Of a stretch of DNA of 64,000 nucleotides, positions 1 through 64,000 are shown piece after piece; position 1 is the first letter of the stretch, and the number at the start of each line of letters is the position of its first letter. The stretch comes from Lachnospiraceae bacterium (GTDB lineage Bacteria; Bacillota; Clostridia; Lachnospirales; Lachnospiraceae): the NCBI GenBank assembly GCA_028693165.1, contig JAQUVX010000005.1:124001-188000 (forward strand), written 5' to 3'. A program made the position numbers and the translations under genes. Under the pieces are notes generated by a model. That model saw nothing but the letters and a program-made list of their open reading frames with translations. It was not told the origin of the DNA and did no database searches.

Positions 1-15
1 TTCATAAACTGTCAA

Positions 16-40
16 GGAGCGGAGTATAATCCTCCGCTCC
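16..40 (-). terminator. hairpin terminator after the diaminopentanoate-dehydrogenase-like gene
   Basis: A perfect 9-bp stem (GGAGCGGAG with CTCCGCTCC) and a 7-nt loop lie 17 bases past the stop of the gene on the minus strand. The T tract after it is poor, so it may be a weak intrinsic terminator or a 3' protective hairpin. Confidence 0.55.
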
Positions 41-56
41 CCCTTAGTAATGATGA

Positions 57-1094
57 TCAATCTTTTAAATACATCTGCATCGGATAGGACAAATATTCCA
101 GTGCATCCAGTTTTTCTACGGTAATGTAACCAGCCGGTGCATTGAGAATAGTCGGTATCCGGTTCACGATAGTAGCACAGGTATGCTCAACCGTAGCCGG
201 CTTTTTGACAAAGAACGTGGTATCCGGTTCTCCGATAATCTTCCAGTCGCACATATCTCCATCATCCGGACCATATACCTTGCCGATACACTGAGTCTCG
301 ATCACCGGTCCCTGGAATGTCTCGGTAGTGACAACCGCACTCATGCCGATACAGTTGCCCTTTGGAATCGTTGCCTCCAGTGTTGCTGAATACAAATCGC
401 TGTCATAGAAATATGGAACACATTTCTGTGTTTGTGATTTAATCGTCCATCCCATTTTATTGCAAAGTGCCTCATTGGAATTCCATACATAAGCTGGCTC
501 CAGGGTAGTCGGATGTGCAATTTTCTCTTCAAATTCTTCTGGTGTCATTCCTGCGCCATGAGCCTCTGCCAGTGCCAGACCATAATCCTCTACGTTGTAG
601 CTTACGGCACCCTCGATGCGGTCAATCCGATGCACACCGCCTGCCACGCAGCCAATCATATTAATCCAGTAAACATCCTGCATGCCCGCACCAACGATTG
701 TGCAGCCATTTTCCTTTGCCAGCAAATCCAGCTTATTGGTGATAGCAGAAGCAGTTGTCCATGGATAAATCGCCTCTTCACAGGTCGTCACTACACTGAT
801 TCCTCTTGCTGCACATTTCTCGAAATGCGGATAAACATCATCCATAAAACTAAACAGGGTTATAACTGCAATATCGGCATCACATTCATCCAGAACGGCA
901 TCTGCATCGTCACGAATGACCACGCCAAGCTTCCTGCCCAGACCTGCGAAATCCCCCACGTCCATTCCTACTACCTTGGGATTACAGTCGATTGCTCCTA
1001 CAATCTCCGCACCTTTTTCATACAGATAGCGAAGAATATATTTCGCCATCTTTCCACATCCATACTGCACCACTCTGATTTTTTCACAATTCAT
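57..1094 (-). CDS. 2,4-diaminopentanoate dehydrogenase-like NAD(P)-binding oxidoreductase
   Basis: This 345-aa cytoplasmic protein opens with a Rossmann strand and glycine-rich turn ([17 protein letters not shown], residues 8-24), followed by [11 protein letters not shown], the layout of dihydrodipicolinate-reductase-fold enzymes. Length and sequence flavour fit the Ord family, which oxidises 2,4-diaminopentanoate in anaerobic ornithine fermentation. The other genes of that pathway (oraS/oraE, ortA/ortB) are not nearby, so the exact substrate is open; a related amino-acid dehydrogenase is possible. The gene stands alone behind a promoter with a 19-bp spacer and follows a MerR-type regulator, so it is probably the regulator's target. 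An AAAGGGG-type Shine-Dalgarno lies close before the ATG at 1094. Confidence 0.7.
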
Positions 1095-1146
1095 AATTCG
1101 TACCCCTTTCTACTATAAAAACGGCAACGGTTACTTTGATATTTAT

Positions 1147-1177
1147 AGTATAAAGCTTATAGGCACTATCAAGTCAA
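1147..1177 (-). promoter_or_regulatory. MerR-type promoter with 19-bp spacer
   Basis: On the minus strand TTGACT (1172-1177) and TATACT (1147-1152) are separated by exactly 19 bp, the over-long spacing that MerR-family activators correct. The spacer contains an imperfect inverted repeat (CTTGATAG ... CTATAAG). It lies between the MerR gene and the dehydrogenase gene and would drive the latter. The elements are seen directly; control by the adjacent MerR protein is inferred. Confidence 0.6.
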
Positions 1178-1201
1178 TTGGGCAATATTGACATTTCTTT
1201 G

Positions 1202-2038
1202 TCAATTTGATGGCATCTGAATTGGTACTTGTAGCCGTAAATACATCCCCCGCTCCTGTAAATTGGCGGGAAGCTCTGCGATCACTTCACAGATATAATC
1301 ACCAGAAATCTTGTAATGCCGCTCCTCTATCTCAACCAGAAGCCGGTTGATATATTCCTTTTCCTTTTCGAATTTGTCACAGTAAATGCACAGGTAGGTA
1401 TTGGATGGAATCGTCGTAATCAGCGTTTCATCCACATAGTCCTTATCGACAAGTACAAAGACCTCTGTGGAATAAAACTCCTGCCTGAGTAATTTGTCCT
1501 TGCGAAGAATCGTTCCTGCGTTGCAAAAATAGATTTGCGGCATATCCTCCCGAATCAGGGTCTCCTTCAAATCCCGCAGAATCTGTTCATAAACGTCGAT
1601 TTCATAATCATAAAAATTCACCTTGGAGTCCACCAGATACATCCGGCGTTTCGGGATATATTCTATCAGGATGGAACCATCCGGCGGCGCCGTCTCATAT
1701 CGCTCATAGCTTTCCAGGGTTCGCTCAATGGCACGTTTCTGATAATTCAGCTGTTTGATCTGCTTCTCAATGGACCGTTTATTCTCCTCTAAAATACGTT
1801 GAATCAGCGACAAATCGGTTTGCTTCATCTGCTGGCTGATTTCCTTTAGGGTCATTCCCAGAGACTTCATATATTGAATCATATCCAGTTGTGCACTTTG
1901 TCGTATGGTATAGTAGCGATAACCATTACTCGGCTCCCGATAGGCCGGAGACAGCAGACCCTCTTTGTCATATAACCTCAATGTCTGCTCTGATATCCGG
2001 TTCAATCGTGCCATCTGACCCACTGTCAATTTTTTCAA
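1202..2038 (-). CDS. MerR-family regulator with GyrI-like effector domain
   Basis: The 278-aa protein has an N-terminal winged-helix MerR domain (LTVGQMARLNRISEQTLRLYD, about residues 4-24), a long dimerising helix (about 75-115) and a C-terminal GyrI/AraC-effector-like region (about 120-278) like that of BmrR-type ligand sensors. Translation starts at TTG (2038-2036), supported by a strong AGGAGGGG at about 2044-2051. The gene has its own promoter overlapping a 25-bp dyad, suggesting autoregulation. The dehydrogenase gene follows with a MerR-type promoter between them, so the pair probably forms a metabolite-responsive unit. The ligand is unknown. Confidence 0.85.
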   Translation of the reverse strand: MKKLTVGQMARLNRISEQTLRLYDKEGLLSPAYREPSNGYRYYTIRQSAQLDMIQYMKSLGMTLKEISQQMKQTDLSLIQRILEENKRSIEKQIKQLNYQKRAIERTLESYERYETAPPDGSILIEYIPKRRMYLVDSKVNFYDYEIDVYEQILRDLKETLIREDMPQIYFCNAGTILRKDKLLRQEFYSTEVFVLVDKDYVDETLITTIPSNTYLCIYCDKFEKEKEYINRLLVEIEERHYKISGDYICEVIAELPANLQERGMYLRLQVPIQMPSN

Positions 2039-2072
2039 AATACCCCTCCTTGTCTTGTATTTCCCTAAAATA

Positions 2073-2109
2073 ATTATAACGAATAAACCTTATACTTGCA
2101 ATAAGGTTT
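2073..2109 (-). promoter_or_regulatory. promoter and dyad operator of the MerR gene
   Basis: Minus-strand TTGCAA (2096-2101) and TATAAT (2073-2078) are 17 bp apart. The -35 box sits inside a perfect inverted repeat AAACCTTA - 9 nt - TAAGGTTT (2085-2109). The perfect dyad over the -35 is a plausible binding site for the MerR protein it precedes. Confidence 0.7.
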
Positions 2110-2150
2110 TGTAGGGAAACCAGACTTTGGCGAAGTACAAACTGCTAATA

Positions 2151-2690
2151 TTATCCAATCACTCGAATCCGGTACGCAGTTGTCTGTGGAGGGATGCTGG
2201 CCGTCATAAAGTCTGCATGCTCCACACGCACCTGTGCACCAATCCACAAATCCCTGAGTCCAATCCGTCTTCCTGTCAAACCGATAATTTCCGCATTGGG
2301 CGCAAGATTAAAGCGAATCATGGGAGCCGTATTGCAGGAACAGATTGTGGTAATACTCTGGTTCTGAACATCAATTTGTATAATTCTTCCCACCGTTGTC
2401 TGAACAGCCCGCGGGCGGCTTACAATTTGAATCCAAAATGCCGTAGCCTGCGGCGGAATACTTCTTGTCATGGCGACAGAAAAAGCAGCGTGCACAGTCA
2501 TGCCCCGCTGCAATTCCCTTACCGTAACAATCGCTCCGTTTTCGGCTCTGATGATGGTATCTCGTGTGACAACTAATCGAACCGTCTGCCGCATCTGTCC
2601 CTGTTCTGCATACGATATTGTGACATAGCTCACATTGCCGTCTCTTGTAATTTCATCTATTACCGCATTCCAAGCATACATCTCGTTCAT
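2151..2690 (-). CDS. hypothetical protein with two tandem beta-rich repeats
   Basis: I do not recognise this ~179-aa protein. It has no signal peptide or membrane segment. Two halves of about 85-90 residues resemble one another: each ends in a version of MTxSIPPQxTAxxIxxV (about residues 95 and 165), and each has a V-V-x-x-x-T-I-I or I-x-x-N-A-E-I-I type strand midway, pointing to a duplicated beta-barrel or OB-like unit. The frame could start six bases earlier at GTG, but the ATG at 2690 fits the nearby AGG-type ribosome site better. It lies between the amidase gene and the MerR gene, with no operon link visible. Confidence 0.6.
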   Translation of the reverse strand: MNEMYAWNAVIDEITRDGNVSYVTISYAEQGQMRQTVRLVVTRDTIIRAENGAIVTVRELQRGMTVHAAFSVAMTRSIPPQATAFWIQIVSRPRAVQTTVGRIIQIDVQNQSITTICSCNTAPMIRFNLAPNAEIIGLTGRRIGLRDLWIGAQVRVEHADFMTASIPPQTTAYRIRVIG

Positions 2691-2781
2691 AAACACCTGT
2701 CATAGGATTGTTACTGTTAGATTATGTACGAATTTGGTTCTCTGCTACCGATTTTCACGTAGTCGTTATCGGCTGCCAAAA

Positions 2782-4059
2782 CTATTTCCCAAAAAACTGC
2801 TCCACGCCATCCGCCAGTCCATTCCCCAGCGTATCCAGCGTCGCCGCCGAATGATCCGACACCTTATCTCCCAGCTCGATATCCACCGACGGAACCGTAG
2901 AATAAGAAGTCTGGGTCAGATCCATCTCCATCTTGCCATTAGAGAAAATCTTCACGCCAGTACCCTTCAGTCCGGCGATCAGGCTGTCGCCCAGGGCATG
3001 ATGCTCCTGCCAGTGAGAAGCCACCGGCTCCATGCTGCGGTAAGAAGAAACATTCGGAACGCTCATGTAAAAAGCGCCCTTGTTGCTGGTGGTTGAATCC
3101 CAGTGCAGCGCGATATGGCAGTCCGCCAGATTGTTCGCAAGCACCGTCCGCGCGATGTTGTCAAGCTGCACATCATCGCTCTCACGGATCATCAGCACAT
3201 CGTATCCGCGCGCGATCAGCTTGTCCTTCAGCACTTTGGCGAGTGCCAGCGTCACCTTCGCCTCGCCCGTGCCGTCCGCAAACTGCATGCCGCCGGAGAC
3301 TGCCACGGCTGAGGTCGCTCCCGCACCTGTCGTACCGCCGGTCACCTTCGGTGTCCCATCCGGGTGACACTGCGTCTTCACGCTGCCGCCGCCACTCGTT
3401 CCATGACCTGCATTGACACAGACCACTTTCCCCTTGCGGTTTGCGCTTTCGCTGCGGTAGAGCACCGCCTTTCCGCTGTTGATCTTGGAAAATCCCGCAT
3501 ACTTCCAGTCTGCATTCAGGCCAACCTCACTGCTGCCAGACCTGATTTCATCCGTGTGAGCCGCTGCGGTCGTCTCCTGCACCTGCGGCTTTGTCGTGGT
3601 CAAATACTGCGAGGACACGTAACACACCTGTCCGTTATACACCACCCGGCTCCAGGAATCACTGTAGCCGGTCCGCTGAAGCTCCTGTCCCCCGGTTACC
3701 TTTGTCACGACCTCGGCACCCGGCTGCGGTGCTGTGCGTACATTTAAGTCTGTCGCATTCACATAGACTGTCTCGTTCCGCTCCTCCATGTTCGGAGCTG
3801 TCTCGGTGGTAAGCTCCGCCTTTACCGCGCTGCTCTCCGCGGTCTTTCCGACCGTATTGATCCCGTCTACCGTATCGCGGCACTGACTTGGATCTGCCTT
3901 GTCCCCTGACGTTCCAAACGCCTGTGCGCCATTCGCTGCAGTTTCCACCACCGCGCTGGTCTCCGGCACATCCACCTTCTCATATGTTCCCGAATGACAT
4001 GCGCTCATCGTCACGGCCATCGCCGCTGCCATGCCAAACATCCTGATCTTCTTTCTCAT
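2782..4059 (-). CDS. N-acetylmuramoyl-L-alanine amidase lipoprotein with SH3 domain
   Basis: This 425-aa exported cell-wall hydrolase starts with a lipoprotein signal ([21 protein letters not shown], lipobox Cys about 21). A low-complexity linker leads to a bacterial SH3 domain (about residues 97-153, [18 protein letters not shown]), then an amidase_3 catalytic domain (about 210-425). Candidate zinc ligands are the His in [11 protein letters not shown], the Glu in GTGEAKVTL and the His in CHIALHWDS. It would cleave the amide bond between muramic acid and the stem peptide. The start codon overlaps the mnmA stop by 4 bp, so it is the last gene of the iscS-iscU-mnmA operon. Confidence 0.88.
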
Positions 4060-5162
4060 CGAATCGTCCCTCCGCCCGCTACATAATCTCCATCATAGAA
4101 CACGACTGCCTGACCCGGCGTCACCGCCCGAACCTGTTCCAGGAACCGGCATTCCACCTGATCCTCGCCAATCTCTCTTATGATACAGGGCGCTCCCCTG
4201 TGACTGTAACGGATCTTTGCCATGACCTGCATCTCACTTCCATGCAGACCGTCAATCGCCATCCAGTTCAGTCTATCACAAACCAGAGTATCCGTAAATA
4301 CATCTTCTCCGTCACCGATCACAACTTCATTCGTTTCCGGGCGAAGCTCCACGACAAACACCGGCCGGCCCATGGCAAGATTCAGGCCCTTGCGCTGCCC
4401 CACCGTATAATGCGTGATTCCCTCATGCCTGCCGATCACGTTGCCGTCCAGATCCACGAAATTGCCCGGCCCCGGAACCGTCTCGGTATTTTCTTCAATG
4501 AACTTTGCATAATCATGATCCGGAATAAAGCAGATCTCCTGGCTGTCCGCCTTGTGCGCCACCTGGAGATTCAGTTCCTCCGCCATCCTGCGGATCTCAT
4601 CCTTGGTATATTCTCCCACCGGCATCAGCGTGTGCGCCAGCTGCTCCTGGGTCAGATTGTAAAGCGCATACGTCTGATCCTTGGCCGCGGTCGCCGACTT
4701 TTTCAGCGCATAGCGCCCATTGGGAAGCTGCTCAACCCGTGCATAATGTCCTGTGGCAATGTAATCCGCCCCGATATCCAGACTGCGTTTCAAAAGTGAT
4801 TCCCACTTCACATAACGGTTGCAGGCAATGCAGGGATTCGGAGTTCTTCCGTGCAGATATTCGTCCACGAAATAATCCATCACGTTCGCCTTAAATTCCT
4901 GTTTGAAATTCATCACATAATAAGGAATCTCCAGCTGCCACGCCACCCGTCTGGCATCGTCCACCGCGCTCAGTCCGCAGCATCCGCCGTTCTCCTGCTG
5001 CGCCAGCTCCTCCTCGTCCTGCCATATCTGCATGGTCACGCCGATCACGTCGTAGCCCTGCTGCTTCAAAAGCCAGGCGGCCACCGAAGAATCGACGCCG
5101 CCTGACATACCCACTACTACTTTTTTATTGTTTTCTGTCTGTTCCTGCTTCAACTGACTCAA
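4056..5162 (-). CDS. mnmA: tRNA-specific 2-thiouridylase MnmA
   Basis: This 368-aa enzyme puts sulfur on U34 of Lys, Glu and Gln tRNAs, using ATP and persulfide sulfur from a cysteine desulfurase. The PP-loop GMSGGVDSS is at residues 18-26. The two catalytic cysteines are in [13 protein letters not shown] and [12 protein letters not shown]. Length is usual for the family. It sits in a tight operon after iscS and iscU (4-bp overlap with iscU), which supply the sulfur, and overlaps the amidase gene by 4 bp. Confidence 0.97.
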
Positions 5163-5602
5163 TATGCATCTTCCTCTTCTGCCTCGTGCTCGCTGATATC
5201 GCTCTTCGGCTGCACAAGTCCATCAATCTCAATCCCGTTCTTCTGCGCATAATCCCACAGCGCCGCGTGGATCGCTTCCTCTGCTAACAAAGAACAGTGT
5301 ACCTTAACTGGTGGCAATCCGTCAAGTGCTTCCATCACCGCTTTGTTGGTTACGGCCATGGCCTCCTGCACCTTCTTGCCCTTGACCAGCTCCGTCGCCA
5401 TGCTGCTGGTCGCAACCGCCGCACCGCAGCCAAAGGTCTTGAACTTCACATCCCGGATAATCTGATTTTCGTCAATGTCCAGATAAATGCGCATGATATC
5501 GCCGCACTTCGCATTCCCAACCGTACCCACGCCACTCGCATTCTCAATCTCACCCACATTTCTCGGGTGCTCAAAATGATCCATCACTTTCTCTGTATAC
5601 AT
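5159..5602 (-). CDS. iscU: NifU/IscU-like iron-sulfur scaffold protein
   Basis: The ~147-aa protein is a scaffold for assembling Fe-S clusters or relaying sulfur. It shows the three conserved cysteines of the family in [16 protein letters not shown] and KVHCSLLA, and the typical opening [20 protein letters not shown] choose the ATG at 5602 because AAGGAG sits about 10 bases before it but abuts the alternative ATG at 5611. It follows iscS and overlaps mnmA by 4 bp, so persulfide from IscS can feed both. The acidic tail (HEAEEEDAY) is unusual but short. Confidence 0.94.
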
Positions 5603-5637
5603 AATTTTCATTCTCCTTGTTTTTCTGATACGTCTAT

Positions 5638-6822
5638 TTATTTTCCCTGTTTTTTTATAAAATCCTCGTACAGCGGCGACATCCCTCTCAGCCGGTCAAG
5701 AATCGCCTTGATGGTCTCCACCACGAAATCCATCTCTTCCTTCGTGTTCTCCTCACTCAGCGTCAGCCGCAGAGATCCGTGTGCGATCTCGTGAGGCAAA
5801 CCGATGGCAAGCAGCACGTGGGACGGGTCAAGCGATCCAGAGGTGCAGGCCGAACCGCTGGAACCGCAGATACCCTTGCCGTCCAGCATGATCAGCAGCG
5901 ATTCACCCTCCACAAACTGGAAGGAAAAATTTGCATTGTTCGGCAGACGGTTGGTGCGGTGTCCGTTGATCCGCGTATACGGAATCTCCGCCATCACACG
6001 ATCCATGAGATAATCCCGCAGCTCCGCCTCATGCTTCGCGCGCGTCTCCAGTGTCGCCATGGCGATCTCGGCCGCTTTGCCAAAGCCTACGATTCCCGGC
6101 ACATTCTCCGTGCCTGCACGCCGTTTGCGCTCCTGCGCGCCGCCATGGACAAAGGAGCGAATCTTGACGCCGGTGCGGATATAGCAGAATCCAATCCCCT
6201 TCGGTCCGTTGATCTTGTGGCCGCTGGCGCTCATCATATCGATGTGGTATTCGTCTACGTTGATCGGCAGATGTCCATACGCCTGAACCGCATCCGTGTG
6301 GAAGAGGATGCCGTGCTCTTTTGCAATCTCCCCGATCTCTTTGATTGGCTGAATGGTTCCGATCTCATTGTTTGCAAACATCACAGAGATCAGAATGGTG
6401 GTCGGACGAATGGCCTTCTTGAGTTCATCCAGCTTCAGCACGCCGTTCTCGTCCACGTCCACATACGTCACTTCGAATCCATGCTGCTCCAGATACGCGC
6501 AGGTGTGCAGGATCGCATGGTGTTCAATCTTGCTGGTAATAATATGGTTGCCTTTCTCTTTATACGCATCCGCAGTGGCCTTCAGCGCCCAGTTGTCTGA
6601 CTCGCTGCCGCCGCCGGTAAAATAGATTTCATTCGTCTTCGCCCCGATCGAAGCTGCAATCGTCTCCCGTGCCTGTGCCACCGCCTGCTTCGCCGGGTTC
6701 GAGAATTCGTAGACGGAGGACGGATTTCCATACAGCTCTGTGAAGTACGGAAGCATGGCCTCCACGACCTCCGGCCGGGTCTTTGTTGTTGCCGCATTAT
6801 CCAGATAAATCAACTTTTTCAT
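5638..6822 (-). CDS. iscS: cysteine desulfurase (NifS/IscS)
   Basis: This 394-aa PLP enzyme removes sulfur from cysteine to give alanine and an enzyme persulfide. The PLP lysine is K203 in SASGHKINGPKG. Cofactor-site residues D177 and Q180 sit in FHTDAVQAYG, and the sulfur-accepting cysteine is C326 in CGSSGSACTSGSLDPSHVL. It heads a four-gene operon with iscU, mnmA and the amidase gene, behind a good sigma-A promoter. No iscR/Rrf2 repressor gene is adjacent. Confidence 0.97.
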   Translation of the reverse strand: MKKLIYLDNAATTKTRPEVVEAMLPYFTELYGNPSSVYEFSNPAKQAVAQARETIAASIGAKTNEIYFTGGGSESDNWALKATADAYKEKGNHIITSKIEHHAILHTCAYLEQHGFEVTYVDVDENGVLKLDELKKAIRPTTILISVMFANNEIGTIQPIKEIGEIAKEHGILFHTDAVQAYGHLPINVDEYHIDMMSASGHKINGPKGIGFCYIRTGVKIRSFVHGGAQERKRRAGTENVPGIVGFGKAAEIAMATLETRAKHEAELRDYLMDRVMAEIPYTRINGHRTNRLPNNANFSFQFVEGESLLIMLDGKGICGSSGSACTSGSLDPSHVLLAIGLPHEIAHGSLRLTLSEENTKEEMDFVVETIKAILDRLRGMSPLYEDFIKKQGK

Positions 6823-6866
6823 ATATTAAATCCACCTTTCCAGGAATATTTTATTTCGATATCTGC

Positions 6867-6895
6867 ATTGTAGCACTTATTTCCTAGTATTTCAA
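6867..6895 (-). promoter_or_regulatory. sigma-A promoter of the iscS operon
   Basis: Minus-strand TTGAAA (6890-6895), a 17-bp spacer and TACAAT (6867-6872), about 45 bases before the iscS ATG. A GGAAAGGTGG ribosome site follows. The region to 7004 also carries the leader of the divergent SpoVB-like gene. Confidence 0.8.
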
Positions 6896-7004
6896 TAGGG
6901 ATTGAGTTTCTTTTTCATTAAATTTTATTTTTTCCCTGTCTCCCGGTAATATTCACCGCCGCAGCTTCTATACTTATAATAATATCCCCGCCCGCGGAGT
7001 CCTC

Positions 7005-8537
7005 ATGAACCTGCCTTTCCACTTAACCCCCGGCAAACGCGCATTTCTGACCGGCACCCTGCTGCTGACCGCTACCGGCTTCGCCTGCCGTGTCCTCGGC
7101 TTTTTCTATCGCATTTTCCTCTCCCGCACCATCGGTGCAGAGGGCCTTGGCATCTACAACATGGTGCATCCCATCTTCGGAATCTGTTTCGCACTGTGCG
7201 CAGGTTCCATCCAGACCGCCCTGTCGCAGTATATCGCCTCCCATGCCGCGCGGGGCCGCAGCATTTTCCGCACCGGCCTTATGCTGTCGATGAGTCTTTC
7301 CTTTGTGCTGGCCTTTCTCATCTGCCGCCACGCACCGTTTCTCGCCGCCCGCGTCCTGATGGAGCCGCAGTGCGCCCCGTACCTTCCCATCATGGGGATT
7401 TCCGTCCCCTTTGCCGCGCTCCACGCCTGCATCAACGGTTACTATTATGGTATGCAGAAATCCCACGTTCCGGCCTTCTCCCAGATTACCGAGCAGATCA
7501 TCCGCATGACGCTGGTCTTCTTGCTGGCAGATGCATGGATCTCTGCCGGAAAAGAGATCACCGTGCAGCTTGCGGTGCTCGGACATCTGATGGGTGAAAT
7601 CGCATCGGCGGCGTTTACCCTGATCTGCCTGTACGTGATTCCGCCGCAGCGATGCCGTGGTCTGAAGCCGGACGGCGCTCCTGTGCTTGACACCACGCTT
7701 CCACTGCTGACCCTCGCGCTTCCGCTGATGGGCAATCGTCTCGTCCTGAACCTGCTCGCAAGCGCCGAAGCCATCTGGATTCCCAACCGCCTGCAGGCAT
7801 CCGGACTGTCCGCCTCGGAAGCCTTTTCCGTCTACGGTGTCCTCACAGGTATGGCGCTTCCCTTCATCCTCTTTCCCTCCGCCATCACCAATTCGATGGC
7901 GGTTCTGCTGCTGCCCAGCGTGGCACAGGCGCAGGCAGAGGGCCGAAAAGGCCGTATCGCAGAAAGCATTGCTCTCTCTCTGCGCTACAGCCTTTATATG
8001 GGAATTCTTTGTATCGGAATCTTCGTACTCTTCGGCAATGCCCTCGGCACCAGTGTGTTCCACGACAGCTCAGCCGGTCACTATATCCGGATTCTCGCCT
8101 GGCTCTGTCCGTTTCTGTATCTGGCAACCACGCTGGGCAGCATCTTAAATGGACTCGGCCGCACACGCACCACCTTTTTGCAGAACACCGCCGCCCTGCT
8201 GCTGCGAATCGTCTTTGTGCTGGTCGGAATTCCGCGGTACGGCATCCTTGCCTATCTCTGGGGGATGCTGGTCAGCGAGCTTTTTCTGGCGCTCCTGCAC
8301 CTGTGGTCTCTGCGCCGCAGAATCTGCTTTTCCTGGAATGCCTGGGAAATGCTGGTCAAGCCCATCCTGCTTTTGCTGATCTCCATCGGCATCCACCATT
8401 TCACGTCCGGCTTCTTCCCGGTTTTCGCCGGGATGCCGACTTTTCTCGTGACATCGCTCCATATCCTTCTGATCTGCTTCTGCTACGGGGGACTTCTTTT
8501 GCTGTTTCATTTTGGAAAAGCACAGCGTGTCTCGTAG
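7005..8537 (+). CDS. SpoVB/MurJ-like polysaccharide flippase (MOP superfamily)
   Basis: The 510-aa integral membrane protein has about 12-14 hydrophobic segments through its whole length and opens with FLTGTLLLTATGFACRVLGFFYRIFLSRTIGAEGLGIYN, the hallmark of the SpoVB/MATE-like polysaccharide exporter group. Relatives move lipid-linked peptidoglycan precursors, for example for the spore cortex. A GGAG six bases before the ATG at 7005 supports the start. It is divergent from the iscS operon and convergent with the DUF5684 gene. It could be SpoVB itself or a paralogue, so I give no symbol. Confidence 0.85.
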   Translation: MNLPFHLTPGKRAFLTGTLLLTATGFACRVLGFFYRIFLSRTIGAEGLGIYNMVHPIFGICFALCAGSIQTALSQYIASHAARGRSIFRTGLMLSMSLSFVLAFLICRHAPFLAARVLMEPQCAPYLPIMGISVPFAALHACINGYYYGMQKSHVPAFSQITEQIIRMTLVFLLADAWISAGKEITVQLAVLGHLMGEIASAAFTLICLYVIPPQRCRGLKPDGAPVLDTTLPLLTLALPLMGNRLVLNLLASAEAIWIPNRLQASGLSASEAFSVYGVLTGMALPFILFPSAITNSMAVLLLPSVAQAQAEGRKGRIAESIALSLRYSLYMGILCIGIFVLFGNALGTSVFHDSSAGHYIRILAWLCPFLYLATTLGSILNGLGRTRTTFLQNTAALLLRIVFVLVGIPRYGILAYLWGMLVSELFLALLHLWSLRRRICFSWNAWEMLVKPILLLLISIGIHHFTSGFFPVFAGMPTFLVTSLHILLICFCYGGLLLLFHFGKAQRVS

Positions 8538-8565
8538 CATCCATACGCTTTAACGGCGCAGGTGA

Positions 8566-9021
8566 TTATGACTGGTTGCCGACATACTCGGACTTGCCAA
8601 GGCCAAGAATCAGAATGAAAAGCGGATTTAAGATCAGCAGGCCGAAGGCAAACCCCATTCCCTTGCCAAACGCTTTGCTTAACTTGACGCAAAATTTAAC
8701 ATTGATGACAATACTGATGATCAGCAGTGCAAGCGCAATAAAGATCATAACCGGGCTGCCGTTTGTCTCCTCATAATAAGCATTCAGACCAGAAGCAGCA
8801 CAGCCGGTAATCAGACTGATCCAGAAAAACATAGGGTTCCACGCAATTTTATAAGAAATGTAACCACTGTAAAACGGGATGATGGACTTCCATCCGGCTT
8901 CTCCTGCCTTGTCAAAGATCTTCCAGTTGGCAACAACCTGTAAAACCCACCATATACAGCTAGCCAAAAGGTATGTAGCACCTGCCCCTACCAATAATGC
9001 CAAAATCATATTTTCACTCAT
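8566..9021 (-). CDS. DUF5684 family membrane protein
   Basis: This 151-aa protein has four hydrophobic segments (about residues 5-27, 60-75, 90-108 and 120-140). After the first comes the conserved GEAGWKSIIPFYSGYISYKI, typical of DUF5684 proteins, whose function is unknown. The ATG at 9021 has AGGAGG at 7-bp spacing; an ATG six bases earlier is too close to it. It has its own promoter about 125 bases upstream and is convergent with the SpoVB-like gene. Confidence 0.8.
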   Translation of the reverse strand: MSENMILALLVGAGATYLLASCIWWVLQVVANWKIFDKAGEAGWKSIIPFYSGYISYKIAWNPMFFWISLITGCAASGLNAYYEETNGSPVMIFIALALLIISIVINVKFCVKLSKAFGKGMGFAFGLLILNPLFILILGLGKSEYVGNQS

Positions 9022-9145
9022 ATTCATTCCTCCTAAAATTTAAAACCGCAAGATACTTTGATTTGTTTCGGGTAAGGCCAAACGTCTTCTCTTCTTGTTG
9101 GAATATCGTCATGCTCCTTTCCGAATGTCACTGGCCTACTGGATT

Positions 9146-9174
9146 AGTTTACCATTTTCTTTTTTTCTTGTCAA
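9146..9174 (-). promoter_or_regulatory. promoter of the DUF5684 gene
   Basis: Minus-strand TTGACA (9169-9174), 17-bp A-rich spacer, TAAACT (9146-9151). It lies about 125 bases before the gene, leaving a long leader in which I see nothing else. Confidence 0.65.
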
Positions 9175-9226
9175 ATTTTGTTTCTTTCATTTTGACCGTA
9201 TTCGAGTTCTCCTTATCTGTCATTTG

Positions 9227-9595
9227 TCATGAGCACCCGGAAAGTTTATCGATAGCGCAAGAAGCATCTGGCTGGAAGAAAATGTCTTTTCCTCTATTGC
9301 TTTCATACATAAAATCGTTTAAGGGTTTGCTTGTATACTTTGAAAAATCTCCATAGACTGCAAATCTCACACCATAGTTGATAAATTTTTGTAATATCTC
9401 TCCGGCCAGACAGGTACTTAAAATAAAGAAATCATCTGTAATGGCATTTTTGTTTATGGCAATATTTGTGCAGTCTGTTTCATACTTTACCGTCATAATG
9501 AAGTCAAGAGCGGACTGCACATCTGTAATGAGCGGTTCGTCACTGGTTACGACTGCGATATTTACATTATTTTTTCTTACAACTTCTGTCTTCAT
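9227..9595 (-). CDS. DUF4180 domain protein
   Basis: This 122-aa soluble protein matches the DUF4180 layout: an N-terminal strand (VNIAVVTSDEPLITDVQSALDF) and a later GVRFAVYGDFSKYTSKPLNDFMYESNRG. Function is unknown, though the family is often paired with TetR regulators, as here. The ATG at 9595 is preceded by AGGAGG at a good distance. The frame runs 33 bases further upstream but that would overlap the TetR stop. It is co-transcribed with the TetR gene (13-bp gap). Confidence 0.82.
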   Translation of the reverse strand: MKTEVVRKNNVNIAVVTSDEPLITDVQSALDFIMTVKYETDCTNIAINKNAITDDFFILSTCLAGEILQKFINYGVRFAVYGDFSKYTSKPLNDFMYESNRGKDIFFQPDASCAIDKLSGCS

Positions 9596-9608
9596 ATTCT
9601 GCCTCCTG

Positions 9609-10187
9609 TCACTCATATAAACTGTCAATCAAATGGTCAACCATAAAATCAAAGGTTTCTATATGATCATAGGGAAGAACCTCCTTGTTTCTGATGTTCG
9701 TAATTAAAGAGTAAATGACGGACATTGCCATATTCGCATCAACTTGAAACTTCAGATAAGGCGGGTTTAAAAAAAGTTGTTGGATTCTGCTGTTGGAGGC
9801 TGCAATTTTTTTCGCCTGTTCTTCTGATATCCTGTTCATCAGAATCGTGTAGTCCCTGCTGTCCGCATTGTATAAAAAATTGTTGCTGTCATATTCCCGG
9901 TAAATTAGCTTCAAAGCCTCTGCAATTCCATGCTTATCCCTGTGTTTTTCAAGGATTGCGGATGCCGCATCACAGATCTGCTCCTGTACCTCGTATAGAA
10001 CATCGCAAAAGAGAGCTTCTTTGGATTCAAAGAAAAGATAAAATGCTCCTTTTGAAATTCCAACCTGCTTGCAAAGCGCGTCTACACTTGTTTTTTTATA
10101 GCCATACTGCGTCCAGCTCTGTTTACAGGAGGTTTGTAAATTTTTTGTGATGATTTTCTTTTCTCGGGTGGTAAAACTTCTTGGCAT
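9609..10187 (-). CDS. TetR/AcrR family regulator
   Basis: The 192-aa protein has an N-terminal TetR helix-turn-helix (about residues 12-58, YGYKKTSVDALCKQVGISKGAFYLFFESKEALF) and an all-helical ligand/dimer domain. It is first in an operon with the DUF4180 gene and has a near-consensus promoter with a 28-bp inverted repeat over the start region, so it probably represses its own operon. The spoIVB fragment at 10274-10360 lies directly behind its -35 box, marking the edge of the island. Confidence 0.9.
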   Translation of the reverse strand: MPRSFTTREKKIITKNLQTSCKQSWTQYGYKKTSVDALCKQVGISKGAFYLFFESKEALFCDVLYEVQEQICDAASAILEKHRDKHGIAEALKLIYREYDSNNFLYNADSRDYTILMNRISEEQAKKIAASNSRIQQLFLNPPYLKFQVDANMAMSVIYSLITNIRNKEVLPYDHIETFDFMVDHLIDSLYE

Positions 10188-10205
10188 GGTTGTTCTCTCC
10201 GTTTC

Positions 10206-10265
10206 TGTGACTCGAAATACCTAATTGGTCACATTCATTGTATCGGGTTCTTTTGAAAATGTCAA
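10206..10265 (-). promoter_or_regulatory. tetR promoter with candidate TetR operator
   Basis: Minus-strand TTGACA (10260-10265), 17-bp spacer, TACAAT (10237-10242). Just downstream is an inverted repeat TGTGAC - 16 nt - GTCACA (10206-10233), where a TetR dimer would block transcription. The promoter is clear; the operator is inferred from position and symmetry. Confidence 0.75.
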
Positions 10266-10273
10266 GAGGGAGA

Positions 10274-10360
10274 CCATAAGTTCCGGCCGAGTCCTGAATA
10301 AACACATGAGTTACCGCCCCACGAGCTTCCCGTCCTGAATAATCGGGGAAGCACTCACGA
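10274..10360 (-). pseudogene. degraded spoIVB 3'-end copy (left edge of island)
   Basis: The minus strand encodes VSASPIIQDGKLVG, then after one lost base VTHVFIQDSAG, matching the end of the intact SpoIVB (MSGSPIIQDGKLVG ... VTHVFIQDSTRG). The match breaks down before the stop. It begins at exactly the same codon as the second copy at 22641. It has no start of its own and is a remnant of a displaced gene end. Confidence 0.85.
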
Positions 10361-10602
10361 GTGAGTCAAGTAAGGGACAACAATTTTTCATTTTCTTATT
10401 CACTTTCTTATTCACTATGCTCAAGAAACTGACGAATAATACCTTTGATTCCTATTTCTTGGCTGTTCAGGAATTGTCATCTTCAGCAACCCTTTCTCCA
10501 ACATTTGGTTCATATAATGCCTTTTCAAGTAAGATCGATTGGATATATTAAATTTAACCATAATTTCCTTTACTGTTTTCGGCTCCTTACAGTAAAGCAA
10601 GA
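10274..10602. repeat. direct repeat, left copy (spoIVB tail + AlbA_2 gene end)
   Basis: This stretch matches 22550-22894 in the same orientation. It comprises the spoIVB tail, a shared AT-rich spacer (GTCAAGTAAGG-type) and the last ~55 codons of the AlbA_2 gene. Several long runs are identical in the AlbA_2 part. The two copies bracket the ~12-kb helicase operon. Confidence 0.85.
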
Positions 10603-11785
10603 TTTTATATGCAATATCTTGTCCATGTTCTTGTTCATTTGGTTCATGAACTTCATTTAACAGTTGCAAATAAGAATTGCAAGCTTTACACAAAACCATG
10701 ATGCCACTTTTTGTGATCTCATATTCCGGCAATGGACCACCATAAGATTCACACGCTTCTCGAATTTTGTCAAAACCACGTCCCCATGCTTCTATCATGC
10801 CGCTTTTAAAGAATACATTTGCCAATTTAGGATTATATGGTTTTGATGAATGTTTTTGAAAAAGCTTCTCAGTTGAATTAAATTCTTCTGGCATTTCACC
10901 ATCATTCCAGATATACATTCGGTCTTCATAAATACTGATCTGTATTGGATTGCAGCAGCTGTAGTCCTTATGAACAACAGCATTCAACAAGATTTCCCTT
11001 GTAGCATTACGATGGAACATGAATTGCTCTATCCGTTGAATATCCCGATAGGTAATGAGAGCCTTCATATATTTGGTATAAATCAAATCCAGAGTTTTAT
11101 CTACTTGTTCTATTAGCGCACCATGCACTTCATCCTGATATCGCAGATCTGAATCAGAATTTCCGAAAAAACCAATTTTAATGTAGGAACCAGTTACCCA
11201 TTTTTCAGGATCATCATAGAAAGCCAGCATCGCTGCTCTGGTGAGATAAACATCATCGTCGAAAAGGTGCAAATTTTCTAACAACACTTTGTCTGTGACT
11301 TTAGTCTCTTGTTCTGTCAACCGTCCCCTCTCAATCGCCTTTTTCTTAAAAAGTCTGATAGCTGATTGGCTCAAATCTTCAATTCTAAGCTTCGGTATTG
11401 GCATGCCATCCCATGTCCTTCCCTGAGACTTTAGAATAGCCCTGTCCAGTTCTTTCCCGGTAATAGTACGCATTGTACTCCCTGACCGGTAAAAATACTT
11501 TCCATGATAGCTAATAAGAGAAGGGTATTTATCTACAACAATCTCTAAATACTCTAACTCTCCTTCAAAGCAAAGATTTACATCTATAACAATACCCATT
11601 GTATCAGTCACCTGGCTTGGGATTTTCTCCAATAATTTTTTTGAATCCTTAATGCCTTTTACTCGGCCATAGTCATCCATACCAATGTACAAAGTACCGC
11701 CATTGGCATTTGCATAACCGCAAATCCATTCCAAATATTCGTTATGCCATGATTCTTTCCATTCAATTGTTTGATGTTCAGGCAT
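10421..11785 (-). CDS. AlbA_2 (Schlafen-like) / GHKL-type ATP-binding protein with C-terminal winged helix
   Basis: The 454-aa protein starts with an AlbA_2 domain (residues 5-120: IEWKESWHNEYLEWICGYANANGGTLYIGMDDYGRVKG). A middle part follows with GHKL-like features (about 255-360: NATREILLNAVVHKDYS ... GMIEAWGRGFDKI), then a winged helix (about 400-445). Such proteins are usually called putative transcriptional regulators or ATP-binding proteins, and some sit in defence loci. A GAGGGGGG precedes the ATG at 11785. It is last in the operon, 21 bases after the helicase stop. A ~50-codon fragment of a near-identical second copy is at 22738-22893. Confidence 0.8.
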   Translation of the reverse strand: MPEHQTIEWKESWHNEYLEWICGYANANGGTLYIGMDDYGRVKGIKDSKKLLEKIPSQVTDTMGIVIDVNLCFEGELEYLEIVVDKYPSLISYHGKYFYRSGSTMRTITGKELDRAILKSQGRTWDGMPIPKLRIEDLSQSAIRLFKKKAIERGRLTEQETKVTDKVLLENLHLFDDDVYLTRAAMLAFYDDPEKWVTGSYIKIGFFGNSDSDLRYQDEVHGALIEQVDKTLDLIYTKYMKALITYRDIQRIEQFMFHRNATREILLNAVVHKDYSCCNPIQISIYEDRMYIWNDGEMPEEFNSTEKLFQKHSSKPYNPKLANVFFKSGMIEAWGRGFDKIREACESYGGPLPEYEITKSGIMVLCKACNSYLQLLNEVHEPNEQEHGQDIAYKILLYCKEPKTVKEIMVKFNISNRSYLKRHYMNQMLEKGLLKMTIPEQPRNRNQRYYSSVS

Positions 11786-11806
11786 TATATCCCCCCCTCA
11801 TATTAT

Positions 11807-14800
11807 CTAACAGCCCTCAATAATTTTCTGTACTGCATATGGTTTTGCATATTTAATAAATAAGTCACTGATAAATATTGTATCCTTGCCATAAGGTTCA
11901 ACCCACATAGCGGGATAAACCACAATTTGCTTTTGTTTCCCCTGTCTGTGGACAGTAATTGAATCCGACATATTGTTTATTTTATGCCCGGATATATGAA
12001 GTATATGTGTTAGAGTATTCACATACACTACCTGCTTTTTGTTCGGAATAGCCTGTGCTAGAATCCCATATCTGCCCCAGTCCAAAAGTTCCAAAGCAGC
12101 AAAACGATCCAATAATCCATGAACATGATGATTCCTATAATGCTTTAAACAATTATGACAAGCATCCTCGCAGTCACAATTTCGCAAAAGTTCTTCTATT
12201 TTATCAAGCAATAACTCTATTTCATCAGCTACGCTCACTGCATATCCGGCGCCGCTAGAAAGACTGTCATACAAATAGATATCAACAAAGGTTCCCTTAT
12301 CATTTTCTCTCAGACGATACCCCGTTACCAACTCGGTAAACTCAACATCCAGTTCTTTGCTGGCCGCTAATCGGAAAGCCTCTGCTAGAGATTGAGCCGC
12401 ACGAAACAGCCAGGGATTATCATTTCTTTGAGTATCGATTCGATCATCATCTAAAGCAATCTCCAGCACAAGCATATCTGTGACAAAATCATAACCCAGA
12501 TTGACGTTCATTGCATTTAAATGTCCGCATTTACTTTGTGCAAACTTTGACCTATATGGCCGCCGAATTCCGTCGAGAACATGGATATCATCTCCTGGCA
12601 TTGCCGCGCCGCAATCTTTACACACCATAAAACCACAATTATCAACGCCTTTATTCAACATAATGATCCGCTGATTCGTTCTGGAAGCGATTCTTATGTG
12701 TTGGCAGGACGAAATTGGCATCATTTCGTCCGAATCCGGCAATGTAGAATACAGCGGCTGTTGAACTGCAGAATATTCTTCTGTCAACTGCGATTCTGGA
12801 ATCGCTTCCGCATTCTTTGGTGCAAACCCCCAGGGCCGAAGCATCTGCCTGTTTCTTTCAAGTACACTGTTTCCGCAAAATGGACACGCCTTTGTTTTTT
12901 CTTCTTCCAGACCAAACCATCCACATTCAGTACAGGAAAGAACTGGCTTTAAGTAATTAGGATCTTCTACATATGCACGAGCCGGTGTCAATGCCTGTCC
13001 CCGGTGCCGTTCACTTCCAGGATAAAAAATACCGCCTATCTGATAAGTCTGTTTATCAACTACAATAGCCCGTCCCGGTGCATACTCTCCTATTGCAATA
13101 TCCAATCCGCGGTCAACTTCATAGATTAACTTTCCATTTGTATCGGTAATATAAGTACTTACCACATTCTTTGGGAAAGAATATGTAGGTACAATGCCCT
13201 CTTCATATAAGGCATCCAGTAAATTTTTTGCAACACTTGTATTTGCATTTTCTTCGACATCAAATAATTCCGGATGAGCATCTCGTTTTTCCTTCAATAT
13301 TTCAAGCTCTTTTTGTAGTTCTGTCCGGAATATATCATAATCAACTACTGCATTAGCCGACATAAGTATATCTTCATCCCGAATCTCATATTCATCAGCA
13401 AAAGTGTAAAACTCCATCAAATAATCATCGACAAAACTCGCCGCAGAAATCTGATCCAAACTAGAACACTTCTCTGCAAGAAATTCCTGTAAAATCAACA
13501 TATTTAAATGTCTCTGAAGCAATTTCTTACTCTCGATATCAATCCATGGCTTTCTGGGATCACCTCTGAACATGGGAACCGGATTGTTAAAATATAGCGT
13601 ATCGTGGGGACCGTCTTCGCAAAATGTTACAATTGTAGATAAACTAGAGCCACGTCTGCCCGCACGTCCAGCGCGCTGTTGGTAATTTTCTCTCATGGGA
13701 GGAATATTTCTTAGCCCCACTGCAACGAGAGAACCTATATCAATCCCAACCTCCATAGTGGTGGTGCTGCTTAAAATATCAACCGGTACCTCGCCGTCCT
13801 GAATCAAATCCTGAAAGCGGAGTTCATACCTCTCAGTTTTACTCCACATATCATCTCGCTGATCTTTGTGGGATAGCTGAGCGGTATGTTCTTCGGTATC
13901 AATCACATGAATTTTGCCACCATTTAAGGCATCTTCGATGGGGCCACGCCAAAATCCCAAAGCCTCGTACTCTGTCTCTGACATTTCATGCACAGTTGCA
14001 GCACCACAACTCGGGCACTTACCGCGCAGTAAATACGGAGTTATTTCCGAACAGCGTTCGCACCTGTACCAAACGTACCGTGCATCAAATCTCGGTCTAA
14101 TGCGAGAAAGGTCTACATAAAACTTACCATTATCCGGTTGTGCCGAATCTAAAAAAGACTCCTTTAATGCTCTGCGCCAAACCTCAAGCACACCGGATTG
14201 ACCTTTCCATCCCATAATATTTTTAATGTTTTCCGAAAATTTCCAGTCTCTCTCAAGGCCATATCCAATATATTTTGCTCTGACATTATATCTTACTGTA
14301 TCCGAAATCGTATGACCTAAAGCCGTAGCCGTATCACAAATATAAATCATCCACGCATTAAACACTTCCAGAAATGCCTCGTGCGATATTTTGATTCCGT
14401 CTTCCTCCAACATATCCACTGCATCAAAAAGAGCCTGCTCCGTTGGCTCTATCCAACTGATTGCACAGTCATAAAGTGTATTATAACCGCCCGAAAACAA
14501 ACGCAGCAAATATGCCTGCATCTGTATAGGTGCATTAGTAATCGTAAATCTCGGCATGTAATCCTTTTTTCGTTTGAGGCAATACTTATAATTATTATGT
14601 GCAGAAATGCAGTCACCTACGAACTTTTCTCTTTCTGGTCCATAAAAAATTTGAACATGATGTTGATAGGCCGCAAGGCAAAAATAATCGTACAAAACAT
14701 TCATGGATTGCTCTTCTTTTGATTTTTCCATACTTTCAATCGCCAACACAAATAATTGTCGCACGGCCGTAAGATCAGACTCTTCTGACATATCACGAGC

Positions 14801-17056
14801 AAGTTTAGCTGCGCGCTGGCGGCTGTCAGAAAATAGCAATACTTTTCTTCCTTCATTTGGCAAATGATCTGGATCCCGCTCCTTGCCAGGAACTGCCGGC
14901 TGAACCTGAAACTGTGTATTAATCAAATTAAAAAAAGATTGGTTACCTCTAGTGCTAAATGAGGTTAACTGGGTTTGGGATAATCCATGTCTACAGTGCG
15001 GGCAGGTAGGAAATGTTACAATAAACGGCCGGCCCTTGACTGAATAATCGCAGTAATATAATTTTCTGATTCCAGGTTTATCAGCCAAAGAATCATCTCT
15101 AAAGTTTAAAAAACCGCTACTTACGTCCAGATAACATGGTTTGATTGGATTTTTACCTTGCTTTAAAGGAGGGATATAATCCTTTGTCGGAATAAACAGG
15201 TGAACCTCCCGCATATGGCGGTCTACCAATTGTCCCGGATAATGCCATAAATAAGCATTCTCACGAAAATTAGACTCCTCTTTTAAAATATACCCTTTAT
15301 AAAAAAGCGCTCCGCAGCGTCTGTCATTATAAAGCTCATACACAACACTGCCACAGTGAGGGCAGATAAGCCGATCCCCTGACAGAAAAACCTCTCCCAG
15401 AGTCAGCGTACCATCCGAATGGGAGTGCCCACAATCTTCATTCGTACAGGCATAAACGCCTCGAATCCCCCGGAACAGCATATGCATACGTGCAGGAAAC
15501 AGTACAGCACCTTTAGAGTTCTTAGCCATAGGGGCAATCGCTAAAAGAATACTTATTGCATTGAGTGAATTTTCTTCGTTCAAATTCGGAAAAATTGCTG
15601 TAGCCAATTCCCACAAAGATAATGCATTTCCACGACATCGGTTTATCAACTCATAAAAAGGCCTATACTCAATCAAATGCTCATACATCCATACATATAC
15701 TGATTCCAAATCAAGGAATGGAGCCGCTGCTCCCTCAACCTTATCCCAAAATTGATTTAGCGCCATCAAACGCGCATTATCTTTTCCATCAAAATCAGCT
15801 GCTTCTATTTCTTCAAACTTAGAGATAGCAATATCATATTTACATTTACCCTGTATTTCTTCCCTTTCACCTGTAAGATAGCAAAATTCAGTCTTATTAT
15901 TAGCCGAGGTCAGCCTATTTGCAAACTGAATTACTGCCTTTCGGTCATCGGCATTTCTAGCCGGCATACTAGCCGTAGTCAGTATAAATTGTACCTGGTC
16001 GCGTTTGACTCCCAGTTTATGAAACAAACGTCTTATAAGCAGAGCCACCTCCCCTCCCGCCGAACCTCTGTACATATGAGCCTCATCAATTACAAACAAC
16101 AGCTTATTAGACTTGTCCGCATTCAGCCAGTCTTTTGTATCAGACCAGATTTTTCCTTCTCTTGGCCTGAGAAGCATGTATTCCAGCATGGAATAGTTTG
16201 TTATCAAGATATCCGGGCAAAACTGCTGCATTTCAAACCTTGTAATAAGCTCGGCATCTTCATCACTTGGAGTATGGTGACTATTATGGAGTCCTTTAAG
16301 GAATGCACCCATGTCAGCTTTGGCAGGTACTTTTCCCTCCTTTGTCAGCTTATTAAAATAATCCTTTTCAGTCTCATTCTGTGGAAATGACATTCTGGCC
16401 AGGGTTTTCTCCAACAGATGATCCTGAGTTTTATCCGGCCTGTCTCCCGGATAAGGCGTTCGTCCGGTATACATGCCAAACTGTGGCCTGCGTACATCCA
16501 AACCACAAATATCTCGGAAAATAGTTAGAAACTTATTTTCCTGATCGCCAATGAGGCGCCTAAGTCTGCTAATTTGGTCCGAGACGAGAGCGTTCATCGG
16601 GTACATAATAATTGTCCTTACGCCCCGCATATGCCAGGAATCTTTTTGATTACGAGCTTCTGATGCCAATTTTGACATTAATGGCCACATAAAGCATTCT
16701 GTTTTACCAGAACCAGTACCCGTTGCAATAAAAAGATCTTTGCCCGCAGTTGCTGCTTCAAGCGCTCTAATTTGATGAACAAAAGGAGATGGGTATACAC
16801 CAAGTCCAGCCTCTGCTAATCTGTTAAAATAATCCTTTAACCATTCAGGCAAATCGGTGTGCTGTATACCATCATTTACGCTTTTGTATGCAGGTGATGA
16901 TTCTATAAAGGGCTTCTGATACAAAAGTCCTTCTCGATCCAATTGGTCACTAATTGCCGAGAGCAAGAGTGGCGATTTACCAAAATACTGGGATTTAATA
17001 TAATTTTCCAATTCATTACGCAACTGTTTATGGACAGAGTCCGCCCCGTTTGACAT
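11807..17056 (-). CDS. giant DEAH-box helicase with DUF1998/MZB C-terminus (DruE-like)
   Basis: This 1749-aa superfamily-2 helicase has Walker A ATGTGSGKTE at residues 111-120, DEAH at 324-327 (FVIDEAHMYRG), motif III TTAS at 360-363, and motifs V/VI in STTTMEVGIDIGS ... QQRAGRAGRRG. Zinc knuckles are scattered (CPHCGSVV, CERC ... CPSCG, CTEC ... CPFCG). It ends with the Cys cluster of DUF1998/MZB proteins (CDCEDACHNCLKHYRN ... LLDRFAALELL). Size and layout resemble DruE of Druantia and more distantly DrmA/DrmB of DISARM and MrfA repair helicases. A nucleic-acid translocase acting on invading DNA is likely. It is fourth in a tight operon, 3 bp after the 334-aa gene, with GAGGAAT before its ATG. 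Confidence 0.9.
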   Translation of the reverse strand: MSNGADSVHKQLRNELENYIKSQYFGKSPLLLSAISDQLDREGLLYQKPFIESSPAYKSVNDGIQHTDLPEWLKDYFNRLAEAGLGVYPSPFVHQIRALEAATAGKDLFIATGTGSGKTECFMWPLMSKLASEARNQKDSWHMRGVRTIIMYPMNALVSDQISRLRRLIGDQENKFLTIFRDICGLDVRRPQFGMYTGRTPYPGDRPDKTQDHLLEKTLARMSFPQNETEKDYFNKLTKEGKVPAKADMGAFLKGLHNSHHTPSDEDAELITRFEMQQFCPDILITNYSMLEYMLLRPREGKIWSDTKDWLNADKSNKLLFVIDEAHMYRGSAGGEVALLIRRLFHKLGVKRDQVQFILTTASMPARNADDRKAVIQFANRLTSANNKTEFCYLTGEREEIQGKCKYDIAISKFEEIEAADFDGKDNARLMALNQFWDKVEGAAAPFLDLESVYVWMYEHLIEYRPFYELINRCRGNALSLWELATAIFPNLNEENSLNAISILLAIAPMAKNSKGAVLFPARMHMLFRGIRGVYACTNEDCGHSHSDGTLTLGEVFLSGDRLICPHCGSVVYELYNDRRCGALFYKGYILKEESNFRENAYLWHYPGQLVDRHMREVHLFIPTKDYIPPLKQGKNPIKPCYLDVSSGFLNFRDDSLADKPGIRKLYYCDYSVKGRPFIVTFPTCPHCRHGLSQTQLTSFSTRGNQSFFNLINTQFQVQPAVPGKERDPDHLPNEGRKVLLFSDSRQRAAKLARDMSEESDLTAVRQLFVLAIESMEKSKEEQSMNVLYDYFCLAAYQHHVQIFYGPEREKFVGDCISAHNNYKYCLKRKKDYMPRFTITNAPIQMQAYLLRLFSGGYNTLYDCAISWIEPTEQALFDAVDMLEEDGIKISHEAFLEVFNAWMIYICDTATALGHTISDTVRYNVRAKYIGYGLERDWKFSENIKNIMGWKGQSGVLEVWRRALKESFLDSAQPDNGKFYVDLSRIRPRFDARYVWYRCERCSEITPYLLRGKCPSCGAATVHEMSETEYEALGFWRGPIEDALNGGKIHVIDTEEHTAQLSHKDQRDDMWSKTERYELRFQDLIQDGEVPVDILSSTTTMEVGIDIGSLVAVGLRNIPPMRENYQQRAGRAGRRGSSLSTIVTFCEDGPHDTLYFNNPVPMFRGDPRKPWIDIESKKLLQRHLNMLILQEFLAEKCSSLDQISAASFVDDYLMEFYTFADEYEIRDEDILMSANAVVDYDIFRTELQKELEILKEKRDAHPELFDVEENANTSVAKNLLDALYEEGIVPTYSFPKNVVSTYITDTNGKLIYEVDRGLDIAIGEYAPGRAIVVDKQTYQIGGIFYPGSERHRGQALTPARAYVEDPNYLKPVLSCTECGWFGLEEEKTKACPFCGNSVLERNRQMLRPWGFAPKNAEAIPESQLTEEYSAVQQPLYSTLPDSDEMMPISSCQHIRIASRTNQRIIMLNKGVDNCGFMVCKDCGAAMPGDDIHVLDGIRRPYRSKFAQSKCGHLNAMNVNLGYDFVTDMLVLEIALDDDRIDTQRNDNPWLFRAAQSLAEAFRLAASKELDVEFTELVTGYRLRENDKGTFVDIYLYDSLSSGAGYAVSVADEIELLLDKIEELLRNCDCEDACHNCLKHYRNHHVHGLLDRFAALELLDWGRYGILAQAIPNKKQVVYVNTLTHILHISGHKINNMSDSITVHRQGKQKQIVVYPAMWVEPYGKDTIFISDLFIKYAKPYAVQKIIEGC

Positions 17057-17059
17057 TTT

Positions 17060-18064
17060 TTATTCCTCTACGAATGTATATCCAATAGGTTCCAAAATAC
17101 TTTTTATTGCAAAAAAAACTTGATAATCAAAAATTCTGCTAAAATCGTCCGGCAAATCCACGCATGACTCAGGCCAACTGTAATGCTTAATCAGATTAAG
17201 TTCAGCTGGCGGTAGTAGATAGTGAATCCGCAATTGAACAATTTTGCCATCTATGTGATATGTGGATGCCGGCAGCCTTCCTACAGAAGCCAGGCACCCG
17301 TTAGACAGTGTTCTATAATAATTGTCGCTTACCATCCATTGAGGTAATTGACTCCCTAAAATCCGGTCTGCCTCTATCTTATACAAAAAGTAGATTTTGT
17401 TTCCAGGCAAACCAATTCGCGCCAAAGACACCATTCCTGAAATATCGGGCTTCTCAACCCAATAGTTATATATAAATGGCGGTTTTATACGGAGATACTC
17501 TATTTCATTCCCATCCTCGAGTGAATACCACTTTGCATGAGAAACCAAATATTTCCATTGCTCTGCAAGAGTATTTTGTGGTAGTTGAAACATATCTGTT
17601 GGTTGAATTACTGCTGGTTCATCTTCTGCGAAAGAATAGCTTCCAACACCACTTATATATAGTTTACGTTTTAAAGGCATACCGCGCAAAAAATAGATCC
17701 CATCCTTTTCAGATACAGCTTTAGCCGCAGGAGTAATCCTGTATGAAGCATGATATACCTGGCCAGTATATAAGAATATGTTATAGATTTCATTACTCAA
17801 TTCACTTATTGCATCCGGATAGAATCGGCAGAGTTCCGGATACATCTCCAAATAGCTTTCCAGTATAGATTCAATTCTATTTTTGAAATGCACAACAGAA
17901 ACGGGCTGTGAATCTTCCCGTATATCCCACAAAGAAGCATACCCCATCCGGCCAAGCAGGCTATAAATTATCCGGCTTTTCCAGGCATCCACTGTCTCTG
18001 TCTTTCCTTGAAAAATGCGAAACTCGTCAGCAATTCTGCCCAGTAAACGATTATATTGATTCAT
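17060..18064 (-). CDS. hypothetical protein of the helicase operon
   Basis: I do not recognise this 334-aa protein. The N-terminus is helical (RLLGRIADEFRIFQGKTETVDAWKSRIIYSLLGRMGYASLWD), followed by a mixed alpha/beta body rich in Tyr and Pro, with no membrane segment and no catalytic motif I can name. It overlaps the end of the 911-aa gene by 14 bp and ends 3 bp before the helicase gene, so production of the three is tightly linked. GGAG lies six bases before the ATG. A physical partner of the helicase is the simplest guess. Confidence 0.75.
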   Translation of the reverse strand: MNQYNRLLGRIADEFRIFQGKTETVDAWKSRIIYSLLGRMGYASLWDIREDSQPVSVVHFKNRIESILESYLEMYPELCRFYPDAISELSNEIYNIFLYTGQVYHASYRITPAAKAVSEKDGIYFLRGMPLKRKLYISGVGSYSFAEDEPAVIQPTDMFQLPQNTLAEQWKYLVSHAKWYSLEDGNEIEYLRIKPPFIYNYWVEKPDISGMVSLARIGLPGNKIYFLYKIEADRILGSQLPQWMVSDNYYRTLSNGCLASVGRLPASTYHIDGKIVQLRIHYLLPPAELNLIKHYSWPESCVDLPDDFSRIFDYQVFFAIKSILEPIGYTFVEE

Positions 18065-20786
18065 TTAATTCTCCAAAATATGTATTTATAAGAGCTATCA
18101 CATCAGAAGAAACCGCTAACGCTTTCTGTGGATTTCCAATTAATCCTTCTTTAAGAATACTTGTTTTTTCACAGGCATATGCATAGGGAATAAGAGCAAA
18201 AATACAATCATAATCATCATTATTATCCTGCGCTATCTCATGCATATCAGTTAGAACCTGCTGAATTATTTTTTTTGCAAAAGGACCTACCTTTATGGCG
18301 TTCAGTAATTTATCATGCCTGAGGTTAATCTTCACAGGAGTATAGTGTACAAACTTCTTCGACATATATCCACCAACAAAATTCCTTCCCGGAATTTTAT
18401 CCACAAAAAATTCGGTTAACAATGGGACCATGTAATTTAAAATTCCATTAGGTTCAATTAACAAATCTTCCGCATACAGATTAACTGCTATGTAAAACCG
18501 ACTTTTGTCAGATATAATCCCTGGTAAATATCGATTCCACGAATGGCAGAATGGATTTTCTATTGCAATAACCTGAGTTTCGCTAGGCATGGACTGCTCT
18601 ATCGCTGAAATCTGGCAATCATCATCAAGTCTCAGTGTTCCTGCCAAGCGGCCAAATAATGCTGCTGAAAAAGCGTCTGCTATTTCGCGTGCTCCAGGTC
18701 CTGCTAATAATAACGGTATATTGTTGACATAAGCGGCATATATATATGCTGCTAAACCTGCAGCAAACCGCTCAGAAACTCCTGCCTCTGCAAGTTCATA
18801 CATAAGCGTACTCTGCTGCTCATGCCAGTTATTCTCTGGCTCAAGTTCTTCTGTTGGCAAAAGTTTTCCCTCTGTAAAAACGTCTGCAAAAGCATTTGTT
18901 TGCGATATAGCAACAGTCCCTGCTGCAAGAGGTTGATAAAATGCGAAATCAGTAATAAAATCGGCTGCATTCTTTCTTGCATGTTCAATTCGTTCAGCTA
19001 CCTTCATTTCTACATCCGTAGCAAGTTGTTTTTGCTGCTCTATTGCAGATAGTATGTTCTCCAATTCTCCCTTTTTTTCTACATATTCTTTAGGTATTTG
19101 TCTAAGCACCTCTTTCTGCTTGGTAACTTTCCCTTGTACAAGTTCAAGTTCAGCATTAGCTTGTACAATTTGAGCCGCATTTTCTGACATCCACTCATCC
19201 GCTACAGCAGCTTTACATATTTCCTCGAATTCCGGGTGATTCTGAACGATGCTAGATATTAACTCGCTTTCTAAATCCGTTGCATTAAGATAGTTATCTG
19301 CACGCCGAACAAACAATTTTACGTATTCTTCTGATTCCTTCATACTGCAATCGCAAGCATCTGAAATTTCAGAATACAGTTCATCTGTAGGAAGTTCCTT
19401 TAGAAAACTTCTGAATTGTTGATATTCGTTTTTTACCAACCCTTTTTGTTTTGACGCCGTCCATGTTACCCGCTGCATTAGGATATTCTTAACTATTTCT
19501 AATGGATCCTTAATCCGTACAATCTTCCTTGGCATTCCAATATTAATAACGCGATGAATGTATCTTTCATTTACGGAAAATATATCTGTTTCCATAAACA
19601 CAAACATTGGCAATGAAAAAATATTCGCTCTTAACTTTGTTTTACTTTCTAACAAGTCCAGATTTTTTGAAGTACAGAATAATCCTTCATAAGTTCCGTT
19701 ATCATTCCAATAAGCATAGATCACCTTACCCGTTGCTATTTTTCCAATAATTCCATCTTTCATTTGGTTTATTACTTCATCTAACGTTGTGCAATCGCGA
19801 AGAATAATTACCTCAATTGGGGTATATTTATCATTATAGGCAGACTCAATAAAATCCCTATCTGGATTAGTGATGTTGGGTGTTACTGTCCAATCCCAGA
19901 TGCCAATAAAACCTTCCCCCGCAGGAGTATACTTCGTATAAAGCTTATTATATTCAGGTGCATCAGGCAGGTAATGACCTAAAATCACTCCATTTTCAAT
20001 GTCGGAAAGTCGAATTAATCTTGCACGTCCATCATGCCCCGGAACAACTTTACATAATGATGTATATTGATATGCCTCATCCCGAACCATTTCTCCGCAG
20101 GAAACAGAACTTTTTTCTAGTTTATGCAATTCGGCAAGTTCTGCTTCCAGAGCAACTGCCTCAGCTTTAATACACATAAGCTCTTTCTCTGCAACGTCTA
20201 GTGCTTTCTCCGTTTCTTCTGCTTTTATCGTCAATGTCTCTATTTTTTGTACATATTCTTTTTCAGAATCTCCCCATTTCTTCTTAGCTACCGAGAATTG
20301 TTCCTGTAATATAATATAAGTTTCATCTACTGAGAGTTCTTCAATATTGGAGGCTGCAACTTCCCTATTAGCCTGTATTAACTGTACCGCACTTGTAGCT
20401 AACTGAATATACTCTGTCGAGTAGGGCTCTTCTGACATTTTAAAATAGAGTTTCAAATTATCACTAAATTGAGTTTCGGGTAATGTCAGTAATAATGCAG
20501 TAGCCGGTTCCATCCCTTCCTTAATTAGTTTGGCTTTATGGTCATTGGCTTCATCAAGCCATCCTCTTATATAGCCATTTATAAAAGATCGGACAAACGG
20601 TTTACTTTTAAATCGGACAACTAACTTAATTGCTTCATCATCAGAAATTCCATTTGGACGATAGCCTGGACGAATTTTATTAAATTCTTTTGAATTCCTC
20701 TGGAAAAATAATTTAATTGTCTTTCCTGTAATAATGGTACAAATATAAGTAAGCTCCTCATCCGTAATTTTTTCAACAAAATCCAT
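18051..20786 (-). CDS. coiled-coil protein with degenerate P-loop ATPase-like C-terminal domain
   Basis: The 911-aa protein has a helical N-terminus, a coiled coil (about residues 155-230, heptad-like runs of Glu/Lys/Leu) and a middle region (about 235-480) possibly with ligand-binding character. A second coiled coil lies at about 545-615. A C-terminal segment (about 690-900) reads LLLAGPGAREIADAFSAALFG and then TQVIAIENPF, positioned like Walker A and B, but the P-loop lysine is replaced (GAREI), so ATP hydrolysis may be lost. No known family comes to mind. It is second in the operon (12 bp after the 520-aa gene), with AAGGAG before the ATG. Confidence 0.75.
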   Translation of the reverse strand: MDFVEKITDEELTYICTIITGKTIKLFFQRNSKEFNKIRPGYRPNGISDDEAIKLVVRFKSKPFVRSFINGYIRGWLDEANDHKAKLIKEGMEPATALLLTLPETQFSDNLKLYFKMSEEPYSTEYIQLATSAVQLIQANREVAASNIEELSVDETYIILQEQFSVAKKKWGDSEKEYVQKIETLTIKAEETEKALDVAEKELMCIKAEAVALEAELAELHKLEKSSVSCGEMVRDEAYQYTSLCKVVPGHDGRARLIRLSDIENGVILGHYLPDAPEYNKLYTKYTPAGEGFIGIWDWTVTPNITNPDRDFIESAYNDKYTPIEVIILRDCTTLDEVINQMKDGIIGKIATGKVIYAYWNDNGTYEGLFCTSKNLDLLESKTKLRANIFSLPMFVFMETDIFSVNERYIHRVINIGMPRKIVRIKDPLEIVKNILMQRVTWTASKQKGLVKNEYQQFRSFLKELPTDELYSEISDACDCSMKESEEYVKLFVRRADNYLNATDLESELISSIVQNHPEFEEICKAAVADEWMSENAAQIVQANAELELVQGKVTKQKEVLRQIPKEYVEKKGELENILSAIEQQKQLATDVEMKVAERIEHARKNAADFITDFAFYQPLAAGTVAISQTNAFADVFTEGKLLPTEELEPENNWHEQQSTLMYELAEAGVSERFAAGLAAYIYAAYVNNIPLLLAGPGAREIADAFSAALFGRLAGTLRLDDDCQISAIEQSMPSETQVIAIENPFCHSWNRYLPGIISDKSRFYIAVNLYAEDLLIEPNGILNYMVPLLTEFFVDKIPGRNFVGGYMSKKFVHYTPVKINLRHDKLLNAIKVGPFAKKIIQQVLTDMHEIAQDNNDDYDCIFALIPYAYACEKTSILKEGLIGNPQKALAVSSDVIALINTYFGELNESI

Positions 20787-20798
20787 CCCTTAGTCTCC

Positions 20799-22361
20799 TT
20801 ATTGCTTAAGTTTCGCGTCAATTAAAAATCTTTTCAGATATCGGAATGCATCTTCCGGTATGCATCCTATCTTAATTTTCTTATATACCCACCGTTTGAG
20901 TTTTGGATAATTTTTCAATTGATTGACTGCAGAACCAATTGAACGAGTTACAGGAATCATTTTTCCTCCCAATGCATCTAATGTTTTCAGGACGGCAGTT
21001 TCATCTGGCATCAAACTATACTGCTTATGTTCATAATATACTGACCAAACTAAATCAAGCCCCTGAAAAATTTTAACTTCAACTCCAGCTTGGATATTAT
21101 CAAGTTCTAACCTGCATCCCCCTTTGAGATTCCGCTTTTCAAAAATAATGTTATTTTTCAAAACAATTACAGTACCATCAAACGGGGCACTAATGCTTAA
21201 TAAGCCTCCTTTCGGTAATAAATATTGGGAACCCGCTCCTATTGTATTACCTTTTTTATCTGTGACTTCAATAACTGGTGCTGGTGCTGTTTCATCCATA
21301 TTTTCTTTCCATAGATAGGTATATAATAAAGCCTTTAAGTGCCCTACTGAAATCATCTGTTGGCGGCTTTTACACGTGAGACTTATTACCTGACCTTTTC
21401 CATTAGGACACAAAAAACTAGCTTGAGGCGTTTCAGGATATACTTTTGTTGTTATATCAATTTTTCCCCGTATATGCAAAAATAGCTGATTGGCTCTGTG
21501 GCGAATCACATACGGTGTTTCCACATAAATTGGCCAAACTGTTTGTAAAAAAACTGGAGTTTCTGTTAGCCTGCAACGAAAATCCAAAAAGAATCGCGCT
21601 GCGTCTTTTTTGAAGGCCGTTGCTTGAACCTCATATATGTACCATGAACCGTAAGACATTTTTTTCTCACATAGTTTTCTTACTTCTATACTCGGATAGT
21701 TCTTGTTCAGATATTGGGAACAAAGTAAATAGTAAACCTTGCCAGCTTGTACCTCTGCGCCATCAATCACTTTTTTTCCTGTTTTCTGATCAAAAATACT
21801 GCCGGAGCCATCAATTCCATTAACAAAACGTGGCCAAAATATTCTAAGTTCCTCACTTGAAGTTAATTCATATTTATAAGCTGGGGTAGTTCCGACAAAT
21901 ACATATGTAATTGATTCTGAATTCAAACGCTCAAAGGAGTATATGTAAGGTTTTCCGCTAACGCCTAACGGTTGGATGATAATTTGTTGCTGTTTTTGCA
22001 TCTGCAATATAGATGTTGGAATATATAATAACCCAATTTCCAATTCAAAATCGTCCCTTGTAATATTAGAAAGTCGTATGGGAAGCTCGTGCTCTTCATC
22101 GATATAATCTACACTTGCTGATAATCCGGTAGTTCGTTCCGGACAATTTTTGCAGGTATCATATGCGTTATGCTTGAAATAACGAGCATTTTTTCTGCCA
22201 TTTGTAAGAATTACATACTGTCCACATAATTCGCATACAAATAATCCGCTATGTGCGGAAACAGTACCTCCAGGATATAATTTGGCCGCTTCTGACGCTG
22301 TTATTTTTCTCCATTCATGTTCTGCCTCTGACCACATACTAACATGTGTCAATGAAGCCAT
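20799..22361 (-). CDS. CoiA-like zinc-finger, beta-rich protein (first gene of the operon)
   Basis: The 520-aa protein has an N-terminal metal-binding module (about residues 45-75) with FVCELCGQYVILTNGRKNARYFKH followed by CKNCPE. This resembles the CoiA-type N-terminus, where Cys pairs precede a hydrophobic-His strand. The rest is mostly beta-strand (for example GTVIVLKNNIIFEKRNLKGG), ending in a basic helical region (about 480-520). The function is unknown; nucleic-acid recognition is a guess from the zinc module. It leads the operon, with a GGAGGAGA ribosome site and its own promoter upstream. Confidence 0.75.
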   Translation of the reverse strand: MASLTHVSMWSEAEHEWRKITASEAAKLYPGGTVSAHSGLFVCELCGQYVILTNGRKNARYFKHNAYDTCKNCPERTTGLSASVDYIDEEHELPIRLSNITRDDFELEIGLLYIPTSILQMQKQQQIIIQPLGVSGKPYIYSFERLNSESITYVFVGTTPAYKYELTSSEELRIFWPRFVNGIDGSGSIFDQKTGKKVIDGAEVQAGKVYYLLCSQYLNKNYPSIEVRKLCEKKMSYGSWYIYEVQATAFKKDAARFFLDFRCRLTETPVFLQTVWPIYVETPYVIRHRANQLFLHIRGKIDITTKVYPETPQASFLCPNGKGQVISLTCKSRQQMISVGHLKALLYTYLWKENMDETAPAPVIEVTDKKGNTIGAGSQYLLPKGGLLSISAPFDGTVIVLKNNIIFEKRNLKGGCRLELDNIQAGVEVKIFQGLDLVWSVYYEHKQYSLMPDETAVLKTLDALGGKMIPVTRSIGSAVNQLKNYPKLKRWVYKKIKIGCIPEDAFRYLKRFLIDAKLKQ

Positions 22362-22416
22362 TCTGTCTCCTCCTTAGAAAACTTTTTCCCTAGTAATATA
22401 AATCAATTTCTAAAAT

Positions 22417-22444
22417 ATGATAATATTATACTTTAAATTGTCAA
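22417..22444 (-). promoter_or_regulatory. probable promoter of the helicase operon
   Basis: Minus-strand TTGACA (22439-22444), 16-bp spacer, TATCAT (22417-22422). A second TATAAT-like box lies inside the spacer. It is 56 bases before the first ATG of the operon. The surrounding 160 bases hold no other gene. Confidence 0.6.
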
Positions 22445-22524
22445 TAAATGCCACATCTTCTTGATCACATCATCTATAGGGTGCGATGATAGTATAGTAA
22501 TTAATTTCTTATTTCCCCCTGCCC

Positions 22525-22641
22525 TCAATGCTCCATCATTGCCTCAATAAATATCCCTTGCCCTCTGTTGGATTCCTGGACAAAGACATGAGTCACAGTG
22601 CCAACCAATTTGCCGTTCTGGATGATGGGGCTACCGCTCAC
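22525..22641 (-). pseudogene. second displaced spoIVB 3'-end copy, with stop codon
   Basis: The minus strand reads [19 protein letters not shown] and goes on to end in FIEAMMEH-stop. The intact SpoIVB has MSGSPIIQDGKLVGAVTHV and ends in FIENMIEH-stop. Most differences are silent or conservative, so this was once a working gene end, from a related but different allele. Homology begins precisely at the codon before SGSP and is preceded by unrelated DNA. Confidence 0.88.
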
Positions 22642-22894
22642 GTGTGTGTCAAGTAAGGAACAACATTTTTTATTTTCTTAATCACTTTCTTGTTCATTTC
22701 TTGTTCACTATGTTCAAGAAACCGATGAATAATACCTTTAATTCCTGTTTCTTGGCTGTTCAGGAATTGTCATCTTCAACAATCCTTCCTCCAACATTTG
22801 GCTCATGTAATGCCTTTTCAAGCAAGATCGATTAGATATATTAAATTTGACCATGATTTCCTTTACTGTTTTCGGTTCCTTACAGTAAAGCAAA
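22550..22894. repeat. direct repeat, right copy (spoIVB tail + AlbA_2 gene end)
   Basis: Counterpart of 10274-10602 in the same orientation, with the same junction between the spoIVB tail and the GTCAAGTAAGG spacer. Recombination between the two copies would delete the whole helicase operon. Confidence 0.85.
22738..22893 (-). pseudogene. AlbA_2 protein gene fragment (C-terminus only)
   Basis: The minus strand encodes CKEPKTVKEIMVKFNISNRS and on through MTIPEQPRNRN, nearly identical to the end of the intact 454-aa protein. It stops early because CAA has become TAA at 22738-22740. Homology continues past the stop to about 22700. It has no 5' part and so is a dead remnant. Confidence 0.85.
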
Positions 22895-22932
22895 ACCTAG
22901 TTCTTTTAATTGACTTCCCAAAAACTCTTCTT

Positions 22933-23316
22933 TCACGCAAACAGATGGACAGCCTTTATTTTTTTACCATTTTCCATTCTAGCCATACATCTATAATAAA
23001 CATACATTTTCTTATTACCAGACGCGCATTGCCTTTTCATTTTGTCTCCATAAATTACCCACGTCAATAAACTGGTATATGCTTTTTCCCTTCGTTCCTT
23101 TCCAACTCCGGAGTATGCATCTAATATTATCTGTACTTGCATAAATTCATCCATTGTAACAATTGAATCATGTGATTTTCTATCTAAGTCACCCTGAATT
23201 ATACTTATCTTTCTCCTTCCCTCTTCGTAATGGTTTTCTCGGTACACCCACTCGAGTGTCCCCAAGAACATCTGCCTTACCACCACTGCTGCCCAGTCAT
23301 CAATTGCAAAATGTCG
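22933..23316 (-). pseudogene. degenerate large serine recombinase remnant
   Basis: The open frame encodes IDDWAAVVVRQMF, then YEEGRRKISI ... FMQVQIILD, then YTSLLTWVIYGDKMKR ... MYVYYRC. These echo, in order, the recombinase domain (IDEEEAAIVRRIF), the QGRRKIS and VQEIL region, and the zinc ribbon (LLSGLVYCGDCGRKM ... YYRC) of large serine recombinases. The first cysteine pair of the ribbon is lost and the catalytic resolvase domain is absent, with a stop just upstream. I take it as the inactive integrase of the remnant element; the family call rests on pattern only. Confidence 0.55.
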
Positions 23317-23476
23317 GTCTCATATAGTTGAAGTCTCATATCCATAGATATTTCTGTATCCTCTATATTCCATCATATACGCGCCCTTCTTTATATTGTT
23401 AATGCCCTCACCCATGCAAAAACAAAAAATCAAGTATGAGTACTTTATCTTGCAAATTTTATCATTTACATAAGAA

Positions 23477-23503
23477 AAGCAGCCTGAACGTCACAAGCTG
23501 CTT
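23477..23503 (-). terminator. probable terminator downstream of spoIVB
   Basis: Inverted repeat AAGCAGC / GCTGCTT (7 bp, 13-nt loop) followed on the minus strand by TTCTTATG. It lies about 60 bases past the spoIVB stop. Confidence 0.55.
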
Positions 23504-23563
23504 CCCTAAATTCTATTCTATCTTATCTCAAAATTTATGCTTCTGTTCTGGTCTATACTCATT

Positions 23564-24841
23564 TCAATGCTCGATCATATTCTCAATAAAGATCCCATAC
23601 CCTCTGGTACTGTCCTGTATAAACACGTGCGTCACTGCCCCCACGAGCTTCCCATCCTGAATAATCGGAGAGCCACTCATTCCCTGAATAATCCCCCCAG
23701 TCAAACGCAGTAAAGTTTCATCTACCACCCGAATCACCATACTTTTGTTCTTTTGCACGGGGTTGTAGTCTACGCGTTGGATCTCGATTTCATAGTCGCG
23801 CAGCTCGCCGGAGACATCGCTGCGGATCCAGGCATGGCCTTTTTTTATGTCCTGGCGGTGGCCGATCTCCAGGGGCTGGGCGGAGAGATTTTTGCGCATC
23901 TGTTCGTTGACGGTTCCGAAGATTCCGGTCTCGCGGTTGGCTGTCACCGTTCCGAGGCAGGAGCCGGGGCCGTAGTAGATGACGCCTGCCATGACACCGG
24001 GCTTGCCCGCCGCGCCCTTCTCGATTCCGAGAATTTCTGTCTCATAAAGCGCTCCGGTCTCCATCTCCACCACGCTGCCGGTATCGCTGTCGCTGATGCC
24101 GTGGCCCAGTGCGCCGAACTGTCCGTTTGCATCAATGTAGGTCATCGTTCCGATTCCCTGCGTGTCATCGCGCACCCACGCCCCCAGCTTGTAGGTGCCG
24201 TCCTCGGCCCGCACCGGACGCATGGGAACCTCGATCTGTTTTCCCTCTCTGCGGATGCGCAAAAGTGCCTCCTCTCCGCTCATGTGATTGAGATTTGAGA
24301 TCAATGCCTCCTTGTCCCGCAGAGGCTCCCCGTTGATCGCCTCAATATAATCGCCGGACTGAAGAATGCCGTAGGCGGGTTCCACCTCCTGCCCCTGGCT
24401 GTCCATGATCCGCCCGGTTCCGATCACCATAACGCCCTTCGCCTTCAGATAAATGCCGACCGGCAGTCCACACGGAATGGCATATTCGCTGCTGCCTACA
24501 TCCAGCCGGATTTCCTTGAGCGGGATGGCCCCGAACAGTTTCAGATTGAGACGGTAGCTCCCCTCCTGGTTGGCGTAAAGCGCCAGCGGTTCCTCCACGC
24601 GCAGCCGGACTTCCCCGGAAGGAATATTGGATGGCTGTCCTAACACCACTTCCTCGCTGTCACTTTGCAGCGTCACATCGAAGGGCAGCTCCAGATTCAG
24701 AAGCTCCTGTTCGTTTGCTACAATATGAAAAGAGTCCGGTATTCTCCGTTCCATATAATACCAGGTATAACCGATGGTAAACATCAGGCTGACCCAGAAT
24801 GTCCAGATCAGATATCTGCGAAATTTCTGTCGTCCTGTCAT
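23564..24841 (-). CDS. spoIVB: SpoIVB serine peptidase, sigma-K checkpoint signalling
   Basis: This 425-aa exported protease (S55 family) signals from the forespore to activate pro-sigma-K processing. It has an N-terminal membrane anchor (about residues 10-28, YLIWTFWVSLMFTIGYTWYY), a PDZ domain (about 100-190, ending in the region of MSGEEALLRIRREGK) and a peptidase domain with a candidate His in GALGHGISDSD and the catalytic Ser in GMSGSPIIQDG. The ATG at 24841 has AGGAGG at 8 bp; the frame's earlier ATG at 24865 does not. It follows recN as usual. spo0A, its normal downstream neighbour, is absent here: a mobile remnant begins at its stop. Confidence 0.95.
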   Translation of the reverse strand: MTGRQKFRRYLIWTFWVSLMFTIGYTWYYMERRIPDSFHIVANEQELLNLELPFDVTLQSDSEEVVLGQPSNIPSGEVRLRVEEPLALYANQEGSYRLNLKLFGAIPLKEIRLDVGSSEYAIPCGLPVGIYLKAKGVMVIGTGRIMDSQGQEVEPAYGILQSGDYIEAINGEPLRDKEALISNLNHMSGEEALLRIRREGKQIEVPMRPVRAEDGTYKLGAWVRDDTQGIGTMTYIDANGQFGALGHGISDSDTGSVVEMETGALYETEILGIEKGAAGKPGVMAGVIYYGPGSCLGTVTANRETGIFGTVNEQMRKNLSAQPLEIGHRQDIKKGHAWIRSDVSGELRDYEIEIQRVDYNPVQKNKSMVIRVVDETLLRLTGGIIQGMSGSPIIQDGKLVGAVTHVFIQDSTRGYGIFIENMIEH

Positions 24842-24916
24842 CTCACATACCTCCTCATGTATCACAAGTTCCTTTTGTAGTATGTGAGTAAATCAGCGAA
24901 TCAACCCTGTTAATTA

Positions 24917-26587
24917 TTACAACATCAGCGTTTCTCTGGTATGCTCTGCCAGTTTTTTCATCTCGCGCGCATTTTGAAGCACCGCATCGGTGATCTCCGC
25001 GCCGCCCAAAAGTCTGGCAAGCTCCGCCACCATCGCTTCCTTGTCAAGCGCTCGAATCCGCGTCGTGGTCTTGCCCTCCGAGGCCGATTTGGCGATCTCG
25101 TAATGACAGTCCGCCATGGCCGCGATCTGCGGCAGATGGGTGATGCACAGCACCTGGTGGGTTCTGGAAATAATCGCAAGCTGTTCCGATACCTTCTGCG
25201 CCGTCCGCCCGCTGATACCGGTGTCGATCTCATCAAAGATCAGGGTCGGAATGTCGTCGCTGTCGGCCAGCACCGTCTTGATCGCCAGCATGATACGGGA
25301 TAATTCACCGCCGGAAGCCACCATGCCAAGAGAGCGTTCCGGCTCGCCCGGATTCGTGGAGATCACGAACTCCGCCTCATCAAATCCATTGGCCGTATAA
25401 TGATCCAAACGCCGGAATTCCATGGAAAAGCTCACGTGCAGGAAATTCAAATCTTCCAGTCCCTGCCGGATCTGCCCGGTCAGAACCGTCGCCGCCTGCT
25501 GCCGTTCCTTAGACAAAGCCGCACTCTGTGCCTCAAGCTGCCCGTTGATCTTCTGGTAATCCTGTTCCAGCTGCTGCCGATATTCGTCAAAATGTTCCAG
25601 CTGCTCCAGCCGTTTCTTTTTTTCTTCCAGAGCATCCTGAATCTGGCTCACCGTGCTCCCGTATTTCGCCTGTAGATTGTGGATCAGATCCAGCCGCGCC
25701 TCGATCTCGGCAAGCTCCGCCTCATCAAAATTCAAATCCTCCAGGTATGCTCCGATCGTGTGATGGACATCATTTAAGATGGATTCCGCGTCATAAAGCT
25801 GGCTTTGAATCTCCTTTAATGCCTCGTCATAGGCCGCCACCTCGCCGATCTGGTGCAGCGCGCGCCCGATGTTGTCGGACTCCGCCGCCTCATAGGCCAC
25901 CGCCAGATTTTCCATAATTTTCCGTCCGTTGGCATATTTGCGGTACTGTTCTGTCAGTATCTCCTCCTCGCCGTCTTTTAATGCAGCCTGCTCGATCTCC
26001 TCGACCTCAAACTGCAAAAAATCGGCTTCCCGACGCCTGCTGTCCTGATCTGTATTCGCCTGCTCCAGCGCCTCCTGCAAATCCCGATACTGCCGGTACA
26101 ATGCAGAAATTTTTTCTTTGATTGGACTGGTTTGGTGTTTTGCGTAGGTATCCAGAATCTCCAGATGTTTCGAGACATGGAGCAGAGACTGATGCTCATG
26201 CTGACCATGAATGTCAAGCAAAAGGCCCGTCACCTGCTTTAATTTGGCTGCGGTCACGGTCTCATCGTTGATCTTGCTGATGCTGCGGGCAGGAAGAATC
26301 TTGCGGGTAATGATCAGCAGACCATCTTCATCCGGATGCACATCCAGCGCCTCCAGAAGCGGCCGCTTGTCCGCCCCCACAGAAAAGATCAGCTCCACAT
26401 AGGCGTACTCCGCCCCGCTTCGTATGATTTCCTTTGATGCCTTCTGGCCCAGCGCCAGATTGACCGAACCGATGATAATCGACTTACCGGCACCGGTCTC
26501 ACCGGTCAGAATGTTGAGTCCGTCTCCAAACTCCACATCGGCCTGCTCGATCAGCGCCAGATTTTTCACATGTAATTCAAGCAGCAT
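24917..26587 (-). CDS. recN: DNA repair protein RecN
   Basis: This 556-aa SMC-like ATPase helps hold and repair double-strand breaks. Walker A is in ILTGETGAGKSIIIGSVNLALG (residues ~27-48), coiled-coil arms run about 155-370, the ABC signature is in MVASGGELSRIMLAIK and Walker B in TLIFDEIDTGISG. Length is typical. It lies between argR and spoIVB in the standard clostridial order, 12 bp after argR. Confidence 0.97.
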   Translation of the reverse strand: MLLELHVKNLALIEQADVEFGDGLNILTGETGAGKSIIIGSVNLALGQKASKEIIRSGAEYAYVELIFSVGADKRPLLEALDVHPDEDGLLIITRKILPARSISKINDETVTAAKLKQVTGLLLDIHGQHEHQSLLHVSKHLEILDTYAKHQTSPIKEKISALYRQYRDLQEALEQANTDQDSRRREADFLQFEVEEIEQAALKDGEEEILTEQYRKYANGRKIMENLAVAYEAAESDNIGRALHQIGEVAAYDEALKEIQSQLYDAESILNDVHHTIGAYLEDLNFDEAELAEIEARLDLIHNLQAKYGSTVSQIQDALEEKKKRLEQLEHFDEYRQQLEQDYQKINGQLEAQSAALSKERQQAATVLTGQIRQGLEDLNFLHVSFSMEFRRLDHYTANGFDEAEFVISTNPGEPERSLGMVASGGELSRIMLAIKTVLADSDDIPTLIFDEIDTGISGRTAQKVSEQLAIISRTHQVLCITHLPQIAAMADCHYEIAKSASEGKTTTRIRALDKEAMVAELARLLGGAEITDAVLQNAREMKKLAEHTRETLML

Positions 26588-26599
26588 GCTTTCTTCCCC

Positions 26600-27049
26600 C
26601 TATTCTGCGATCAGTTTTTTGATCTTATCCATCACCAGAATCGTATCGTCCACACTGCGCACTGCGCACATGATGGTGTCATCCCCCGCGATGCAGCCCA
26701 CGATCTCGTGGAAATGGATCGCATCCAATGCAGCCGCCACAGCCATCGCCATGCCCGACACCGTCTTGATGACCAGAATATTCTGCGCCATATCCATCGA
26801 GGCGTATCCGTCCTTCAGAATACGGATATATTTGTCACTCAGCACGCCCTGACTGTGCATGACCATATAGCGCTGTCTGCCGTTCTCGCCCTGCACCTTG
26901 GTCAGCTTCAGCTCCCGGATATCACGGGAAACCGTCGCCTGTGTCACGTTGTAGCCGGCACGTTTTAAGTGCTCTGCCAGTTCCTCCTGTGTCTCGATCT
27001 CATATTTTCCGATCAGCTCCACAATCTTGCTGTGTCGTTCCAGTTTCAT
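26600..27049 (-). CDS. argR: arginine repressor ArgR/AhrC
   Basis: The 149-aa protein has an N-terminal winged helix (KIVELIGKYEIETQEELAEHLKRAGYNVTQATVSRDIRELKL, residues 8-50) and a C-terminal hexamerising, arginine-binding domain with the signature GCIAGDDTIMCAVR. It represses arginine synthesis genes and activates catabolism in the presence of arginine. It sits between nadK and recN, the conserved place in clostridia. If the dehydrogenase at the left end acts in ornithine use, ArgR may be relevant, but no ARG box was identified there. Confidence 0.95.
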   Translation of the reverse strand: MKLERHSKIVELIGKYEIETQEELAEHLKRAGYNVTQATVSRDIRELKLTKVQGENGRQRYMVMHSQGVLSDKYIRILKDGYASMDMAQNILVIKTVSGMAMAVAAALDAIHFHEIVGCIAGDDTIMCAVRSVDDTILVMDKIKKLIAE

Positions 27050-27065
27050 TGCGTTCCTCCCGCGC

Positions 27066-27920
27066 CTATACGCGCACGATCTTGTTTCTCAGAGTTTCCA
27101 GAAATGATGCATTCTTAAGCTGAATCAGGGTCGTGTAATTCTCCGCCCGGCTGATTTCAAGCGTATCCTCATACCCTAAATCCAGCACCTGATCTCCGTC
27201 AAATACCGCCGTCTGCTGCCTGCCTTCCTGTTGGATCAGGCGGATGCTCACACGGTCCTTGGAGGAGAGCACGATGCTTCTCGCATTCAATGAATGGGAG
27301 CAGATCGGGGTCAGCACCATCAGCTCCGCGCCCGGAATCACCAGCGGCCCGCCCGCCGAAAGATTGTAGGCCGTCGAACCGGTCGGCGTCGCCGCAATCA
27401 CGCCGTCCGCGGTATATTCATTGAAATACTGTCCATTCAAAAAGAGCTGGAAACGAATCACCTGAAGCACGTCCTTACGGGTCAGCACGATGTCATTGAG
27501 CGCGATACCGCGTTTTTCGCCATCCGGCCCCATAACTCTGCCCTCCAGCATCATGCGCCGTTCCAGCGTAAAATGATCCTGTAGCAGCGCATCTAACATC
27601 GGCTCGAGGGCCTCGTCTCTGCCCACCTGGGTCAGGTAGCCGAGATTGCCCATATTGATTCCGATCATGGGAAGCTGGAGGCTTACCAGATCCCGGGAAG
27701 CCTGAATCAGCGTTCCGTCTCCGCCAAGGGTGATCACGCACTCCGTCCCGGACGGAATCTGGGATACGTCCGTGTAGCCCTGCCCGTTTCCTGCTGTCTT
27801 TCGCAGCTGAGCACTTCCCGCACAGCATGCGCCATGGGCTTTCAAATATTCGCTAATCTGCTCGGCCGCTTCTCTGGTTCCCTCTTTGCGCGGATTTGCA
27901 ATCAGATAAAAATGCTTCAT
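27066..27920 (-). CDS. nadK: NAD kinase
   Basis: This 284-aa enzyme phosphorylates NAD to NADP. It has the GGDGT motif in VITLGGDGTLIQASRDL (about residues 72-88), NMGNLGYLT, and the NE/D-rich region GIALNDIVLTRKDVLQ, plus the TPTGSTAYNLSAGGP signature. The ATG at 27920, with GGGAG close upstream, lies 13 bp after the tlyA stop. A start 66 bases earlier would overlap tlyA and add a non-conserved arginine-rich tail. Confidence 0.95.
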   Translation of the reverse strand: MKHFYLIANPRKEGTREAAEQISEYLKAHGACCAGSAQLRKTAGNGQGYTDVSQIPSGTECVITLGGDGTLIQASRDLVSLQLPMIGINMGNLGYLTQVGRDEALEPMLDALLQDHFTLERRMMLEGRVMGPDGEKRGIALNDIVLTRKDVLQVIRFQLFLNGQYFNEYTADGVIAATPTGSTAYNLSAGGPLVIPGAELMVLTPICSHSLNARSIVLSSKDRVSIRLIQQEGRQQTAVFDGDQVLDLGYEDTLEISRAENYTTLIQLKNASFLETLRNKIVRV

Positions 27921-27933
27921 ACCATTCTCCCGT

Positions 27934-28737
27934 CTACAAACTCTTATGTGCCTCTTCCACGATGGTCTTCTCGTCAATCTGATCATCCGGGTAACTCTGC
28001 CCGTCCGTGTGATTCTGGAGGTAGAGCAGATATTCGATATTGCCCTCCGGTCCCTTGATCGGAGAAAATTCCAGATTCAGAATCTCAAATCCGATGCTGA
28101 CCGCAAACTGCATGACCGCCCGGATCACTTCCAGGTGCGTGCTCTTCTCCCGCACAACGCCCTTCTTACCGACCTTCTCCCGCCCTGCCTCAAACTGCGG
28201 CTTGATCAGGCAGACGATCTGGCCGTCGTCTGTCAGAAGCGCCTTCACCGGCCCCAGCACCTTGGTCAGGGAAATGAAGGACACATCGATGGAAGAAAAT
28301 TCGATCCGGTCTTCGATCTGCTCCGGGGTCACATAACGGATGTTGGTCTTTTCCATGCAGACCACCCGCGGGTCATTGCGCAGCTTCCAGTCAAGCTGAC
28401 CATGTCCCACATCGACCGCGTAGACCCTGACCGCGCCGTTTTGCAGCATGCAGTCGGTAAATCCGCCTGTGGAGGATCCCACATCCATGCAGACCTTTCC
28501 GGCCAGCTCCACGCCAAAATGCGTCATGGCCTTCTCAAGCTTCAGTCCGCCGCGGCTGACGTATTTGAGCGTCGTTCCGCGCACCTCGATCGCCGCCGTG
28601 TCCTCAAACATGGAACCGGCCTTGTCTTCCTTCTGTCCCTCCACATATACGATGCCGGACATGATAATGGCCTTCGCCTTCTCCCGGGAAGCCGCCAGAT
28701 TGCGGTTTACCAGCAGTATATCCAAACGTTCTTTCAT
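27934..28737 (-). CDS. tlyA: TlyA-family rRNA methyltransferase (S4 + FtsJ domains)
   Basis: This 267-aa protein has an S4 RNA-binding domain (residues 1-60, MKERLDILLVNRNLAASREK) and an FtsJ-like SAM methyltransferase domain (about 60-245) with VCMDVGSSTGGFTDCML as the SAM-binding loop. Relatives 2'-O-methylate 16S/23S rRNA. The ATG at 28737 follows AAAGGAAC and lies 17 bp after the dxs stop. The frame extends 69 bases upstream into dxs but that part is not family-like. Confidence 0.93.
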   Translation of the reverse strand: MKERLDILLVNRNLAASREKAKAIIMSGIVYVEGQKEDKAGSMFEDTAAIEVRGTTLKYVSRGGLKLEKAMTHFGVELAGKVCMDVGSSTGGFTDCMLQNGAVRVYAVDVGHGQLDWKLRNDPRVVCMEKTNIRYVTPEQIEDRIEFSSIDVSFISLTKVLGPVKALLTDDGQIVCLIKPQFEAGREKVGKKGVVREKSTHLEVIRAVMQFAVSIGFEILNLEFSPIKGPEGNIEYLLYLQNHTDGQSYPDDQIDEKTIVEEAHKSL

Positions 28738-28753
28738 CGGTTGTTCCTTTCCC

Positions 28754-30670
28754 TCATCCCTGCTGTTCTGTATCCGTGTCAGGGGTTTTGCCCTCGGTGC
28801 CCGCAAGCCCCGGGTAAAACGCCCGCATGGTTCTTATAATGGAATCACTGTCCAGCTTTAACGTCTCGCGAAGCAGCGATACGTTGCCGTGCTCCACATA
28901 GGCATCCGGCAGCGCGATATTAAGCACCCTGACCTCCGGATGATGTTGATGCACATAAGCTGTCACATCCAGCCCAAAGCCGCCCTGCAGCACATTCTCC
29001 TCCAGGGTGACGATCAGTTTGTGTTCCTGCGCCAGCGTCTCCACCAGCTCAAGATCCACCGGCTTGATGAACCGGCCGTTTGCCAGCGTACAGTCCCAGC
29101 CCTCCGGCTGCAGTTTGTTGCAGATATGCTCCGCCGTGCTGACCATACTGCCCACCGCCAGCAGTGCAATCTCGCTTCCCGCGTGGATCAGCTCGCCCCT
29201 GCCGTACTCGATTGGCTGTGCAAAATCCCGCAGTCCCCGGTATGCCTGCCCCCGCGGATAGCGGATGGCGATCGGCCCCTCATATTCATTCAGTGCAAAA
29301 TCCAGTTCCTGGCGCAGCTCCCACAGATTCTTCGGAGCCATCACGCTCATATTGGGAATACAGGTCAAAAACGACAGATCAAAAATGCCCTGATGGGTCT
29401 CCCCGTCGCTGCCCACCAGACCGGCGCGGTCCAGCGCGAACACCACCGGAAGATTCTGGATGCAGACATCGTGCAGAATCTGGTCAAACCCTCTCTGCAA
29501 GAACGAGGAGTAGACTGCCACCACCGGCTTCATCCCGGCGGCCGCCATGCCGGCCGACGATGTCACCGCATGCTGCTCCGCGATTCCCACGTCAAAAAAA
29601 CGTTCCGGATAGCGCTTCGCAAAGGCTTTCAGCCCGGTTCCGTCCGGCATCGCCGCTGTGACTGCCACGATACGCGGATTATTGTCCGCAATCCGGCATA
29701 ATTCTTTGGAAAATACATCCGTGTAGCTGGGATAAATCTTTTCACTCAGCGTCTTGCCCGTCGTCACGTCAAACGGCTCCACACCGTGGAAGCGTGACGG
29801 ATTCTTCTCCGCCGGGGCATAGCCCTTGCCCTTCTTCGTCAGCACGTGCACCAGCACCGCGTGATCCATGCGGCGGGCCTCCCTGAAGATCTTGACCAGT
29901 TCTTTGATGTTGTGGCCGTCCACCGGCCCTAAATATGTCACGCCCATATTCTCAAACAGCATCCCCGGAATGACCAGCTGCTTGATGCTGTTCTTGGTCC
30001 GGCTGATCTTGTCCACCAGGCTTTCGCCGATGACCGGAATCTTTGACAGCGTCCCGGATACCTGCTTTTTCAGTTCATTGTAGCCCGCACCGGAACGGAT
30101 TCCGTTCAGATACCGCGACATACCGCCCACATTTTCCGAGATGGACATGTTGTTGTCATTCAGGACAATGATAAAATTCTTTTTCAGATGTGCCGCGTTG
30201 TTCAGCGCCTCGTAGGCCATGCCGCCCGTCAGTGCACCGTCTCCGATGACCGATACAACCGCATAATTTTCCCCCATCAGATCACGGCCCTGCGCCATGC
30301 CAAGCCCTGCCGAGATGGAAGTGGAGCTGTGTCCGGTATCAAACGCATCATAAGGACTCTCCGCCCGTTTCGGGAAGCCGCTCAAGCCCCCAAACTGCCG
30401 CAGATCATCAAACATCGCTCTTCTTCCGCTTAAGATTTTGTGGGTGTAGGACTGGTGTCCCACGTCCCAGATCACCTTATCCCTGGGCAGATCAAACGCC
30501 AGATACAGGGCGATGGTCAACTCCACCACGCCCAAATTGGATGCTAAATGTCCTCCGGTCACACTGATCTTCTCGATCAGGAACTGGCGGATCTCCGCAG
30601 CCAGCGTCTTCAGTTCTTCTGCATTCAGTTCTTTCACATCCCACGGTCCTTCGATACGTTCTAATATCAT
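28754..30670 (-). CDS. dxs: 1-deoxy-D-xylulose-5-phosphate synthase
   Basis: This 638-aa TPP enzyme joins pyruvate and glyceraldehyde 3-phosphate as the first step of the MEP isoprenoid pathway. TPP-binding motif GDGALTGGMAYEALNNA is at about residues 143-159, then NDNNMSIS. Transketolase-type pyrimidine (VGIAEQHAVTSSAGMA) and C-terminal domains follow. It lies next to ispA, so both ends of prenyl synthesis are in one operon. The last ~20 residues are a non-conserved polar tail. Confidence 0.97.
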   Translation of the reverse strand: MILERIEGPWDVKELNAEELKTLAAEIRQFLIEKISVTGGHLASNLGVVELTIALYLAFDLPRDKVIWDVGHQSYTHKILSGRRAMFDDLRQFGGLSGFPKRAESPYDAFDTGHSSTSISAGLGMAQGRDLMGENYAVVSVIGDGALTGGMAYEALNNAAHLKKNFIIVLNDNNMSISENVGGMSRYLNGIRSGAGYNELKKQVSGTLSKIPVIGESLVDKISRTKNSIKQLVIPGMLFENMGVTYLGPVDGHNIKELVKIFREARRMDHAVLVHVLTKKGKGYAPAEKNPSRFHGVEPFDVTTGKTLSEKIYPSYTDVFSKELCRIADNNPRIVAVTAAMPDGTGLKAFAKRYPERFFDVGIAEQHAVTSSAGMAAAGMKPVVAVYSSFLQRGFDQILHDVCIQNLPVVFALDRAGLVGSDGETHQGIFDLSFLTCIPNMSVMAPKNLWELRQELDFALNEYEGPIAIRYPRGQAYRGLRDFAQPIEYGRGELIHAGSEIALLAVGSMVSTAEHICNKLQPEGWDCTLANGRFIKPVDLELVETLAQEHKLIVTLEENVLQGGFGLDVTAYVHQHHPEVRVLNIALPDAYVEHGNVSLLRETLKLDSDSIIRTMRAFYPGLAGTEGKTPDTDTEQQG

Positions 30671-30688
30671 GGTAATTTCCTTTATCCT

Positions 30689-31576
30689 TTATTTCTCTCG
30701 CGTTACCAGCATTTGAATCAGGGCTTCCAGAAACGGATTCTCCCCCGGAAGCTCCCTCAAGCATGCAATGGCATCCTGTGATACCTGCTCCACATCCCGG
30801 TGAGCCTGCTCCACGCCGTGCAGCGTCACATAGGTCGTCTTGTGATTCTTCTCATCACTGAGTACCGGCTTTCCGATCTGCTCGGCGGTGCCCGTCACAT
30901 CCAGGATATCATCCTGAATCTGGAACGCCAGTCCGATGCAGGCCGCCATCTCCTCCACCTTCGCGATCTCCGCTGCACAGGCACCGCCCAGAATCGCCCC
31001 GATCATCATGGATGCTTCCAGAAGTGCCCCCGTCTTGAGCCGGTAGATAAATTCCAGCTTGTCCTCCGGAATCGGCTTGTCGGTCAGTTCCACATCGACC
31101 ACCTGACCGCCGATCATCCCGTAGATTCCGGTCTTCTGCGCCAGCACGCCGACCGCCTGGCCGACCCGCTCCGTCTGTGCCGTCATGGCAAATGCCTTCG
31201 CCGCAGTCTCAAACGCATAGATCATCAGCGCATCTCCGGCCAGCACCGCCATATCATAGCCAAATTTGACCCAGGTGGTAGGCAGTCCGCGGCGCAGCTC
31301 GTCATTGTCCATGCAGGGCAGATCGTCATGAACCAGCGAGGAGGTGTGAATCATCTCGATCGCCGCCATGAACGGCTCAATCTCGGCTCCAGTCCCGCCA
31401 AACAGCCGGTAGGTCTCCTGCATCAGCATGGGACGCAGCCTTTTTCCGCCTGCGCGCACACTGTAATTCATCGCCTCAAAGATCGTCTTCTGGTGTCCCG
31501 CTTCCTTCGGCAGATACTGTTCTACTACAGCCTCCACCGCCTTCGTTCTCTCTGCCAGCTTCTCACGCATCTCCAT
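30689..31576 (-). CDS. ispA: polyprenyl (geranyl/farnesyl) diphosphate synthase
   Basis: This 295-aa prenyltransferase elongates allylic diphosphates with IPP. The first aspartate-rich motif is in LVHDDLPCMDND (about residues 82-93) and the second in FQIQDDILDVTG. The GGKRLRP loop is at about 43-49. It overlaps xseB by 14 bp and is followed by dxs after 18 bp. Confidence 0.95.
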   Translation of the reverse strand: MEMREKLAERTKAVEAVVEQYLPKEAGHQKTIFEAMNYSVRAGGKRLRPMLMQETYRLFGGTGAEIEPFMAAIEMIHTSSLVHDDLPCMDNDELRRGLPTTWVKFGYDMAVLAGDALMIYAFETAAKAFAMTAQTERVGQAVGVLAQKTGIYGMIGGQVVDVELTDKPIPEDKLEFIYRLKTGALLEASMMIGAILGGACAAEIAKVEEMAACIGLAFQIQDDILDVTGTAEQIGKPVLSDEKNHKTTYVTLHGVEQAHRDVEQVSQDAIACLRELPGENPFLEALIQMLVTREK

Positions 31577-31772
31577 CGGTCTTGTCCCCTTCCTGTAGGA
31601 TGATCATCTGTTTTTCCACTTTATCGATCTTCTCGCCGCATGCCTTTACCAGCTTCATGCCGGCCTCATAGCAGGCAAAGGAATCCTCTAAAGAGGTGTC
31701 GGATGCCTCCAGCCGCTCCATGATCTGATCCAGCTCTGCAAACGTCTGCTCGATTGATTGTTCTTTTCCCAT
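31563..31772 (-). CDS. xseB: exodeoxyribonuclease VII small subunit
   Basis: This 69-aa subunit is needed for stability and activity of the XseA nuclease. The family pattern is FAELDQIMERLEASDTSLEDSFACYEAGMKLVKAC. The ATG at 31772 (MGKEQSIEQTF) comes 8 bp after the xseA stop; an earlier start would overlap xseA with non-family sequence. It overlaps ispA at its 3' end. Confidence 0.95.
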   Translation of the reverse strand: MGKEQSIEQTFAELDQIMERLEASDTSLEDSFACYEAGMKLVKACGEKIDKVEKQMIILQEGDKTDGDA

Positions 31773-31779
31773 TGTTCTG

Positions 31780-33012
31780 CTATTCCTTTCGTTGGTCTGT
31801 GCTCTGTGGCTTTGCAATACATTCTGTACCTGTCACCTGCGCCTCAATCCTGCCGTCCAGGATACGGATGGTCATGTGTCCGCCGACCTGCACATCACTC
31901 ACATGCTCGATCCTGCGGTTCTCCTCGTCGGTGAGAAAGCCAAAACCGCGGCTGATCTTCTCGAGGGGCGATAATCCGTTTAACCGTCCCGCCGCCAGCG
32001 CCAGCCGATGCTTCGCATTTAAAATCCTGCGCTCCATCACCGCCTGAAACTGATCCTGTAAATCAGCCAAACGCTGCCGTTTCTCACGAAGCTGACGCTC
32101 CGGGTCGTGCAGCCGCAGCCTGAGCCGGTACTGCTCCATGGCAAACCGCCGCCGCTCCACCTTGCGCTCCATCGCACGCTGCAAGGCCGCCTGATAGGTC
32201 TGCCTCTGCTGTTCAAACTGCCGGTAATCAAAGACTGCCAGCTCTGCCGCCGCCGAAGGGGTCGGTGCCCGCAGATCCGCCACATAATCCGCGATCGTCA
32301 CATCCGTCTCGTGACCAACCGCCGAGATGACCGGCGTCCTGCATTCGAAGATGGCCCGCGCCACCGCTTCTTCATTAAACGCCCAGAGATCCTCAATGGA
32401 ACCGCCGCCGCGCCCTACGATCAGCACATCCAGCCCCATCGCATCCAGCGTATGGATTCCGGCCACGATGCTCGGCACCGCGCCCTCGCCCTGCACCAGA
32501 GCCGGGTACAGAATCAGCTGCACATAAGGATTGCGCCGTGACGAAATATTCATAATATCGCGGATCGCCGCCCCGGTGCTGGCCGTGACGATACCGATCT
32601 TCTGTGCGTATTTTGGAATCGGCTGCTTATACTCGGCTGCGAACATGCCCATCTCTTCCAGTTCATTGCGCAGCTTCTGAAACCGTTCAAACAGATCGCC
32701 CCGGCCGTCCAGCTCGATCGTCCTGGCATAAAGCTGATACTTTCCGTCCCGCTCATACACATCCACGGCCCCGGAAACCACCACCTGCTGCCCTTCCTGT
32801 AACTGAAAAGAGAGACCCCTGCGCTGGCTGGCAAACATCACCGCCGCTAGGGTCCCGGTCTTATCCTTCAATGTAAAATAGATATGCCCCGAAGTGTGAT
32901 ACTTACAGTTCGACACCTCGCCCCGCACCGAAATGCGGCTGAGGGCGAAATCCTGGGCAAACATATTCTTGATGTAAGCATTTACCTGTGAAACCGAATA
33001 CACACTCGCCAT
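31780..33012 (-). CDS. xseA: exodeoxyribonuclease VII large subunit
   Basis: This 410-aa nuclease degrades single-stranded DNA. It has an N-terminal OB domain (about residues 1-100, SVSQVNAYIKNMFAQDFALSRISVRGEVSNCKYH) and a catalytic domain with DVLIVGRGGGSIEDLWAFNEE and AVGHETDVTIADYVADLRAPTPSAAAE. A helical region binds the small subunit, followed by a short C-terminal domain. It starts 1 bp after the nusB stop. Confidence 0.97.
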   Translation of the reverse strand: MASVYSVSQVNAYIKNMFAQDFALSRISVRGEVSNCKYHTSGHIYFTLKDKTGTLAAVMFASQRRGLSFQLQEGQQVVVSGAVDVYERDGKYQLYARTIELDGRGDLFERFQKLRNELEEMGMFAAEYKQPIPKYAQKIGIVTASTGAAIRDIMNISSRRNPYVQLILYPALVQGEGAVPSIVAGIHTLDAMGLDVLIVGRGGGSIEDLWAFNEEAVARAIFECRTPVISAVGHETDVTIADYVADLRAPTPSAAAELAVFDYRQFEQQRQTYQAALQRAMERKVERRRFAMEQYRLRLRLHDPERQLREKRQRLADLQDQFQAVMERRILNAKHRLALAAGRLNGLSPLEKISRGFGFLTDEENRRIEHVSDVQVGGHMTIRILDGRIEAQVTGTECIAKPQSTDQRKE

Positions 33013-33013
33013 A

Positions 33014-33466
33014 TCACTCCGCTGATACCAGTTTGGCCAGCACTCCGTTGATGAATGCCGGGGAATCTTTGCCTCCGAACTTTTTCGCCAGATCTACAGC
33101 CTCGTTGATCGCCACCTTCTCGGGCACCTCGCTGTCATACTTCATCTCATACAGTGCCTGACGCAGAATCGTCAAATCCACCTTGCCCATACGGCGGGTC
33201 TTCCAGCCCTGTGCAACCTCATTGATCTGTATGTCCAGCTCTGGAATCCGAGCCGCAATCCCCTCCACACGATCGGTCAGAAACGCCCGCTCGTCCTCCT
33301 TCATCTCTACCTGATGAATGATCTCCGACTGACCGTCCTGGTTCGTGTCGTCTTCTTCCGGCGACTCAAAATACTGCTCAACCTGTCCTGCGGTCTCTTC
33401 TGTCGGAAAAAAATCCAGTCCAAACAGTATTTTAAAACAATGCTCCCGCATTTCTCTTCTGGTCAT
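33014..33466 (-). CDS. nusB: transcription antitermination factor NusB
   Basis: This 150-aa all-helical protein works with NusE/S10 on rRNA boxA. Family features are the opening TRREMREHCFKILFGLDFF and the end EVPEKVAINEAVDLAKKFGGKDSPAFINGVLAKLV. An acidic insert (EEDDTNQDGQSEIIHQVEMKE) between helices is longer than usual. It leads the nusB-xseA-xseB-ispA-dxs-tlyA-nadK-argR-recN-spoIVB run, behind a promoter. Confidence 0.95.
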   Translation of the reverse strand: MTRREMREHCFKILFGLDFFPTEETAGQVEQYFESPEEDDTNQDGQSEIIHQVEMKEDERAFLTDRVEGIAARIPELDIQINEVAQGWKTRRMGKVDLTILRQALYEMKYDSEVPEKVAINEAVDLAKKFGGKDSPAFINGVLAKLVSAE

Positions 33467-33506
33467 CTATCTTTCCTCCTGGCACTAAACTCCACAACTT
33501 TGCATT

Positions 33507-33535
33507 ATCATACCACATATTCGTGAGTTTCACAA
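33507..33535 (-). promoter_or_regulatory. promoter of the nusB operon
   Basis: Minus-strand TTGTGA (33530-33535), 17-bp spacer, TATGAT (33507-33512), about 40 bases before nusB, then CCAGGAGG as ribosome site. The rest of the gap to 33616 leads to the divergent transporter gene. Confidence 0.6.
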
Positions 33536-33616
33536 CGGTTCATTTTCTGTATAAGTTCTGCTTTTTTTGGAAAACTAGGAATTAGAATACAGATTTTGCT
33601 GACGGAGGGAATGAAT

Positions 33617-34048
33617 ATGTGGGGAATTTTGATCGCACTGCTGTCCGGCGCACTGATGAGTGTGCAGGGTGTACTGAATACCGAAGCAACCAAGCAGACC
33701 GGCATCTGGGTCGCCGCCGGGTGGGTCCAGCTCACTGCCTTTTTGACCTGTCTCATCCTCTGGTTCTTCGCCGACAAAAGTCCCATCGGCGCGCTGGGCT
33801 CGGTCCGCCCCCTGTATATGCTGTCCGGCGGTCTCATCGGCGCCTTCATCACCTACACGGTCATCCGCAGCATGGACGGACTCGGTCCGGCCAAAGCGAC
33901 GCTGCTCATCGTCATCACACAGATCGTGGTGGCTTATGGAATCGAGCTGTTCGGGCTGTTCGGCGTGGAGCGTGCGCCCTTCGAATGGAAGAAGCTCATC
34001 GGCGCCCTGATCGCCATCGCAGGGATCGTGGTGTTCCGCTGGGAATGA
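33617..34048 (+). CDS. DMT-family (YdcZ/DUF606-type) small membrane transporter
   Basis: This 143-aa protein has four to five hydrophobic helices, starting WGILIALLSGALMSVQGVLN and containing GLGPAKATLLIVITQIVVAY, the pattern of the half-size DMT/YdcZ family. The substrate is unknown. I choose ATG 33617 because GGAGGG is 7 bp before it, whereas the ATG at 33611 touches the ribosome site. It is transcribed opposite to nusB and asp23, which it separates. Confidence 0.85.
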   Translation: MWGILIALLSGALMSVQGVLNTEATKQTGIWVAAGWVQLTAFLTCLILWFFADKSPIGALGSVRPLYMLSGGLIGAFITYTVIRSMDGLGPAKATLLIVITQIVVAYGIELFGLFGVERAPFEWKKLIGALIAIAGIVVFRWE

Positions 34049-34070
34049 ATGGGTTACAGCAAAACAAGAA

Positions 34071-34102
34071 GCGGAACATGCTCTGAGCTCCTCATGTTCC
34101 GC
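34071..34102. terminator. bidirectional terminator between the DMT gene and asp23
   Basis: Perfect 10-bp stem GCGGAACATG / CATGTTCCGC with a 12-nt loop. T-rich stretches lie on both sides, and it sits between two convergent genes. Confidence 0.85.
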
Positions 34103-34120
34103 CTGCTTTTCCAATTTTCT

Positions 34121-34507
34121 TTATTTCTCTTCGGCCAGATTCACACCGGCAATCCGCACATTGACATCCAAAACGGTCAGTCCGGTCATGTTCTCGATGG
34201 CGGTCTTTACCTTATCCTGCACCTTCGCACTGACTTCCGGAATGTTGTAGCCATACTTGATGTTCAGAGACAGATCCACCGATACGTGTTCCTCCGTCAC
34301 ATCGACCTTCACACCCTTGGACAGATTTTTCATACCGAGCTTGCCGACCAGCTCATTGGTAATGTTGCCGGCCATGGAATCGACTCCGTCAATCTCCGTC
34401 GCGGCCAGACCTGCGATGATCGCCACCACCTCATCTGCGATACGCACCTCGCCCAGTTTATCTTTTTCGTATACTTTATGTGTATTTCTTCCTTCCAGTT
34501 CTGCCAC
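34121..34507 (-). CDS. Asp23/Gls24 family envelope stress protein
   Basis: This 128-aa protein has the Asp23 core (GEVRIADEVVAIIAGLAATEIDGVDSM ... GKKLG-like ... VSVDLSLNIKYGYNIPEVSAKVQDKVKTAIENMTG). Relatives form membrane-associated envelope-stress filaments, and the gene is conserved beside nusB in Firmicutes. Translation very likely starts at GTG 34507, 7-8 bp after AGGAGG. The frame can be read 36 bases further upstream without a ribosome site. Confidence 0.93.
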   Translation of the reverse strand: MAELEGRNTHKVYEKDKLGEVRIADEVVAIIAGLAATEIDGVDSMAGNITNELVGKLGMKNLSKGVKVDVTEEHVSVDLSLNIKYGYNIPEVSAKVQDKVKTAIENMTGLTVLDVNVRIAGVNLAEEK

Positions 34508-34553
34508 GGTTCTACCTCCTGTGATTGAGATCAACAACTTCACTTCTGGGTCT

Positions 34554-34581
34554 ATTATAGCAAATCTGGCCGGTTTTGCAA
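34554..34581 (-). promoter_or_regulatory. promoter of asp23
   Basis: Minus-strand TTGCAA (34576-34581), 16-bp spacer, TATAAT (34554-34559), about 45 bases before the GTG start. Thus asp23 does not depend on the spoIIIA promoter upstream. Confidence 0.7.
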
Positions 34582-34611
34582 AGGGCTATCTGTGGGAATG
34601 TTTACCAGGTC

Positions 34612-35352
34612 TTATTCTTCCAGTTTTAGCAGGGTGATTACAATGCCCTCGGCCGGAATCTCGGTTTTGCGTTTCACGATATCCTCGATCTGTGCCCGCT
34701 GCTGGTCCGTAATGGCGGCCGCGTTGATGACCACATCCACTTTTCCGTCAGTCAGGCTGACCACCGGATCGGAAAATCCTTTTGCCTGCAACAAAGTCTC
34801 GGCCGCATTTTCCTTCTCTGCCACCGCCGTCATGGCGATCATATTCTGGATGGCCTCCTGCTTGGCAGCCTCATCGATGTTGGTGTTATTGATAATACTG
34901 TTTAATGTCTCCTTGTTTTTGGCACGGATCTGCTCCCGGTTGAGCTGTACGCCTGCTATGTAATCGGACACGGTCAGTCCACTGGTCAGCACCGCCTCGC
35001 CCGGATTTTCCAGACCGGCTTCCTCGCCCTCGTCCCAGCTCTCGATCTCCGCCAGCTGCGTACCGCTGTCTGCGGGATTTTGCGCTTCTTCTGCCAAACT
35101 TTGTGTCTCAGCCGTCGGCTGCGCCTCCTCAATCACTTGTGTGCCGCCATAACCGGCAAGCTCATTTTCCAGCCGCAGATCCTCATCTGAAATTTCCAGA
35201 CTTCCCGCCTCAAACAGCGTATTGTCCGCACTGGCCTCCAGCTCTTTTTTTCCTGCGTAATTTAGATATCCTGCTGCTGCAATCATGATCGCCAGCGTGG
35301 TGATGATGATCTGGTTCCTGCGAAACAGCTTTTTCATATTTCTTTCTTTCAT
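34612..35352 (-). CDS. spoIIIAH: stage III sporulation protein AH
   Basis: The 246-aa mother-cell protein forms, with SpoIIQ and other SpoIIIA proteins, the channel linking mother cell and forespore. It has an N-terminal anchor (residues ~13-30, NQIIITTLAIMIAAAGYLNYAG), a variable acidic linker (about 35-125) and a C-terminal ring-forming domain (about 140-246, NNTNIDEAAKQEAIQNMIAMTAVAEKENAAETLLQAKGF). AAAGGAG lies 7 bp before the ATG at 35352. Directly upstream are only the last codons of a spoIIIAG-like gene, then prophage, so the operon is interrupted. Confidence 0.93.
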   Translation of the reverse strand: MKERNMKKLFRRNQIIITTLAIMIAAAGYLNYAGKKELEASADNTLFEAGSLEISDEDLRLENELAGYGGTQVIEEAQPTAETQSLAEEAQNPADSGTQLAEIESWDEGEEAGLENPGEAVLTSGLTVSDYIAGVQLNREQIRAKNKETLNSIINNTNIDEAAKQEAIQNMIAMTAVAEKENAAETLLQAKGFSDPVVSLTDGKVDVVINAAAITDQQRAQIEDIVKRKTEIPAEGIVITLLKLEE

Positions 35353-35366
35353 GCCTGCACTCCTTT

Positions 35367-35399
35367 ATTCCACCCGCTTTAATACTTTTATCTTATGTT
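35367..35399 (-). pseudogene. spoIIIAG: 3' tail of spoIIIAG left at the prophage junction
   Basis: On the minus strand HKIKVLKRVE-stop ends 14 bp before the spoIIIAH ATG, the spacing of an operon partner. The sequence resembles what I expect of a SpoIIIAG C-terminus. The frame is open for only about ten more codons and the gene body is missing: the prophage endolysin ends 110 bases away. The identification as SpoIIIAG rests on position and a short match. Confidence 0.6.
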
Positions 35400-35509
35400 G
35401 GTATCCTGATTTTATGCTTGTCCGTGCCTATTTTGCTTATTTTGTGTATATTTTTAACTTTGCGTCGGATAATGTAAGACACCACTGTTTTTATAGAACG
35501 AACACACTT

Positions 35510-36283
35510 TTACTCTATGTACCAGATCTCCTGCGCCCCATTGTCCCGTGTGTGCCAGCAAGCACCCTCGAGGGGACCAGCGGACGTATTGTCCAGGAAG
35601 TACCAGTCGCCGGCACCATCCGCCGGATCACACACCTTGCCATCCCATCGGTGCCACCCGGTGCACATGTAACCATCTTTGTTAAACAGGTACCAGTGGT
35701 GGTTGATCAGCAGCCACTTATTGGCCGGGTAGGTGCCGTCCTCATACCGATACCACCAGCGGCCCTCTGTCCCCTTCTGCCAGCCCGGTTCCCGCTGCAT
35801 GGCCGTCGCCACGTCCCGTTTAAACTGCTCCCAGGCATCTGGATGGTCAACAAACCATTTCGGGCAGACCTTCCGGGTAACGTCATAATGACGGATCAAC
35901 CCGCCGTTAAGTGGGTCCAAATCCCAGCGGTCGCAGATGTCCGCACATAGCTCCACATAAGCAGCATAGGTTGCATCCGTAAACTCCCCGGTGCTACCCG
36001 GGTGACAAGCCTCGATGGAGATTGTATAGCTGTTTGCGCTGTTAGTGCACCAGCTTATCTCTTCCTCTGGCACCATCTGGATGATTTCGCCATCCAGGCC
36101 GATGATATAATGTGCGCTTGCCTTCGTCTCATGGGTTTTGCTCAAGCTCTCAAACCAGTTCCTGTTTGCCTGCGCGGATGTCCCAGGGTTGCCAATATAA
36201 TGACAAGCTACCGCCGCAGTCCTCACCCGTTTGCTCCCTGGACGGTTGTAATTGCTTACTGTTAGTAATGCCTCTCTTATTTG
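35510..36283 (-). CDS. endolysin: N-acetylmuramoyl-L-alanine amidase (amidase_2) with repeat wall-binding tail
   Basis: This 257-aa lytic enzyme has an amidase_2/PGRP-like domain (about residues 1-165). Likely zinc ligands are His in VACHYIGNPG and RHYDVTRKVCP with the Cys after it; HYIIGLDGEIIQMVPEEEISW is typical. The C-terminus (about 170-257) has aromatic GW-type repeats (WWYRYEDGTYPANKW, WYLFNKDGYMCTGWHRWDG, DWYFLDNTSAGPLEG) like choline-binding repeats. The ATG at 36283 has GGAGGG. It is the last prophage gene before the spoIIIAH junction. Confidence 0.92.
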   Translation of the reverse strand, partial: QIREALLTVSNYNRPGSKRVRTAAVACHYIGNPGTSAQANRNWFESLSKTHETKASAHYIIGLDGEIIQMVPEEEISWCTNSANSYTISIEACHPGSTGEFTDATYAAYVELCADICDRWDLDPLNGGLIRHYDVTRKVCPKWFVDHPDAWEQFKRDVATAMQREPGWQKGTEGRWWYRYEDGTYPANKWLLINHHWYLFNKDGYMCTGWHRWDGKVCDPADGAGDWYFLDNTSAGPLEGACWHTRDNGAQEIWYIE

Positions 36284-36302
36284 CATAATACCCTCCAATC
36301 AA

Positions 36303-36330
36303 AAAGGAGGAGGAGCCGCAGCCCCTCCCG
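36303..36330 (-). terminator. hairpin with T tract between holin and endolysin genes
   Basis: Minus-strand GGAGGGGC / GGCTCCTCC stem with a short loop followed by TCCTTTTTG. It lies just before the endolysin ribosome site, so it could limit read-through into the endolysin gene. Confidence 0.6.
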
Positions 36331-36337
36331 TTATTTT

Positions 36338-36355
36338 ATTTGCGACGTCGCAAAT
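36338..36355. repeat. 18-bp perfect palindrome, copy 1
   Basis: ATTTGCGACGTCGCAAAT lies at the holin stop codon. Its 14-bp core TTGCGACGTCGCAA recurs at 55289-55302, again in a gene leader. It may be a binding site for a phage protein. Confidence 0.8.
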
Positions 36356-36777
36356 TACTGTATCTGGTTTTCGCCTTTTTTAGCCAATACCTCAATCGCC
36401 TTGGAGATCACAGCCGGCAGCGGCACCCCCATCAGGCCAGCGTTCTCTACGATAGAAATCAGCTCGTTTACAATAAATCCGATTATGACCGCATCCCGTA
36501 TGTAATTGACTCCAATTATAAGATCCAGACGATCACCAATCAGGACAAACAAAAGCGTCATCCCTTTGCGGCACAGTCCCTTCCAGCCGGCCAGTGACTC
36601 AAGCGCTCCATTTTCCGTTTTTTTGCTCCGATGGAACACGCCTGCTACAATAATACCGGAAACATAATCAATGGCCATGCAGGCCACCAGCGTCGCAAGG
36701 CCAGTATCCCAGCCTCCAAACCAGGACGCAACAACACTCCCTACCAGCCCTACCACGGTACAAATTTTTCCCTTCAT
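36355..36777 (-). CDS. phage holin (TcdE/phage_holin_4 family)
   Basis: This 140-aa membrane protein opens the membrane at lysis. It has three hydrophobic segments (about residues 5-22, 25-48 and 75-110) and the family pattern ATLVACMAIDYVSGIIVAGVF ... GWKGLCRKGMTLLFVLIGDRLD. A short charged C-terminus ends it. It is directly upstream of the endolysin, as expected. Confidence 0.93.
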   Translation of the reverse strand: MKGKICTVVGLVGSVVASWFGGWDTGLATLVACMAIDYVSGIIVAGVFHRSKKTENGALESLAGWKGLCRKGMTLLFVLIGDRLDLIIGVNYIRDAVIIGFIVNELISIVENAGLMGVPLPAVISKAIEVLAKKGENQIQ

Positions 36778-36781
36778 CTTC

Positions 36782-36931
36782 TCATCCCTTCTTTTCGATT
36801 GTTTTTAAAATGCTCATTCTCTCATCTTCCGATAATTTTGTGTAGGACGCAATTACTTCCGTCGCATCTCCCCCGCGCCCAACTCTTATCCGCACGGCAC
36901 GGATTATGATGCCTTTCTGGATGCTCGTCAT
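36782..36931 (-). CDS. small phage protein (49 aa)
   Basis: A small basic-acidic protein (MTSIQKGIIIRAVRIRVGRGG ... SEDERMSILKTIEKKG). The ATG overlaps the stop of the preceding gene by 4 bp and has GGGAGGTG upstream, and the stop is 5 bp before the holin ATG. This tight packing argues that it is translated. The function is unknown; position suits an XkdX-type accessory. Confidence 0.7.
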   Translation of the reverse strand: MTSIQKGIIIRAVRIRVGRGGDATEVIASYTKLSEDERMSILKTIEKKG

Positions 36932-37248
36932 GCCTCAACACCTCCCATTATTTCCGCCAGAGCTAAGATCAGCTCTTCATTTTCAGCCTTTAACTTTTCG
37001 ATCTCCTGCGACTCGTTTGGGATAGGATCAATCCGGACTTCATTACCAGTCTCAAGATCAACACGCCAAAAACAGCCATCGTGATACTTATCCCCCTCTG
37101 TTACCGGGATATAAACACAGTCTATCGCCTGTGCCTCCAATCCAAATACACACTTCGTAATGTAATCCGCATCTGGATAATTCTTAAATCTATTGACATT
37201 CTTGACTTCGCCCTCAAATACCTGAGCAAATATTCCGTGAGCAACCAT
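36928..37248 (-). CDS. phage protein downstream of tail fibre (unknown)
   Basis: This 106-aa protein has no family I can name: VFEGEVKNVNRFKNYPDADYITKCVFG ... HDGCFWRVDLETGNEV, ending in a coiled-coil helix (SQEIEKLKAENEELILALAEIMGG). ATG 37248 has AGGAGGGG at 7 bp. The C-terminal helix is typical of small tail or baseplate-associated proteins placed between fibre and holin. It may aid fibre assembly. Confidence 0.7.
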   Translation of the reverse strand: MVAHGIFAQVFEGEVKNVNRFKNYPDADYITKCVFGLEAQAIDCVYIPVTEGDKYHDGCFWRVDLETGNEVRIDPIPNESQEIEKLKAENEELILALAEIMGGVEA

Positions 37249-37262
37249 CGTATTCCCCTCCT

Positions 37263-38606
37263 TTACCATTCGATTATTACATAGCCAGATCCGCCAGCAC
37301 CAGCATTATAATATGTGTAATATTTTCCTCCATTGTTGGTGTTAATTCCGCCACCACCACCGCCGGCACCGGTACCGTCTGCTCCGGGAGTCGCAGCAGT
37401 AGGCCCTGATCGATATGCTCCATGCCCACCATTCTCATTTCCGGCTGATCCATATTGGATTCTTTCATCTTCTCCGCTATTCCACCAATACACGGCTCCG
37501 CCTCCGCCCCCGGCGTCACGCCCTCCAGACGTAGAAGCAGAGCTCTTTGATGAGTACGCGTATGCACCCACTCCACCTTGCGTTGCACCACCAAGCGGAG
37601 TTCTGGGGTCTGCCGTAATAGATCCGGTAAAACCTTCTCCTCCATTTGCGGATACCAAAATAGTTCCGTTGCGAGATACACTGGTTGTCCCCCCAGCACC
37701 AGCCCGTGCTTGATTTGTCAAAACAGGTCCTCCCGCCCCAATCAAAACAACAAGAGTTTCCCCGGGAGATACAGCAATATTGTTTATTACGGATTCATAT
37801 CCACTTCCGCCTCCGGCTCCACCACGCGCGTCGTTGGAATAATTACTCGCGCATCGCCCTGAAGCTCCACCGCCTTTGCATTTGATTGTCGTAAGCGTCC
37901 GTACATTAGCCGGAACAACAAATGTACCACCAACTGTAAACGTTGTCCGTCCATGCGCCCCAGTCGATGCCACCGCCTGTTGGTGCCCACTGTACAGTGT
38001 ATCAATCCCCGCAGGCGCCAGATACGTCCAGATCCGGAAGTAATAAGTGGTTCCAGCAGTTAACCCGCCGAATATGTAACTGTTCGCCCCCCGACCTGAG
38101 TTGTTGGCTGTGCCTTGATATGTAATGCCGTCCCACGCATTTGTCGGATAGCTGCCCGCCTTTGCGCAGATTAAGAATCCGCTAAATGGCCCGGATGCCG
38201 GATTCGTCCAAGTGAGTAATACTTGAGAGACAGAATAGGCAGCTGCACTAAAAGACACAACACTATTGGGTGACATATTTCCTGTACGCAATACTCCATC
38301 TTTCCAATAGGTTTTGCCATTATAGACATACCCATCCGAAGCAGTTGCTCCCCCAGTCTGACTTGCAAGACTTTTTGCAGACACCTTCCCAGATCCATTA
38401 TGATAACCCGCAGGAATGGTATAACTGCCACCGCAATTTAACGTTGCAGTCTTCGCTCCCTGGTTCGGCATTGTTCCCGCTACCGGTTCATCATCGCTGT
38501 CCTTGGTAAGCGCCGTATACCCGACAAGCACCTGCGCTTTCTCCGCCGTGCATTCATCCGATTCCGCACCTCCGCCGGCCTTCTGTATGATACTCTCTGC
38601 CATCAT
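37263..38606 (-). CDS. tail fibre / receptor-binding protein with fibronectin-III and glycine-rich tip
   Basis: This 447-aa structural protein has an N-terminal attachment part (residues 1-110), an Fn3-like domain (about 115-220: SAAAYSVSQVLLTWTNPASGPFSGFLI ... TTYYFRIWTY) and a C-terminal Gly-rich region (about 225-447) with repeated GGAGGG/GGGGGG blocks between short aromatic strands. Such polyglycine tips recall phage adhesins of the T2 gp38 type that bind host receptors. It ends YVIIEW. The start overlaps the preceding gene by 4 bp. Confidence 0.8.
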   Translation of the reverse strand: MMAESIIQKAGGGAESDECTAEKAQVLVGYTALTKDSDDEPVAGTMPNQGAKTATLNCGGSYTIPAGYHNGSGKVSAKSLASQTGGATASDGYVYNGKTYWKDGVLRTGNMSPNSVVSFSAAAYSVSQVLLTWTNPASGPFSGFLICAKAGSYPTNAWDGITYQGTANNSGRGANSYIFGGLTAGTTYYFRIWTYLAPAGIDTLYSGHQQAVASTGAHGRTTFTVGGTFVVPANVRTLTTIKCKGGGASGRCASNYSNDARGGAGGGSGYESVINNIAVSPGETLVVLIGAGGPVLTNQARAGAGGTTSVSRNGTILVSANGGEGFTGSITADPRTPLGGATQGGVGAYAYSSKSSASTSGGRDAGGGGGAVYWWNSGEDERIQYGSAGNENGGHGAYRSGPTAATPGADGTGAGGGGGGINTNNGGKYYTYYNAGAGGSGYVIIEW

Positions 38607-39007
38607 CCCACCCCCTTCACGTTTGCGGCAAAATCTACCGTAGGTTTCTTATTGTAACAATAAAACGTGATCGTCCCTGCCCCAGTCACCGCTCGGTCCA
38701 CACAGGCCCAGGCCTTGTTCTGAAGTTTCACATCCACCGCTGTGGTTCCTTCGGCAATAGACATGCCTATGACCGGTGCGTCCGCCGCCGTTACCCCTGG
38801 TACACTGACCACTTGCGTAAACGGGGCCGAAGGCGACCAGCCGGATGCAGAAAGGGCAATCCGTCGGATCCCCTCCACCCGCGCGACTCTATCCGCATTC
38901 CCTTTCAAAGCCCCATCGATCAGCTCCATGTTCCCATTAAAATCCTGCACGTCGTAAAAATCATCCTCCGACGGTTTCTTCAGTTTATAATTTGTCGTCT
39001 CAGACGC
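38603..39007 (-). CDS. phage tail/fibre-associated protein
   Basis: This 134-aa protein begins ASETTNYKLKKPSEDDFYDVQDFNGNMELIDGAL, a motif seen at the start of many Firmicute phage tail-fibre proteins. It is followed by a beta-rich part (ATVDVKLQNKAWACVDRAVTG-like). It probably bridges baseplate and fibre. The ATG at 39007 overlaps the preceding stop by 8 bp; the frame's earlier start is unsupported. Confidence 0.75.
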   Translation of the reverse strand, partial: ASETTNYKLKKPSEDDFYDVQDFNGNMELIDGALKGNADRVARVEGIRRIALSASGWSPSAPFTQVVSVPGVTAADAPVIGMSIAEGTTAVDVKLQNKAWACVDRAVTGAGTITFYCYNKKPTVDFAANVKGVG

Positions 39008-39551
39008 CATTCGGCAACACCTCATTTCTCAATTGATACTGTGTCCATTCCGCCATCTGCCCGTGCGTGAACTTCCCCAGTTTTCCATGCTGGTTGTACA
39101 GCAGGCTTATGTCCACCACCATATTGGCAGGCACGACCCGCCGGAGCATGGCATTCACATCTTCATAGCTGCTTCTGGCCGTAAGTGCCACCCGGACGAC
39201 CAGCAGGTACTCCTCATTCCTCAAAACAATATCAAAGCCCTTTTCCCCGCAGAGCGCCTCCATCTGCTGCCGCAGCCGGGACATCGTATAAGGGAGCTCC
39301 TCCGCCAAGCGAGAGAGAATAAAAAACCTCCTCTCCTCCATGGTCGCTGTTCCCCTCGGCATGACCCCAAGTATCTTCTCCCAGCGCCTCACCCCGTTTT
39401 CCGTTGCCGTCGTAACGAACTGATCGGCCAACAGGTCCCGGTGCGCCTTCCAGAGCCGGTCGATCTCCTCCTGCTCCGTCCCGGCAAGCACCTGATACTC
39501 TGCAAATCCTCTCAAAACCTCAGGGTAATACCCAATTAACTGCCGTCCCAT
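39000..39551 (-). CDS. baseplate protein, DUF2313/XkdU (YmfQ) family
   Basis: This 183-aa protein follows baseplate J as XkdU does in PBSX. Family-like features are LIGYYPEVLRGFAEYQVLAGTEQEEIDRLW and TRRWEKILGV-type text (VRRWEKILGVMP) in the first half, with a conserved beta C-terminus. It should form part of the inner baseplate. AAAGGAG before the ATG; the gene overlaps the J gene by 32 bp. Confidence 0.88.
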   Translation of the reverse strand: MGRQLIGYYPEVLRGFAEYQVLAGTEQEEIDRLWKAHRDLLADQFVTTATENGVRRWEKILGVMPRGTATMEERRFFILSRLAEELPYTMSRLRQQMEALCGEKGFDIVLRNEEYLLVVRVALTARSSYEDVNAMLRRVVPANMVVDISLLYNQHGKLGKFTHGQMAEWTQYQLRNEVLPNGV

Positions 39552-40599
39552 GGATTTCTCCTTTCACCGGTATTTCATCCACTCCGACCAAAAGATTGGC
39601 CGCTTTCCCGTTCAAGGTCGTCCCTGCAATGTCCACGACCCCCGTCAGGTCCAGGATCCGCGCCTCCAACTGGCTGATACGGACGATCAAACCATCCGAA
39701 CTCTCCCACAGACGCCGCAGCTCGTCCAGATATGACTCCACACAGGAATCCACATATCCGGACACATCCGCCCAGCCCCAGCCCTCCCGAAGCGTAAGGT
39801 CCATGCTGATATTTACCGCAACCTCCGTTACCGCCTCAACCGTGACCACATGGCCAATCGGTGCAAAACCAAGCCCATTCCCGTGGGAACGTTCCGGATC
39901 AGCCACATCCTGCACATTTTCCAAAAGCTCCGCGCTGGGCCTGCCAAAAGAAGCATCCAGGATCACCAGGCGGACCGTGCCTCCCCCGTTCCACACCGGA
40001 TAGACCTTAACGCCGCCGATGCCGTCCAGAGCCCTGGTCTTTTCCTGATAGTCCCGGATGTTCCCTCCAAAAGCCTGAGAATTCAGACTGTCAAAATAAC
40101 GCTGCCGCAGATGCTCCGTGCTCTCCTCATCCTCCCCTGGGACCAGCAGGTCCGTCAGCTCTGCCCTGGTAAGTCCCTGAATAAAACCGATCGGGATCAG
40201 GCTGCCCATCTGCCGGTTCCCTGCCTCACCAGCCTGCTCACACTCCATCCGGTAAACTCCTACGCCAATCTGCTCCACAGCCACATAATTCAGCAGCCCC
40301 AGCGAAAAACGCGATCCGACCGGGATATCCATGTTGAACTCCCCCTTCAGGACAGCATGGGTGGCCGCCTCCGGCACAAGACCTCTCTCAGCACACCGCC
40401 TGACCAGATACTCCCTCTCCTGGGTGTCGGCAAAAGACTGATCCAGCGCCCAGTCCAGGCCGATGTACATGTTCTGAAGCTCCACCGCTGCCGGGGCCAG
40501 CGCATTATAAAGGACCCCACCCTCGCGCTTATCGTACTCCGGCGGGATCCGGGCCAGCATCCGCTTCATGATCCGCTCAAACGTAATCTCCTCATACAC
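39520..40599 (-). CDS. baseplate wedge protein J (Mu gp47/XkdT family)
   Basis: This 359-aa baseplate J protein has the N-terminal pattern FERIMKRMLARIPPEYDKREGGVLYNALAPAAVELQNMY. The core follows (about 130-280), including AELTDLLVPGEDEESTEHLRQRYFDSLNSQAFGGNIRDYQEK, the best-conserved stretch of the family. Length is standard. It is immediately after the DUF2634 gene (adjacent bases) and before the DUF2313 gene. Confidence 0.94.
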   Translation of the reverse strand: MYEEITFERIMKRMLARIPPEYDKREGGVLYNALAPAAVELQNMYIGLDWALDQSFADTQEREYLVRRCAERGLVPEAATHAVLKGEFNMDIPVGSRFSLGLLNYVAVEQIGVGVYRMECEQAGEAGNRQMGSLIPIGFIQGLTRAELTDLLVPGEDEESTEHLRQRYFDSLNSQAFGGNIRDYQEKTRALDGIGGVKVYPVWNGGGTVRLVILDASFGRPSAELLENVQDVADPERSHGNGLGFAPIGHVVTVEAVTEVAVNISMDLTLREGWGWADVSGYVDSCVESYLDELRRLWESSDGLIVRISQLEARILDLTGVVDIAGTTLNGKAANLLVGVDEIPVKGEIHGTAVNWVLP

Positions 40600-41004
40600 C
40601 TAAATCATCATCTCCTTTTCACTCTGCAGATCCCCAAACGTTGTGTGGACGGTAAACTGCGCTGCCAGACTGCGCCCTGTCAACACAAACTGGAATCCAT
40701 CCACGCTCTTGATCCGTTCATCCTGTAAAAGCGCCTCCCGGATCCGCCGCTTAAGCTCCGTCTTAACATACGGGATTGTCCTGCCCACCAGCTCCTTAAG
40801 CTCCGTCCCATAGTTCCAACTGTAGATCAGGAAATCATACCGCTCCGTATTCAGGATGCAGTACACCGCCTGCCGGACCGCCTCAAGGCCATCCACGGTC
40901 CCCCGGATCCGCCCGTTCTCCAGATCCAGACCGAACGTCCTTGACGGTCTTTCCGCTTCCTTAAGCAGAACCGGCACCATGATCCCTGTTCCTTTTGGCA
41001 ACAT
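40600..41004 (-). CDS. DUF2634/XkdS (gp25-like) baseplate protein
   Basis: This 134-aa protein has the XkdS/DUF2634 layout: FGLDLENGRIRGTVDGLEAVRQAVYCILNTERYDFLIYSWNYGTELKELVG. Gp25-like proteins sit in the baseplate wedge and nucleate sheath assembly. It lies between the DUF2577 and J genes as in PBSX. Confidence 0.92.
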   Translation of the reverse strand: MLPKGTGIMVPVLLKEAERPSRTFGLDLENGRIRGTVDGLEAVRQAVYCILNTERYDFLIYSWNYGTELKELVGRTIPYVKTELKRRIREALLQDERIKSVDGFQFVLTGRSLAAQFTVHTTFGDLQSEKEMMI

Positions 41005-41005
41005 G

Positions 41006-41326
41006 CTATCCCTCCCTTCCGATCACGATGTACCTCTGCCCTCCGGATTTCCTCAAAAGGACCACCCGGTCCCCGGCTTTCAGCGCTCCGGGGATGACAG
41101 CCGTGCCGCTCTCCCCTCCCACCGTCACCTGCACCGTGTGGTCCGCCAGATAATCCGGCACCACCGCCTGCGGCTTTCTTATCGTCAGCTTCAGCTCCTC
41201 AATGCCCACCAGGATCGGCTCCGGCGATAAGACCGTGCCAAAACAGACATCGCAGGGCTGGCTGTTCTCGTAGGCATTCATAGCAATCCTCCTCATCCCA
41301 TCAACCCAGTCAGACAATAAAATCAC
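41006..41326 (-). CDS. DUF2577/XkdR phage baseplate protein
   Basis: This 106-aa protein has the DUF2577 pattern: GTVLSPEPILVGIEELKLTI, VVPDYLADHTVQV and an OB-like end (GALKAGDRVVLLRKSGGQRYIVIGR), consistent with a gpV/spike-like barrel at the baseplate hub. It overlaps the hub gene by 17 bp and ends 1 bp before the DUF2634 gene. Confidence 0.9.
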   Translation of the reverse strand: MILLSDWVDGMRRIAMNAYENSQPCDVCFGTVLSPEPILVGIEELKLTIRKPQAVVPDYLADHTVQVTVGGESGTAVIPGALKAGDRVVLLRKSGGQRYIVIGREG

Positions 41327-42266
41327 ATCCTCTCAATGTCAGATCCATCGTATGCAGCGCCCCGTCAAAACTGTGAACAGCCTTCTCCACCAGCAGGTAG
41401 TTGCTCAGCTTCATGTCTCCCAGGTCCATCACCACCGGCATCAGGCAGCCAGGCCGTACCCGGATGTCCCCCAAGGCATTCTTGATCGACAGCTTCTTAG
41501 TCTTGTGGTTATACTTGGCCAGCATCGCGTCCGCCATGGACTGCCCGTCGTCCCCCTTCTCCCCCTTGTGGTAATACTGGAGGACGCCCCAGGCATTGAT
41601 GTTCTCCGAGTGCTTCGCGATATAGACATCCCGTTTCCCCGTCTCCTCATTGTCAATGCTCACCTTCACCTGGTTATAGGTCTCCCCGTCAATGCTGGTG
41701 CTGTAATCAAAATCCTCCGCCGTCCTGTCACCGATCAGCAGATCCAGCTTCATGTCCCCGATGTTCTTAAGGGTCAGCTTTCCATAGCTGTCATAAAGCA
41801 CATACATCTGCTTCGTGGCATTGATGGTCAGCGTCAGCGCATTCAGAATAATGTCAAACAGCGTCTTATCCGGATCCGCCCTAGCCCCGATCACAAAACC
41901 AGTGTCCGCCAGATCTCCTACAGACAGGTTAAAATCCGCCGCGATCATCCGGATGACCTCCGTGGCCGTCTTATTCTCATACTGGTAAGTGTCCTTGTTC
42001 TTCAGGTAACGGAGCTGGTCATAAGCCGTCACGCTGACCACATGGTCCTTCCCTGTTTTCCGCTCAAAAATAAATCCGTAGAAAATCCCTGTCCCATTGC
42101 AATGCAGGCATACACGGTCTCCCTCCGTAAACAGCGGCGCTCCCTCACGGAGAACTGAAAATGTCAGCTTTCCCGGGCTCCCCTGGCGCTCCAGGCTCCA
42201 GGTCACGGCCCCGCAGGCCACCGGCCGGAACAGTTTCCCCTCATGCTCAATCATCATATCAATCAA
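41310..42266 (-). CDS. baseplate hub protein (gpD/XkdQ-like late control)
   Basis: This ~318-aa protein is the hub ring around the tail tube. It has an N-terminal beta domain (FRPVACGAVTWSLERQGSPGKLTFSVL) and the family stretch YQYENKTATEVIRMIAADFNL (about residues 95-115). Start is unsure: TTG 42266 has GGGGGTG at good spacing, while ATGs at 42257 and 42254 are too far. The frame continues to 42311 but that overlaps the LysM gene end. Confidence 0.88.
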   Translation of the reverse strand: MIDMMIEHEGKLFRPVACGAVTWSLERQGSPGKLTFSVLREGAPLFTEGDRVCLHCNGTGIFYGFIFERKTGKDHVVSVTAYDQLRYLKNKDTYQYENKTATEVIRMIAADFNLSVGDLADTGFVIGARADPDKTLFDIILNALTLTINATKQMYVLYDSYGKLTLKNIGDMKLDLLIGDRTAEDFDYSTSIDGETYNQVKVSIDNEETGKRDVYIAKHSENINAWGVLQYYHKGEKGDDGQSMADAMLAKYNHKTKKLSIKNALGDIRVRPGCLMPVVMDLGDMKLSNYLLVEKAVHSFDGALHTMDLTLRGCDFIV

Positions 42267-42279
42267 TCTTTCACCCCCA

Positions 42280-42954
42280 TCATGCTGGCATTGCAAGGAC
42301 CTGGCCCTCACGGATCACATTCGGATTGCTGACCTTGTCCCGGTTCAGCCCGTAAATCTCCGGCCAGCGGCTCCCATCCCCCAGATACCGTTTGGCAATA
42401 TTCCACAGGCAGTCCCTGTCACGGACCGTATAGGAGGACAGCTCCGGCGCATTTGCCGTCTCCCGCTCCTCCTCCACTGTCACATCCGCAGTATCCGGCT
42501 CCGCCGCCTTCGGCTGCACCGTTACCTGCTGGACACCATAATGGACATACTGCTTTAAGCTGACCGACACCGTCACGTCCATCCCCTCCTTGGCATCCTC
42601 CGTGACGGTATAATCCTCCAGTGAGACCGACATGTTGGTATCAAAAAAGGAATCCCCCGAAGGGAATTCCCTGATTGCAATGAACCGGACTGGGCGCTTT
42701 CCCAGCTTCATCCGTTCCAGCTCCTCCAGATAGAAATCCGGCATCTCAAACCCGTCCTCGTAATCCGCAAACGGATACTGCACTGCTGGCAACAGGATAT
42801 CAAAATCAATCTCCGTCAGCCCGGGCGGATTTAAGACGTTGATCTCCTGGCCGTTTATCAGATCCAGCGTCTTGTTCTTCCCGTTGATCTTCATCTTCAC
42901 CTTGGACGGCGCCACGGGAAAGAGCACATCCCCAAGGTACATCTGATACGCCAT
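42280..42954 (-). CDS. LysM-domain tail protein (XkdP-like)
   Basis: This 224-aa protein has an N-terminal part binding the tail end (VLFPVAPSKVKMKINGKNKTLDLINGQEINVL, family-like) and a C-terminal LysM domain (about residues 170-224: YTVRDRDCLWNIAKRYLGDGSRWPEIYGLN ... VIREGQVLAMP). LysM binds peptidoglycan glycans, helping the tube reach the wall. It begins right after the tape measure gene. Confidence 0.93.
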   Translation of the reverse strand: MAYQMYLGDVLFPVAPSKVKMKINGKNKTLDLINGQEINVLNPPGLTEIDFDILLPAVQYPFADYEDGFEMPDFYLEELERMKLGKRPVRFIAIREFPSGDSFFDTNMSVSLEDYTVTEDAKEGMDVTVSVSLKQYVHYGVQQVTVQPKAAEPDTADVTVEEERETANAPELSSYTVRDRDCLWNIAKRYLGDGSRWPEIYGLNRDKVSNPNVIREGQVLAMPA

Positions 42955-45102
42955 CTAATACACCCCCTCTGCCGCAGTCTCCAGCACACCGAAGATCTGC
43001 TCCTCTAAGTAGCTGCCGATGCCGTCTAAGTCCATCTGGCTGTTCACCTGGTTGGTGATGCCGCCCATGTTGACGGTCAGCTCCGCGGCGGTGAACCGGT
43101 TGATGACTTCCGCCTCCGCCATGTCACGCATGGATTGTAAGTCTTCCTCCGCCATGTCCATGGAGTCAGCCATGCGGGCTGTGTTGCCGGCGGTGTTGCC
43201 GGTGTTGCCACCGATGTTATCCCAAGCATCCTGCGCTGAACTTCCACCTGCGCCATAACCATCACCTAAAGAAAAACCCTTTCCATCAAATAATGCCTTT
43301 ACTTTAGCATCAATACCTTTTCCAAAAGCATTTCCTGCATCCCAAGCATCACCATAGTTTAATCGGTCAATTTGTAAATCTCCTTTTGTAATCCTGTCAT
43401 ACGTTATTGTACTGTCAGTTGTAATTCCGTTTTTAAAACTCTCCACAGAGCTTGCCCATCCGGACACAATTCCTGAAAGATTTGATCCAAACACAGTATC
43501 AATAACCTTTGCCAAGGACTGCATGACCCCTATGACGAAATTTGCCAAGTCAGCAATCAAGCGCATGATTGCCAGTACCGGGTTGTTAAGAAAATTAGCA
43601 AAAAATTCAGCAAAAGAGATACACACATTTATTAAATCCACCACAATCCCAACAAGGCCATTCCAAAGACCAATAAAAATATTAATGATAAATGCACCTG
43701 CTGCCGCAATGGCCCCGCATATAAGGCCTGTGGCACTGATTGAAGTACCTGCTAAATGGCTAACTGCCGCAACTGCAGCGTAAAACACTCCAACTAACAA
43801 GATCACCAGTCCAATTATCCACACCAGCGGACAAGCATACATCGCGCCATTTAATCCCATTTGTGCCGTTACTTGTGCCCAGGTAGCGCGGGTTGTTGCC
43901 CATATAGCCAAGGCATGGATACCCTTCGCCAATGCCATTGCACCCTCAGCGACTGCCCCTATCACTAAAGCCGCTTTTGTATATCCCAAATATAAATAAT
44001 ATATGGTCAATGCCCCAACAATTCCCCAAATAATCGGCTCAATCATGGACCAGTTAGATTGAAAGAACCCAACAACCGCCCCCACCCCATCAACAAGCCA
44101 ACTTAATACCGTTATCACCACGTTAAGGGCTCCCGCCACCCCCATTATGAGATTTTCCGCCTGCGGCATATTAGAATTAAGCGCCTTAAAGAAACGCATT
44201 ACTGCCGGATATAATTTAGCACCAATCGTCTCCTTAATATCTCCCCAAGTGTTCGCCATTTGTTGGATCTGTCCCTGTGGAGTACTTGCCATGATCTCAT
44301 TCATATTGCTGACATTGTCTGTAATGACCTGTGCCAGCATAGCCGCTCTCTCCTGCTCATTTCCGTATTTCAGTACCTGCTCCTGTGCATCCGTAAATGT
44401 TACCCCCACCCTGGTCAAGGCTCCGACCTGCCCCTGCATGACCTTACCCATCATGTTGCCGATATTAATGGCATCCTGAGTGTTGACATTCACACCATTT
44501 TGCTGAACCGCCAGATTATTCATGGCCGGTATTAATGTGCTAAGGGCATCACTTGAATTTATGAAAGTTGCCAACTGCTGGGCGCCCGAAAGCTGTACCT
44601 CATCCCCCACTACTCCCAGCCCTTGCTGCGCCGCTGTCAGAGCTTTAATCGATTGAATCTCCGCTGGACTTGCTCCCATACGTTGCTGCATAATCGCTCC
44701 AAGTTTCGTCTCTGCCTCATTCTGCACATTCTGCAGCGAAATCGTATCAGCAACAAATTGAACTCCCATACGGATCCCGCGAACCCCAGCATATGCTCCA
44801 ACCATTTGCTTTATCTTTCCACCTAACCCTGTTGCGGCGCCTTGTCCCTCCCTTATTTTTTGATTAAAGCCATCCTGCTTATTTGCTGCAGCTTGTATGT
44901 TCTTTTCCATCTCCACTACTGCCATGTTTACGTTTCCGAGTTCCGACCGGGCAGTTTGTAAGGCCGCGGTATCAATTGGATGCGCCGATGTGGTTTGCAT
45001 TGCTTCAAATGTATTAATAACAATATTCATAGCATTTGAAATCGACTTTAACGGTCCTGTCATTCCATCATAAAGCTGCAATGCAGTTTGAATTGTTGCC
45101 AT
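42955..45102 (-). CDS. tail tape measure protein
   Basis: This 715-aa protein sets tail length. Its N-terminus is helical (TALQLYDGMTGPLKSISNAMN), with a conserved TMP region about 110-290 and a run of hydrophobic segments (about 325-510) that insert into the host membrane at injection. A tail with Gly/Asn follows. The size would suit a tail of modest length. It starts after a terminator that closes the preceding moron cluster. Confidence 0.9.
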   Translation of the reverse strand: MATIQTALQLYDGMTGPLKSISNAMNIVINTFEAMQTTSAHPIDTAALQTARSELGNVNMAVVEMEKNIQAAANKQDGFNQKIREGQGAATGLGGKIKQMVGAYAGVRGIRMGVQFVADTISLQNVQNEAETKLGAIMQQRMGASPAEIQSIKALTAAQQGLGVVGDEVQLSGAQQLATFINSSDALSTLIPAMNNLAVQQNGVNVNTQDAINIGNMMGKVMQGQVGALTRVGVTFTDAQEQVLKYGNEQERAAMLAQVITDNVSNMNEIMASTPQGQIQQMANTWGDIKETIGAKLYPAVMRFFKALNSNMPQAENLIMGVAGALNVVITVLSWLVDGVGAVVGFFQSNWSMIEPIIWGIVGALTIYYLYLGYTKAALVIGAVAEGAMALAKGIHALAIWATTRATWAQVTAQMGLNGAMYACPLVWIIGLVILLVGVFYAAVAAVSHLAGTSISATGLICGAIAAAGAFIINIFIGLWNGLVGIVVDLINVCISFAEFFANFLNNPVLAIMRLIADLANFVIGVMQSLAKVIDTVFGSNLSGIVSGWASSVESFKNGITTDSTITYDRITKGDLQIDRLNYGDAWDAGNAFGKGIDAKVKALFDGKGFSLGDGYGAGGSSAQDAWDNIGGNTGNTAGNTARMADSMDMAEEDLQSMRDMAEAEVINRFTAAELTVNMGGITNQVNSQMDLDGIGSYLEEQIFGVLETAAEGVY

Positions 45103-45131
45103 CCTATCACTCCTATCTAAAGATTTGTATA

Positions 45132-45160
45132 AAAAGAACGCCCCTCAATTGAAAGGCGCC
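45132..45160 (-). terminator. terminator after the zinc/SHOCT moron cluster
   Basis: Minus-strand GCGCCTT / GGGGCGT stem (with G-T pairs) around TCAATTGA, followed by TCTTTTT. It is between the 67-aa gene and the tape measure gene. Confidence 0.6.
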
Positions 45161-45173
45161 CTGTATACCGGTG

Positions 45174-45377
45174 CTATGCTGTTTTCTGTTTCTTCATCTC
45201 TGCTTTGGCGGCTTTCATGCCCTGCATATAGCCATAGCGGAAACTATTGACAATCACACGGAACCAATACTCGGAACCATTATGTAATTCCACTATTTCA
45301 TTAGTTCTAAGAGTATAGTGCGGATTAATCTTACCAATCATGTTTTCCGCTTTCTCAATAACACTCTTTCTTGCCAT
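45174..45377 (-). CDS. small moron protein
   Basis: This 67-aa protein (ARKSVIEKAENMIGKINPHYTLRTNEIVELHNGSEYWFRVIVNSFRYGYMQGMKAAKAEMKK) is unknown to me; it is basic and largely helical at the end. Its ATG at 45377 overlaps the preceding stop (TGATG), so translation is coupled. The earlier frame start at 45407 lies inside the upstream gene. Confidence 0.65.
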   Translation of the reverse strand: MARKSVIEKAENMIGKINPHYTLRTNEIVELHNGSEYWFRVIVNSFRYGYMQGMKAAKAEMKKQKTA

Positions 45378-45730
45378 CACGCTACCTCCCGGTATGCAAC
45401 CTTGCACTTGTTCACGTTTCCGTTAGAAAGTAACATTTCAATCACTGTCGGGTAGCAATTCTCGTCCAGCCATTCTCTTACCTTTTCCAATACGCTGCCT
45501 TTATACTGGACTGTCACTCCCTCGTGACCGTTCCGGCTGTACGCCGTCCGAATCACTTCGTCTGCAAATATATCCAGCTTCTGGATGATGGCGCTTACTG
45601 CCTTATCATGCGGTCTACCAGATTCTGACAGGATTCCCAGTTCCTTCGCGATACTGGTGCAGTCCCAGACACCCGGATTCTTCCGAGTGTCCCTGTACCT
45701 ACAAACCCAATAACTGTTTCTTTTTGGCAT
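45377..45730 (-). CDS. moron protein, possibly DNA-binding or antirepressor-like
   Basis: This 117-aa protein opens PKRNSYWVCRYRDTRKNPGVWDCTSIAKELGI and includes SGRPHDKAVSAIIQKLD. I do not recognise a family; the Cys-rich N-terminus and helical body could bind nucleic acid. ATG 45730 has AGGAAG upstream and overlaps the SHOCT gene end by 32 bp. Confidence 0.6.
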   Translation of the reverse strand: MPKRNSYWVCRYRDTRKNPGVWDCTSIAKELGILSESGRPHDKAVSAIIQKLDIFADEVIRTAYSRNGHEGVTVQYKGSVLEKVREWLDENCYPTVIEMLLSNGNVNKCKVAYREVA

Positions 45731-46442
45731 CAAATTCTTCCTGCGTAATTGCCCCCATATCAAGAAGATTCTTAAACTTTAAAAGTTCATCTGCAACAGA
45801 TTCCAGCTTCATCTTCTCAGGTTCCTTATTCTTTTGAGTACTGATTTCATTCAACTTATTTATAATCTTTTCCGCCGTCTCGCTGTAGGCTTTAAACAAC
45901 AGAGAATCCGATTTTATTTTTCCTGCCGGTAATAGATTAATCGTTATTTTGGGATAAGATTTATTATTCGTACTTATCACTATTTTAAATTCATTTATTT
46001 CTTCTTTTTCTCTGGCACCAGATAAGCCGCCTAATACTGCACCAACTCCACCAAAGATTACGCCACCCAAAATTGCCCTTCCTACACCTATCTTATAGAT
46101 ACTTTCCCCATTTTTAACACACTCAAAGTCAACAATATCGTCATAAGAAAAATATAAATTACCATAGGCTTTTACCTTCCATAGCCTATGAATTTCATCA
46201 AGAATAAGAATTTTCTCAATTACATGCGTTTCTTGAAATAACTTTCCCCGTTCCTGATTTACTTTTTCATCAAATATTGCATCTTTAACCCGTTGTATGG
46301 TAATTGACTTCCACGATATGGTAAGCAAGCAATTTCCACATTTATCAATACACTTCTGACATACGAAACCATCTGCAAGTGTCTTTTTCGCCCCTTCATC
46401 TCCACAAATTGAACACGTCTCTTTCTTCCCAAACAATCCCAT
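45699..46442 (-). CDS. DUF4428-type zinc and SHOCT domain protein (moron)
   Basis: This 247-aa protein has an N-terminal zinc module (residues 9-40: CSICGDEGAKK ... CQKC ... CGNC), a middle region with GGVIFGGVGAVLGGLSGA (about 125-142) resembling a glycine-zipper membrane segment, and a C-terminal SHOCT motif (about 218-247: ELLKFKNLLDMGAITQEEFDAKKKQLLGL). SHOCT proteins are often oligomeric or membrane-linked. It is placed between the tail chaperone and tape measure genes with a hairpin upstream and a terminator downstream of the cluster. That is typical of a moron; the role is unknown. Confidence 0.8.
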   Translation of the reverse strand: MGLFGKKETCSICGDEGAKKTLADGFVCQKCIDKCGNCLLTISWKSITIQRVKDAIFDEKVNQERGKLFQETHVIEKILILDEIHRLWKVKAYGNLYFSYDDIVDFECVKNGESIYKIGVGRAILGGVIFGGVGAVLGGLSGAREKEEINEFKIVISTNNKSYPKITINLLPAGKIKSDSLLFKAYSETAEKIINKLNEISTQKNKEPEKMKLESVADELLKFKNLLDMGAITQEEFDAKKKQLLGL

Positions 46443-46455
46443 ACAAACACCTCCC

Positions 46456-46488
46456 GCGCTATAACATCCTTTACAATGATTATAGCGC
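46456..46488 (-). promoter_or_regulatory. perfect 9-bp inverted repeat with TATAAT before the moron cluster
   Basis: GCGCTATAA - 15 nt - TTATAGCGC. The left arm (minus sense) includes TATAAT, so this is either a promoter overlapping an operator or an RNA hairpin in the leader. No good -35 box is visible. Confidence 0.55.
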
Positions 46489-46504
46489 AGAAAGTCCTTT
46501 TTTT

Positions 46505-46672
46505 CTACCTCTTTCTTCTCCCCCGCGCCCTCTGTGCCTCTTTCTTCTCCTTTTCCAGTTTCATCTCCACCGCTGCAATCACAACCGCCCTCTCATACCG
46601 GTCTAACCCCAGAAACTCATGCGGCCATTTATGAAGCTTATGGAGGCAATAGTAGGCAATATTTGCCTCCAT
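46505..46672 (-). CDS. tail assembly chaperone, frameshift extension (gpGT-like)
   Basis: A 55-aa reading frame (EANIAYYCLHKLHKWPHEFLG ... KEKKEAQRARGRRKR) lies in the -1 frame relative to the chaperone gene. It is reached by slipping at A AAA AAC (46690-46696), giving LINGGDMEANI. It may also be made separately from ATG 46672. The sequence fits the short T part of gpG/gpGT-type fused chaperones that bind the tape measure protein. Confidence 0.75.
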   Translation of the reverse strand: MEANIAYYCLHKLHKWPHEFLGLDRYERAVVIAAVEMKLEKEKKEAQRARGRRKR

Positions 46673-46686
46673 ATCGCCCCCATTGA

Positions 46687-47121
46687 TCAGTTTTTTGCTT
46701 CGTCCACCAGCTCATCCATTGGCATATCAAAACCATTCACCTGCTGGACCTTCTCCAAATACCCCGCATACTCTCCTGCCGTCAACATTGCCTTGAGCAG
46801 GACATCCGCCCCCATCACGCCATAGGAATCCTGCAGACCTTTATCATTTAAGTTAGGGAATACCGTAGCGCGCGCAGCCAGTTTCCCCAGGTACTGATTG
46901 TAATCAGTCTCCTGCGTGTACTGCCCACGCTTACCCGGAATCGGGACCCGCTTTGTGCACTCCCGCCGAAGCACCTCATCCTCCGCGGAACCCACCGGGC
47001 ATAGTTCCCACTCAACCAGCTTTCCATTCCCATCAAGAAAACGTCTGGACGCTACATATTTCTCATGATCCGCCTTTAATGCATTCTGACTCAAAAAACA
47101 ACTTAAATCTCCCATATCCAC
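46687..47121 (-). CDS. tail assembly chaperone (XkdN-like)
   Basis: This 144-aa cytosolic protein belongs to the XkdN-type chaperone group: short N-terminus (DLSCFLSQNALKADHEKYVASRRFLDGNGKLVEWEL), then helical (YLGKLAARATVFPNLNDKGLQDSYGVMGADVLLKAMLTAGEYAGYLEKVQQVNGF). It is placed between tube and tape measure genes. Its last codons AAA AAC before TGA form a slippery heptamer for -1 frameshifting into the following frame. Confidence 0.9.
   Translation of the reverse strand: MDMGDLSCFLSQNALKADHEKYVASRRFLDGNGKLVEWELCPVGSAEDEVLRRECTKRVPIPGKRGQYTQETDYNQYLGKLAARATVFPNLNDKGLQDSYGVMGADVLLKAMLTAGEYAGYLEKVQQVNGFDMPMDELVDEAKN
46690..46696 (-). other. programmed -1 frameshift slippery site A AAA AAC
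   Basis: The minus-strand sequence GCA AAA AAC TGA in the chaperone's frame carries the classic X XXY YYZ heptamer right before the stop. The -1 product stays open and in frame with the 55-aa extension. Seen directly; use in vivo is inferred from conservation of such shifts in tailed phages. Confidence 0.85.
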
Positions 47122-47135
47122 TCATCCTTTCTTTT

Positions 47136-47603
47136 CTACTGCATCCCCTGCAGCATCTTAAATGTCTCCGGCATCTCGAAATCCTCAAACGTGAAGTCCA
47201 GATCCTCATCCAGGTACTCCGCATCTGCATCAAACTTCGTCAGGATCCCACCATCCACATTGCAGTCCCTTAAGATAACCGTCTGCCTTCCCACACTGGA
47301 AGTCGGGTCCTCATTAGTCACCTGAATATCAAAATACACATCCTCACCAGTCTCCTTGTACCGGTACAGAAGCTGCCGGAAAATGCTGGTGTTATAGTGG
47401 AAGGTCGCAGATCCACTCCCTTTCCACCCCGTTGTCTTATTGCCCTTACCTGTCTTTCCAAGGATAGGGATCTCCGATTTCGTTTTTTCAATACTGGCCT
47501 CCAGATTGATGGCCTGCATGAAATTGTACCGGTTTCCATCAATCGTAACAAAACACTCCGCCAGTGATGCGCTTACCGCATCCTTTGCATTCATCGCCTG
47601 CAT
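47136..47603 (-). CDS. tail tube protein (XkdM-like)
   Basis: This 155-aa tube protein stacks as rings inside the sheath. Pattern: RYNFMQAINLEASIEKTKSEIPILGKTGKGNKTTGWKGSGSATFHYNTSIFRQLL, as in PBSX XkdM. AAAGGAG is before the ATG. It comes right after the sheath gene. Confidence 0.93.
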   Translation of the reverse strand: MQAMNAKDAVSASLAECFVTIDGNRYNFMQAINLEASIEKTKSEIPILGKTGKGNKTTGWKGSGSATFHYNTSIFRQLLYRYKETGEDVYFDIQVTNEDPTSSVGRQTVILRDCNVDGGILTKFDADAEYLDEDLDFTFEDFEMPETFKMLQGMQ

Positions 47604-47618
47604 ACGCTCTCTCCTTTC

Positions 47619-48914
47619 TTATTCCACAACCACGGTCATGTACAATTGATCCATGCAATTGGTCGGCTGGACTGGCGCGTTCACAAGGACTGACCTCTTT
47701 GTCCCTCCGCCCTCCACCGTGATTGCCTTCGGTTCCACCGCTTCAATCGCCCGCTGTGCTGCCAGTGACTTATAAAACGTCACAATCTCATTCCACAGGC
47801 TGATCCGGCCAGAGGCATCGTTGGGCACCTGGCCCATGAACCGCTCCGCAAACAGCGAAGCAATCCCATTACCGATAAAATCCAGCACACGGATGGTCTG
47901 GTTGTCCGAAAAATCACTGTTCTTATCTTCCGTAAAAGACACCAGGCTATTGATATCCCGCAGCACACGTACCTCATCCCCCACCTGGTGGAGCAGGAAC
48001 TTCCCCTCCTTGATCCCATCCGAAAGCTGCATCTGGGTGTATGCCACATTGACCGTATACTCTCCATCATAGACCTTATTCGTGTTAGACTTGTTCACCG
48101 CACAGGCAGCCGAAGCCCCGGCCACCCAATAGACCAGGCCTGCCTCATTCTCCGATGCACTATTCTCCACTGATATCACGCCCTCGTAATCGACTCTGGA
48201 CGCCCGGTATGCAATTGTCTGGAAGCGCACTCCCAGCTCCTCCCGCATCCTTTTCGTAAAAGCGGCAAACAGGTTCACCGTCGACTCATCCTTTGTTGGA
48301 CAGACCAGCACATTGAACGGCTTCTGCTCAATCGCATTCAGGAACTCCTGGTATGCCTCGCCGGACACCGCGCCATCGGTTCCCCCGGTGAGCGGCATCC
48401 CGGCAGTCTCCGTAAGCGCAGCCTCCCGCTTAAACGAAACAAAATCATTGTCCGCCAACTCCGACATTGCCGTCGCAGTCTGTGCGTCCACCAGATCCGT
48501 TCCCACCAGGGTCCTGACATCAAACTTCGTGTCGTCCTCCACATTCTTCTGCACCACCAGCCGGACAGCATTCCCGCGTGTTCCCGCATACCTAGCCTCC
48601 GCAAGATCATTTGACGCCTTGACGCCCTCGCTGTTGATCCTGAACACATAGACCTCATTGGCATTTAGGAACATTTCACGGAATGCCTGCATTTCCGGCG
48701 CCGATACCGGGTATCCCAGCAGTCTAAGACAGTTATCCTCAAAACTGTCCTTATCCACCTTCATCACCTTGCGCTCCGGACCCCAGCCAGATTCCATCGG
48801 GACACATACTACGCCCTTGACAGTCTTATCCCCGCGGGCCGCAGCGCTCACAAAATTAATATAAGCTCCCGGCAGGACCTTGTTCTGCTTCGTAAAAACT
48901 CCGCCACCTAACAT
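47619..48914 (-). CDS. phage tail sheath protein
   Basis: This 431-aa protein marks the phage as having a contractile tail. N-terminal GGGVFTKQNKVLPGAYINFVSAA and the family regions VGDEVRVLRDINSLVSFTEDKNSDFSDNQTIRVLDFIGNGI and AVEPKAITVEGGGTKRSVLVN are recognisable. Length suits the PBSX XkdK group. The ATG directly follows the previous stop. Confidence 0.96.
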   Translation of the reverse strand: MLGGGVFTKQNKVLPGAYINFVSAAARGDKTVKGVVCVPMESGWGPERKVMKVDKDSFEDNCLRLLGYPVSAPEMQAFREMFLNANEVYVFRINSEGVKASNDLAEARYAGTRGNAVRLVVQKNVEDDTKFDVRTLVGTDLVDAQTATAMSELADNDFVSFKREAALTETAGMPLTGGTDGAVSGEAYQEFLNAIEQKPFNVLVCPTKDESTVNLFAAFTKRMREELGVRFQTIAYRASRVDYEGVISVENSASENEAGLVYWVAGASAACAVNKSNTNKVYDGEYTVNVAYTQMQLSDGIKEGKFLLHQVGDEVRVLRDINSLVSFTEDKNSDFSDNQTIRVLDFIGNGIASLFAERFMGQVPNDASGRISLWNEIVTFYKSLAAQRAIEAVEPKAITVEGGGTKRSVLVNAPVQPTNCMDQLYMTVVVE

Positions 48915-49133
48915 CTACATCACCTTTCCTTTCAGATATCCATTCACCAAACGGTCTACCTCCGCCATGGAATACCGCTTACCATCCTCCAGCAGCGCAC
49001 AGATTAAATCCCTCTGCCCGCGGAAGCGCCTGGACTCAAGGATCTGCTCCCTGGTATACCTTGCGCACTCCTTTTCCACAGCTTTCTCCGTCACGGCCGC
49101 CTTACTGTTTTTCTTTCCTTCCAATGCCTGCAT
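48915..49133 (-). CDS. small protein between tail terminator and sheath
   Basis: This 72-aa basic/acidic helical protein (KKNSKAAVTEKAVEKECARYTREQILESRRFRGQRDLICALLEDGKRYSMAEVDRLVNGYLKGK) is unknown by name, but a small protein of this kind often occurs at this spot in PBSX-like phages. It overlaps the terminator gene by 32 bp and abuts the sheath ATG. Confidence 0.8.
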   Translation of the reverse strand: MQALEGKKNSKAAVTEKAVEKECARYTREQILESRRFRGQRDLICALLEDGKRYSMAEVDRLVNGYLKGKVM

Positions 49134-49554
49134 CTCCCTTCCACTTCAGCTCCTCCATAGCATCCGCCACCTCAGCGGACGCCACCAGGAACATGTTATA
49201 ACTGACAAAAAAGTTCAGGACTCCATCCTCAATCCGGTAGCTCCGCCCTGTCCCGCGGATCAGGTCCCCATCCGCCATTGCGATATACTCCATCCCGTCA
49301 AACAGGATATCCACCGCCCGGTTAAGCTCACGGTTCTTCTCTGGCTTCGCCTCCTCCGGGATGTACTGGATGCAGAACCCGGTCTCCTGAAAAGAACGCC
49401 GACCCAGCATAGGTTTCCGGGACGGTTCCAGAACAGACACAAAAAAACAGGGCTCAGAAAGCCCCTGCTCCACTGCATCCGTATAGATTTCGTAGCCGTC
49501 ACCGAACAACTCATCCAATCTCCGGGTGACGGCATCCATGATCTCATTCACCAT
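49102..49554 (-). CDS. tail terminator-like protein (DUF6838)
   Basis: This 150-aa protein (VNEIMDAVTRRLDELFGDGYEIYTDAVEQGLSEPCFFVSVL) matches the DUF6838 tail terminator group that caps the tube. It is found between gp10 and sheath genes as expected. It overlaps the gp10 gene by 11 bp. Confidence 0.85.
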   Translation of the reverse strand: MVNEIMDAVTRRLDELFGDGYEIYTDAVEQGLSEPCFFVSVLEPSRKPMLGRRSFQETGFCIQYIPEEAKPEKNRELNRAVDILFDGMEYIAMADGDLIRGTGRSYRIEDGVLNFFVSYNMFLVASAEVADAMEELKWKGDAGIGRKEKQ

Positions 49555-50089
49555 CCAGGCACCTCCTTAAATATTCCTCCAGCCATTTTTCCAATAGCCT
49601 AGGTGCAAGGGATTTTACTTCTTTTTCGGATATGGTCATCATGAATTTTCCCGGGACCCATGCTCTCTTTAGTTTCTTTCCGATAGCCGGCACATACCTA
49701 CCCGGCTCCTGACGGTGCCCATACTCTACGTAAGAAGCGTACTCGGTAGGGTTGAACACCTCCACCTCAAAAGTACCGCCCTTCTTCTGGATTTCCCCGG
49801 TAGTCCAGTTCCGCCTGAGATTGCCCCCGACATATCCAGACCAAGCAGCTGCCTGCGGAGAAAGGAAGGTGTGGCTTTTCCCGCTGCTTCCATTCACCTT
49901 TACCGCCTTTGGCCCATCAATCTTCGGCGCACGACCCACAGGAGTCCTCCTGACTACCTTGGCCAGCAGCCGCGCCGCCAGCTCCTTGGCACAATCCCGG
50001 CAGAACCCCTCCTTGCCCTTCTCAATCGCCTCGATCTGCTTCTGCAGCTTCCTTACTTCCCGGAAATCAAAGCTCCCGCCTTTCCCCAT
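49544..50089 (-). CDS. HK97 gp10-like head-tail protein
   Basis: This 181-aa protein has the gp10 pattern (LQKQIEAIEKGKEGFCRDCAKELAARLLAKVVRRTPVG ... GYVGGNLRRNWTTGEI ... EYASYVEYGHRQEPG). It takes part in neck assembly. ATG 50089 overlaps the preceding stop (TGATG) with GGAAGGGG upstream; the frame's earlier ATG is unsupported. Confidence 0.9.
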   Translation of the reverse strand: MGKGGSFDFREVRKLQKQIEAIEKGKEGFCRDCAKELAARLLAKVVRRTPVGRAPKIDGPKAVKVNGSSGKSHTFLSPQAAAWSGYVGGNLRRNWTTGEIQKKGGTFEVEVFNPTEYASYVEYGHRQEPGRYVPAIGKKLKRAWVPGKFMMTISEKEVKSLAPRLLEKWLEEYLRRCLDGE

Positions 50090-50475
50090 CACGCATACCC
50101 CTTCCACAGTTCCAGCAAAATTTCCTGATGGCTGGGATACACCGCAGCCTTCCCGCTCTGGTCATAACTCTCACACCGCCCCTGCTGCTCCACCACGATC
50201 CTGCTCCCCGGAGGGATCACAAGCTCCGGCGCCAGGAACAGCTTAATCGTCTGCTGTACCGCTACGACCGTACTGCTTCCGACCGCCGAAGCTGCACTGG
50301 AAAAAGACAGATGGCACGGGATCCCATCCTGCACCAGAACCTCCTCCTGACGCGTCACCTTCGTCTCCGGGTCCCTCACGGCCCGCATCCCATAAATCCT
50401 GCAGGTGCCGTCATAAGTCTCCTCTATGGCCCTTCTGTGCATCTGCCGGACCTTTCTGACCGCATCGATCATCAT
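50089..50475 (-). CDS. head closure-type connector protein
   Basis: This 128-aa protein, mostly beta (DGTCRIYGMRAVRDPETKVTRQEEVLVQDGIPCHLSF ... APELVIPPGSRIVVEQQG), fits head-tail closure/stopper proteins by size and place between gp6-like and gp10-like genes. No catalytic motif is seen. The family name is inferred. Confidence 0.78.
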   Translation of the reverse strand: MMIDAVRKVRQMHRRAIEETYDGTCRIYGMRAVRDPETKVTRQEEVLVQDGIPCHLSFSSAASAVGSSTVVAVQQTIKLFLAPELVIPPGSRIVVEQQGRCESYDQSGKAAVYPSHQEILLELWKGYA

Positions 50476-50476
50476 C

Positions 50477-50854
50477 CTACCACACCACCTTCCGAAAACG
50501 GTTCAGACCGTCCCTTCCATACGCCGTCAGATAGCCGATCACAGAATCCAGCCTCTTTTCCGGCGTCATCGAGACATCAAAGCTGACAGAGGAATCTCCT
50601 TCCGACAGGGAGGATACACATGCCTCCAGATCGAACCCCAGCACCTCCCCGGAAAGCTTCTTCATCAGCAGAAACTCCCCGCAGGTATTTTCCACCACAG
50701 TGACTGCCAGCTCATCCGGGATTTCTGCCCGATTGCAGTAATTCCGGATCTCCTGCTCTACCTTCCGAACGATACACAGGATCAAAGACCGGTCACCGTT
50801 AGAAACCTCCGGATACCCCAGAGACTTTAACCGTTCCACTATCCGTTCTTCCAT
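50477..50854 (-). CDS. gp6-like head-tail connector (adaptor)
   Basis: This 125-aa helical protein opens MEERIVERLKSLGYPEVSNGDRSLILCIVRKVEQEIRNYCN, the usual gp6/YqbG-like adaptor pattern, placing it on the portal ring. It follows two unknown small genes and ends 1 bp before the closure gene. Confidence 0.85.
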   Translation of the reverse strand: MEERIVERLKSLGYPEVSNGDRSLILCIVRKVEQEIRNYCNRAEIPDELAVTVVENTCGEFLLMKKLSGEVLGFDLEACVSSLSEGDSSVSFDVSMTPEKRLDSVIGYLTAYGRDGLNRFRKVVW

Positions 50855-50869
50855 GACATCCTCCTCTCT

Positions 50870-51382
50870 TTACTTCTCATACCCTCTGTCCTTTAACTGC
50901 CCATAAGTATAAGACTTCAAATCACGATAGGTTGATCTCCCCAGAAACTCATGGGTAACAATTGTAACTGCAATTTTAAACTGTACTGGCGCTGAATAGA
51001 CAGTTGCCGTGCCTCCCTCTTCGATCTGGACTGTTGCCTTTTCCGTCTCCTTCAGTCCCGCATAGAACAGCGGTATCACATAGCCATCCGCTGGGCAGTC
51101 TTTTAAGCTCTTACCACTTCCCACGCTTCCATAATAACTGCCATCCGGATTAAACAGGCGGTACCGGAAATCTTCAGAAAAACCAGAAGCAATGTAGTTC
51201 TTTCCCTTTCTTACCGGAAAAGGATCTCCATACAAAGAATCGGGATAAGGGCTGTCTTCCTGCTTTTGAAAATTCCCGGTAGTGAGGTGGATAAATCCTT
51301 TATAAAACTGCTCACCAATTAAGTTTTTAGAGGTAAACACCGGGTTCGGGGTTATTTCCACCCGCTCCACAGCAATCCCCAT
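50870..51382 (-). CDS. hypothetical phage protein
   Basis: This 170-aa protein is unknown to me. It is beta-rich (GIAVERVEITPNPVFTSKNLIGEQFYKGFIHL), with a C-terminal TIVTHEFLGRSTYRDLKSYTYGQL. It starts at the stop of the 91-aa gene (TGATG) and so is co-translated. The ITPNPVxxGK/SK phrase resembles the last repeat of the upstream 304-aa Ig protein, hinting at a related head-surface role. Confidence 0.7.
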   Translation of the reverse strand: MGIAVERVEITPNPVFTSKNLIGEQFYKGFIHLTTGNFQKQEDSPYPDSLYGDPFPVRKGKNYIASGFSEDFRYRLFNPDGSYYGSVGSGKSLKDCPADGYVIPLFYAGLKETEKATVQIEEGGTATVYSAPVQFKIAVTIVTHEFLGRSTYRDLKSYTYGQLKDRGYEK

Positions 51383-51657
51383 CAGACCACCTCCATCTGC
51401 TCCCTGTTCTTGATTACCTCATCCGCGATGCGCAGCGTGATCTCCATCACATACAGGCGGCTCCGGTTCAAAGGCTGGATTTTCGCGTCCACGCTGTATC
51501 CATCTTCTTCCCGGGCAACCTCACATGTCCCTTCCATCTCCACTTCCCCATCATATATCAGCCGAAAGACAGCTTCCTTGATTGTGAAATATTCTTGTTT
51601 GACAGAGTGGACGAAATATTTCACATGCCTGTCCTCTCCCAGGATAAACCGTATCAT
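51382..51657 (-). CDS. hypothetical phage protein
   Basis: This 91-aa small protein (IRFILGEDRHVKYFVHSVKQEYFTIKEAVFRLIYDGEVE ... LYVMEITLRIADEVIKNREQMEVV) is probably an immunoglobulin-like sandwich. Its start overlaps the previous stop by 4 bp (ATGA). The position suggests a head or neck accessory; family unknown. Confidence 0.7.
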   Translation of the reverse strand: MIRFILGEDRHVKYFVHSVKQEYFTIKEAVFRLIYDGEVEMEGTCEVAREEDGYSVDAKIQPLNRSRLYVMEITLRIADEVIKNREQMEVV

Positions 51658-51950
51658 AAAGCCACCCCCTTACACACCGGCAATACCCGGCTGAACCGAT
51701 ACCCGGCCGGCTGACGCCTGACCAGGTACTTCGCCATCGGAAACATATGGATACAGATATTCCCGGCATCCACCGTATAGAGCATCCGCGCCAGATAAGA
51801 CCGGTTCCCCGCTTCGTCCTCCGCAATAATTTCCACCACGTACTCGCCGTCCTGATCCAATGGAACCGGCACGGACCACGATCCATCCTGTGCCAGCTCC
51901 AGAACCACATCCACACCATCCACAGTACCATAGACCCTTGCTACTGCCAT
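51654..51950 (-). CDS. short Ig-like repeat protein
   Basis: This 98-aa protein has one bacterial Ig-like fold (AVARVYGTVDGVDVVLELAQDGSWSVPVPLDQDGEYVVEIIAEDEAGNRSYLARMLYTVD), matching the repeats of the 304-aa protein just before it. A C-terminal part with no match follows. Probably surface decoration. Confidence 0.75.
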   Translation of the reverse strand: MAVARVYGTVDGVDVVLELAQDGSWSVPVPLDQDGEYVVEIIAEDEAGNRSYLARMLYTVDAGNICIHMFPMAKYLVRRQPAGYRFSRVLPVCKGVAL

Positions 51951-51961
51951 GGTATACCTCC

Positions 51962-52876
51962 TTAGTCTGTCACCTCTACGGAAATCACACAGGTCTTGCC
52001 AGCATCTACCGGGTTCGGGGTAATTGTCGCATTCTTAATTACCGGTGCTACCTGATCCAACGTTACAGTCCGAGTTACGGTACTGGACTTGCCCGCGCTG
52101 TCTGTGGATACCACAATAATCGTATTTGCTCCGGCCACCAGCGTCAATTCCTTACTAAATGTGCCATCCGCATTGACCGTTACTGCCTGCGCTGTACCAC
52201 TGTTAAGCTTAATGGTCACTGTACACGGACTGGATGTCGCATCATTGGTCTTACCCGTTACGGTGCAGGCTGCCTGGTTGGTGATCAGATTGCTTTCCGG
52301 TGCCGTGATAGACAGGGTCGGCGGAACCGTATCGACAACAAATGTCACGGACTTCTGCGCCGCCGCATTGCCATCATAATCAGATGCATCCACCTTGATC
52401 GTGTTGCTGCCATCCGCAAGTGCCGTTGTTGGCGTGTAGGTACAGGTATAGCCCTTGCCGTCCGATGTAGCCGTCTTGGTAATGCCTGTGGTAATCACGG
52501 TACTACCAATGGTGATCTTAATGGTATCAGGATTCACACCGCTGTCCGCATCGGTTACGCTAAATGCAATCTGCGGCTTGTTATTTGTCAGCCGCGCGGA
52601 TGCTGTCGGCGCAGTGATCGTGATGACCGGTGCAACCTTTTCCTTAACCTTAAGCTTCAGGCTTGCGCCCAGCGTCGCATCCTGGTCGTCCTTAGTCGTC
52701 ACATTTCCTGCCTCATCCGTCGCCTTGATGGTGACCGGATAGTAATGCCCGTCATTGTTATTGTAGGACGACGTTGTAGGTGCCGTGACGGTCGCCTCGT
52801 ACTTGCCAGTGCCGCTGTTATAGGTCAGCGTCGTTGTGACGCCGTTGATAATAGCCTGTACTGATTTAACTGCCAT
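51962..52876 (-). CDS. Ig-like head decoration protein
   Basis: This 304-aa protein is made of about three to four Ig-like repeats (APVITITAPT ... NTIKVDASDYDGNAAAQKSVTFVVDTVPPTLSITAP ... GANTIIVVSTDSAGKSSTVTRTVTLDQVAPVI). Many phages display such domains on the capsid, where they may bind mucus or cell glycans. It lies right after the capsid gene. Lack of a signal peptide supports a virion role. Confidence 0.85.
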   Translation of the reverse strand: MAVKSVQAIINGVTTTLTYNSGTGKYEATVTAPTTSSYNNNDGHYYPVTIKATDEAGNVTTKDDQDATLGASLKLKVKEKVAPVITITAPTASARLTNNKPQIAFSVTDADSGVNPDTIKITIGSTVITTGITKTATSDGKGYTCTYTPTTALADGSNTIKVDASDYDGNAAAQKSVTFVVDTVPPTLSITAPESNLITNQAACTVTGKTNDATSSPCTVTIKLNSGTAQAVTVNADGTFSKELTLVAGANTIIVVSTDSAGKSSTVTRTVTLDQVAPVIKNATITPNPVDAGKTCVISVEVTD

Positions 52877-52888
52877 ATCGCTCCTCCT

Positions 52889-54010
52889 TTATCCCCTAGA
52901 AATGATACGCGCAATCGGGATTGCTTTGTGGTCGATTACCTTAAGACCTGCCCCGGTCCCGCCATTATTGACCAGTGTCCAGTTCTCACCGCTTGCCAGT
53001 TCCTCGTTGGTTGGCGACAGAGAAGCCTGGCGTTTCTTCGTGTAGGAAATCCCATACGGCGCATAGCAGGCCCGGTCCCTGGTATACAGGGTAGTCTCGC
53101 CTCCGTTCGTCTTCGGATCCCTCTGCATCTCATTGGGCACCTCTGCGCCGATCTTCTCAAAATCAATGGCGCCGTCCCCCAGCACATAGGTGGTATATTT
53201 ATCATAGGCTGGTACTGCTGGCACATAACCTTCCTGTCCCTCCGTTCCGCCTTCCTCGACTGCATCCACATGCTCCACCGGCATAGAATCATCCACGATA
53301 ACCGCCCGGCCATTCCAGGTCCCGATTGCAAGGTCCCTCTGGATCCCGTCCGCGTCCGTGTACTTCATGTAAGACAGCAGCCGCAGGTTTTCCAGGTTCG
53401 TTGCCGTGGTGGAATGCATGATCGCAATGGTGAACTTGGACTTGTTGTCACCAGACGCCTTCTGGATCGCCGTGTTCAGCGTGGTCGGTCCCACACAGCT
53501 TAAGGGATTCCCATCCTTGTCCGCCCCATTCACCGCCGTGATGTCATAGGTGTGGCCGTTGACGAACTCAAGGTTCTTGGCCCCGGTCATCGCGAAGATG
53601 CCTTTCAGCACCGACAACAGCACATCCTGGTACACATCGTCCCACCAGCCGGAAACCTGCGCGGCCACATTGTCCATGAAATTTGTGCCTCCCGTGATGT
53701 CTGTGGAGAAGTCATCCTCCGTCCATGCCTTGGAACGCCCCCACACCACCACGCTGCGCTCAAAGGTGGTTGTCCTCTCAGACGTAATATCCGTCTTGCC
53801 GTCATAATTGAGCGGCGCACCCTCCAGAAGCCCCTTCATCGGCAGGGTCGCATAGGCAGTGCCGGTCTGGGAGCTGAATGCCTGGCGGATCTGCTCGTTG
53901 CCCTTGAGCGCCCTGGACTTGATCAGCTCGTTTCTCTTAGTCTTGGGGATCCGGTCCACATATTTACCGAATGCCTCTGGGTTAAATGTTTTCTCATTAA
54001 ATTTTGCCAT
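52889..54010 (-). CDS. major capsid protein
   Basis: This 373-aa protein (AKFNEKTFNPEAFGKYVDRIPKTKRNELIKSRALKGN) has the HK97-like layout: N-arm, E-loop region with WGRSKAWTEDDFSTDITGGTNFMDNVAAQVSGWWDDVYQ, and conserved strands (TLNTAIQKASGDNKSKFTIAIMHSTTATNLENL; RAVIVDDSMPVEHV). It follows the scaffold gene. High confidence by position and family look. Confidence 0.93.
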   Translation of the reverse strand: MAKFNEKTFNPEAFGKYVDRIPKTKRNELIKSRALKGNEQIRQAFSSQTGTAYATLPMKGLLEGAPLNYDGKTDITSERTTTFERSVVVWGRSKAWTEDDFSTDITGGTNFMDNVAAQVSGWWDDVYQDVLLSVLKGIFAMTGAKNLEFVNGHTYDITAVNGADKDGNPLSCVGPTTLNTAIQKASGDNKSKFTIAIMHSTTATNLENLRLLSYMKYTDADGIQRDLAIGTWNGRAVIVDDSMPVEHVDAVEEGGTEGQEGYVPAVPAYDKYTTYVLGDGAIDFEKIGAEVPNEMQRDPKTNGGETTLYTRDRACYAPYGISYTKKRQASLSPTNEELASGENWTLVNNGGTGAGLKVIDHKAIPIARIISRG

Positions 54011-54039
54011 GTCTCAAATCATCCTTTCTTTTTTCTTGA

Positions 54040-54633
54040 TTACTCAATCTTCGCTCCTGGATTCGCTTCCAGATAAGCACACATCTCGCTGTAGGTCATC
54101 TCCGATGGCTTCTTATCCACCGGCGGAGTCCCCCTCCCGTCAGCCGGTTTGCCGCCCTTGATCTGCTGCTGGGGCGTTTTCTCCTCCTTGAACAGGAATG
54201 CCTTCTCTTTCTTCAGCGCCTTGAGCTGCTCCTCCAGGCCTGTGACCTTCCCGTCCTCCGACAGGATCAGCTTCGACTTATCGAACAGCCCCGCCACCAG
54301 CTCCGCATCCTGAGCCGTGTCCCCTAGTGCCAGCTTGATCGCCGTGGACAGCTTCAGCTCCTTCATGTCGGATTCATACTGCTGCCTTGCCGCAAGATTC
54401 TCCGCCTGCAGGTCCGCGATCTGCTTTGTCAGAGTCTCGTTCTCGCCCGCAGATTTCCGCAGCGTCTCCAACTGCCCGTCCCGCTCCGTCACCTGCGCCG
54501 CCAGGGAGTCCCGCTCCTGCTTCAGCGCATCATACTCCGCCTTGGCTGCCTCGATGTCCGCGCCATTCTCCGACATGATCTTGTCGATGGCGTCCTTTTC
54601 CAATCCCAGGTCCTCTAAAAATTTTCGCTTCAT
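54040..54633 (-). CDS. phage scaffold protein (GP20 family)
   Basis: This 197-aa protein is dominated by a coiled coil (about residues 28-110, IEAAKAEYDALKQERDSLAAQVTERDGQLETLRKSAG ... TKQIADLQAENLAARQQYESDMKEL), as in Phage_GP20 scaffolds. A C-terminal capsid-binding part follows. It acts during procapsid assembly. The start has AGGAG upstream. Confidence 0.92.
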   Translation of the reverse strand: MKRKFLEDLGLEKDAIDKIMSENGADIEAAKAEYDALKQERDSLAAQVTERDGQLETLRKSAGENETLTKQIADLQAENLAARQQYESDMKELKLSTAIKLALGDTAQDAELVAGLFDKSKLILSEDGKVTGLEEQLKALKKEKAFLFKEEKTPQQQIKGGKPADGRGTPPVDKKPSEMTYSEMCAYLEANPGAKIE

Positions 54634-54795
54634 CTTATCTCTCCTCTACGATTTTTTACGTGGTATCACCACGCGATTGCAAGTTAAGCCGACTGTTTTA
54701 CGCCTGATCTGCTGGCATTTGGGTATAAAAATAACACCCAGGATTGCCCTGCGTGCCTGCTTCACTATTTGCCCCATAGCTGGGAGATATATGGA

Positions 54796-54921
54796 TCACT
54801 CAACCTTTCCGCACTTCGTGCACCGTCTCACATATCCATTCCGTTTCCTGCTCCAATGCTTCCGGTAACTGTGTCCCCTGCACAATTGCTCTCTGATCCA
54901 TTGGTAAATCCTCTCAATCAA
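54796..54921 (-). CDS. small zinc-ribbon-like protein (41 aa)
   Basis: A TTG-start frame at 54921 (GGAGG 9 bp before) encodes IERIYQWIREQLCRGHSYRKH then NGYVRRCTKCGKVE-stop. The end CxxC in a basic setting recalls a small zinc knuckle. The second cysteine pair is absent, unless C13 and a His act. The remaining 160 bases to the scaffold gene hold no clear gene. Confidence 0.45.
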   Translation of the reverse strand: MIERIYQWIREQLCRGHSYRKHWSRKRNGYVRRCTKCGKVE

Positions 54922-54936
54922 TTGCCATCACCTCCC

Positions 54937-55275
54937 TTAAATACAGTTGCACTGCCGGAATGCCTCGAAAATTTTAGGAGCCTGAACTGCGATCCAATCA
55001 ACCATCTCTTCATTTTGCGCCCATGCCCCTGCCCTGCCACTACATTCGCGCAGGCCGCTTTCGCACAAAAACGCGTGGATAATTTCATGGCGAAGAACCT
55101 TTTTACCATAATCCACTAAATCTTCAAGCGAATTGTCATCCTGCTCTAATTTCGACACGACTATTTTTCTCACACTGTGATCACAATAGCCATCATTGTC
55201 AATCATGTTCTTGTCTTTCTTTGGATCCGCATCCAAAATTATCTCATAATCAGTTCCAAGTATGTTTACCCTCAC
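54937..55275 (-). CDS. small zinc metallopeptidase (HExxH), phage-borne
   Basis: This 112-aa protein (VNILGTDYEIILDADPKKDKN ... KIVVSKL ... LRHEIIHAFLCESGL) has the HExxH zinc-peptidase motif within a helix, as in small phage neutral metallopeptidases. GTG 55275 is preceded by AAAGGAG, whereas the frame's earlier ATG adds a stretch of arginines. Lying between terminator 55321-55350 and the scaffold gene, it may be a prohead protease or a moron; the latter seems likelier. Confidence 0.78.
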   Translation of the reverse strand: MRVNILGTDYEIILDADPKKDKNMIDNDGYCDHSVRKIVVSKLEQDDNSLEDLVDYGKKVLRHEIIHAFLCESGLRECSGRAGAWAQNEEMVDWIAVQAPKIFEAFRQCNCI

Positions 55276-55288
55276 GTTTTTTCTCCTT

Positions 55289-55302
55289 TTGCGACGTCGC
55301 AA
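55289..55302. repeat. 14-bp palindrome, copy 2
   Basis: TTGCGACGTCGCAA sits just ahead of the metallopeptidase ribosome site. It is the same core as at 36338-36355. Confidence 0.8.
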
Positions 55303-55320
55303 TTAATTTAGGACACAAAA

Positions 55321-55350
55321 ATACCACCGGCCATTGCTGACTGGTGGTAT
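55321..55350 (-). terminator. strong terminator after MuF and the 48-aa gene
   Basis: Minus-strand ATACCACC / GGTGGTAT 8-bp stem with further pairing and TTTTTG after. It ends immediately after the 48-aa gene. Confidence 0.85.
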
Positions 55351-55497
55351 CTAGTGCTTCTCGTCTTCTTTCTTTTTTAATGCTTCAATATGCTTCTCAA
55401 ATGCTTCGTCAGACATGTTCCTAATCTGATCCAGATAACCGCCTGGCTCATATATTCTGTCGTCACAGATATATTCAGGCTCTTTATTTATACTCAT
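55351..55497 (-). CDS. small protein after MuF-JAB (48 aa)
   Basis: An acidic helical protein (SINKEPEYICDDRIYEPGGYLDQI ... AFEKHIEALKKKEDEKH). Start ATG 55497 has GGGGGTG close by; the longer frame is unlikely. It is the only gene between the MuF fusion and a terminator, the position in which an antitoxin or immunity partner of a MuF effector would be expected. That role is a guess. Confidence 0.6.
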   Translation of the reverse strand: MSINKEPEYICDDRIYEPGGYLDQIRNMSDEAFEKHIEALKKKEDEKH

Positions 55498-55507
55498 CTC
55501 ACACCCC

Positions 55508-57124
55508 CTATAGTTTTCTAAATTCAAAGCCATAAGTCTCTGACAATTCCTCTAACGCCTTTTCCATACTTGTAACTTCAGTATACCGTGAATTCTTACG
55601 TAATGCAACATCAAAATCAGAAAGCGTTATCTCTTTTTGCGGGCGAGTATAATAATATATGCTCCCATCATGACCAACTGTTATGCCTGATACATTTTCA
55701 TTTTTTATAAGAGCATTCAGATCTCCTATGCTTGGCGGCATCCCTCTGGGGTGATTATGTATTAACAGGATACGTTCTTTTGCCTTATCAGCCTCATTTA
55801 ATTTTCGAGTAAATGTTGACGTCCTTTCCACACCGGATTCGACTTGTTGTCCAAGTATACTCGCGATCTCATCTCCTGTATTCAGATTGACGGCATATAG
55901 CTCCTCTGTTTTCATGCCATCACGGTTACTTAGCGCCCATTTCGCCCTTGTTTCTATTGCATCTACCACTTTAGGGTTATCTGAAAGCTTTTCAAAACTC
56001 TCTCGATACTCTTGGCTTTGTATTTTAGGCCAATCCACTCCATAATTTCCTTTGGTTGCTTTGCGAGGAGAATCTTCTGCCTCAGACACAAACTCCTTTT
56101 TCCACTCCCCATACTTCATATTCGCCGGCACATAATAGGTCTCCCCAGTCTCCTCATCCCTCGCGGCTCGCTCCTCACCCACCATAAACTCATCATCAAA
56201 ATGCGGCACCGTGGTGGACCGGCAGTTTGGATGGAAAGGCGGCGCCGTCACCCCGACCTCATAGTCCTTCATGTCAAAGACCTTACCGTCCAGCTCCTGG
56301 CAGATCTCCGAAGTGTGGCTGTCCAGTGTTGCCAGGATCTCGTACTGCTCCACCCCAAGCTCCCTCAAACTGTCCTTCTGGGCCGCCGAAGCGATTGCTG
56401 CCGATTCCGTCATGATCAGGCGGCCTGCCTGCGCCCTGCTGACGTTCATGGTCTTTGCCAGACTGTCAATGGCCTTCTGCGGGGATTCTCCGCGGATGAT
56501 GCTCTGTGTTAGATCCGTGTGCAGGCTGTTCACCAGCTTCTGTTTATTCTTCCAGATCCGGTCTGAGAAATTTGTCCCATCCTGCGCCCATGACTGGCGG
56601 ATGACCTTGTCGATACGCTTATCATCCAGCCTTGCCAGACTCGACCCGATGCCGGTGCCTTTTGCCATCTCAAAAGCTGTGTGGTAATATCTGTCCGCAT
56701 AGGACTTGTGGAGAAAATCCGTCATCCCGCCCTCGTACTCCGCAGAGATCAGTTCCGCATGCTGCTGTGCCTGCAGCTTCATTGCCTCCAGATAAGAGAT
56801 ATGGTGCCGGGCAGAGGCGTTTTCCAGTTCCTTCATCCAGCGCTGGTCCACCGCGTTCTCCTCACCGGCTTTTATGTACTGGCTAACATCCCACTTGAAC
56901 TCCTCCAGTTCTCCCTTCTTCAGAAGCTTTTTTGCCCCTGCATAGCTGACGCCGTTGTTTTCCGCCAGACGCATGTACCACCGCTCGATGTCCATCTGGA
57001 TGCTGTTTGATGCCCGCCGGAACTGCTCCTGGACATCCTTGTAATAGGCAGCGCTGCGCCGGTACTGGTCGTCCTCCAGGGCTGCCATGCGGTCTTTCCA
57101 GTAATCAGGATTCTTCTTCGCCAT
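55508..57124 (-). CDS. MuF/SPP1 gp7-type head protein fused to a JAB/JAMM metalloprotease-like domain
   Basis: This 538-aa protein has a helical N-terminus (residues 1-190). The MuF core (about 200-320) contains IIRGESPQKAIDSLAKTMNVSRAQAGRLIMTESAAIASAA and the PPFHPNCRSTTVP motif. A linker leads to a C-terminal domain (about 375-538) with ILLIHNHPRGMPPSIGDLNALI: HNHP at 456-459, S465 and D468, the JAMM zinc signature, and E in KTEELYAV as the candidate general base. MuF proteins of temperate phages often carry C-terminal effector domains, delivered in the capsid. It starts inside the portal gene end (20-bp overlap) and is followed by a 48-aa gene and a terminator. Confidence 0.85.
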   Translation of the reverse strand: MAKKNPDYWKDRMAALEDDQYRRSAAYYKDVQEQFRRASNSIQMDIERWYMRLAENNGVSYAGAKKLLKKGELEEFKWDVSQYIKAGEENAVDQRWMKELENASARHHISYLEAMKLQAQQHAELISAEYEGGMTDFLHKSYADRYYHTAFEMAKGTGIGSSLARLDDKRIDKVIRQSWAQDGTNFSDRIWKNKQKLVNSLHTDLTQSIIRGESPQKAIDSLAKTMNVSRAQAGRLIMTESAAIASAAQKDSLRELGVEQYEILATLDSHTSEICQELDGKVFDMKDYEVGVTAPPFHPNCRSTTVPHFDDEFMVGEERAARDEETGETYYVPANMKYGEWKKEFVSEAEDSPRKATKGNYGVDWPKIQSQEYRESFEKLSDNPKVVDAIETRAKWALSNRDGMKTEELYAVNLNTGDEIASILGQQVESGVERTSTFTRKLNEADKAKERILLIHNHPRGMPPSIGDLNALIKNENVSGITVGHDGSIYYYTRPQKEITLSDFDVALRKNSRYTEVTSMEKALEELSETYGFEFRKL

Positions 57125-58649
57125 CTAAACGCTCACCATCCCGTCCCATCTCGCCTTCCTGATCTCCCTTGCCAAACGCCTGCTGGTACGGATCCATCCG
57201 CTCCATTTTCTTCTGTTCTTCCTCCTCCAGCATCTTCATTGCCGCCTCCACGTCATCCACCCATGGATGCTTCTGCAGGATAAGCTTCATAGGCAGCAGC
57301 CCCACGGACTTCGCACAGTTGTCGATCAGCTCTGACTCATTCACCAGGATATTCCGATTAAAGGTGATCTCCACCTCCTCCTGCTCAAAATCCCCCTGTC
57401 CGGTGCTGGCCAAATACTGGTCCACGAACCACAGAAGGTCATCAAACGCCGCCTGGTACTCTGTCTCCATGTCCTGGGCGTCCAGTTCAATGTCCTGATA
57501 AATCGTCTGGATGTGCATCTGGTTGGCGTCCCCAGTCAGGCGTGCATCCTTCGCATCATAGGTCTTGCAGTTCTCGATCAGCGCCTGCTTAAAGATTTCC
57601 AGAATGGCTTTATAGTTCTCCGCATTGACCTCCACCGTAAGGGTCCGCACATCACCACCTGCCCCAGTCCCATCATTGCGGACCTTGACCGCCCCATACT
57701 GGGATAAGTTCTTCCGGAACTCGCCTAAATTGGTGCCGTCGTAATTGACAATGACCAGGATCGTATTTCTGGCATCCTCACACATGTTGTTCTCAAATGT
57801 GCTGACCATCCGGTTGATGCCGTCCTGCAGGCTCTTACAGCACTTGATCAGCGGAATCTCATGGGCATTCCGTTTGAATGCGATCAGCGGCACCCGCTCC
57901 CAGTTGTAAGGGACCTCCCTGTGCTTCCCGTCCGGGTCATGCTGTTCCACCAGGTAATGGGCTCCGGAAGGATTCATCACATCCGGGATCAGGTGGCTGC
58001 CATCAAGCTGATAGCGGTCCACACCATTGCAGGAGTAAAGCTCGAAAAACTCATAAGTCTTTTCCGTCTCCCCCTCATATCCGTCCATCTGGTAGAAGCG
58101 GCCAAAGCAATCCAGCTCCGTGCGCTCCTCATCCACCCAGAACGGGATGACCTCATAGTTGCTGAACCGCTTGAACTGCAGCAGCCCCTGCTCGTTGTAA
58201 TAGGGGTACAGATACCCGATCCCGCCATTGATGGAATCCCCGCCGATTCGTTTTAAGCTGCGCATGAAGCGCTTGTCCAGGATTATTTTGATCGCCTCCG
58301 TGTACTTCTCATTATCACTGGTGATCGTAAATGGCTTTGACAGCAAGTAGTTTTTCTTCTGATCCACGGCCTTCTGATACTGGTTGTCCACAATCCGGTT
58401 GTCCGGCAGGTTCTTGGCCGGCTCCAAATCCCCTTTCTCGTTAATGACAGTACGCGGGGTATGGAGGATGTCATGGTCGCCCTGGTAATACCGCTCCGCC
58501 AAGATCATGTCACGCCGTACCGGGGACTGTTTCCATTTCTGGATCTCTTTTTCCAGAAACCGGATGTCCGTCATCCTCGTCCTGGCACATGCATTGACAA
58601 TGGCATTTATCCGCCGAGTCTCACTTCCGTAATCTATCATGGTTATCAC
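57105..58649 (-). CDS. portal protein (SPP1 gp6 family)
   Basis: This 514-aa dodecameric ring protein is the DNA entry point of the head. Recognisable parts: YYQGDHDILHTPRTVINEKGDLEPAKNLPDNRIVDNQYQKAVDQKKNYLLSKP near the N-terminus, and VPLIAFKRNAHEIPLIKCCKSLQDGINRMVSTFENN in the middle. It overlaps the MuF gene by 20 bp. Confidence 0.95.
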   Translation of the reverse strand: MITMIDYGSETRRINAIVNACARTRMTDIRFLEKEIQKWKQSPVRRDMILAERYYQGDHDILHTPRTVINEKGDLEPAKNLPDNRIVDNQYQKAVDQKKNYLLSKPFTITSDNEKYTEAIKIILDKRFMRSLKRIGGDSINGGIGYLYPYYNEQGLLQFKRFSNYEVIPFWVDEERTELDCFGRFYQMDGYEGETEKTYEFFELYSCNGVDRYQLDGSHLIPDVMNPSGAHYLVEQHDPDGKHREVPYNWERVPLIAFKRNAHEIPLIKCCKSLQDGINRMVSTFENNMCEDARNTILVIVNYDGTNLGEFRKNLSQYGAVKVRNDGTGAGGDVRTLTVEVNAENYKAILEIFKQALIENCKTYDAKDARLTGDANQMHIQTIYQDIELDAQDMETEYQAAFDDLLWFVDQYLASTGQGDFEQEEVEITFNRNILVNESELIDNCAKSVGLLPMKLILQKHPWVDDVEAAMKMLEEEEQKKMERMDPYQQAFGKGDQEGEMGRDGERLDGEEES

Positions 58650-58731
58650 CTTCTTTCATTGATAAATCATACTCCTGGTTTTATAATCTTCATACAGGCC
58701 TTGCGCCGAGTAATAAAGAGAGGAGTACTCC

Positions 58732-58932
58732 ATGCAAAGACAATATGTTTCTTCAAGCAGAATCACCAGTGTTGGCTGGTCGAACAACATTCTGGAAGTG
58801 GAATTCAAAAATGGCCGTGTATACCAGTACCATGGTGTCACACAGTCCGAATATCAGAATTTTATAAATTCCCCTTCGCTTGGTTCTGCACTTTCAAGAC
58901 TGGATAAAATCCATCCGTATAATCCAGTTTAA
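58732..58932 (+). CDS. KTSC domain protein
   Basis: This 66-aa protein on the plus strand reads QRQYVSSSRITSVGWSNNILEVEFKNGRVYQYHGV, a full KTSC domain (named for its Lys/Thr/Ser/Cys pattern; role unknown, often near RNA- or phage-related genes). GAGAGGAG is before the ATG. It is the only plus-strand gene in the prophage seen here, placed between portal and terminase genes. That fits an independently expressed moron. Confidence 0.85.
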   Translation: MQRQYVSSSRITSVGWSNNILEVEFKNGRVYQYHGVTQSEYQNFINSPSLGSALSRLDKIHPYNPV

Positions 58933-58940
58933 ACCCAAAC

Positions 58941-58962
58941 GGCGGTCAGAGTTCTGGCCGCC
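58941..58962. terminator. hairpin at the convergent end of KTSC and the 59-aa gene
   Basis: GGCGGTCAG agtt CTGGCCGCC pairs over 9 bp. It lies 8 bases after the KTSC stop and contains the stop of the 59-aa gene, so it may end both transcripts. There is no strong T tract. Confidence 0.6.
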
Positions 58963-59125
58963 CATCTCTTGGTATTGATAATTCAGTCCCCAGCACTTTT
59001 ACCCCATCCATATCGATAACCACTTTCGTATATGGGTCATAATGCTTATCCATATATTTCATTACAGGGCTACATAGCTTCAAAATCTCACTCATTTCAT
59101 CTTCTGAACAACAACCTTTTTCCAT
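58946..59125 (-). CDS. small phage protein (59 aa)
   Basis: A 59-aa protein (EKGCCSEDEMSEILKLCSPVMKY ... PYTKVVIDMDGVKVLG ... RDGRPEL-stop). AAAAGGAG lies at a good distance before the ATG at 59125. The packing behind the large terminase gene (14-bp gap) argues that it is real. No known family; two pairs of cysteines may bind metal. Confidence 0.6.
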   Translation of the reverse strand: MEKGCCSEDEMSEILKLCSPVMKYMDKHYDPYTKVVIDMDGVKVLGTELSIPRDGRPEL

Positions 59126-59139
59126 TCAAAGTCTCCTTT

Positions 59140-60540
59140 TCAGTCAAAACTAAACGTCTCCCCGCCCCCAATCTTCTCGGCGATCCCTGTAGTCGCATCC
59201 GGGGCGTCATCGTGCTTGTTCTTGCCTTCCCGCTGGTACTTGATCATGGCATTGTAATACTCCGGCCAGCGGTTCTTCCAGTCCTCCGGGAAATAGATAT
59301 GCTGCATCACCCAGGCAGAATTGGAGTAGATTCTTGCCTGCTTGTTCTTTGTCTGAGTGAACCAGCGGATCACCGTGTGATTGCTGCCCAGCACTTCCCG
59401 GAGAATACGCTCCACGCTGCGGGCGAAACTACGGCCGCCGTTGTTGGACTCTATGTCAGATATATTTACCTGATCCTTTAAGAGCATCCGGGCTGTCGCC
59501 GGCTCTGTGATCTCCATCGGCTCCTTGGTGTACAGGACATCCAGCACATAGGCCTCGTTTGCGAATGTCACGCCGTAATCTATGCTGCACAGATAATCCT
59601 CGCCGGTGTCTGCCGTATCGGTATAGTTCCGTATCTCCTTGAACTGCGGCAGCTCCCCGCTGTAGGTCTTGAAACTGGTGTACAGCCGTCCCTTAAGGTC
59701 GATCGGCTCCTGCTGGTAGTTGGCTGACGCAATGTCAGCGCCCATCGCCTGGATCTTCGCCTGGTAGGACTTATAGGACAGCACCTCCGGACAGAGCATC
59801 TCATGGGTCTCCGGGTTAATCAGGGCCTTCATGCTGATATGGCGCATCTTGGCACCAGCTTCCCTGAAGTGCTCCAGCGCCCGGCCTGCCAGGTCATCCG
59901 ATGCCCAGCGGGTCATGATGATAATAATCTTGCCGCCTTCCTCAAGACGGGACAGCATTGTATCCGTGAACCATGCCCAGTGCTTCTCCTTGGTCAGCTC
60001 ATTGTTGGCTTCCTCGGCGTTCTTGATCAGGTCGTCAATGATGAGGAGGGATGCACCGAAACCAGTTGCCGTGCCAGTTGGCGATGTGGCCAGATAATTG
60101 TTGTAGCCATCCTCCAGACTCCATAGGTTCATGGCTCCATCACCGCGCTTGATACTGACACCGGGAAAAATGTCAGAGAACACGATTCGGCTTTCGTCCG
60201 CCTTTTCCTCTTGGATGTCATTGCGGACGTTCTTGGAGAACATGGTGGAGAGCGTTTCGTTGTAGGATCCGGTCATGATTTTCTGGGTCTGGTCATTGCC
60301 TAGAACCCATTCGACCAGAAGGCCTGCCGTGCGGCTCTTGCCATGTCTTGGCGGTTCATTGACGATCATAACCTCGTCATCGGACTGGATGAAATCCTGG
60401 AACTCATTGCAGAGGTCAACCAGGTACTGCCTGTCCTCCTTGTAGAAGTCCGGGGCCTTTAAATGGCAATAAAAAAAGAACTCGCGCCGTGCAAGCTCAA
60501 TCTTTGCTCCATGGACGGCCAGTTCTAATCTATCCACCAT
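59140..60540 (-). CDS. terminase large subunit
   Basis: This 466-aa packaging motor has an ATPase domain with Walker A NEPPRHGKSR (about residues 61-70) and Walker B SLLIIDDLIKN (about 164-174). Its coupling-type region is MTRWASDDLAGRAL. The RNase H-like nuclease follows, with a first acid in LCSIDYG (about 325-331). It overlaps the small-subunit gene by 11 bp. Confidence 0.97.
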   Translation of the reverse strand: MVDRLELAVHGAKIELARREFFFYCHLKAPDFYKEDRQYLVDLCNEFQDFIQSDDEVMIVNEPPRHGKSRTAGLLVEWVLGNDQTQKIMTGSYNETLSTMFSKNVRNDIQEEKADESRIVFSDIFPGVSIKRGDGAMNLWSLEDGYNNYLATSPTGTATGFGASLLIIDDLIKNAEEANNELTKEKHWAWFTDTMLSRLEEGGKIIIIMTRWASDDLAGRALEHFREAGAKMRHISMKALINPETHEMLCPEVLSYKSYQAKIQAMGADIASANYQQEPIDLKGRLYTSFKTYSGELPQFKEIRNYTDTADTGEDYLCSIDYGVTFANEAYVLDVLYTKEPMEITEPATARMLLKDQVNISDIESNNGGRSFARSVERILREVLGSNHTVIRWFTQTKNKQARIYSNSAWVMQHIYFPEDWKNRWPEYYNAMIKYQREGKNKHDDAPDATTGIAEKIGGGETFSFD

Positions 60541-61114
60541 GGATCAGCTTCTTTAATTCTTCTGTGGTAAGACCGGCGTATGGGTTGTCTGTCTTGACTT
60601 TTCCCGTCAGTTCTACCTTGTCGCGGAACATACCAAGATGGCGACCGATTAGTTCCAGAGCCCTTATTCGATCATACGTTTCCACATTGATACCAAACTT
60701 AGTCTCCTTGATCGAGGAAATCGCCGCCCTCTTTTCCTCCGGAAGTTCTGCAGTTGGAGTAATCCGTACCACGTCCATTGTCCTCACCTGACCAGCGCCA
60801 GGATCTACCACATAGGAATTGTTCCGAATAATCGGTTCTCGCACCACCTGGGCAAAGTCAGTACCGTTAATGCTGGCAATCTTGCGCAGTTCCTCCAGCA
60901 CCCAGTCCTGCGTGATCTCGGTACGATGTTCCCGGTCTTTCATCCGCTCCTTGACATATTCCGCAACGTTAACATTGGTTAACAGCCTGCTTCCTGCCGC
61001 TTTTGCCACCTCTGCACTCTTTACGCGAGGATAAGCCATCCGGTAAGCCCTGGTGGCATTGAGATCAATCAAGTATTCATCTACAAACAGTTTCTGTTTC
61101 TTAGTCAGTGCCAT
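60530..61114 (-). CDS. terminase small subunit (Terminase_2)
   Basis: This 194-aa protein has the DNA-binding N-terminus of Terminase_2 (ALTKKQKLFVDEYLIDLNATRAYRMAYPRVKSAEVAKAAGSRLL, residues 2-45) and a C-terminal oligomer part. It recognises the pac site. GAGGTGATG precedes the ATG. Confidence 0.95.
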   Translation of the reverse strand: MALTKKQKLFVDEYLIDLNATRAYRMAYPRVKSAEVAKAAGSRLLTNVNVAEYVKERMKDREHRTEITQDWVLEELRKIASINGTDFAQVVREPIIRNNSYVVDPGAGQVRTMDVVRITPTAELPEEKRAAISSIKETKFGINVETYDRIRALELIGRHLGMFRDKVELTGKVKTDNPYAGLTTEELKKLIHGG

Positions 61115-61153
61115 GCTGCATCACCTCGATTCGTCGTTTTGGGTATAGAAAAA

Positions 61154-61173
61154 GAGACAGCCGAGGCTATCTC
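61154..61173 (-). terminator. terminator at the end of the 218-aa membrane protein gene
   Basis: Stem GAGATAG / CTGTCTC followed by TTTTTC on the minus strand; the stop TAG lies inside the hairpin. Confidence 0.75.
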
Positions 61174-61790
61174 TCTAAATCATCTTTTTCTACTGCACCT
61201 AAAGTTTCTTTTTCTTTTATTAAAACATTTATAATTTCTATATAATCGCTATAAAAAACCTTTTCCAGCTCATTTTCCATCGATGTTTTCAGTAGGCTCC
61301 GCATAAATACAAATAAGCTAATAAAAATTATTATAGCGGGCGATGAAGCTAATAATATCATTATCAAAATTAGAAGTATGATTAATACCTGATATATAAT
61401 AATATTAATTCTAGGAATCATCTGCAATGTCTCATCAAGATTTGTTAAATTAAAAATGGGCATTTCTTTCAATGAATCCACAATAAAAGTGCATAAAAAT
61501 GTTGTAAAAAATGGTAATAAAAATAAATTCCACCAATTATTTATGGTGCCAGCCAATCTTCTTCTGTTATTTAAATACCGCTTAAATTCTTTCAGTCCCT
61601 GCAACGGTGCTACTTCATATTTTTTTCTTACATATGCGTTCCATTGAGAATACGTATTAAAATTGCAATTATCAATTTTTTTTAATACTAATTTTTTAGG
61701 TTCTTTTGATTCGCATAGATTTTTATAAATACAAAGTTCCTTATTACTATCAAAATTATATGTTTTTTCCCGAATATTCTTCTTTTTCAC
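61167..61790 (-). CDS. AT-rich moron membrane protein
   Basis: This ~207-aa protein has two to three hydrophobic segments in its middle (LFLLPFFTTFLCTFIVDSL at about 95-113; IIYQVLIILLILIMILL and SSPAIIIFISLFVFM at about 135-170), a basic N-terminus and an acidic C-terminus. No family is recognised. GTG 61790 with GGGAGA is a better start than GTG 61823. It is more AT-rich than the late genes and lies between two terminators, the hallmark of a moron. Membrane morons often protect the lysogen from other phages. Confidence 0.7.
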   Translation of the reverse strand: MKKKNIREKTYNFDSNKELCIYKNLCESKEPKKLVLKKIDNCNFNTYSQWNAYVRKKYEVAPLQGLKEFKRYLNNRRRLAGTINNWWNLFLLPFFTTFLCTFIVDSLKEMPIFNLTNLDETLQMIPRINIIIYQVLIILLILIMILLASSPAIIIFISLFVFMRSLLKTSMENELEKVFYSDYIEIINVLIKEKETLGAVEKDDLER

Positions 61791-61842
61791 AATATAACTT
61801 CTCCCATTTCTTTCATCATACACCCAAATCTGGCAAAGGAAA

Positions 61843-61867
61843 AGAGCCTACCGCGTGGGTGGGCTCT
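61843..61867 (-). terminator. strong terminator after the SDH protease pair
   Basis: 10-bp stem AGAGCCTACC / GGTGGGCTCT (one G-T) with a 5-nt loop; on the minus strand it is followed by TTTTCCTTTG. Confidence 0.88.
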
Positions 61868-61877
61868 AAAAATTAAG

Positions 61878-62051
61878 TTATTTTGTCAACAATGTCTCGT
61901 TGGACTGCGATGCACTCTTGTCATAGATAAAACTCCGGTTTTTAATTATGTTTACCAAACTATCTGGTTTAGAACTACCATCAACACTTACCAGTGGCAC
62001 TGAGGACGTTCTGTAATCAACATAAACAATATCTGTATTTGTCTCATTCAT
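61878..62051 (-). CDS. small protein coupled to the SDH protease (57 aa)
   Basis: This polar 57-aa protein (NETNTDIVYVDYRTSSVPLVSVDG ... FIYDKSASQSNETLLTK) overlaps the protease stop by 8 bp, with GGAG 7 bp before its ATG. It is translated together with the protease and could be its substrate, adaptor or inhibitor. Family unknown. Confidence 0.6.
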   Translation of the reverse strand: MNETNTDIVYVDYRTSSVPLVSVDGSSKPDSLVNIIKNRSFIYDKSASQSNETLLTK

Positions 62052-63045
62052 AATGTCTCCACCCTTCAAATTTTCGCTGGTCATTTATTGCTTGTTGTGT
62101 AGGACCATTCGGTATTTGTACCTGAATTCTGCGTAGTACACCCTCTGTAATAAATGCATCTGTTTTTCCCGATATACTCTCAATTAAAACACGTCTTGCT
62201 AAATAATCATATTGAGCATTTACTCCTAAGCATATATTTGGATCGAATGGATTTCCCAACTCCAATTCTTGTTTTATGCTATTATATGTTGAATTTATCA
62301 AATTGTAAAGCTCTTCATCCGGTTTTTCTACATTTAGCCCTAAGCTATCTTTAGCTTCTCTTCTGTTAATCGTATAGTCATGGCTACCCGACTCACTACA
62401 TAAAAATGAGATGATTTTTTCTACTTTTTCTAAATCCGTGACTTGATTTTCCAATAATCGCTCCGCCAACATACGAATCTGTCCAATAGCTCTATATACT
62501 TCCCCTAATACTAGAGGATGTACCTTATCTGCCAATGTATTAAAAACGGTTGCTAAGGACTGCTGATCGTTCAATCCTAACTCGTGTTTTGCTAATTCTA
62601 AAAAACCTTTTATTGCTTCAACACTTACAGGAACTCGCGCGTCTGGTCCCGCTCCATTTATTTGTGGATTTAACGGTGTGTTAACACTAGGATCAATCGG
62701 ACCGAGTGTAGCTTGCTTCGTCATAATAATCCTATTCGCTCCCAAGCACATTAGTGTTCCCGTGCTTCTCGCTTTTACAGGAACAATTACCTCGAAGTCA
62801 TCACAAAATTGACGAATCAAATTTACTATATTCCAACCTGCCAATGTACTTCCGCCATTTGTATGCAGTAATAACGTAATTTTAGGAACCACACCAATTT
62901 TATCCAAGTGCTCAATAAAATAGTCTGTAGCGTCATTCCCAATTTGTGTCTCCATTCCTTGCCTATCGCCAGTAACATACACCAATAGTTTGGAATTTCT
63001 TTTTTCTTCAATTTTCTCATATAGATCCAATCTGTCTGCTAGCAT
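62044..63045 (-). CDS. SDH-type (serine dehydrogenase proteinase, ClpP/SppA fold) serine protease
   Basis: This 333-aa cytosolic protease has ITLLLHTNGGSTLAGWNIVNLIRQF (about residues 55-79), VIVPVKARSTGTLMCLGANRIIMTKQATLGPIDPS (about 85-120) with the nucleophile Ser in ARSTGTLMCLGA, and the DPS/T turn of the SppA/ClpP superfamily. The C-terminal half is specific to the SDH_sah family (PF01972 type). No signal peptide. The role on the prophage is unknown; with its 57-aa partner and a terminator behind it, it looks like a moron with a defence or regulatory purpose. Confidence 0.82.
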   Translation of the reverse strand: MLADRLDLYEKIEEKRNSKLLVYVTGDRQGMETQIGNDATDYFIEHLDKIGVVPKITLLLHTNGGSTLAGWNIVNLIRQFCDDFEVIVPVKARSTGTLMCLGANRIIMTKQATLGPIDPSVNTPLNPQINGAGPDARVPVSVEAIKGFLELAKHELGLNDQQSLATVFNTLADKVHPLVLGEVYRAIGQIRMLAERLLENQVTDLEKVEKIISFLCSESGSHDYTINRREAKDSLGLNVEKPDEELYNLINSTYNSIKQELELGNPFDPNICLGVNAQYDYLARRVLIESISGKTDAFITEGVLRRIQVQIPNGPTQQAINDQRKFEGWRHYE

Positions 63046-63104
63046 TACTTTCGCTTCCCCTCTCCCATTTTTCTCATAGTACCACAAAAATTGACAAAAG
63101 GAAA

Positions 63105-63124
63105 CACCCGTCTTCCAACAGGTG
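63105..63124 (-). terminator. terminator after the tRNA-like element
   Basis: 7-bp stem (CACCTGT / ACGGGTG, one G-T) and 6-nt loop, then GTTTCCTTTTG on the minus strand. Confidence 0.7.
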
Positions 63125-63158
63125 CCCTCAAAAAGGAAAATGCTGTGAATAACTCAAG

Positions 63159-63228
63159 CGGAGAATCTGGAATCGAACCAGAACCCAGGGCGCGACCCTG
63201 TCCATCTGCCATTGATGGTATTCTCCAC
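63159..63228 (-). tRNA. tRNA-like element (degenerate cloverleaf, possible CGC anticodon)
   Basis: The minus strand has a 7-bp acceptor-type stem (GGAGAAT/ATTCTCC), a D-arm CCAT/ATGG with GG in its loop, and an anticodon-like arm CAGG/CCTG with loop GTCGCGC. A near-perfect T-arm TCTGG TTCGATT CCAGA follows. The variable loop is too short and one anticodon-stem pair is mismatched, so it may be a non-functional or atypical tRNA, or a tRNA mimic. Confidence 0.5.
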
Positions 63229-63233
63229 ACATT

Positions 63234-63400
63234 ACCGGGTCATCCCCGGTATGGGACGGGTTCTGCGCTATGCGCTGGTGTTAACCGTCATCACCTATTC
63301 GGCAGCCGGGCTGTGACACTCGGCGGCCGTCATTTGTGGGGGAGGATAACCATGAATTTAAGTCAGCACTCTCTATTCACGACTTCCAGTTTATACTATA
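63234..63400 (-). ncRNA. structured non-coding leader ahead of the tRNA-like element
   Basis: The region has no convincing gene. It holds a perfect hairpin (TACCGGG TCATC CCCGGTA, 63234-63252) and further inverted repeats (for example CAGC cgg GCTG and GGCGGCCG near 63300-63330). The tRNA-like element and a terminator follow in minus-strand order. It may form a small phage RNA. Evidence is base pairing only. Confidence 0.4.
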
Positions 63401-63411
63401 GCACTTTCAAA

Positions 63412-63438
63412 TAGAACATATAGAACATTTAGAACAAA
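63412..63438. repeat. three tandem 9-bp repeats
   Basis: TAGAACATA, TAGAACATT, TAGAACAAA in a row immediately downstream of the 141-aa regulator gene and upstream of the late region. They are possible activator binding sites. Confidence 0.75.
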
Positions 63439-63440
63439 TT

Positions 63441-63866
63441 TCAACTTTTTTCCATAAATCTTCTGAATTCCATTTTTACACCATCTGCTGTCGCTTTTCT
63501 TCCCATCTTTCTTGCCACCTGCTCCCATGTATTTTCTTCAAAAATCTTAAACTTTATAATCCTCTGCATCCTCTGCGGGATCATATTCATCCATGCCTCT
63601 ACTTGGATCTTGATTACTGCTGCCGCTTCCTTACGCTCCTCCAAGAGACGCTCATATGCATCCAGTGCTCCCGGGTCGCTTACTACGGAATAACTCATAC
63701 CTTGTATCTTAAAACTCTGTGCTGCATACGGAAAATCTTGCATAGATCCGTGTACCCTGTCCTGCACGATTGTCTTCCGCTGCTTTTTTACCCGGCGAAT
63801 GTCCTCTTCCGTCTCCTGGATCAGCGCGCAGGCATCTATGTACTGGTTCAATATATCCTTGTTCAT
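63441..63866 (-). CDS. phage late regulator-like protein (sigma-region-4-like HTH)
   Basis: This 141-aa protein has a helical N-terminus (ILNQYIDACALIQETEEDIRRVKKQ) and a C-terminal helix-turn-helix like sigma-70 region 4 or ArpU-type activators (MQRIIKFKIFEENTWEQVARKMGRKATADGVKMEFRRFME, about residues 100-140). Such small proteins turn on late genes of Firmicute phages. It is just upstream of tandem repeats, the packaging genes and the morons. GGGAGGGG precedes the ATG. Confidence 0.75.
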   Translation of the reverse strand: MNKDILNQYIDACALIQETEEDIRRVKKQRKTIVQDRVHGSMQDFPYAAQSFKIQGMSYSVVSDPGALDAYERLLEERKEAAAVIKIQVEAWMNMIPQRMQRIIKFKIFEENTWEQVARKMGRKATADGVKMEFRRFMEKS

Positions 63867-63887
63867 TGGTCTCCCCTCCCTTCTGTT

Positions 63888-64000
63888 CTACTTCCGGTGC
63901 CGCGGATCAGCGCACAGCTCCGTCCCGTAGTACGCCGGATGTGTTGCACTCCACGTCTTAACCGGCGGGTCCTTGGCGACCGCTGCCTCCATGATCATCT
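63888..64000 (-). CDS. C-terminal end of a phage gene (partial)
   Basis: The last 37 codons of a minus-strand gene continuing outside the window: EAAVAKDPPVKTWSATHPAY ... CADPRHRK-stop. The text resembles no family I can name. It ends 22 bp before the 141-aa gene, so the two are probably co-transcribed. Confidence 0.55.
   Translation of the reverse strand, partial: MIMEAAVAKDPPVKTWSATHPAYYGTELCADPRHRK

Follow-up and report, generated by a model that had tools for sequence, protein, structure and literature searches.

Which defence system, if any, is encoded by a tight operon built around a giant helicase in a Lachnospiraceae bacterium? The window, the whole 64,000-nt stretch analysed here (contig JAQUVX010000005.1, positions 124,001 to 188,000), carries at 10421-22361 five ORFs, all on the minus strand, which an earlier note had described as packed with gaps of at most 21 bp or overlaps, and had proposed as a system of a new or unnamed type. 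Coordinates and spacing were confirmed; going downstream, 12 bp separate the first two ORFs, the second and third overlap by 14 bp, and gaps of 3 and 21 bp follow:

20799-22361, minus strand: first gene, DruB homologue of 520 aa (PADLOC and profile comparison)
18051-20786, minus strand: probable DruC homologue of 911 aa (quartet position, profile comparison and structural model)
17060-18064, minus strand: DruD homologue of 334 aa (PADLOC and profile comparison)
11807-17056, minus strand: DruE, a YprA-like SF2 helicase of 1749 aa with an MZB/DUF1998 end (PADLOC DruE1 and conserved motifs)
10421-11785, minus strand: protein of 454 aa with SLFN_AlbA_2, HATPase_c_4 and Fic-like_C domains (Pfam)

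Pfam also bears out the domains called earlier, i.e. those of the last protein, DEAD, Helicase_C and MZB in the helicase, and a CoiA_N-like region in the 520-aa protein, the latter below threshold (21.8 bits; cut-off 26.3). Scans for promoters (47 vs 46.4) and terminators (11 vs 10.4) did no better than shuffles. Taken together, the data indicate that the locus is probably a four-gene druB-druC-druD-druE operon of the Druantia type I lineage, devoid of DruA and carried with an AlbA_2 rider on an element integrated at spoIVB. Its homology to Druantia suggests that it is most likely an anti-phage system.

The helicase matches the PADLOC DruE1 model at 1751.8 bits over residues 2-1746 of 1749, as against 624.6, 546.7 and 584 bits for DruE2, DruE3 and DruE4, and its Walker A, DEAH and motif VI, together with four cysteines at its end, are invariant among 11 aligned DruE. 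Druantia types II and IV share a DruE-family helicase with the window, and the DruM C5 methyltransferase of type II recalls the restriction-modification subclade described below. However, no match to the DruF, DruG or DruM of type II was found among the five genes, nor to DruF or DruL, which with DruE define type IV in the available part of PMC8565338. Type III also has a DruE helicase, but consists of two genes instead of four, and no DruH match was found among the five genes.

Concerning the partners, it had been claimed that they match no Druantia. This stands for the absence of DruA but not for their unrelatedness, since divergent homologues of DruB and DruD, and less securely of DruC, could be identified in the same B-C-D-E order as in type I, and the locus is therefore better read as a DruA-less branch of Druantia type I than as an unknown type. 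The 520-aa protein matches PADLOC DruB1 at 29.9 bits (E 6.9e-8), and the profile of its family matches that of canonical DruB with a probability of 99.3 (E 2.6e-20, 272 columns), no rows being common to the two sides and the alignments having taken in 58 and then 51 of the 75 listed references. In its zinc region C43, C46, H64 and C73 are invariant (52 and 59 aligned sequences). An earlier DruB comparison with two shared rows had given E 3.3e-29; without them it weakened to the above value and the link stands. Similarly, the 334-aa protein matches PADLOC DruD1 at 29.5 bits (E 8.9e-8), and its family profile that of canonical DruD with a probability of 98.0 (E 2.9e-13, 319 columns, 58 of 76 references taken in). 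Its predicted structure (pLDDT 93.6) has no match in PDB or BFVD at E <= 0.001.

The 911-aa protein has no PADLOC match, and the comparison of its family profile with canonical DruC covers 73 columns only (probability 90.3, E 1.5e-6, 54 of 75 references taken in). It has a helical N-terminus, coiled-coil helices at 124-225 and 518-610, a beta-rich middle and, at the C-terminus, an AAA+-like module whose P-loop is degenerate. The broken P-loop reported by the earlier note is real, and most aligned relatives likewise lack the Walker lysine (consensus LLLAGPNAxxIA). In Foldseek, the predicted structure (pLDDT 81.3, pTM 0.41) gave RFC at E 1.6e-3 and RavA with a probability of 0.98 at E 0.014, and none at E <= 0.001. 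Based on the 73 columns, the position and the common dead P-loop, the protein is probably DruC. The available part of PMC12458937 describes coiled coils together with a dead module of AAA+ type in Druantia I and II, which it views as type IV CoCoNuT-like systems with inactivated CnuB homologues; the window DruC resembles this description. In the available text of PMC7251935, the functions of type I DruB, DruC and DruD are given as unknown. PADLOC gives a strong match to DruE, matches of ~30 bits to DruB and DruD, and none to DruC; loci of this kind may therefore be overlooked or recorded as incomplete.

We found no match to DruA (DUF4338, PF14236) in the locus or in the searchable genome, although the assembly is incomplete and the gene could sit in the missing 6%; the claim of a Druantia-class helicase without DruA is thus borne out by the full-length DruE1 match and the lack of a PF14236 match. 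The same domain is absent from all ten genomes of the window family searched, while as controls two of two DruA-bearing plasmids matched (W01, E 5.8e-82; W03, E 1.2e-82); W02, an 11.8-kb contig, gave no match. Among the 80 loci whose DruE is most similar to that of the window, out of at least 568 confirmed relatives, DruA is local in three and present anywhere in the genome in five, two genomes without a local copy having a short PF14236 protein elsewhere. As only the 80 most similar were kept, this DruA-less share describes the neighbourhood of the window and not all Druantia I. When genomes were drawn evenly across the phylum, 4 of 398 (that of the window among them) matched at E <= 1e-40, which is not enough to estimate a rate of DruA loss.

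This absence might indicate that a Druantia type I has here lost DruA and is decaying or incomplete, persisting as a non-functional remnant of an element, and one genome of the same family (G381) indeed holds only a 126-aa remnant of DruE. We consider this improbable, as the four ORFs are intact, and the four-gene form is conserved and co-diverging over many genomes and phyla, which is unexpected of debris. The B-C-D-E genes lie on one strand in 61 of the 64 loci whose contig extends 5.3 kb or more upstream of DruE, with median gaps of -4, -4 and -1 bp (59 loci). Pairwise distances correlate with those of DruE for DruB (r 0.92, 68 loci), DruC (r 0.84, 71 loci) and DruD (r 0.93, 70 loci), and none of 300 permutations reached the observed values.

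In both the FastTree and the IQ-TREE phylogeny, the window groups in a clade with full support whose members have no local DruA, label shuffle tests addressing clustering only. FastTree flagged L015 and L018 as a joining of two long branches. The IQ-TREE run kept 65 of 87 rows, three of the 22 dropped being long or odd and 19 removed by thinning; two loci on the same contigs as others (L024 and L025, duplicating L078 and L106) were excluded from the trees. This four-gene DruA-less branch is mostly Bacillota, going by record titles, many of them of metagenome bins, and some members have DNA-marking enzymes. In the available part of PMC12458937, neither a DruA-less lineage nor restriction partners are named, and none of the papers listed by a literature search on Druantia type I in Lachnospiraceae contains 'Druantia type I'.

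The genomic context also supports the claim that the operon sits on an AT-rich integrated island. In 2-kb windows, G+C is 0.36-0.42 over the operon vs 0.49-0.57 across 23001-33000, and the borders contain the following features:

23564-24865, minus strand: spoIVB, the host gene of insertion at its 3' end (Peptidase_S55, 277 bits; synteny with a genome of the same genus, G172)
22525-22641, minus strand: displaced 3' end of spoIVB with 38 codons and a stop codon, its product sharing 77% identity with the end of the native protein (tblastn, sequence)
10270-10358, minus strand: third spoIVB 3' end, frame-broken, at the left island border (repeat D2, tblastn)
22697-22893, minus strand: remains of the 3' end of a further AlbA_2 gene, with 92% identity to 10404-10600 (repeat D1, alignment)
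22933-23286, minus strand: 117-aa ORF, possibly an integrase remnant (weak serine recombinase similarity)

The three spoIVB 3' ends and the 197-nt direct repeat support the integration of the quartet, as part of a small element, into spoIVB at its 3' end. The 117-aa ORF gives weak evidence of an integrase (Zn_ribbon_recom E 0.19 in Pfam, XisF E 0.011 in NCBIfam), and none of the papers listed by a literature search for spoIVB as an insertion site contains the word. Near-identical island DNA was not found in plasmids, and no DNA matching the patterns of the window helicase was found in viral_contigs. The helicase search matched two records of the phage collection, one of them an unverified 11.8-kb metagenome contig that encodes DruB, DruC and a DruE devoid of its first 583 residues, without DruD; a DruD query of this collection returned nothing.

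A Druantia-like quartet could also act outside phage defence, for instance by excluding plasmids or elements or by repairing DNA. Repair enzymes are found among YprA-like helicases, and YprA of B. subtilis matches DruE at E 3.2e-15. However, the sporadic distribution (11 of 397 genomes of the same family), the integrated position, and the restriction-modification partners of a sister subclade fit defence. Such a role is decidedly improbable overall, even if none of these observations speaks against the exclusion of plasmids or elements in particular.

The earlier note further implied a five-gene unit, a new unnamed system in which the AlbA_2 ATPase would be an essential fifth component. The AlbA_2 gene indeed begins 21 bp downstream of DruE on the same strand, and AlbA_2 proteins occur near DruE or a DruE remnant in three other loci (L028, L048, L097), plus a 106-aa fragment in a fourth (L079). 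However, the three proteins are only 22-31% identical to that of the window, whose gene remained unclustered when neighbours lying no more than 150 bp from the quartet were clustered (92 loci): in the loci examined, co-occurrence is limited to the first four genes. Moreover, AlbA_2 relatives are present in 26 of 250 genomes of the same family, the window's own included; ten of ten fetched regions had no DruB-E match, and two relatives lie near other defence genes, a type I restriction enzyme and Hachiman HamB. Finally, the 3' end of the gene is repeated at the other border along with a spoIVB end, as expected of the end of an element. The AlbA_2 gene therefore looks like an element rider and not a conserved Druantia partner, and a five-gene system is very unlikely.

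Membership in DISARM, ARMADA or Dpd, which have YprA-like helicases in common and whose DpdJ (70.7 bits) and DrmA (41.1 bits) match the window helicase weakly, can hardly be entertained, as DruE1 scores more than 1600 bits higher, the helicase and DUF1998 end form one protein in the window, unlike in DISARM, and none of the five genes is named PglX, BrxHII, DrmB, DrmC or a 7-deazaguanine enzyme, weak cross-matches of the helicase excepted.

Returning to a DruA-less Druantia type I, a working mechanism can be borrowed from type III. The available text of PMC13192584 describes type III DruE as loading on 3' single strands and degrading long DNA, and that of PMC13316683 describes DruH-DruE as blocking phage DNA circularization and replication. 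By analogy, single-stranded or branched DNA from phage replication would be the substrate onto which DruE loads, and the replication intermediate would be stalled or destroyed. Judging from their anatomy, the zinc-binding DruB, DruC with its coiled coils and dead AAA+ module, and DruD may form the sensor and adaptor that would restrict the action of DruE to infection DNA. In this lineage the DruA input would be dispensable or come from these three proteins; in two sister subclades, enzymes that modify DNA might provide it. The type III mechanism may not carry over, because the available part of PMC12458937 regards the nuclease domain at the end of type I DruE as inactivated, and we recognised no nuclease among the four proteins.

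Apart from the missing DruA and the high divergence of DruB, DruC and DruD, the clade of the window differs from Druantia type I by the presence of such enzymes. One subclade has an adenine methyltransferase (D12) 3' of DruE, with which it co-diverges (13 genomes, r 0.89), and another has upstream of DruB a type II restriction-modification pair, made of a C5 methyltransferase and an Eco47II- or EcoO109I-like endonuclease. More tentatively, a large and mostly Bacillota Druantia lineage might work without DruA, with BCDE as a minimal infection-DNA engine and the slot of the DruA input either empty or refilled by an N6-adenine methyltransferase or a type II restriction-modification pair, a reading that we regard as possible rather than likely. 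If true, these Druantia lineages would be tied to the methylation state of DNA, and the two subclades suggest a possible coupling of helicase defence to self/non-self DNA marks. A natural DruA-less four-gene form also points to the core proteins, and makes the role of DruA testable by comparison. In the restriction-modification subclade, the methyltransferase of one locus (L022) matches the DruM2 model at 314 bits.

The operon belongs to the Druantia type I lineage, as a variant that lacks DruA. The earlier note had placed five minus-strand ORFs at 10421-22361, and our ORF calls find them exactly there, spaced along transcription by 12, -14, 3 and 21 bp, with a G+C content of 0.36-0.42 in the operon and of 0.49-0.57 in windows covering 23001-33000. 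The fourth gene codes for a 1749-aa helicase that matches the PADLOC DruE1 model along its whole length with 1751.8 bits, against at most 625 bits for DruE2, DruE4 and DruE3, and at most 71 bits for DISARM or Dpd models. PADLOC DruB1 matches the 520-aa protein (29.9 bits, E 6.9e-8) and DruD1 the 334-aa protein (29.5 bits, E 8.9e-8); no PADLOC match was found for the 911-aa protein. The canonical references are a few distant loci, for example the P. putida plasmid pKF715A, in which four genes score at least 386 bits with the DruA1, DruB1, DruC1 and DruD1 models, and one of the references (L101) lacks DruA. Comparing profiles of the families around the window's proteins with these references gave a probability of 99.3 for DruB (without shared rows; E 2.6e-20, 272 columns), 98.0 for DruD (E 2.9e-13, 319 columns) and 90.3 for DruC (E 1.5e-6), the latter over 73 columns only, which are the degenerate P-loop region. 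Based on these scores and profile comparisons, the CoiA-like protein can be assigned as a DruB and the 334-aa protein as a DruD, and the 911-aa coiled-coil protein is most likely a DruC.

DruE is sporadic among genomes of the same family, being present in 11 of 397 (own included) at E <= 1e-50, with ten matches near full length and one remnant of 126 aa. The latter (L028, genome G381) is 75% identical to the window's DruE and lies between pieces of AlbA_2-like genes: here an island of this kind has decayed. A DruE alignment was then scanned against genome_contigs (84,980 species), where at least 568 relatives were confirmed and the best 80 of these kept. In 64 of these 80 loci the contig extends 5.3 kb or more before DruE, and DruB, DruC and DruD lie upstream of DruE on the same strand in 61 of the 64, the exceptions being L048, L100 and L105. 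Of the four partners that the earlier note had joined to the helicase, these three co-occur with it elsewhere, and the AlbA_2 gene is a singleton in neighbour clustering of 92 loci. Median gaps between the four core genes are -4, -4 and -1 bp (59 loci, single-copy genes), and distances of DruB, DruC and DruD follow those of DruE (r 0.92 over 68 loci, 0.84 over 71, and 0.93 over 70, respectively), with none of 300 permutations as high. In L048, unlike other loci with room, DruB, DruC and DruD are downstream of DruE on the opposite strand. A further locus, L016 (1-11801), is MT836687.1, a metagenome contig in a phage collection that is titled 'Bacteriophage sp.' and unverified, and that may be bacterial in origin; it carries DruB, DruC, a DruE without its first 583 residues and an IS110-type transposase upstream, and has no DruD.

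Concerning DruA, a PF14236 search gave no match in the window's genome (an assembly of 42 contigs and 3.6 Mb, 94% complete) nor in nine same-family genomes with full-length DruE, and both DruA-bearing plasmids used as positive controls matched at E 5.8e-82 or better. Among the best 80 of at least 568 relatives, a custom profile found DruA near the operon in three loci (L100, L105 and L107), and PF14236 is present anywhere in the genome in five (2/40 plus 3/40), namely these three loci and two more whose short PF14236 protein is away from the operon. DruA occurs in only one of the 59 loci that have DruB, DruC and DruD before DruE and at least 1.5 kb before DruB. The genome of L107 (G474, contig C1) has, in addition to the DruA at its operon, four further PF14236 frames at other places, short (303 aa) and equal in score, as though a mobile element were present in several copies. 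Type I is described as consisting of DruA (DUF4338), DruB-D, whose function is given as unknown, and DruE (PMC7251935). Because DruA is missing here, we do not count the operon as a strict type I member; it would probably work as a Druantia does.

In a FastTree phylogeny of 87 DruE, the window falls in a clade of 76 rows (support 100, stem 0.7). None of these 76 has a local DruA, and the six DruA-bearing rows all fall outside, as do five DruA-less ones (L092, L094, L098, L101 and L108). The clade was also recovered (57 rows, SH-aLRT 100, branch 0.75) when IQ-TREE was run briefly on 65 of the 87 rows. As the best 80 of at least 568 relatives were kept, the clade may include DruA-bearing members beyond these. 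By record titles, it consists mainly of Bacillota, plus Bacteroidota, Planctomycetota, Pseudomonadota and others, a distribution which suggests transfer between phyla. Bell et al. (2025) reported unappreciated diversity in Druantia I and II, together with an inactivated Vsr domain in their DruE (PMC12458937); type IV was defined in the PADLOC paper (PMC8565338). In the literature consulted, which includes the CoCoNuT paper (PMC11090510), we found neither a DruA-less type I lineage nor the methyltransferase and restriction partners presented below, and both may be in the tables of Bell et al.

We clustered the first gene within 150 bp of the core and the next one upstream in 92 loci, and found that the neighbours belong to few recurrent families. 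In 15 loci from 13 distinct genomes, a D12 N6-adenine methyltransferase lies directly 3' of DruE (gap -4 to 53 bp), its domain being recognised by Pfam in all eight run (L024, L102, L026, L082, L088, L090, L104 and L106), and its distances follow those of DruE (r 0.89, 0/1000 permutations as high). A C5 methyltransferase precedes DruB in eight loci, and in seven of them a following endonuclease completes a type II restriction-modification pair immediately upstream of DruB. This endonuclease is of the Eco47II family (L056, L057, L063 and L065) or of the EcoO109I family (L022, L060 and, by similarity, L061). The two Pfam families are unrelated to each other, and the C5 methyltransferases that precede them are related. 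In L062 the Eco47II gene is at the contig end, and in L059 no endonuclease is among the called ORFs beside the C5 methyltransferase. The C5 methyltransferase follows DruE weakly (r 0.37, 40/1000 permutations as high, 8 loci), and may therefore be exchanged. An HTH_26 protein of 77-91 aa precedes DruB in seven loci, two of which are the same contig (Pfam on two). D12 and restriction-modification loci fall into two different subclades. The window's own subclade, a third one, has 35 rows, of which three carry the small HTH gene and none any other recurrent partner.

The invariant columns of the DruE alignment include what we take to be Walker A, DEAH and motif VI, as well as four cysteines of the end domain. 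DruB has an invariant CxxC-H-C cluster. The DruC model combines two helices of about 100 residues with a C-terminal module weakly resembling AAA+ proteins (RFC at E 1.6e-3; RavA with probability 0.98 at E 0.014; none at E <= 0.001), whose P-loop is degenerate. A dead P-loop is not new, since inactivated CnuB homologues encoded by Druantia I and II are already published (PMC12458937). The DruD model is confident (pLDDT 93.6), and a structure search with it gave no match in PDB or BFVD at E <= 0.001. The DruE of type III loads onto 3' single-stranded DNA, forms assemblies along long single strands and breaks down long DNA (PMC13192584), and DruH-DruE blocks phage DNA circularization and replication (PMC13316683). 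By analogy, the window's DruE would act on the same class of substrate, and the roles of DruB, DruC and DruD would be those suggested by the features above. We recognised no nuclease among the four core proteins, so that replication arrest, or a host nuclease being recruited, would be as probable an outcome as direct cleavage.

Distant AlbA_2 proteins, 22-31% identical, neighbour DruE in L048 and L097 and its remnant in L028, and L079 has a fragment of one, which favours a loose tie of such genes to Druantia islands. Relatives of the window's AlbA_2 gene are present in 26 of 250 same-family genomes (own included, E <= 1e-40), and none of ten regions examined around them has DruB-E or SpoIVB matches. 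Two of these ten (8 ORFs of 5 regions tested) hold other defence genes close by: L131 a type I restriction enzyme, and L137 Hachiman HamB with a PADLOC candidate. The AlbA_2 gene may therefore ride with unrelated defence cargo.

The island lies at the 3' end of spoIVB, of which three copies are present:
23564-23672, native 3' end of spoIVB
22525-22641, displaced 3' end of spoIVB, 38 codons plus stop
10270-10358, displaced 3' end of spoIVB, frame-broken

Both displaced ends adjoin a common stretch and an AlbA_2 gene 3' end, that of the intact gene at 10421 and that of a remnant at 22697-22893. The simplest reading would be an element with the GMSGSP codons of spoIVB as its integration site, which supplies a new 3' end and has entered twice in tandem, and the three 3' ends suggest that an attachment site inside these codons is used repeatedly. 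What would be the older remnant contains an ORF of 117 aa that is weakly similar to recombinases. In a same-genus genome (G172) the gene order is argR-recN-spoIVB-spo0A; the genes that follow spoIVB there, among them spo0A and a starch-synthase-like gene, lie in the window's genome not left of 10270 but on contig C23, at about 80000-86300 (L143). Either the chromosome or its assembly is thus interrupted at the island or to the left of it, by rearrangement or misassembly. The window also contains a prophage with a contractile tail (37263-60540, minus strand), in which, of ten ORFs compared with PHROGs, eight match families of baseplate, tail, tape measure, sheath, major head, minor head, portal and terminase.
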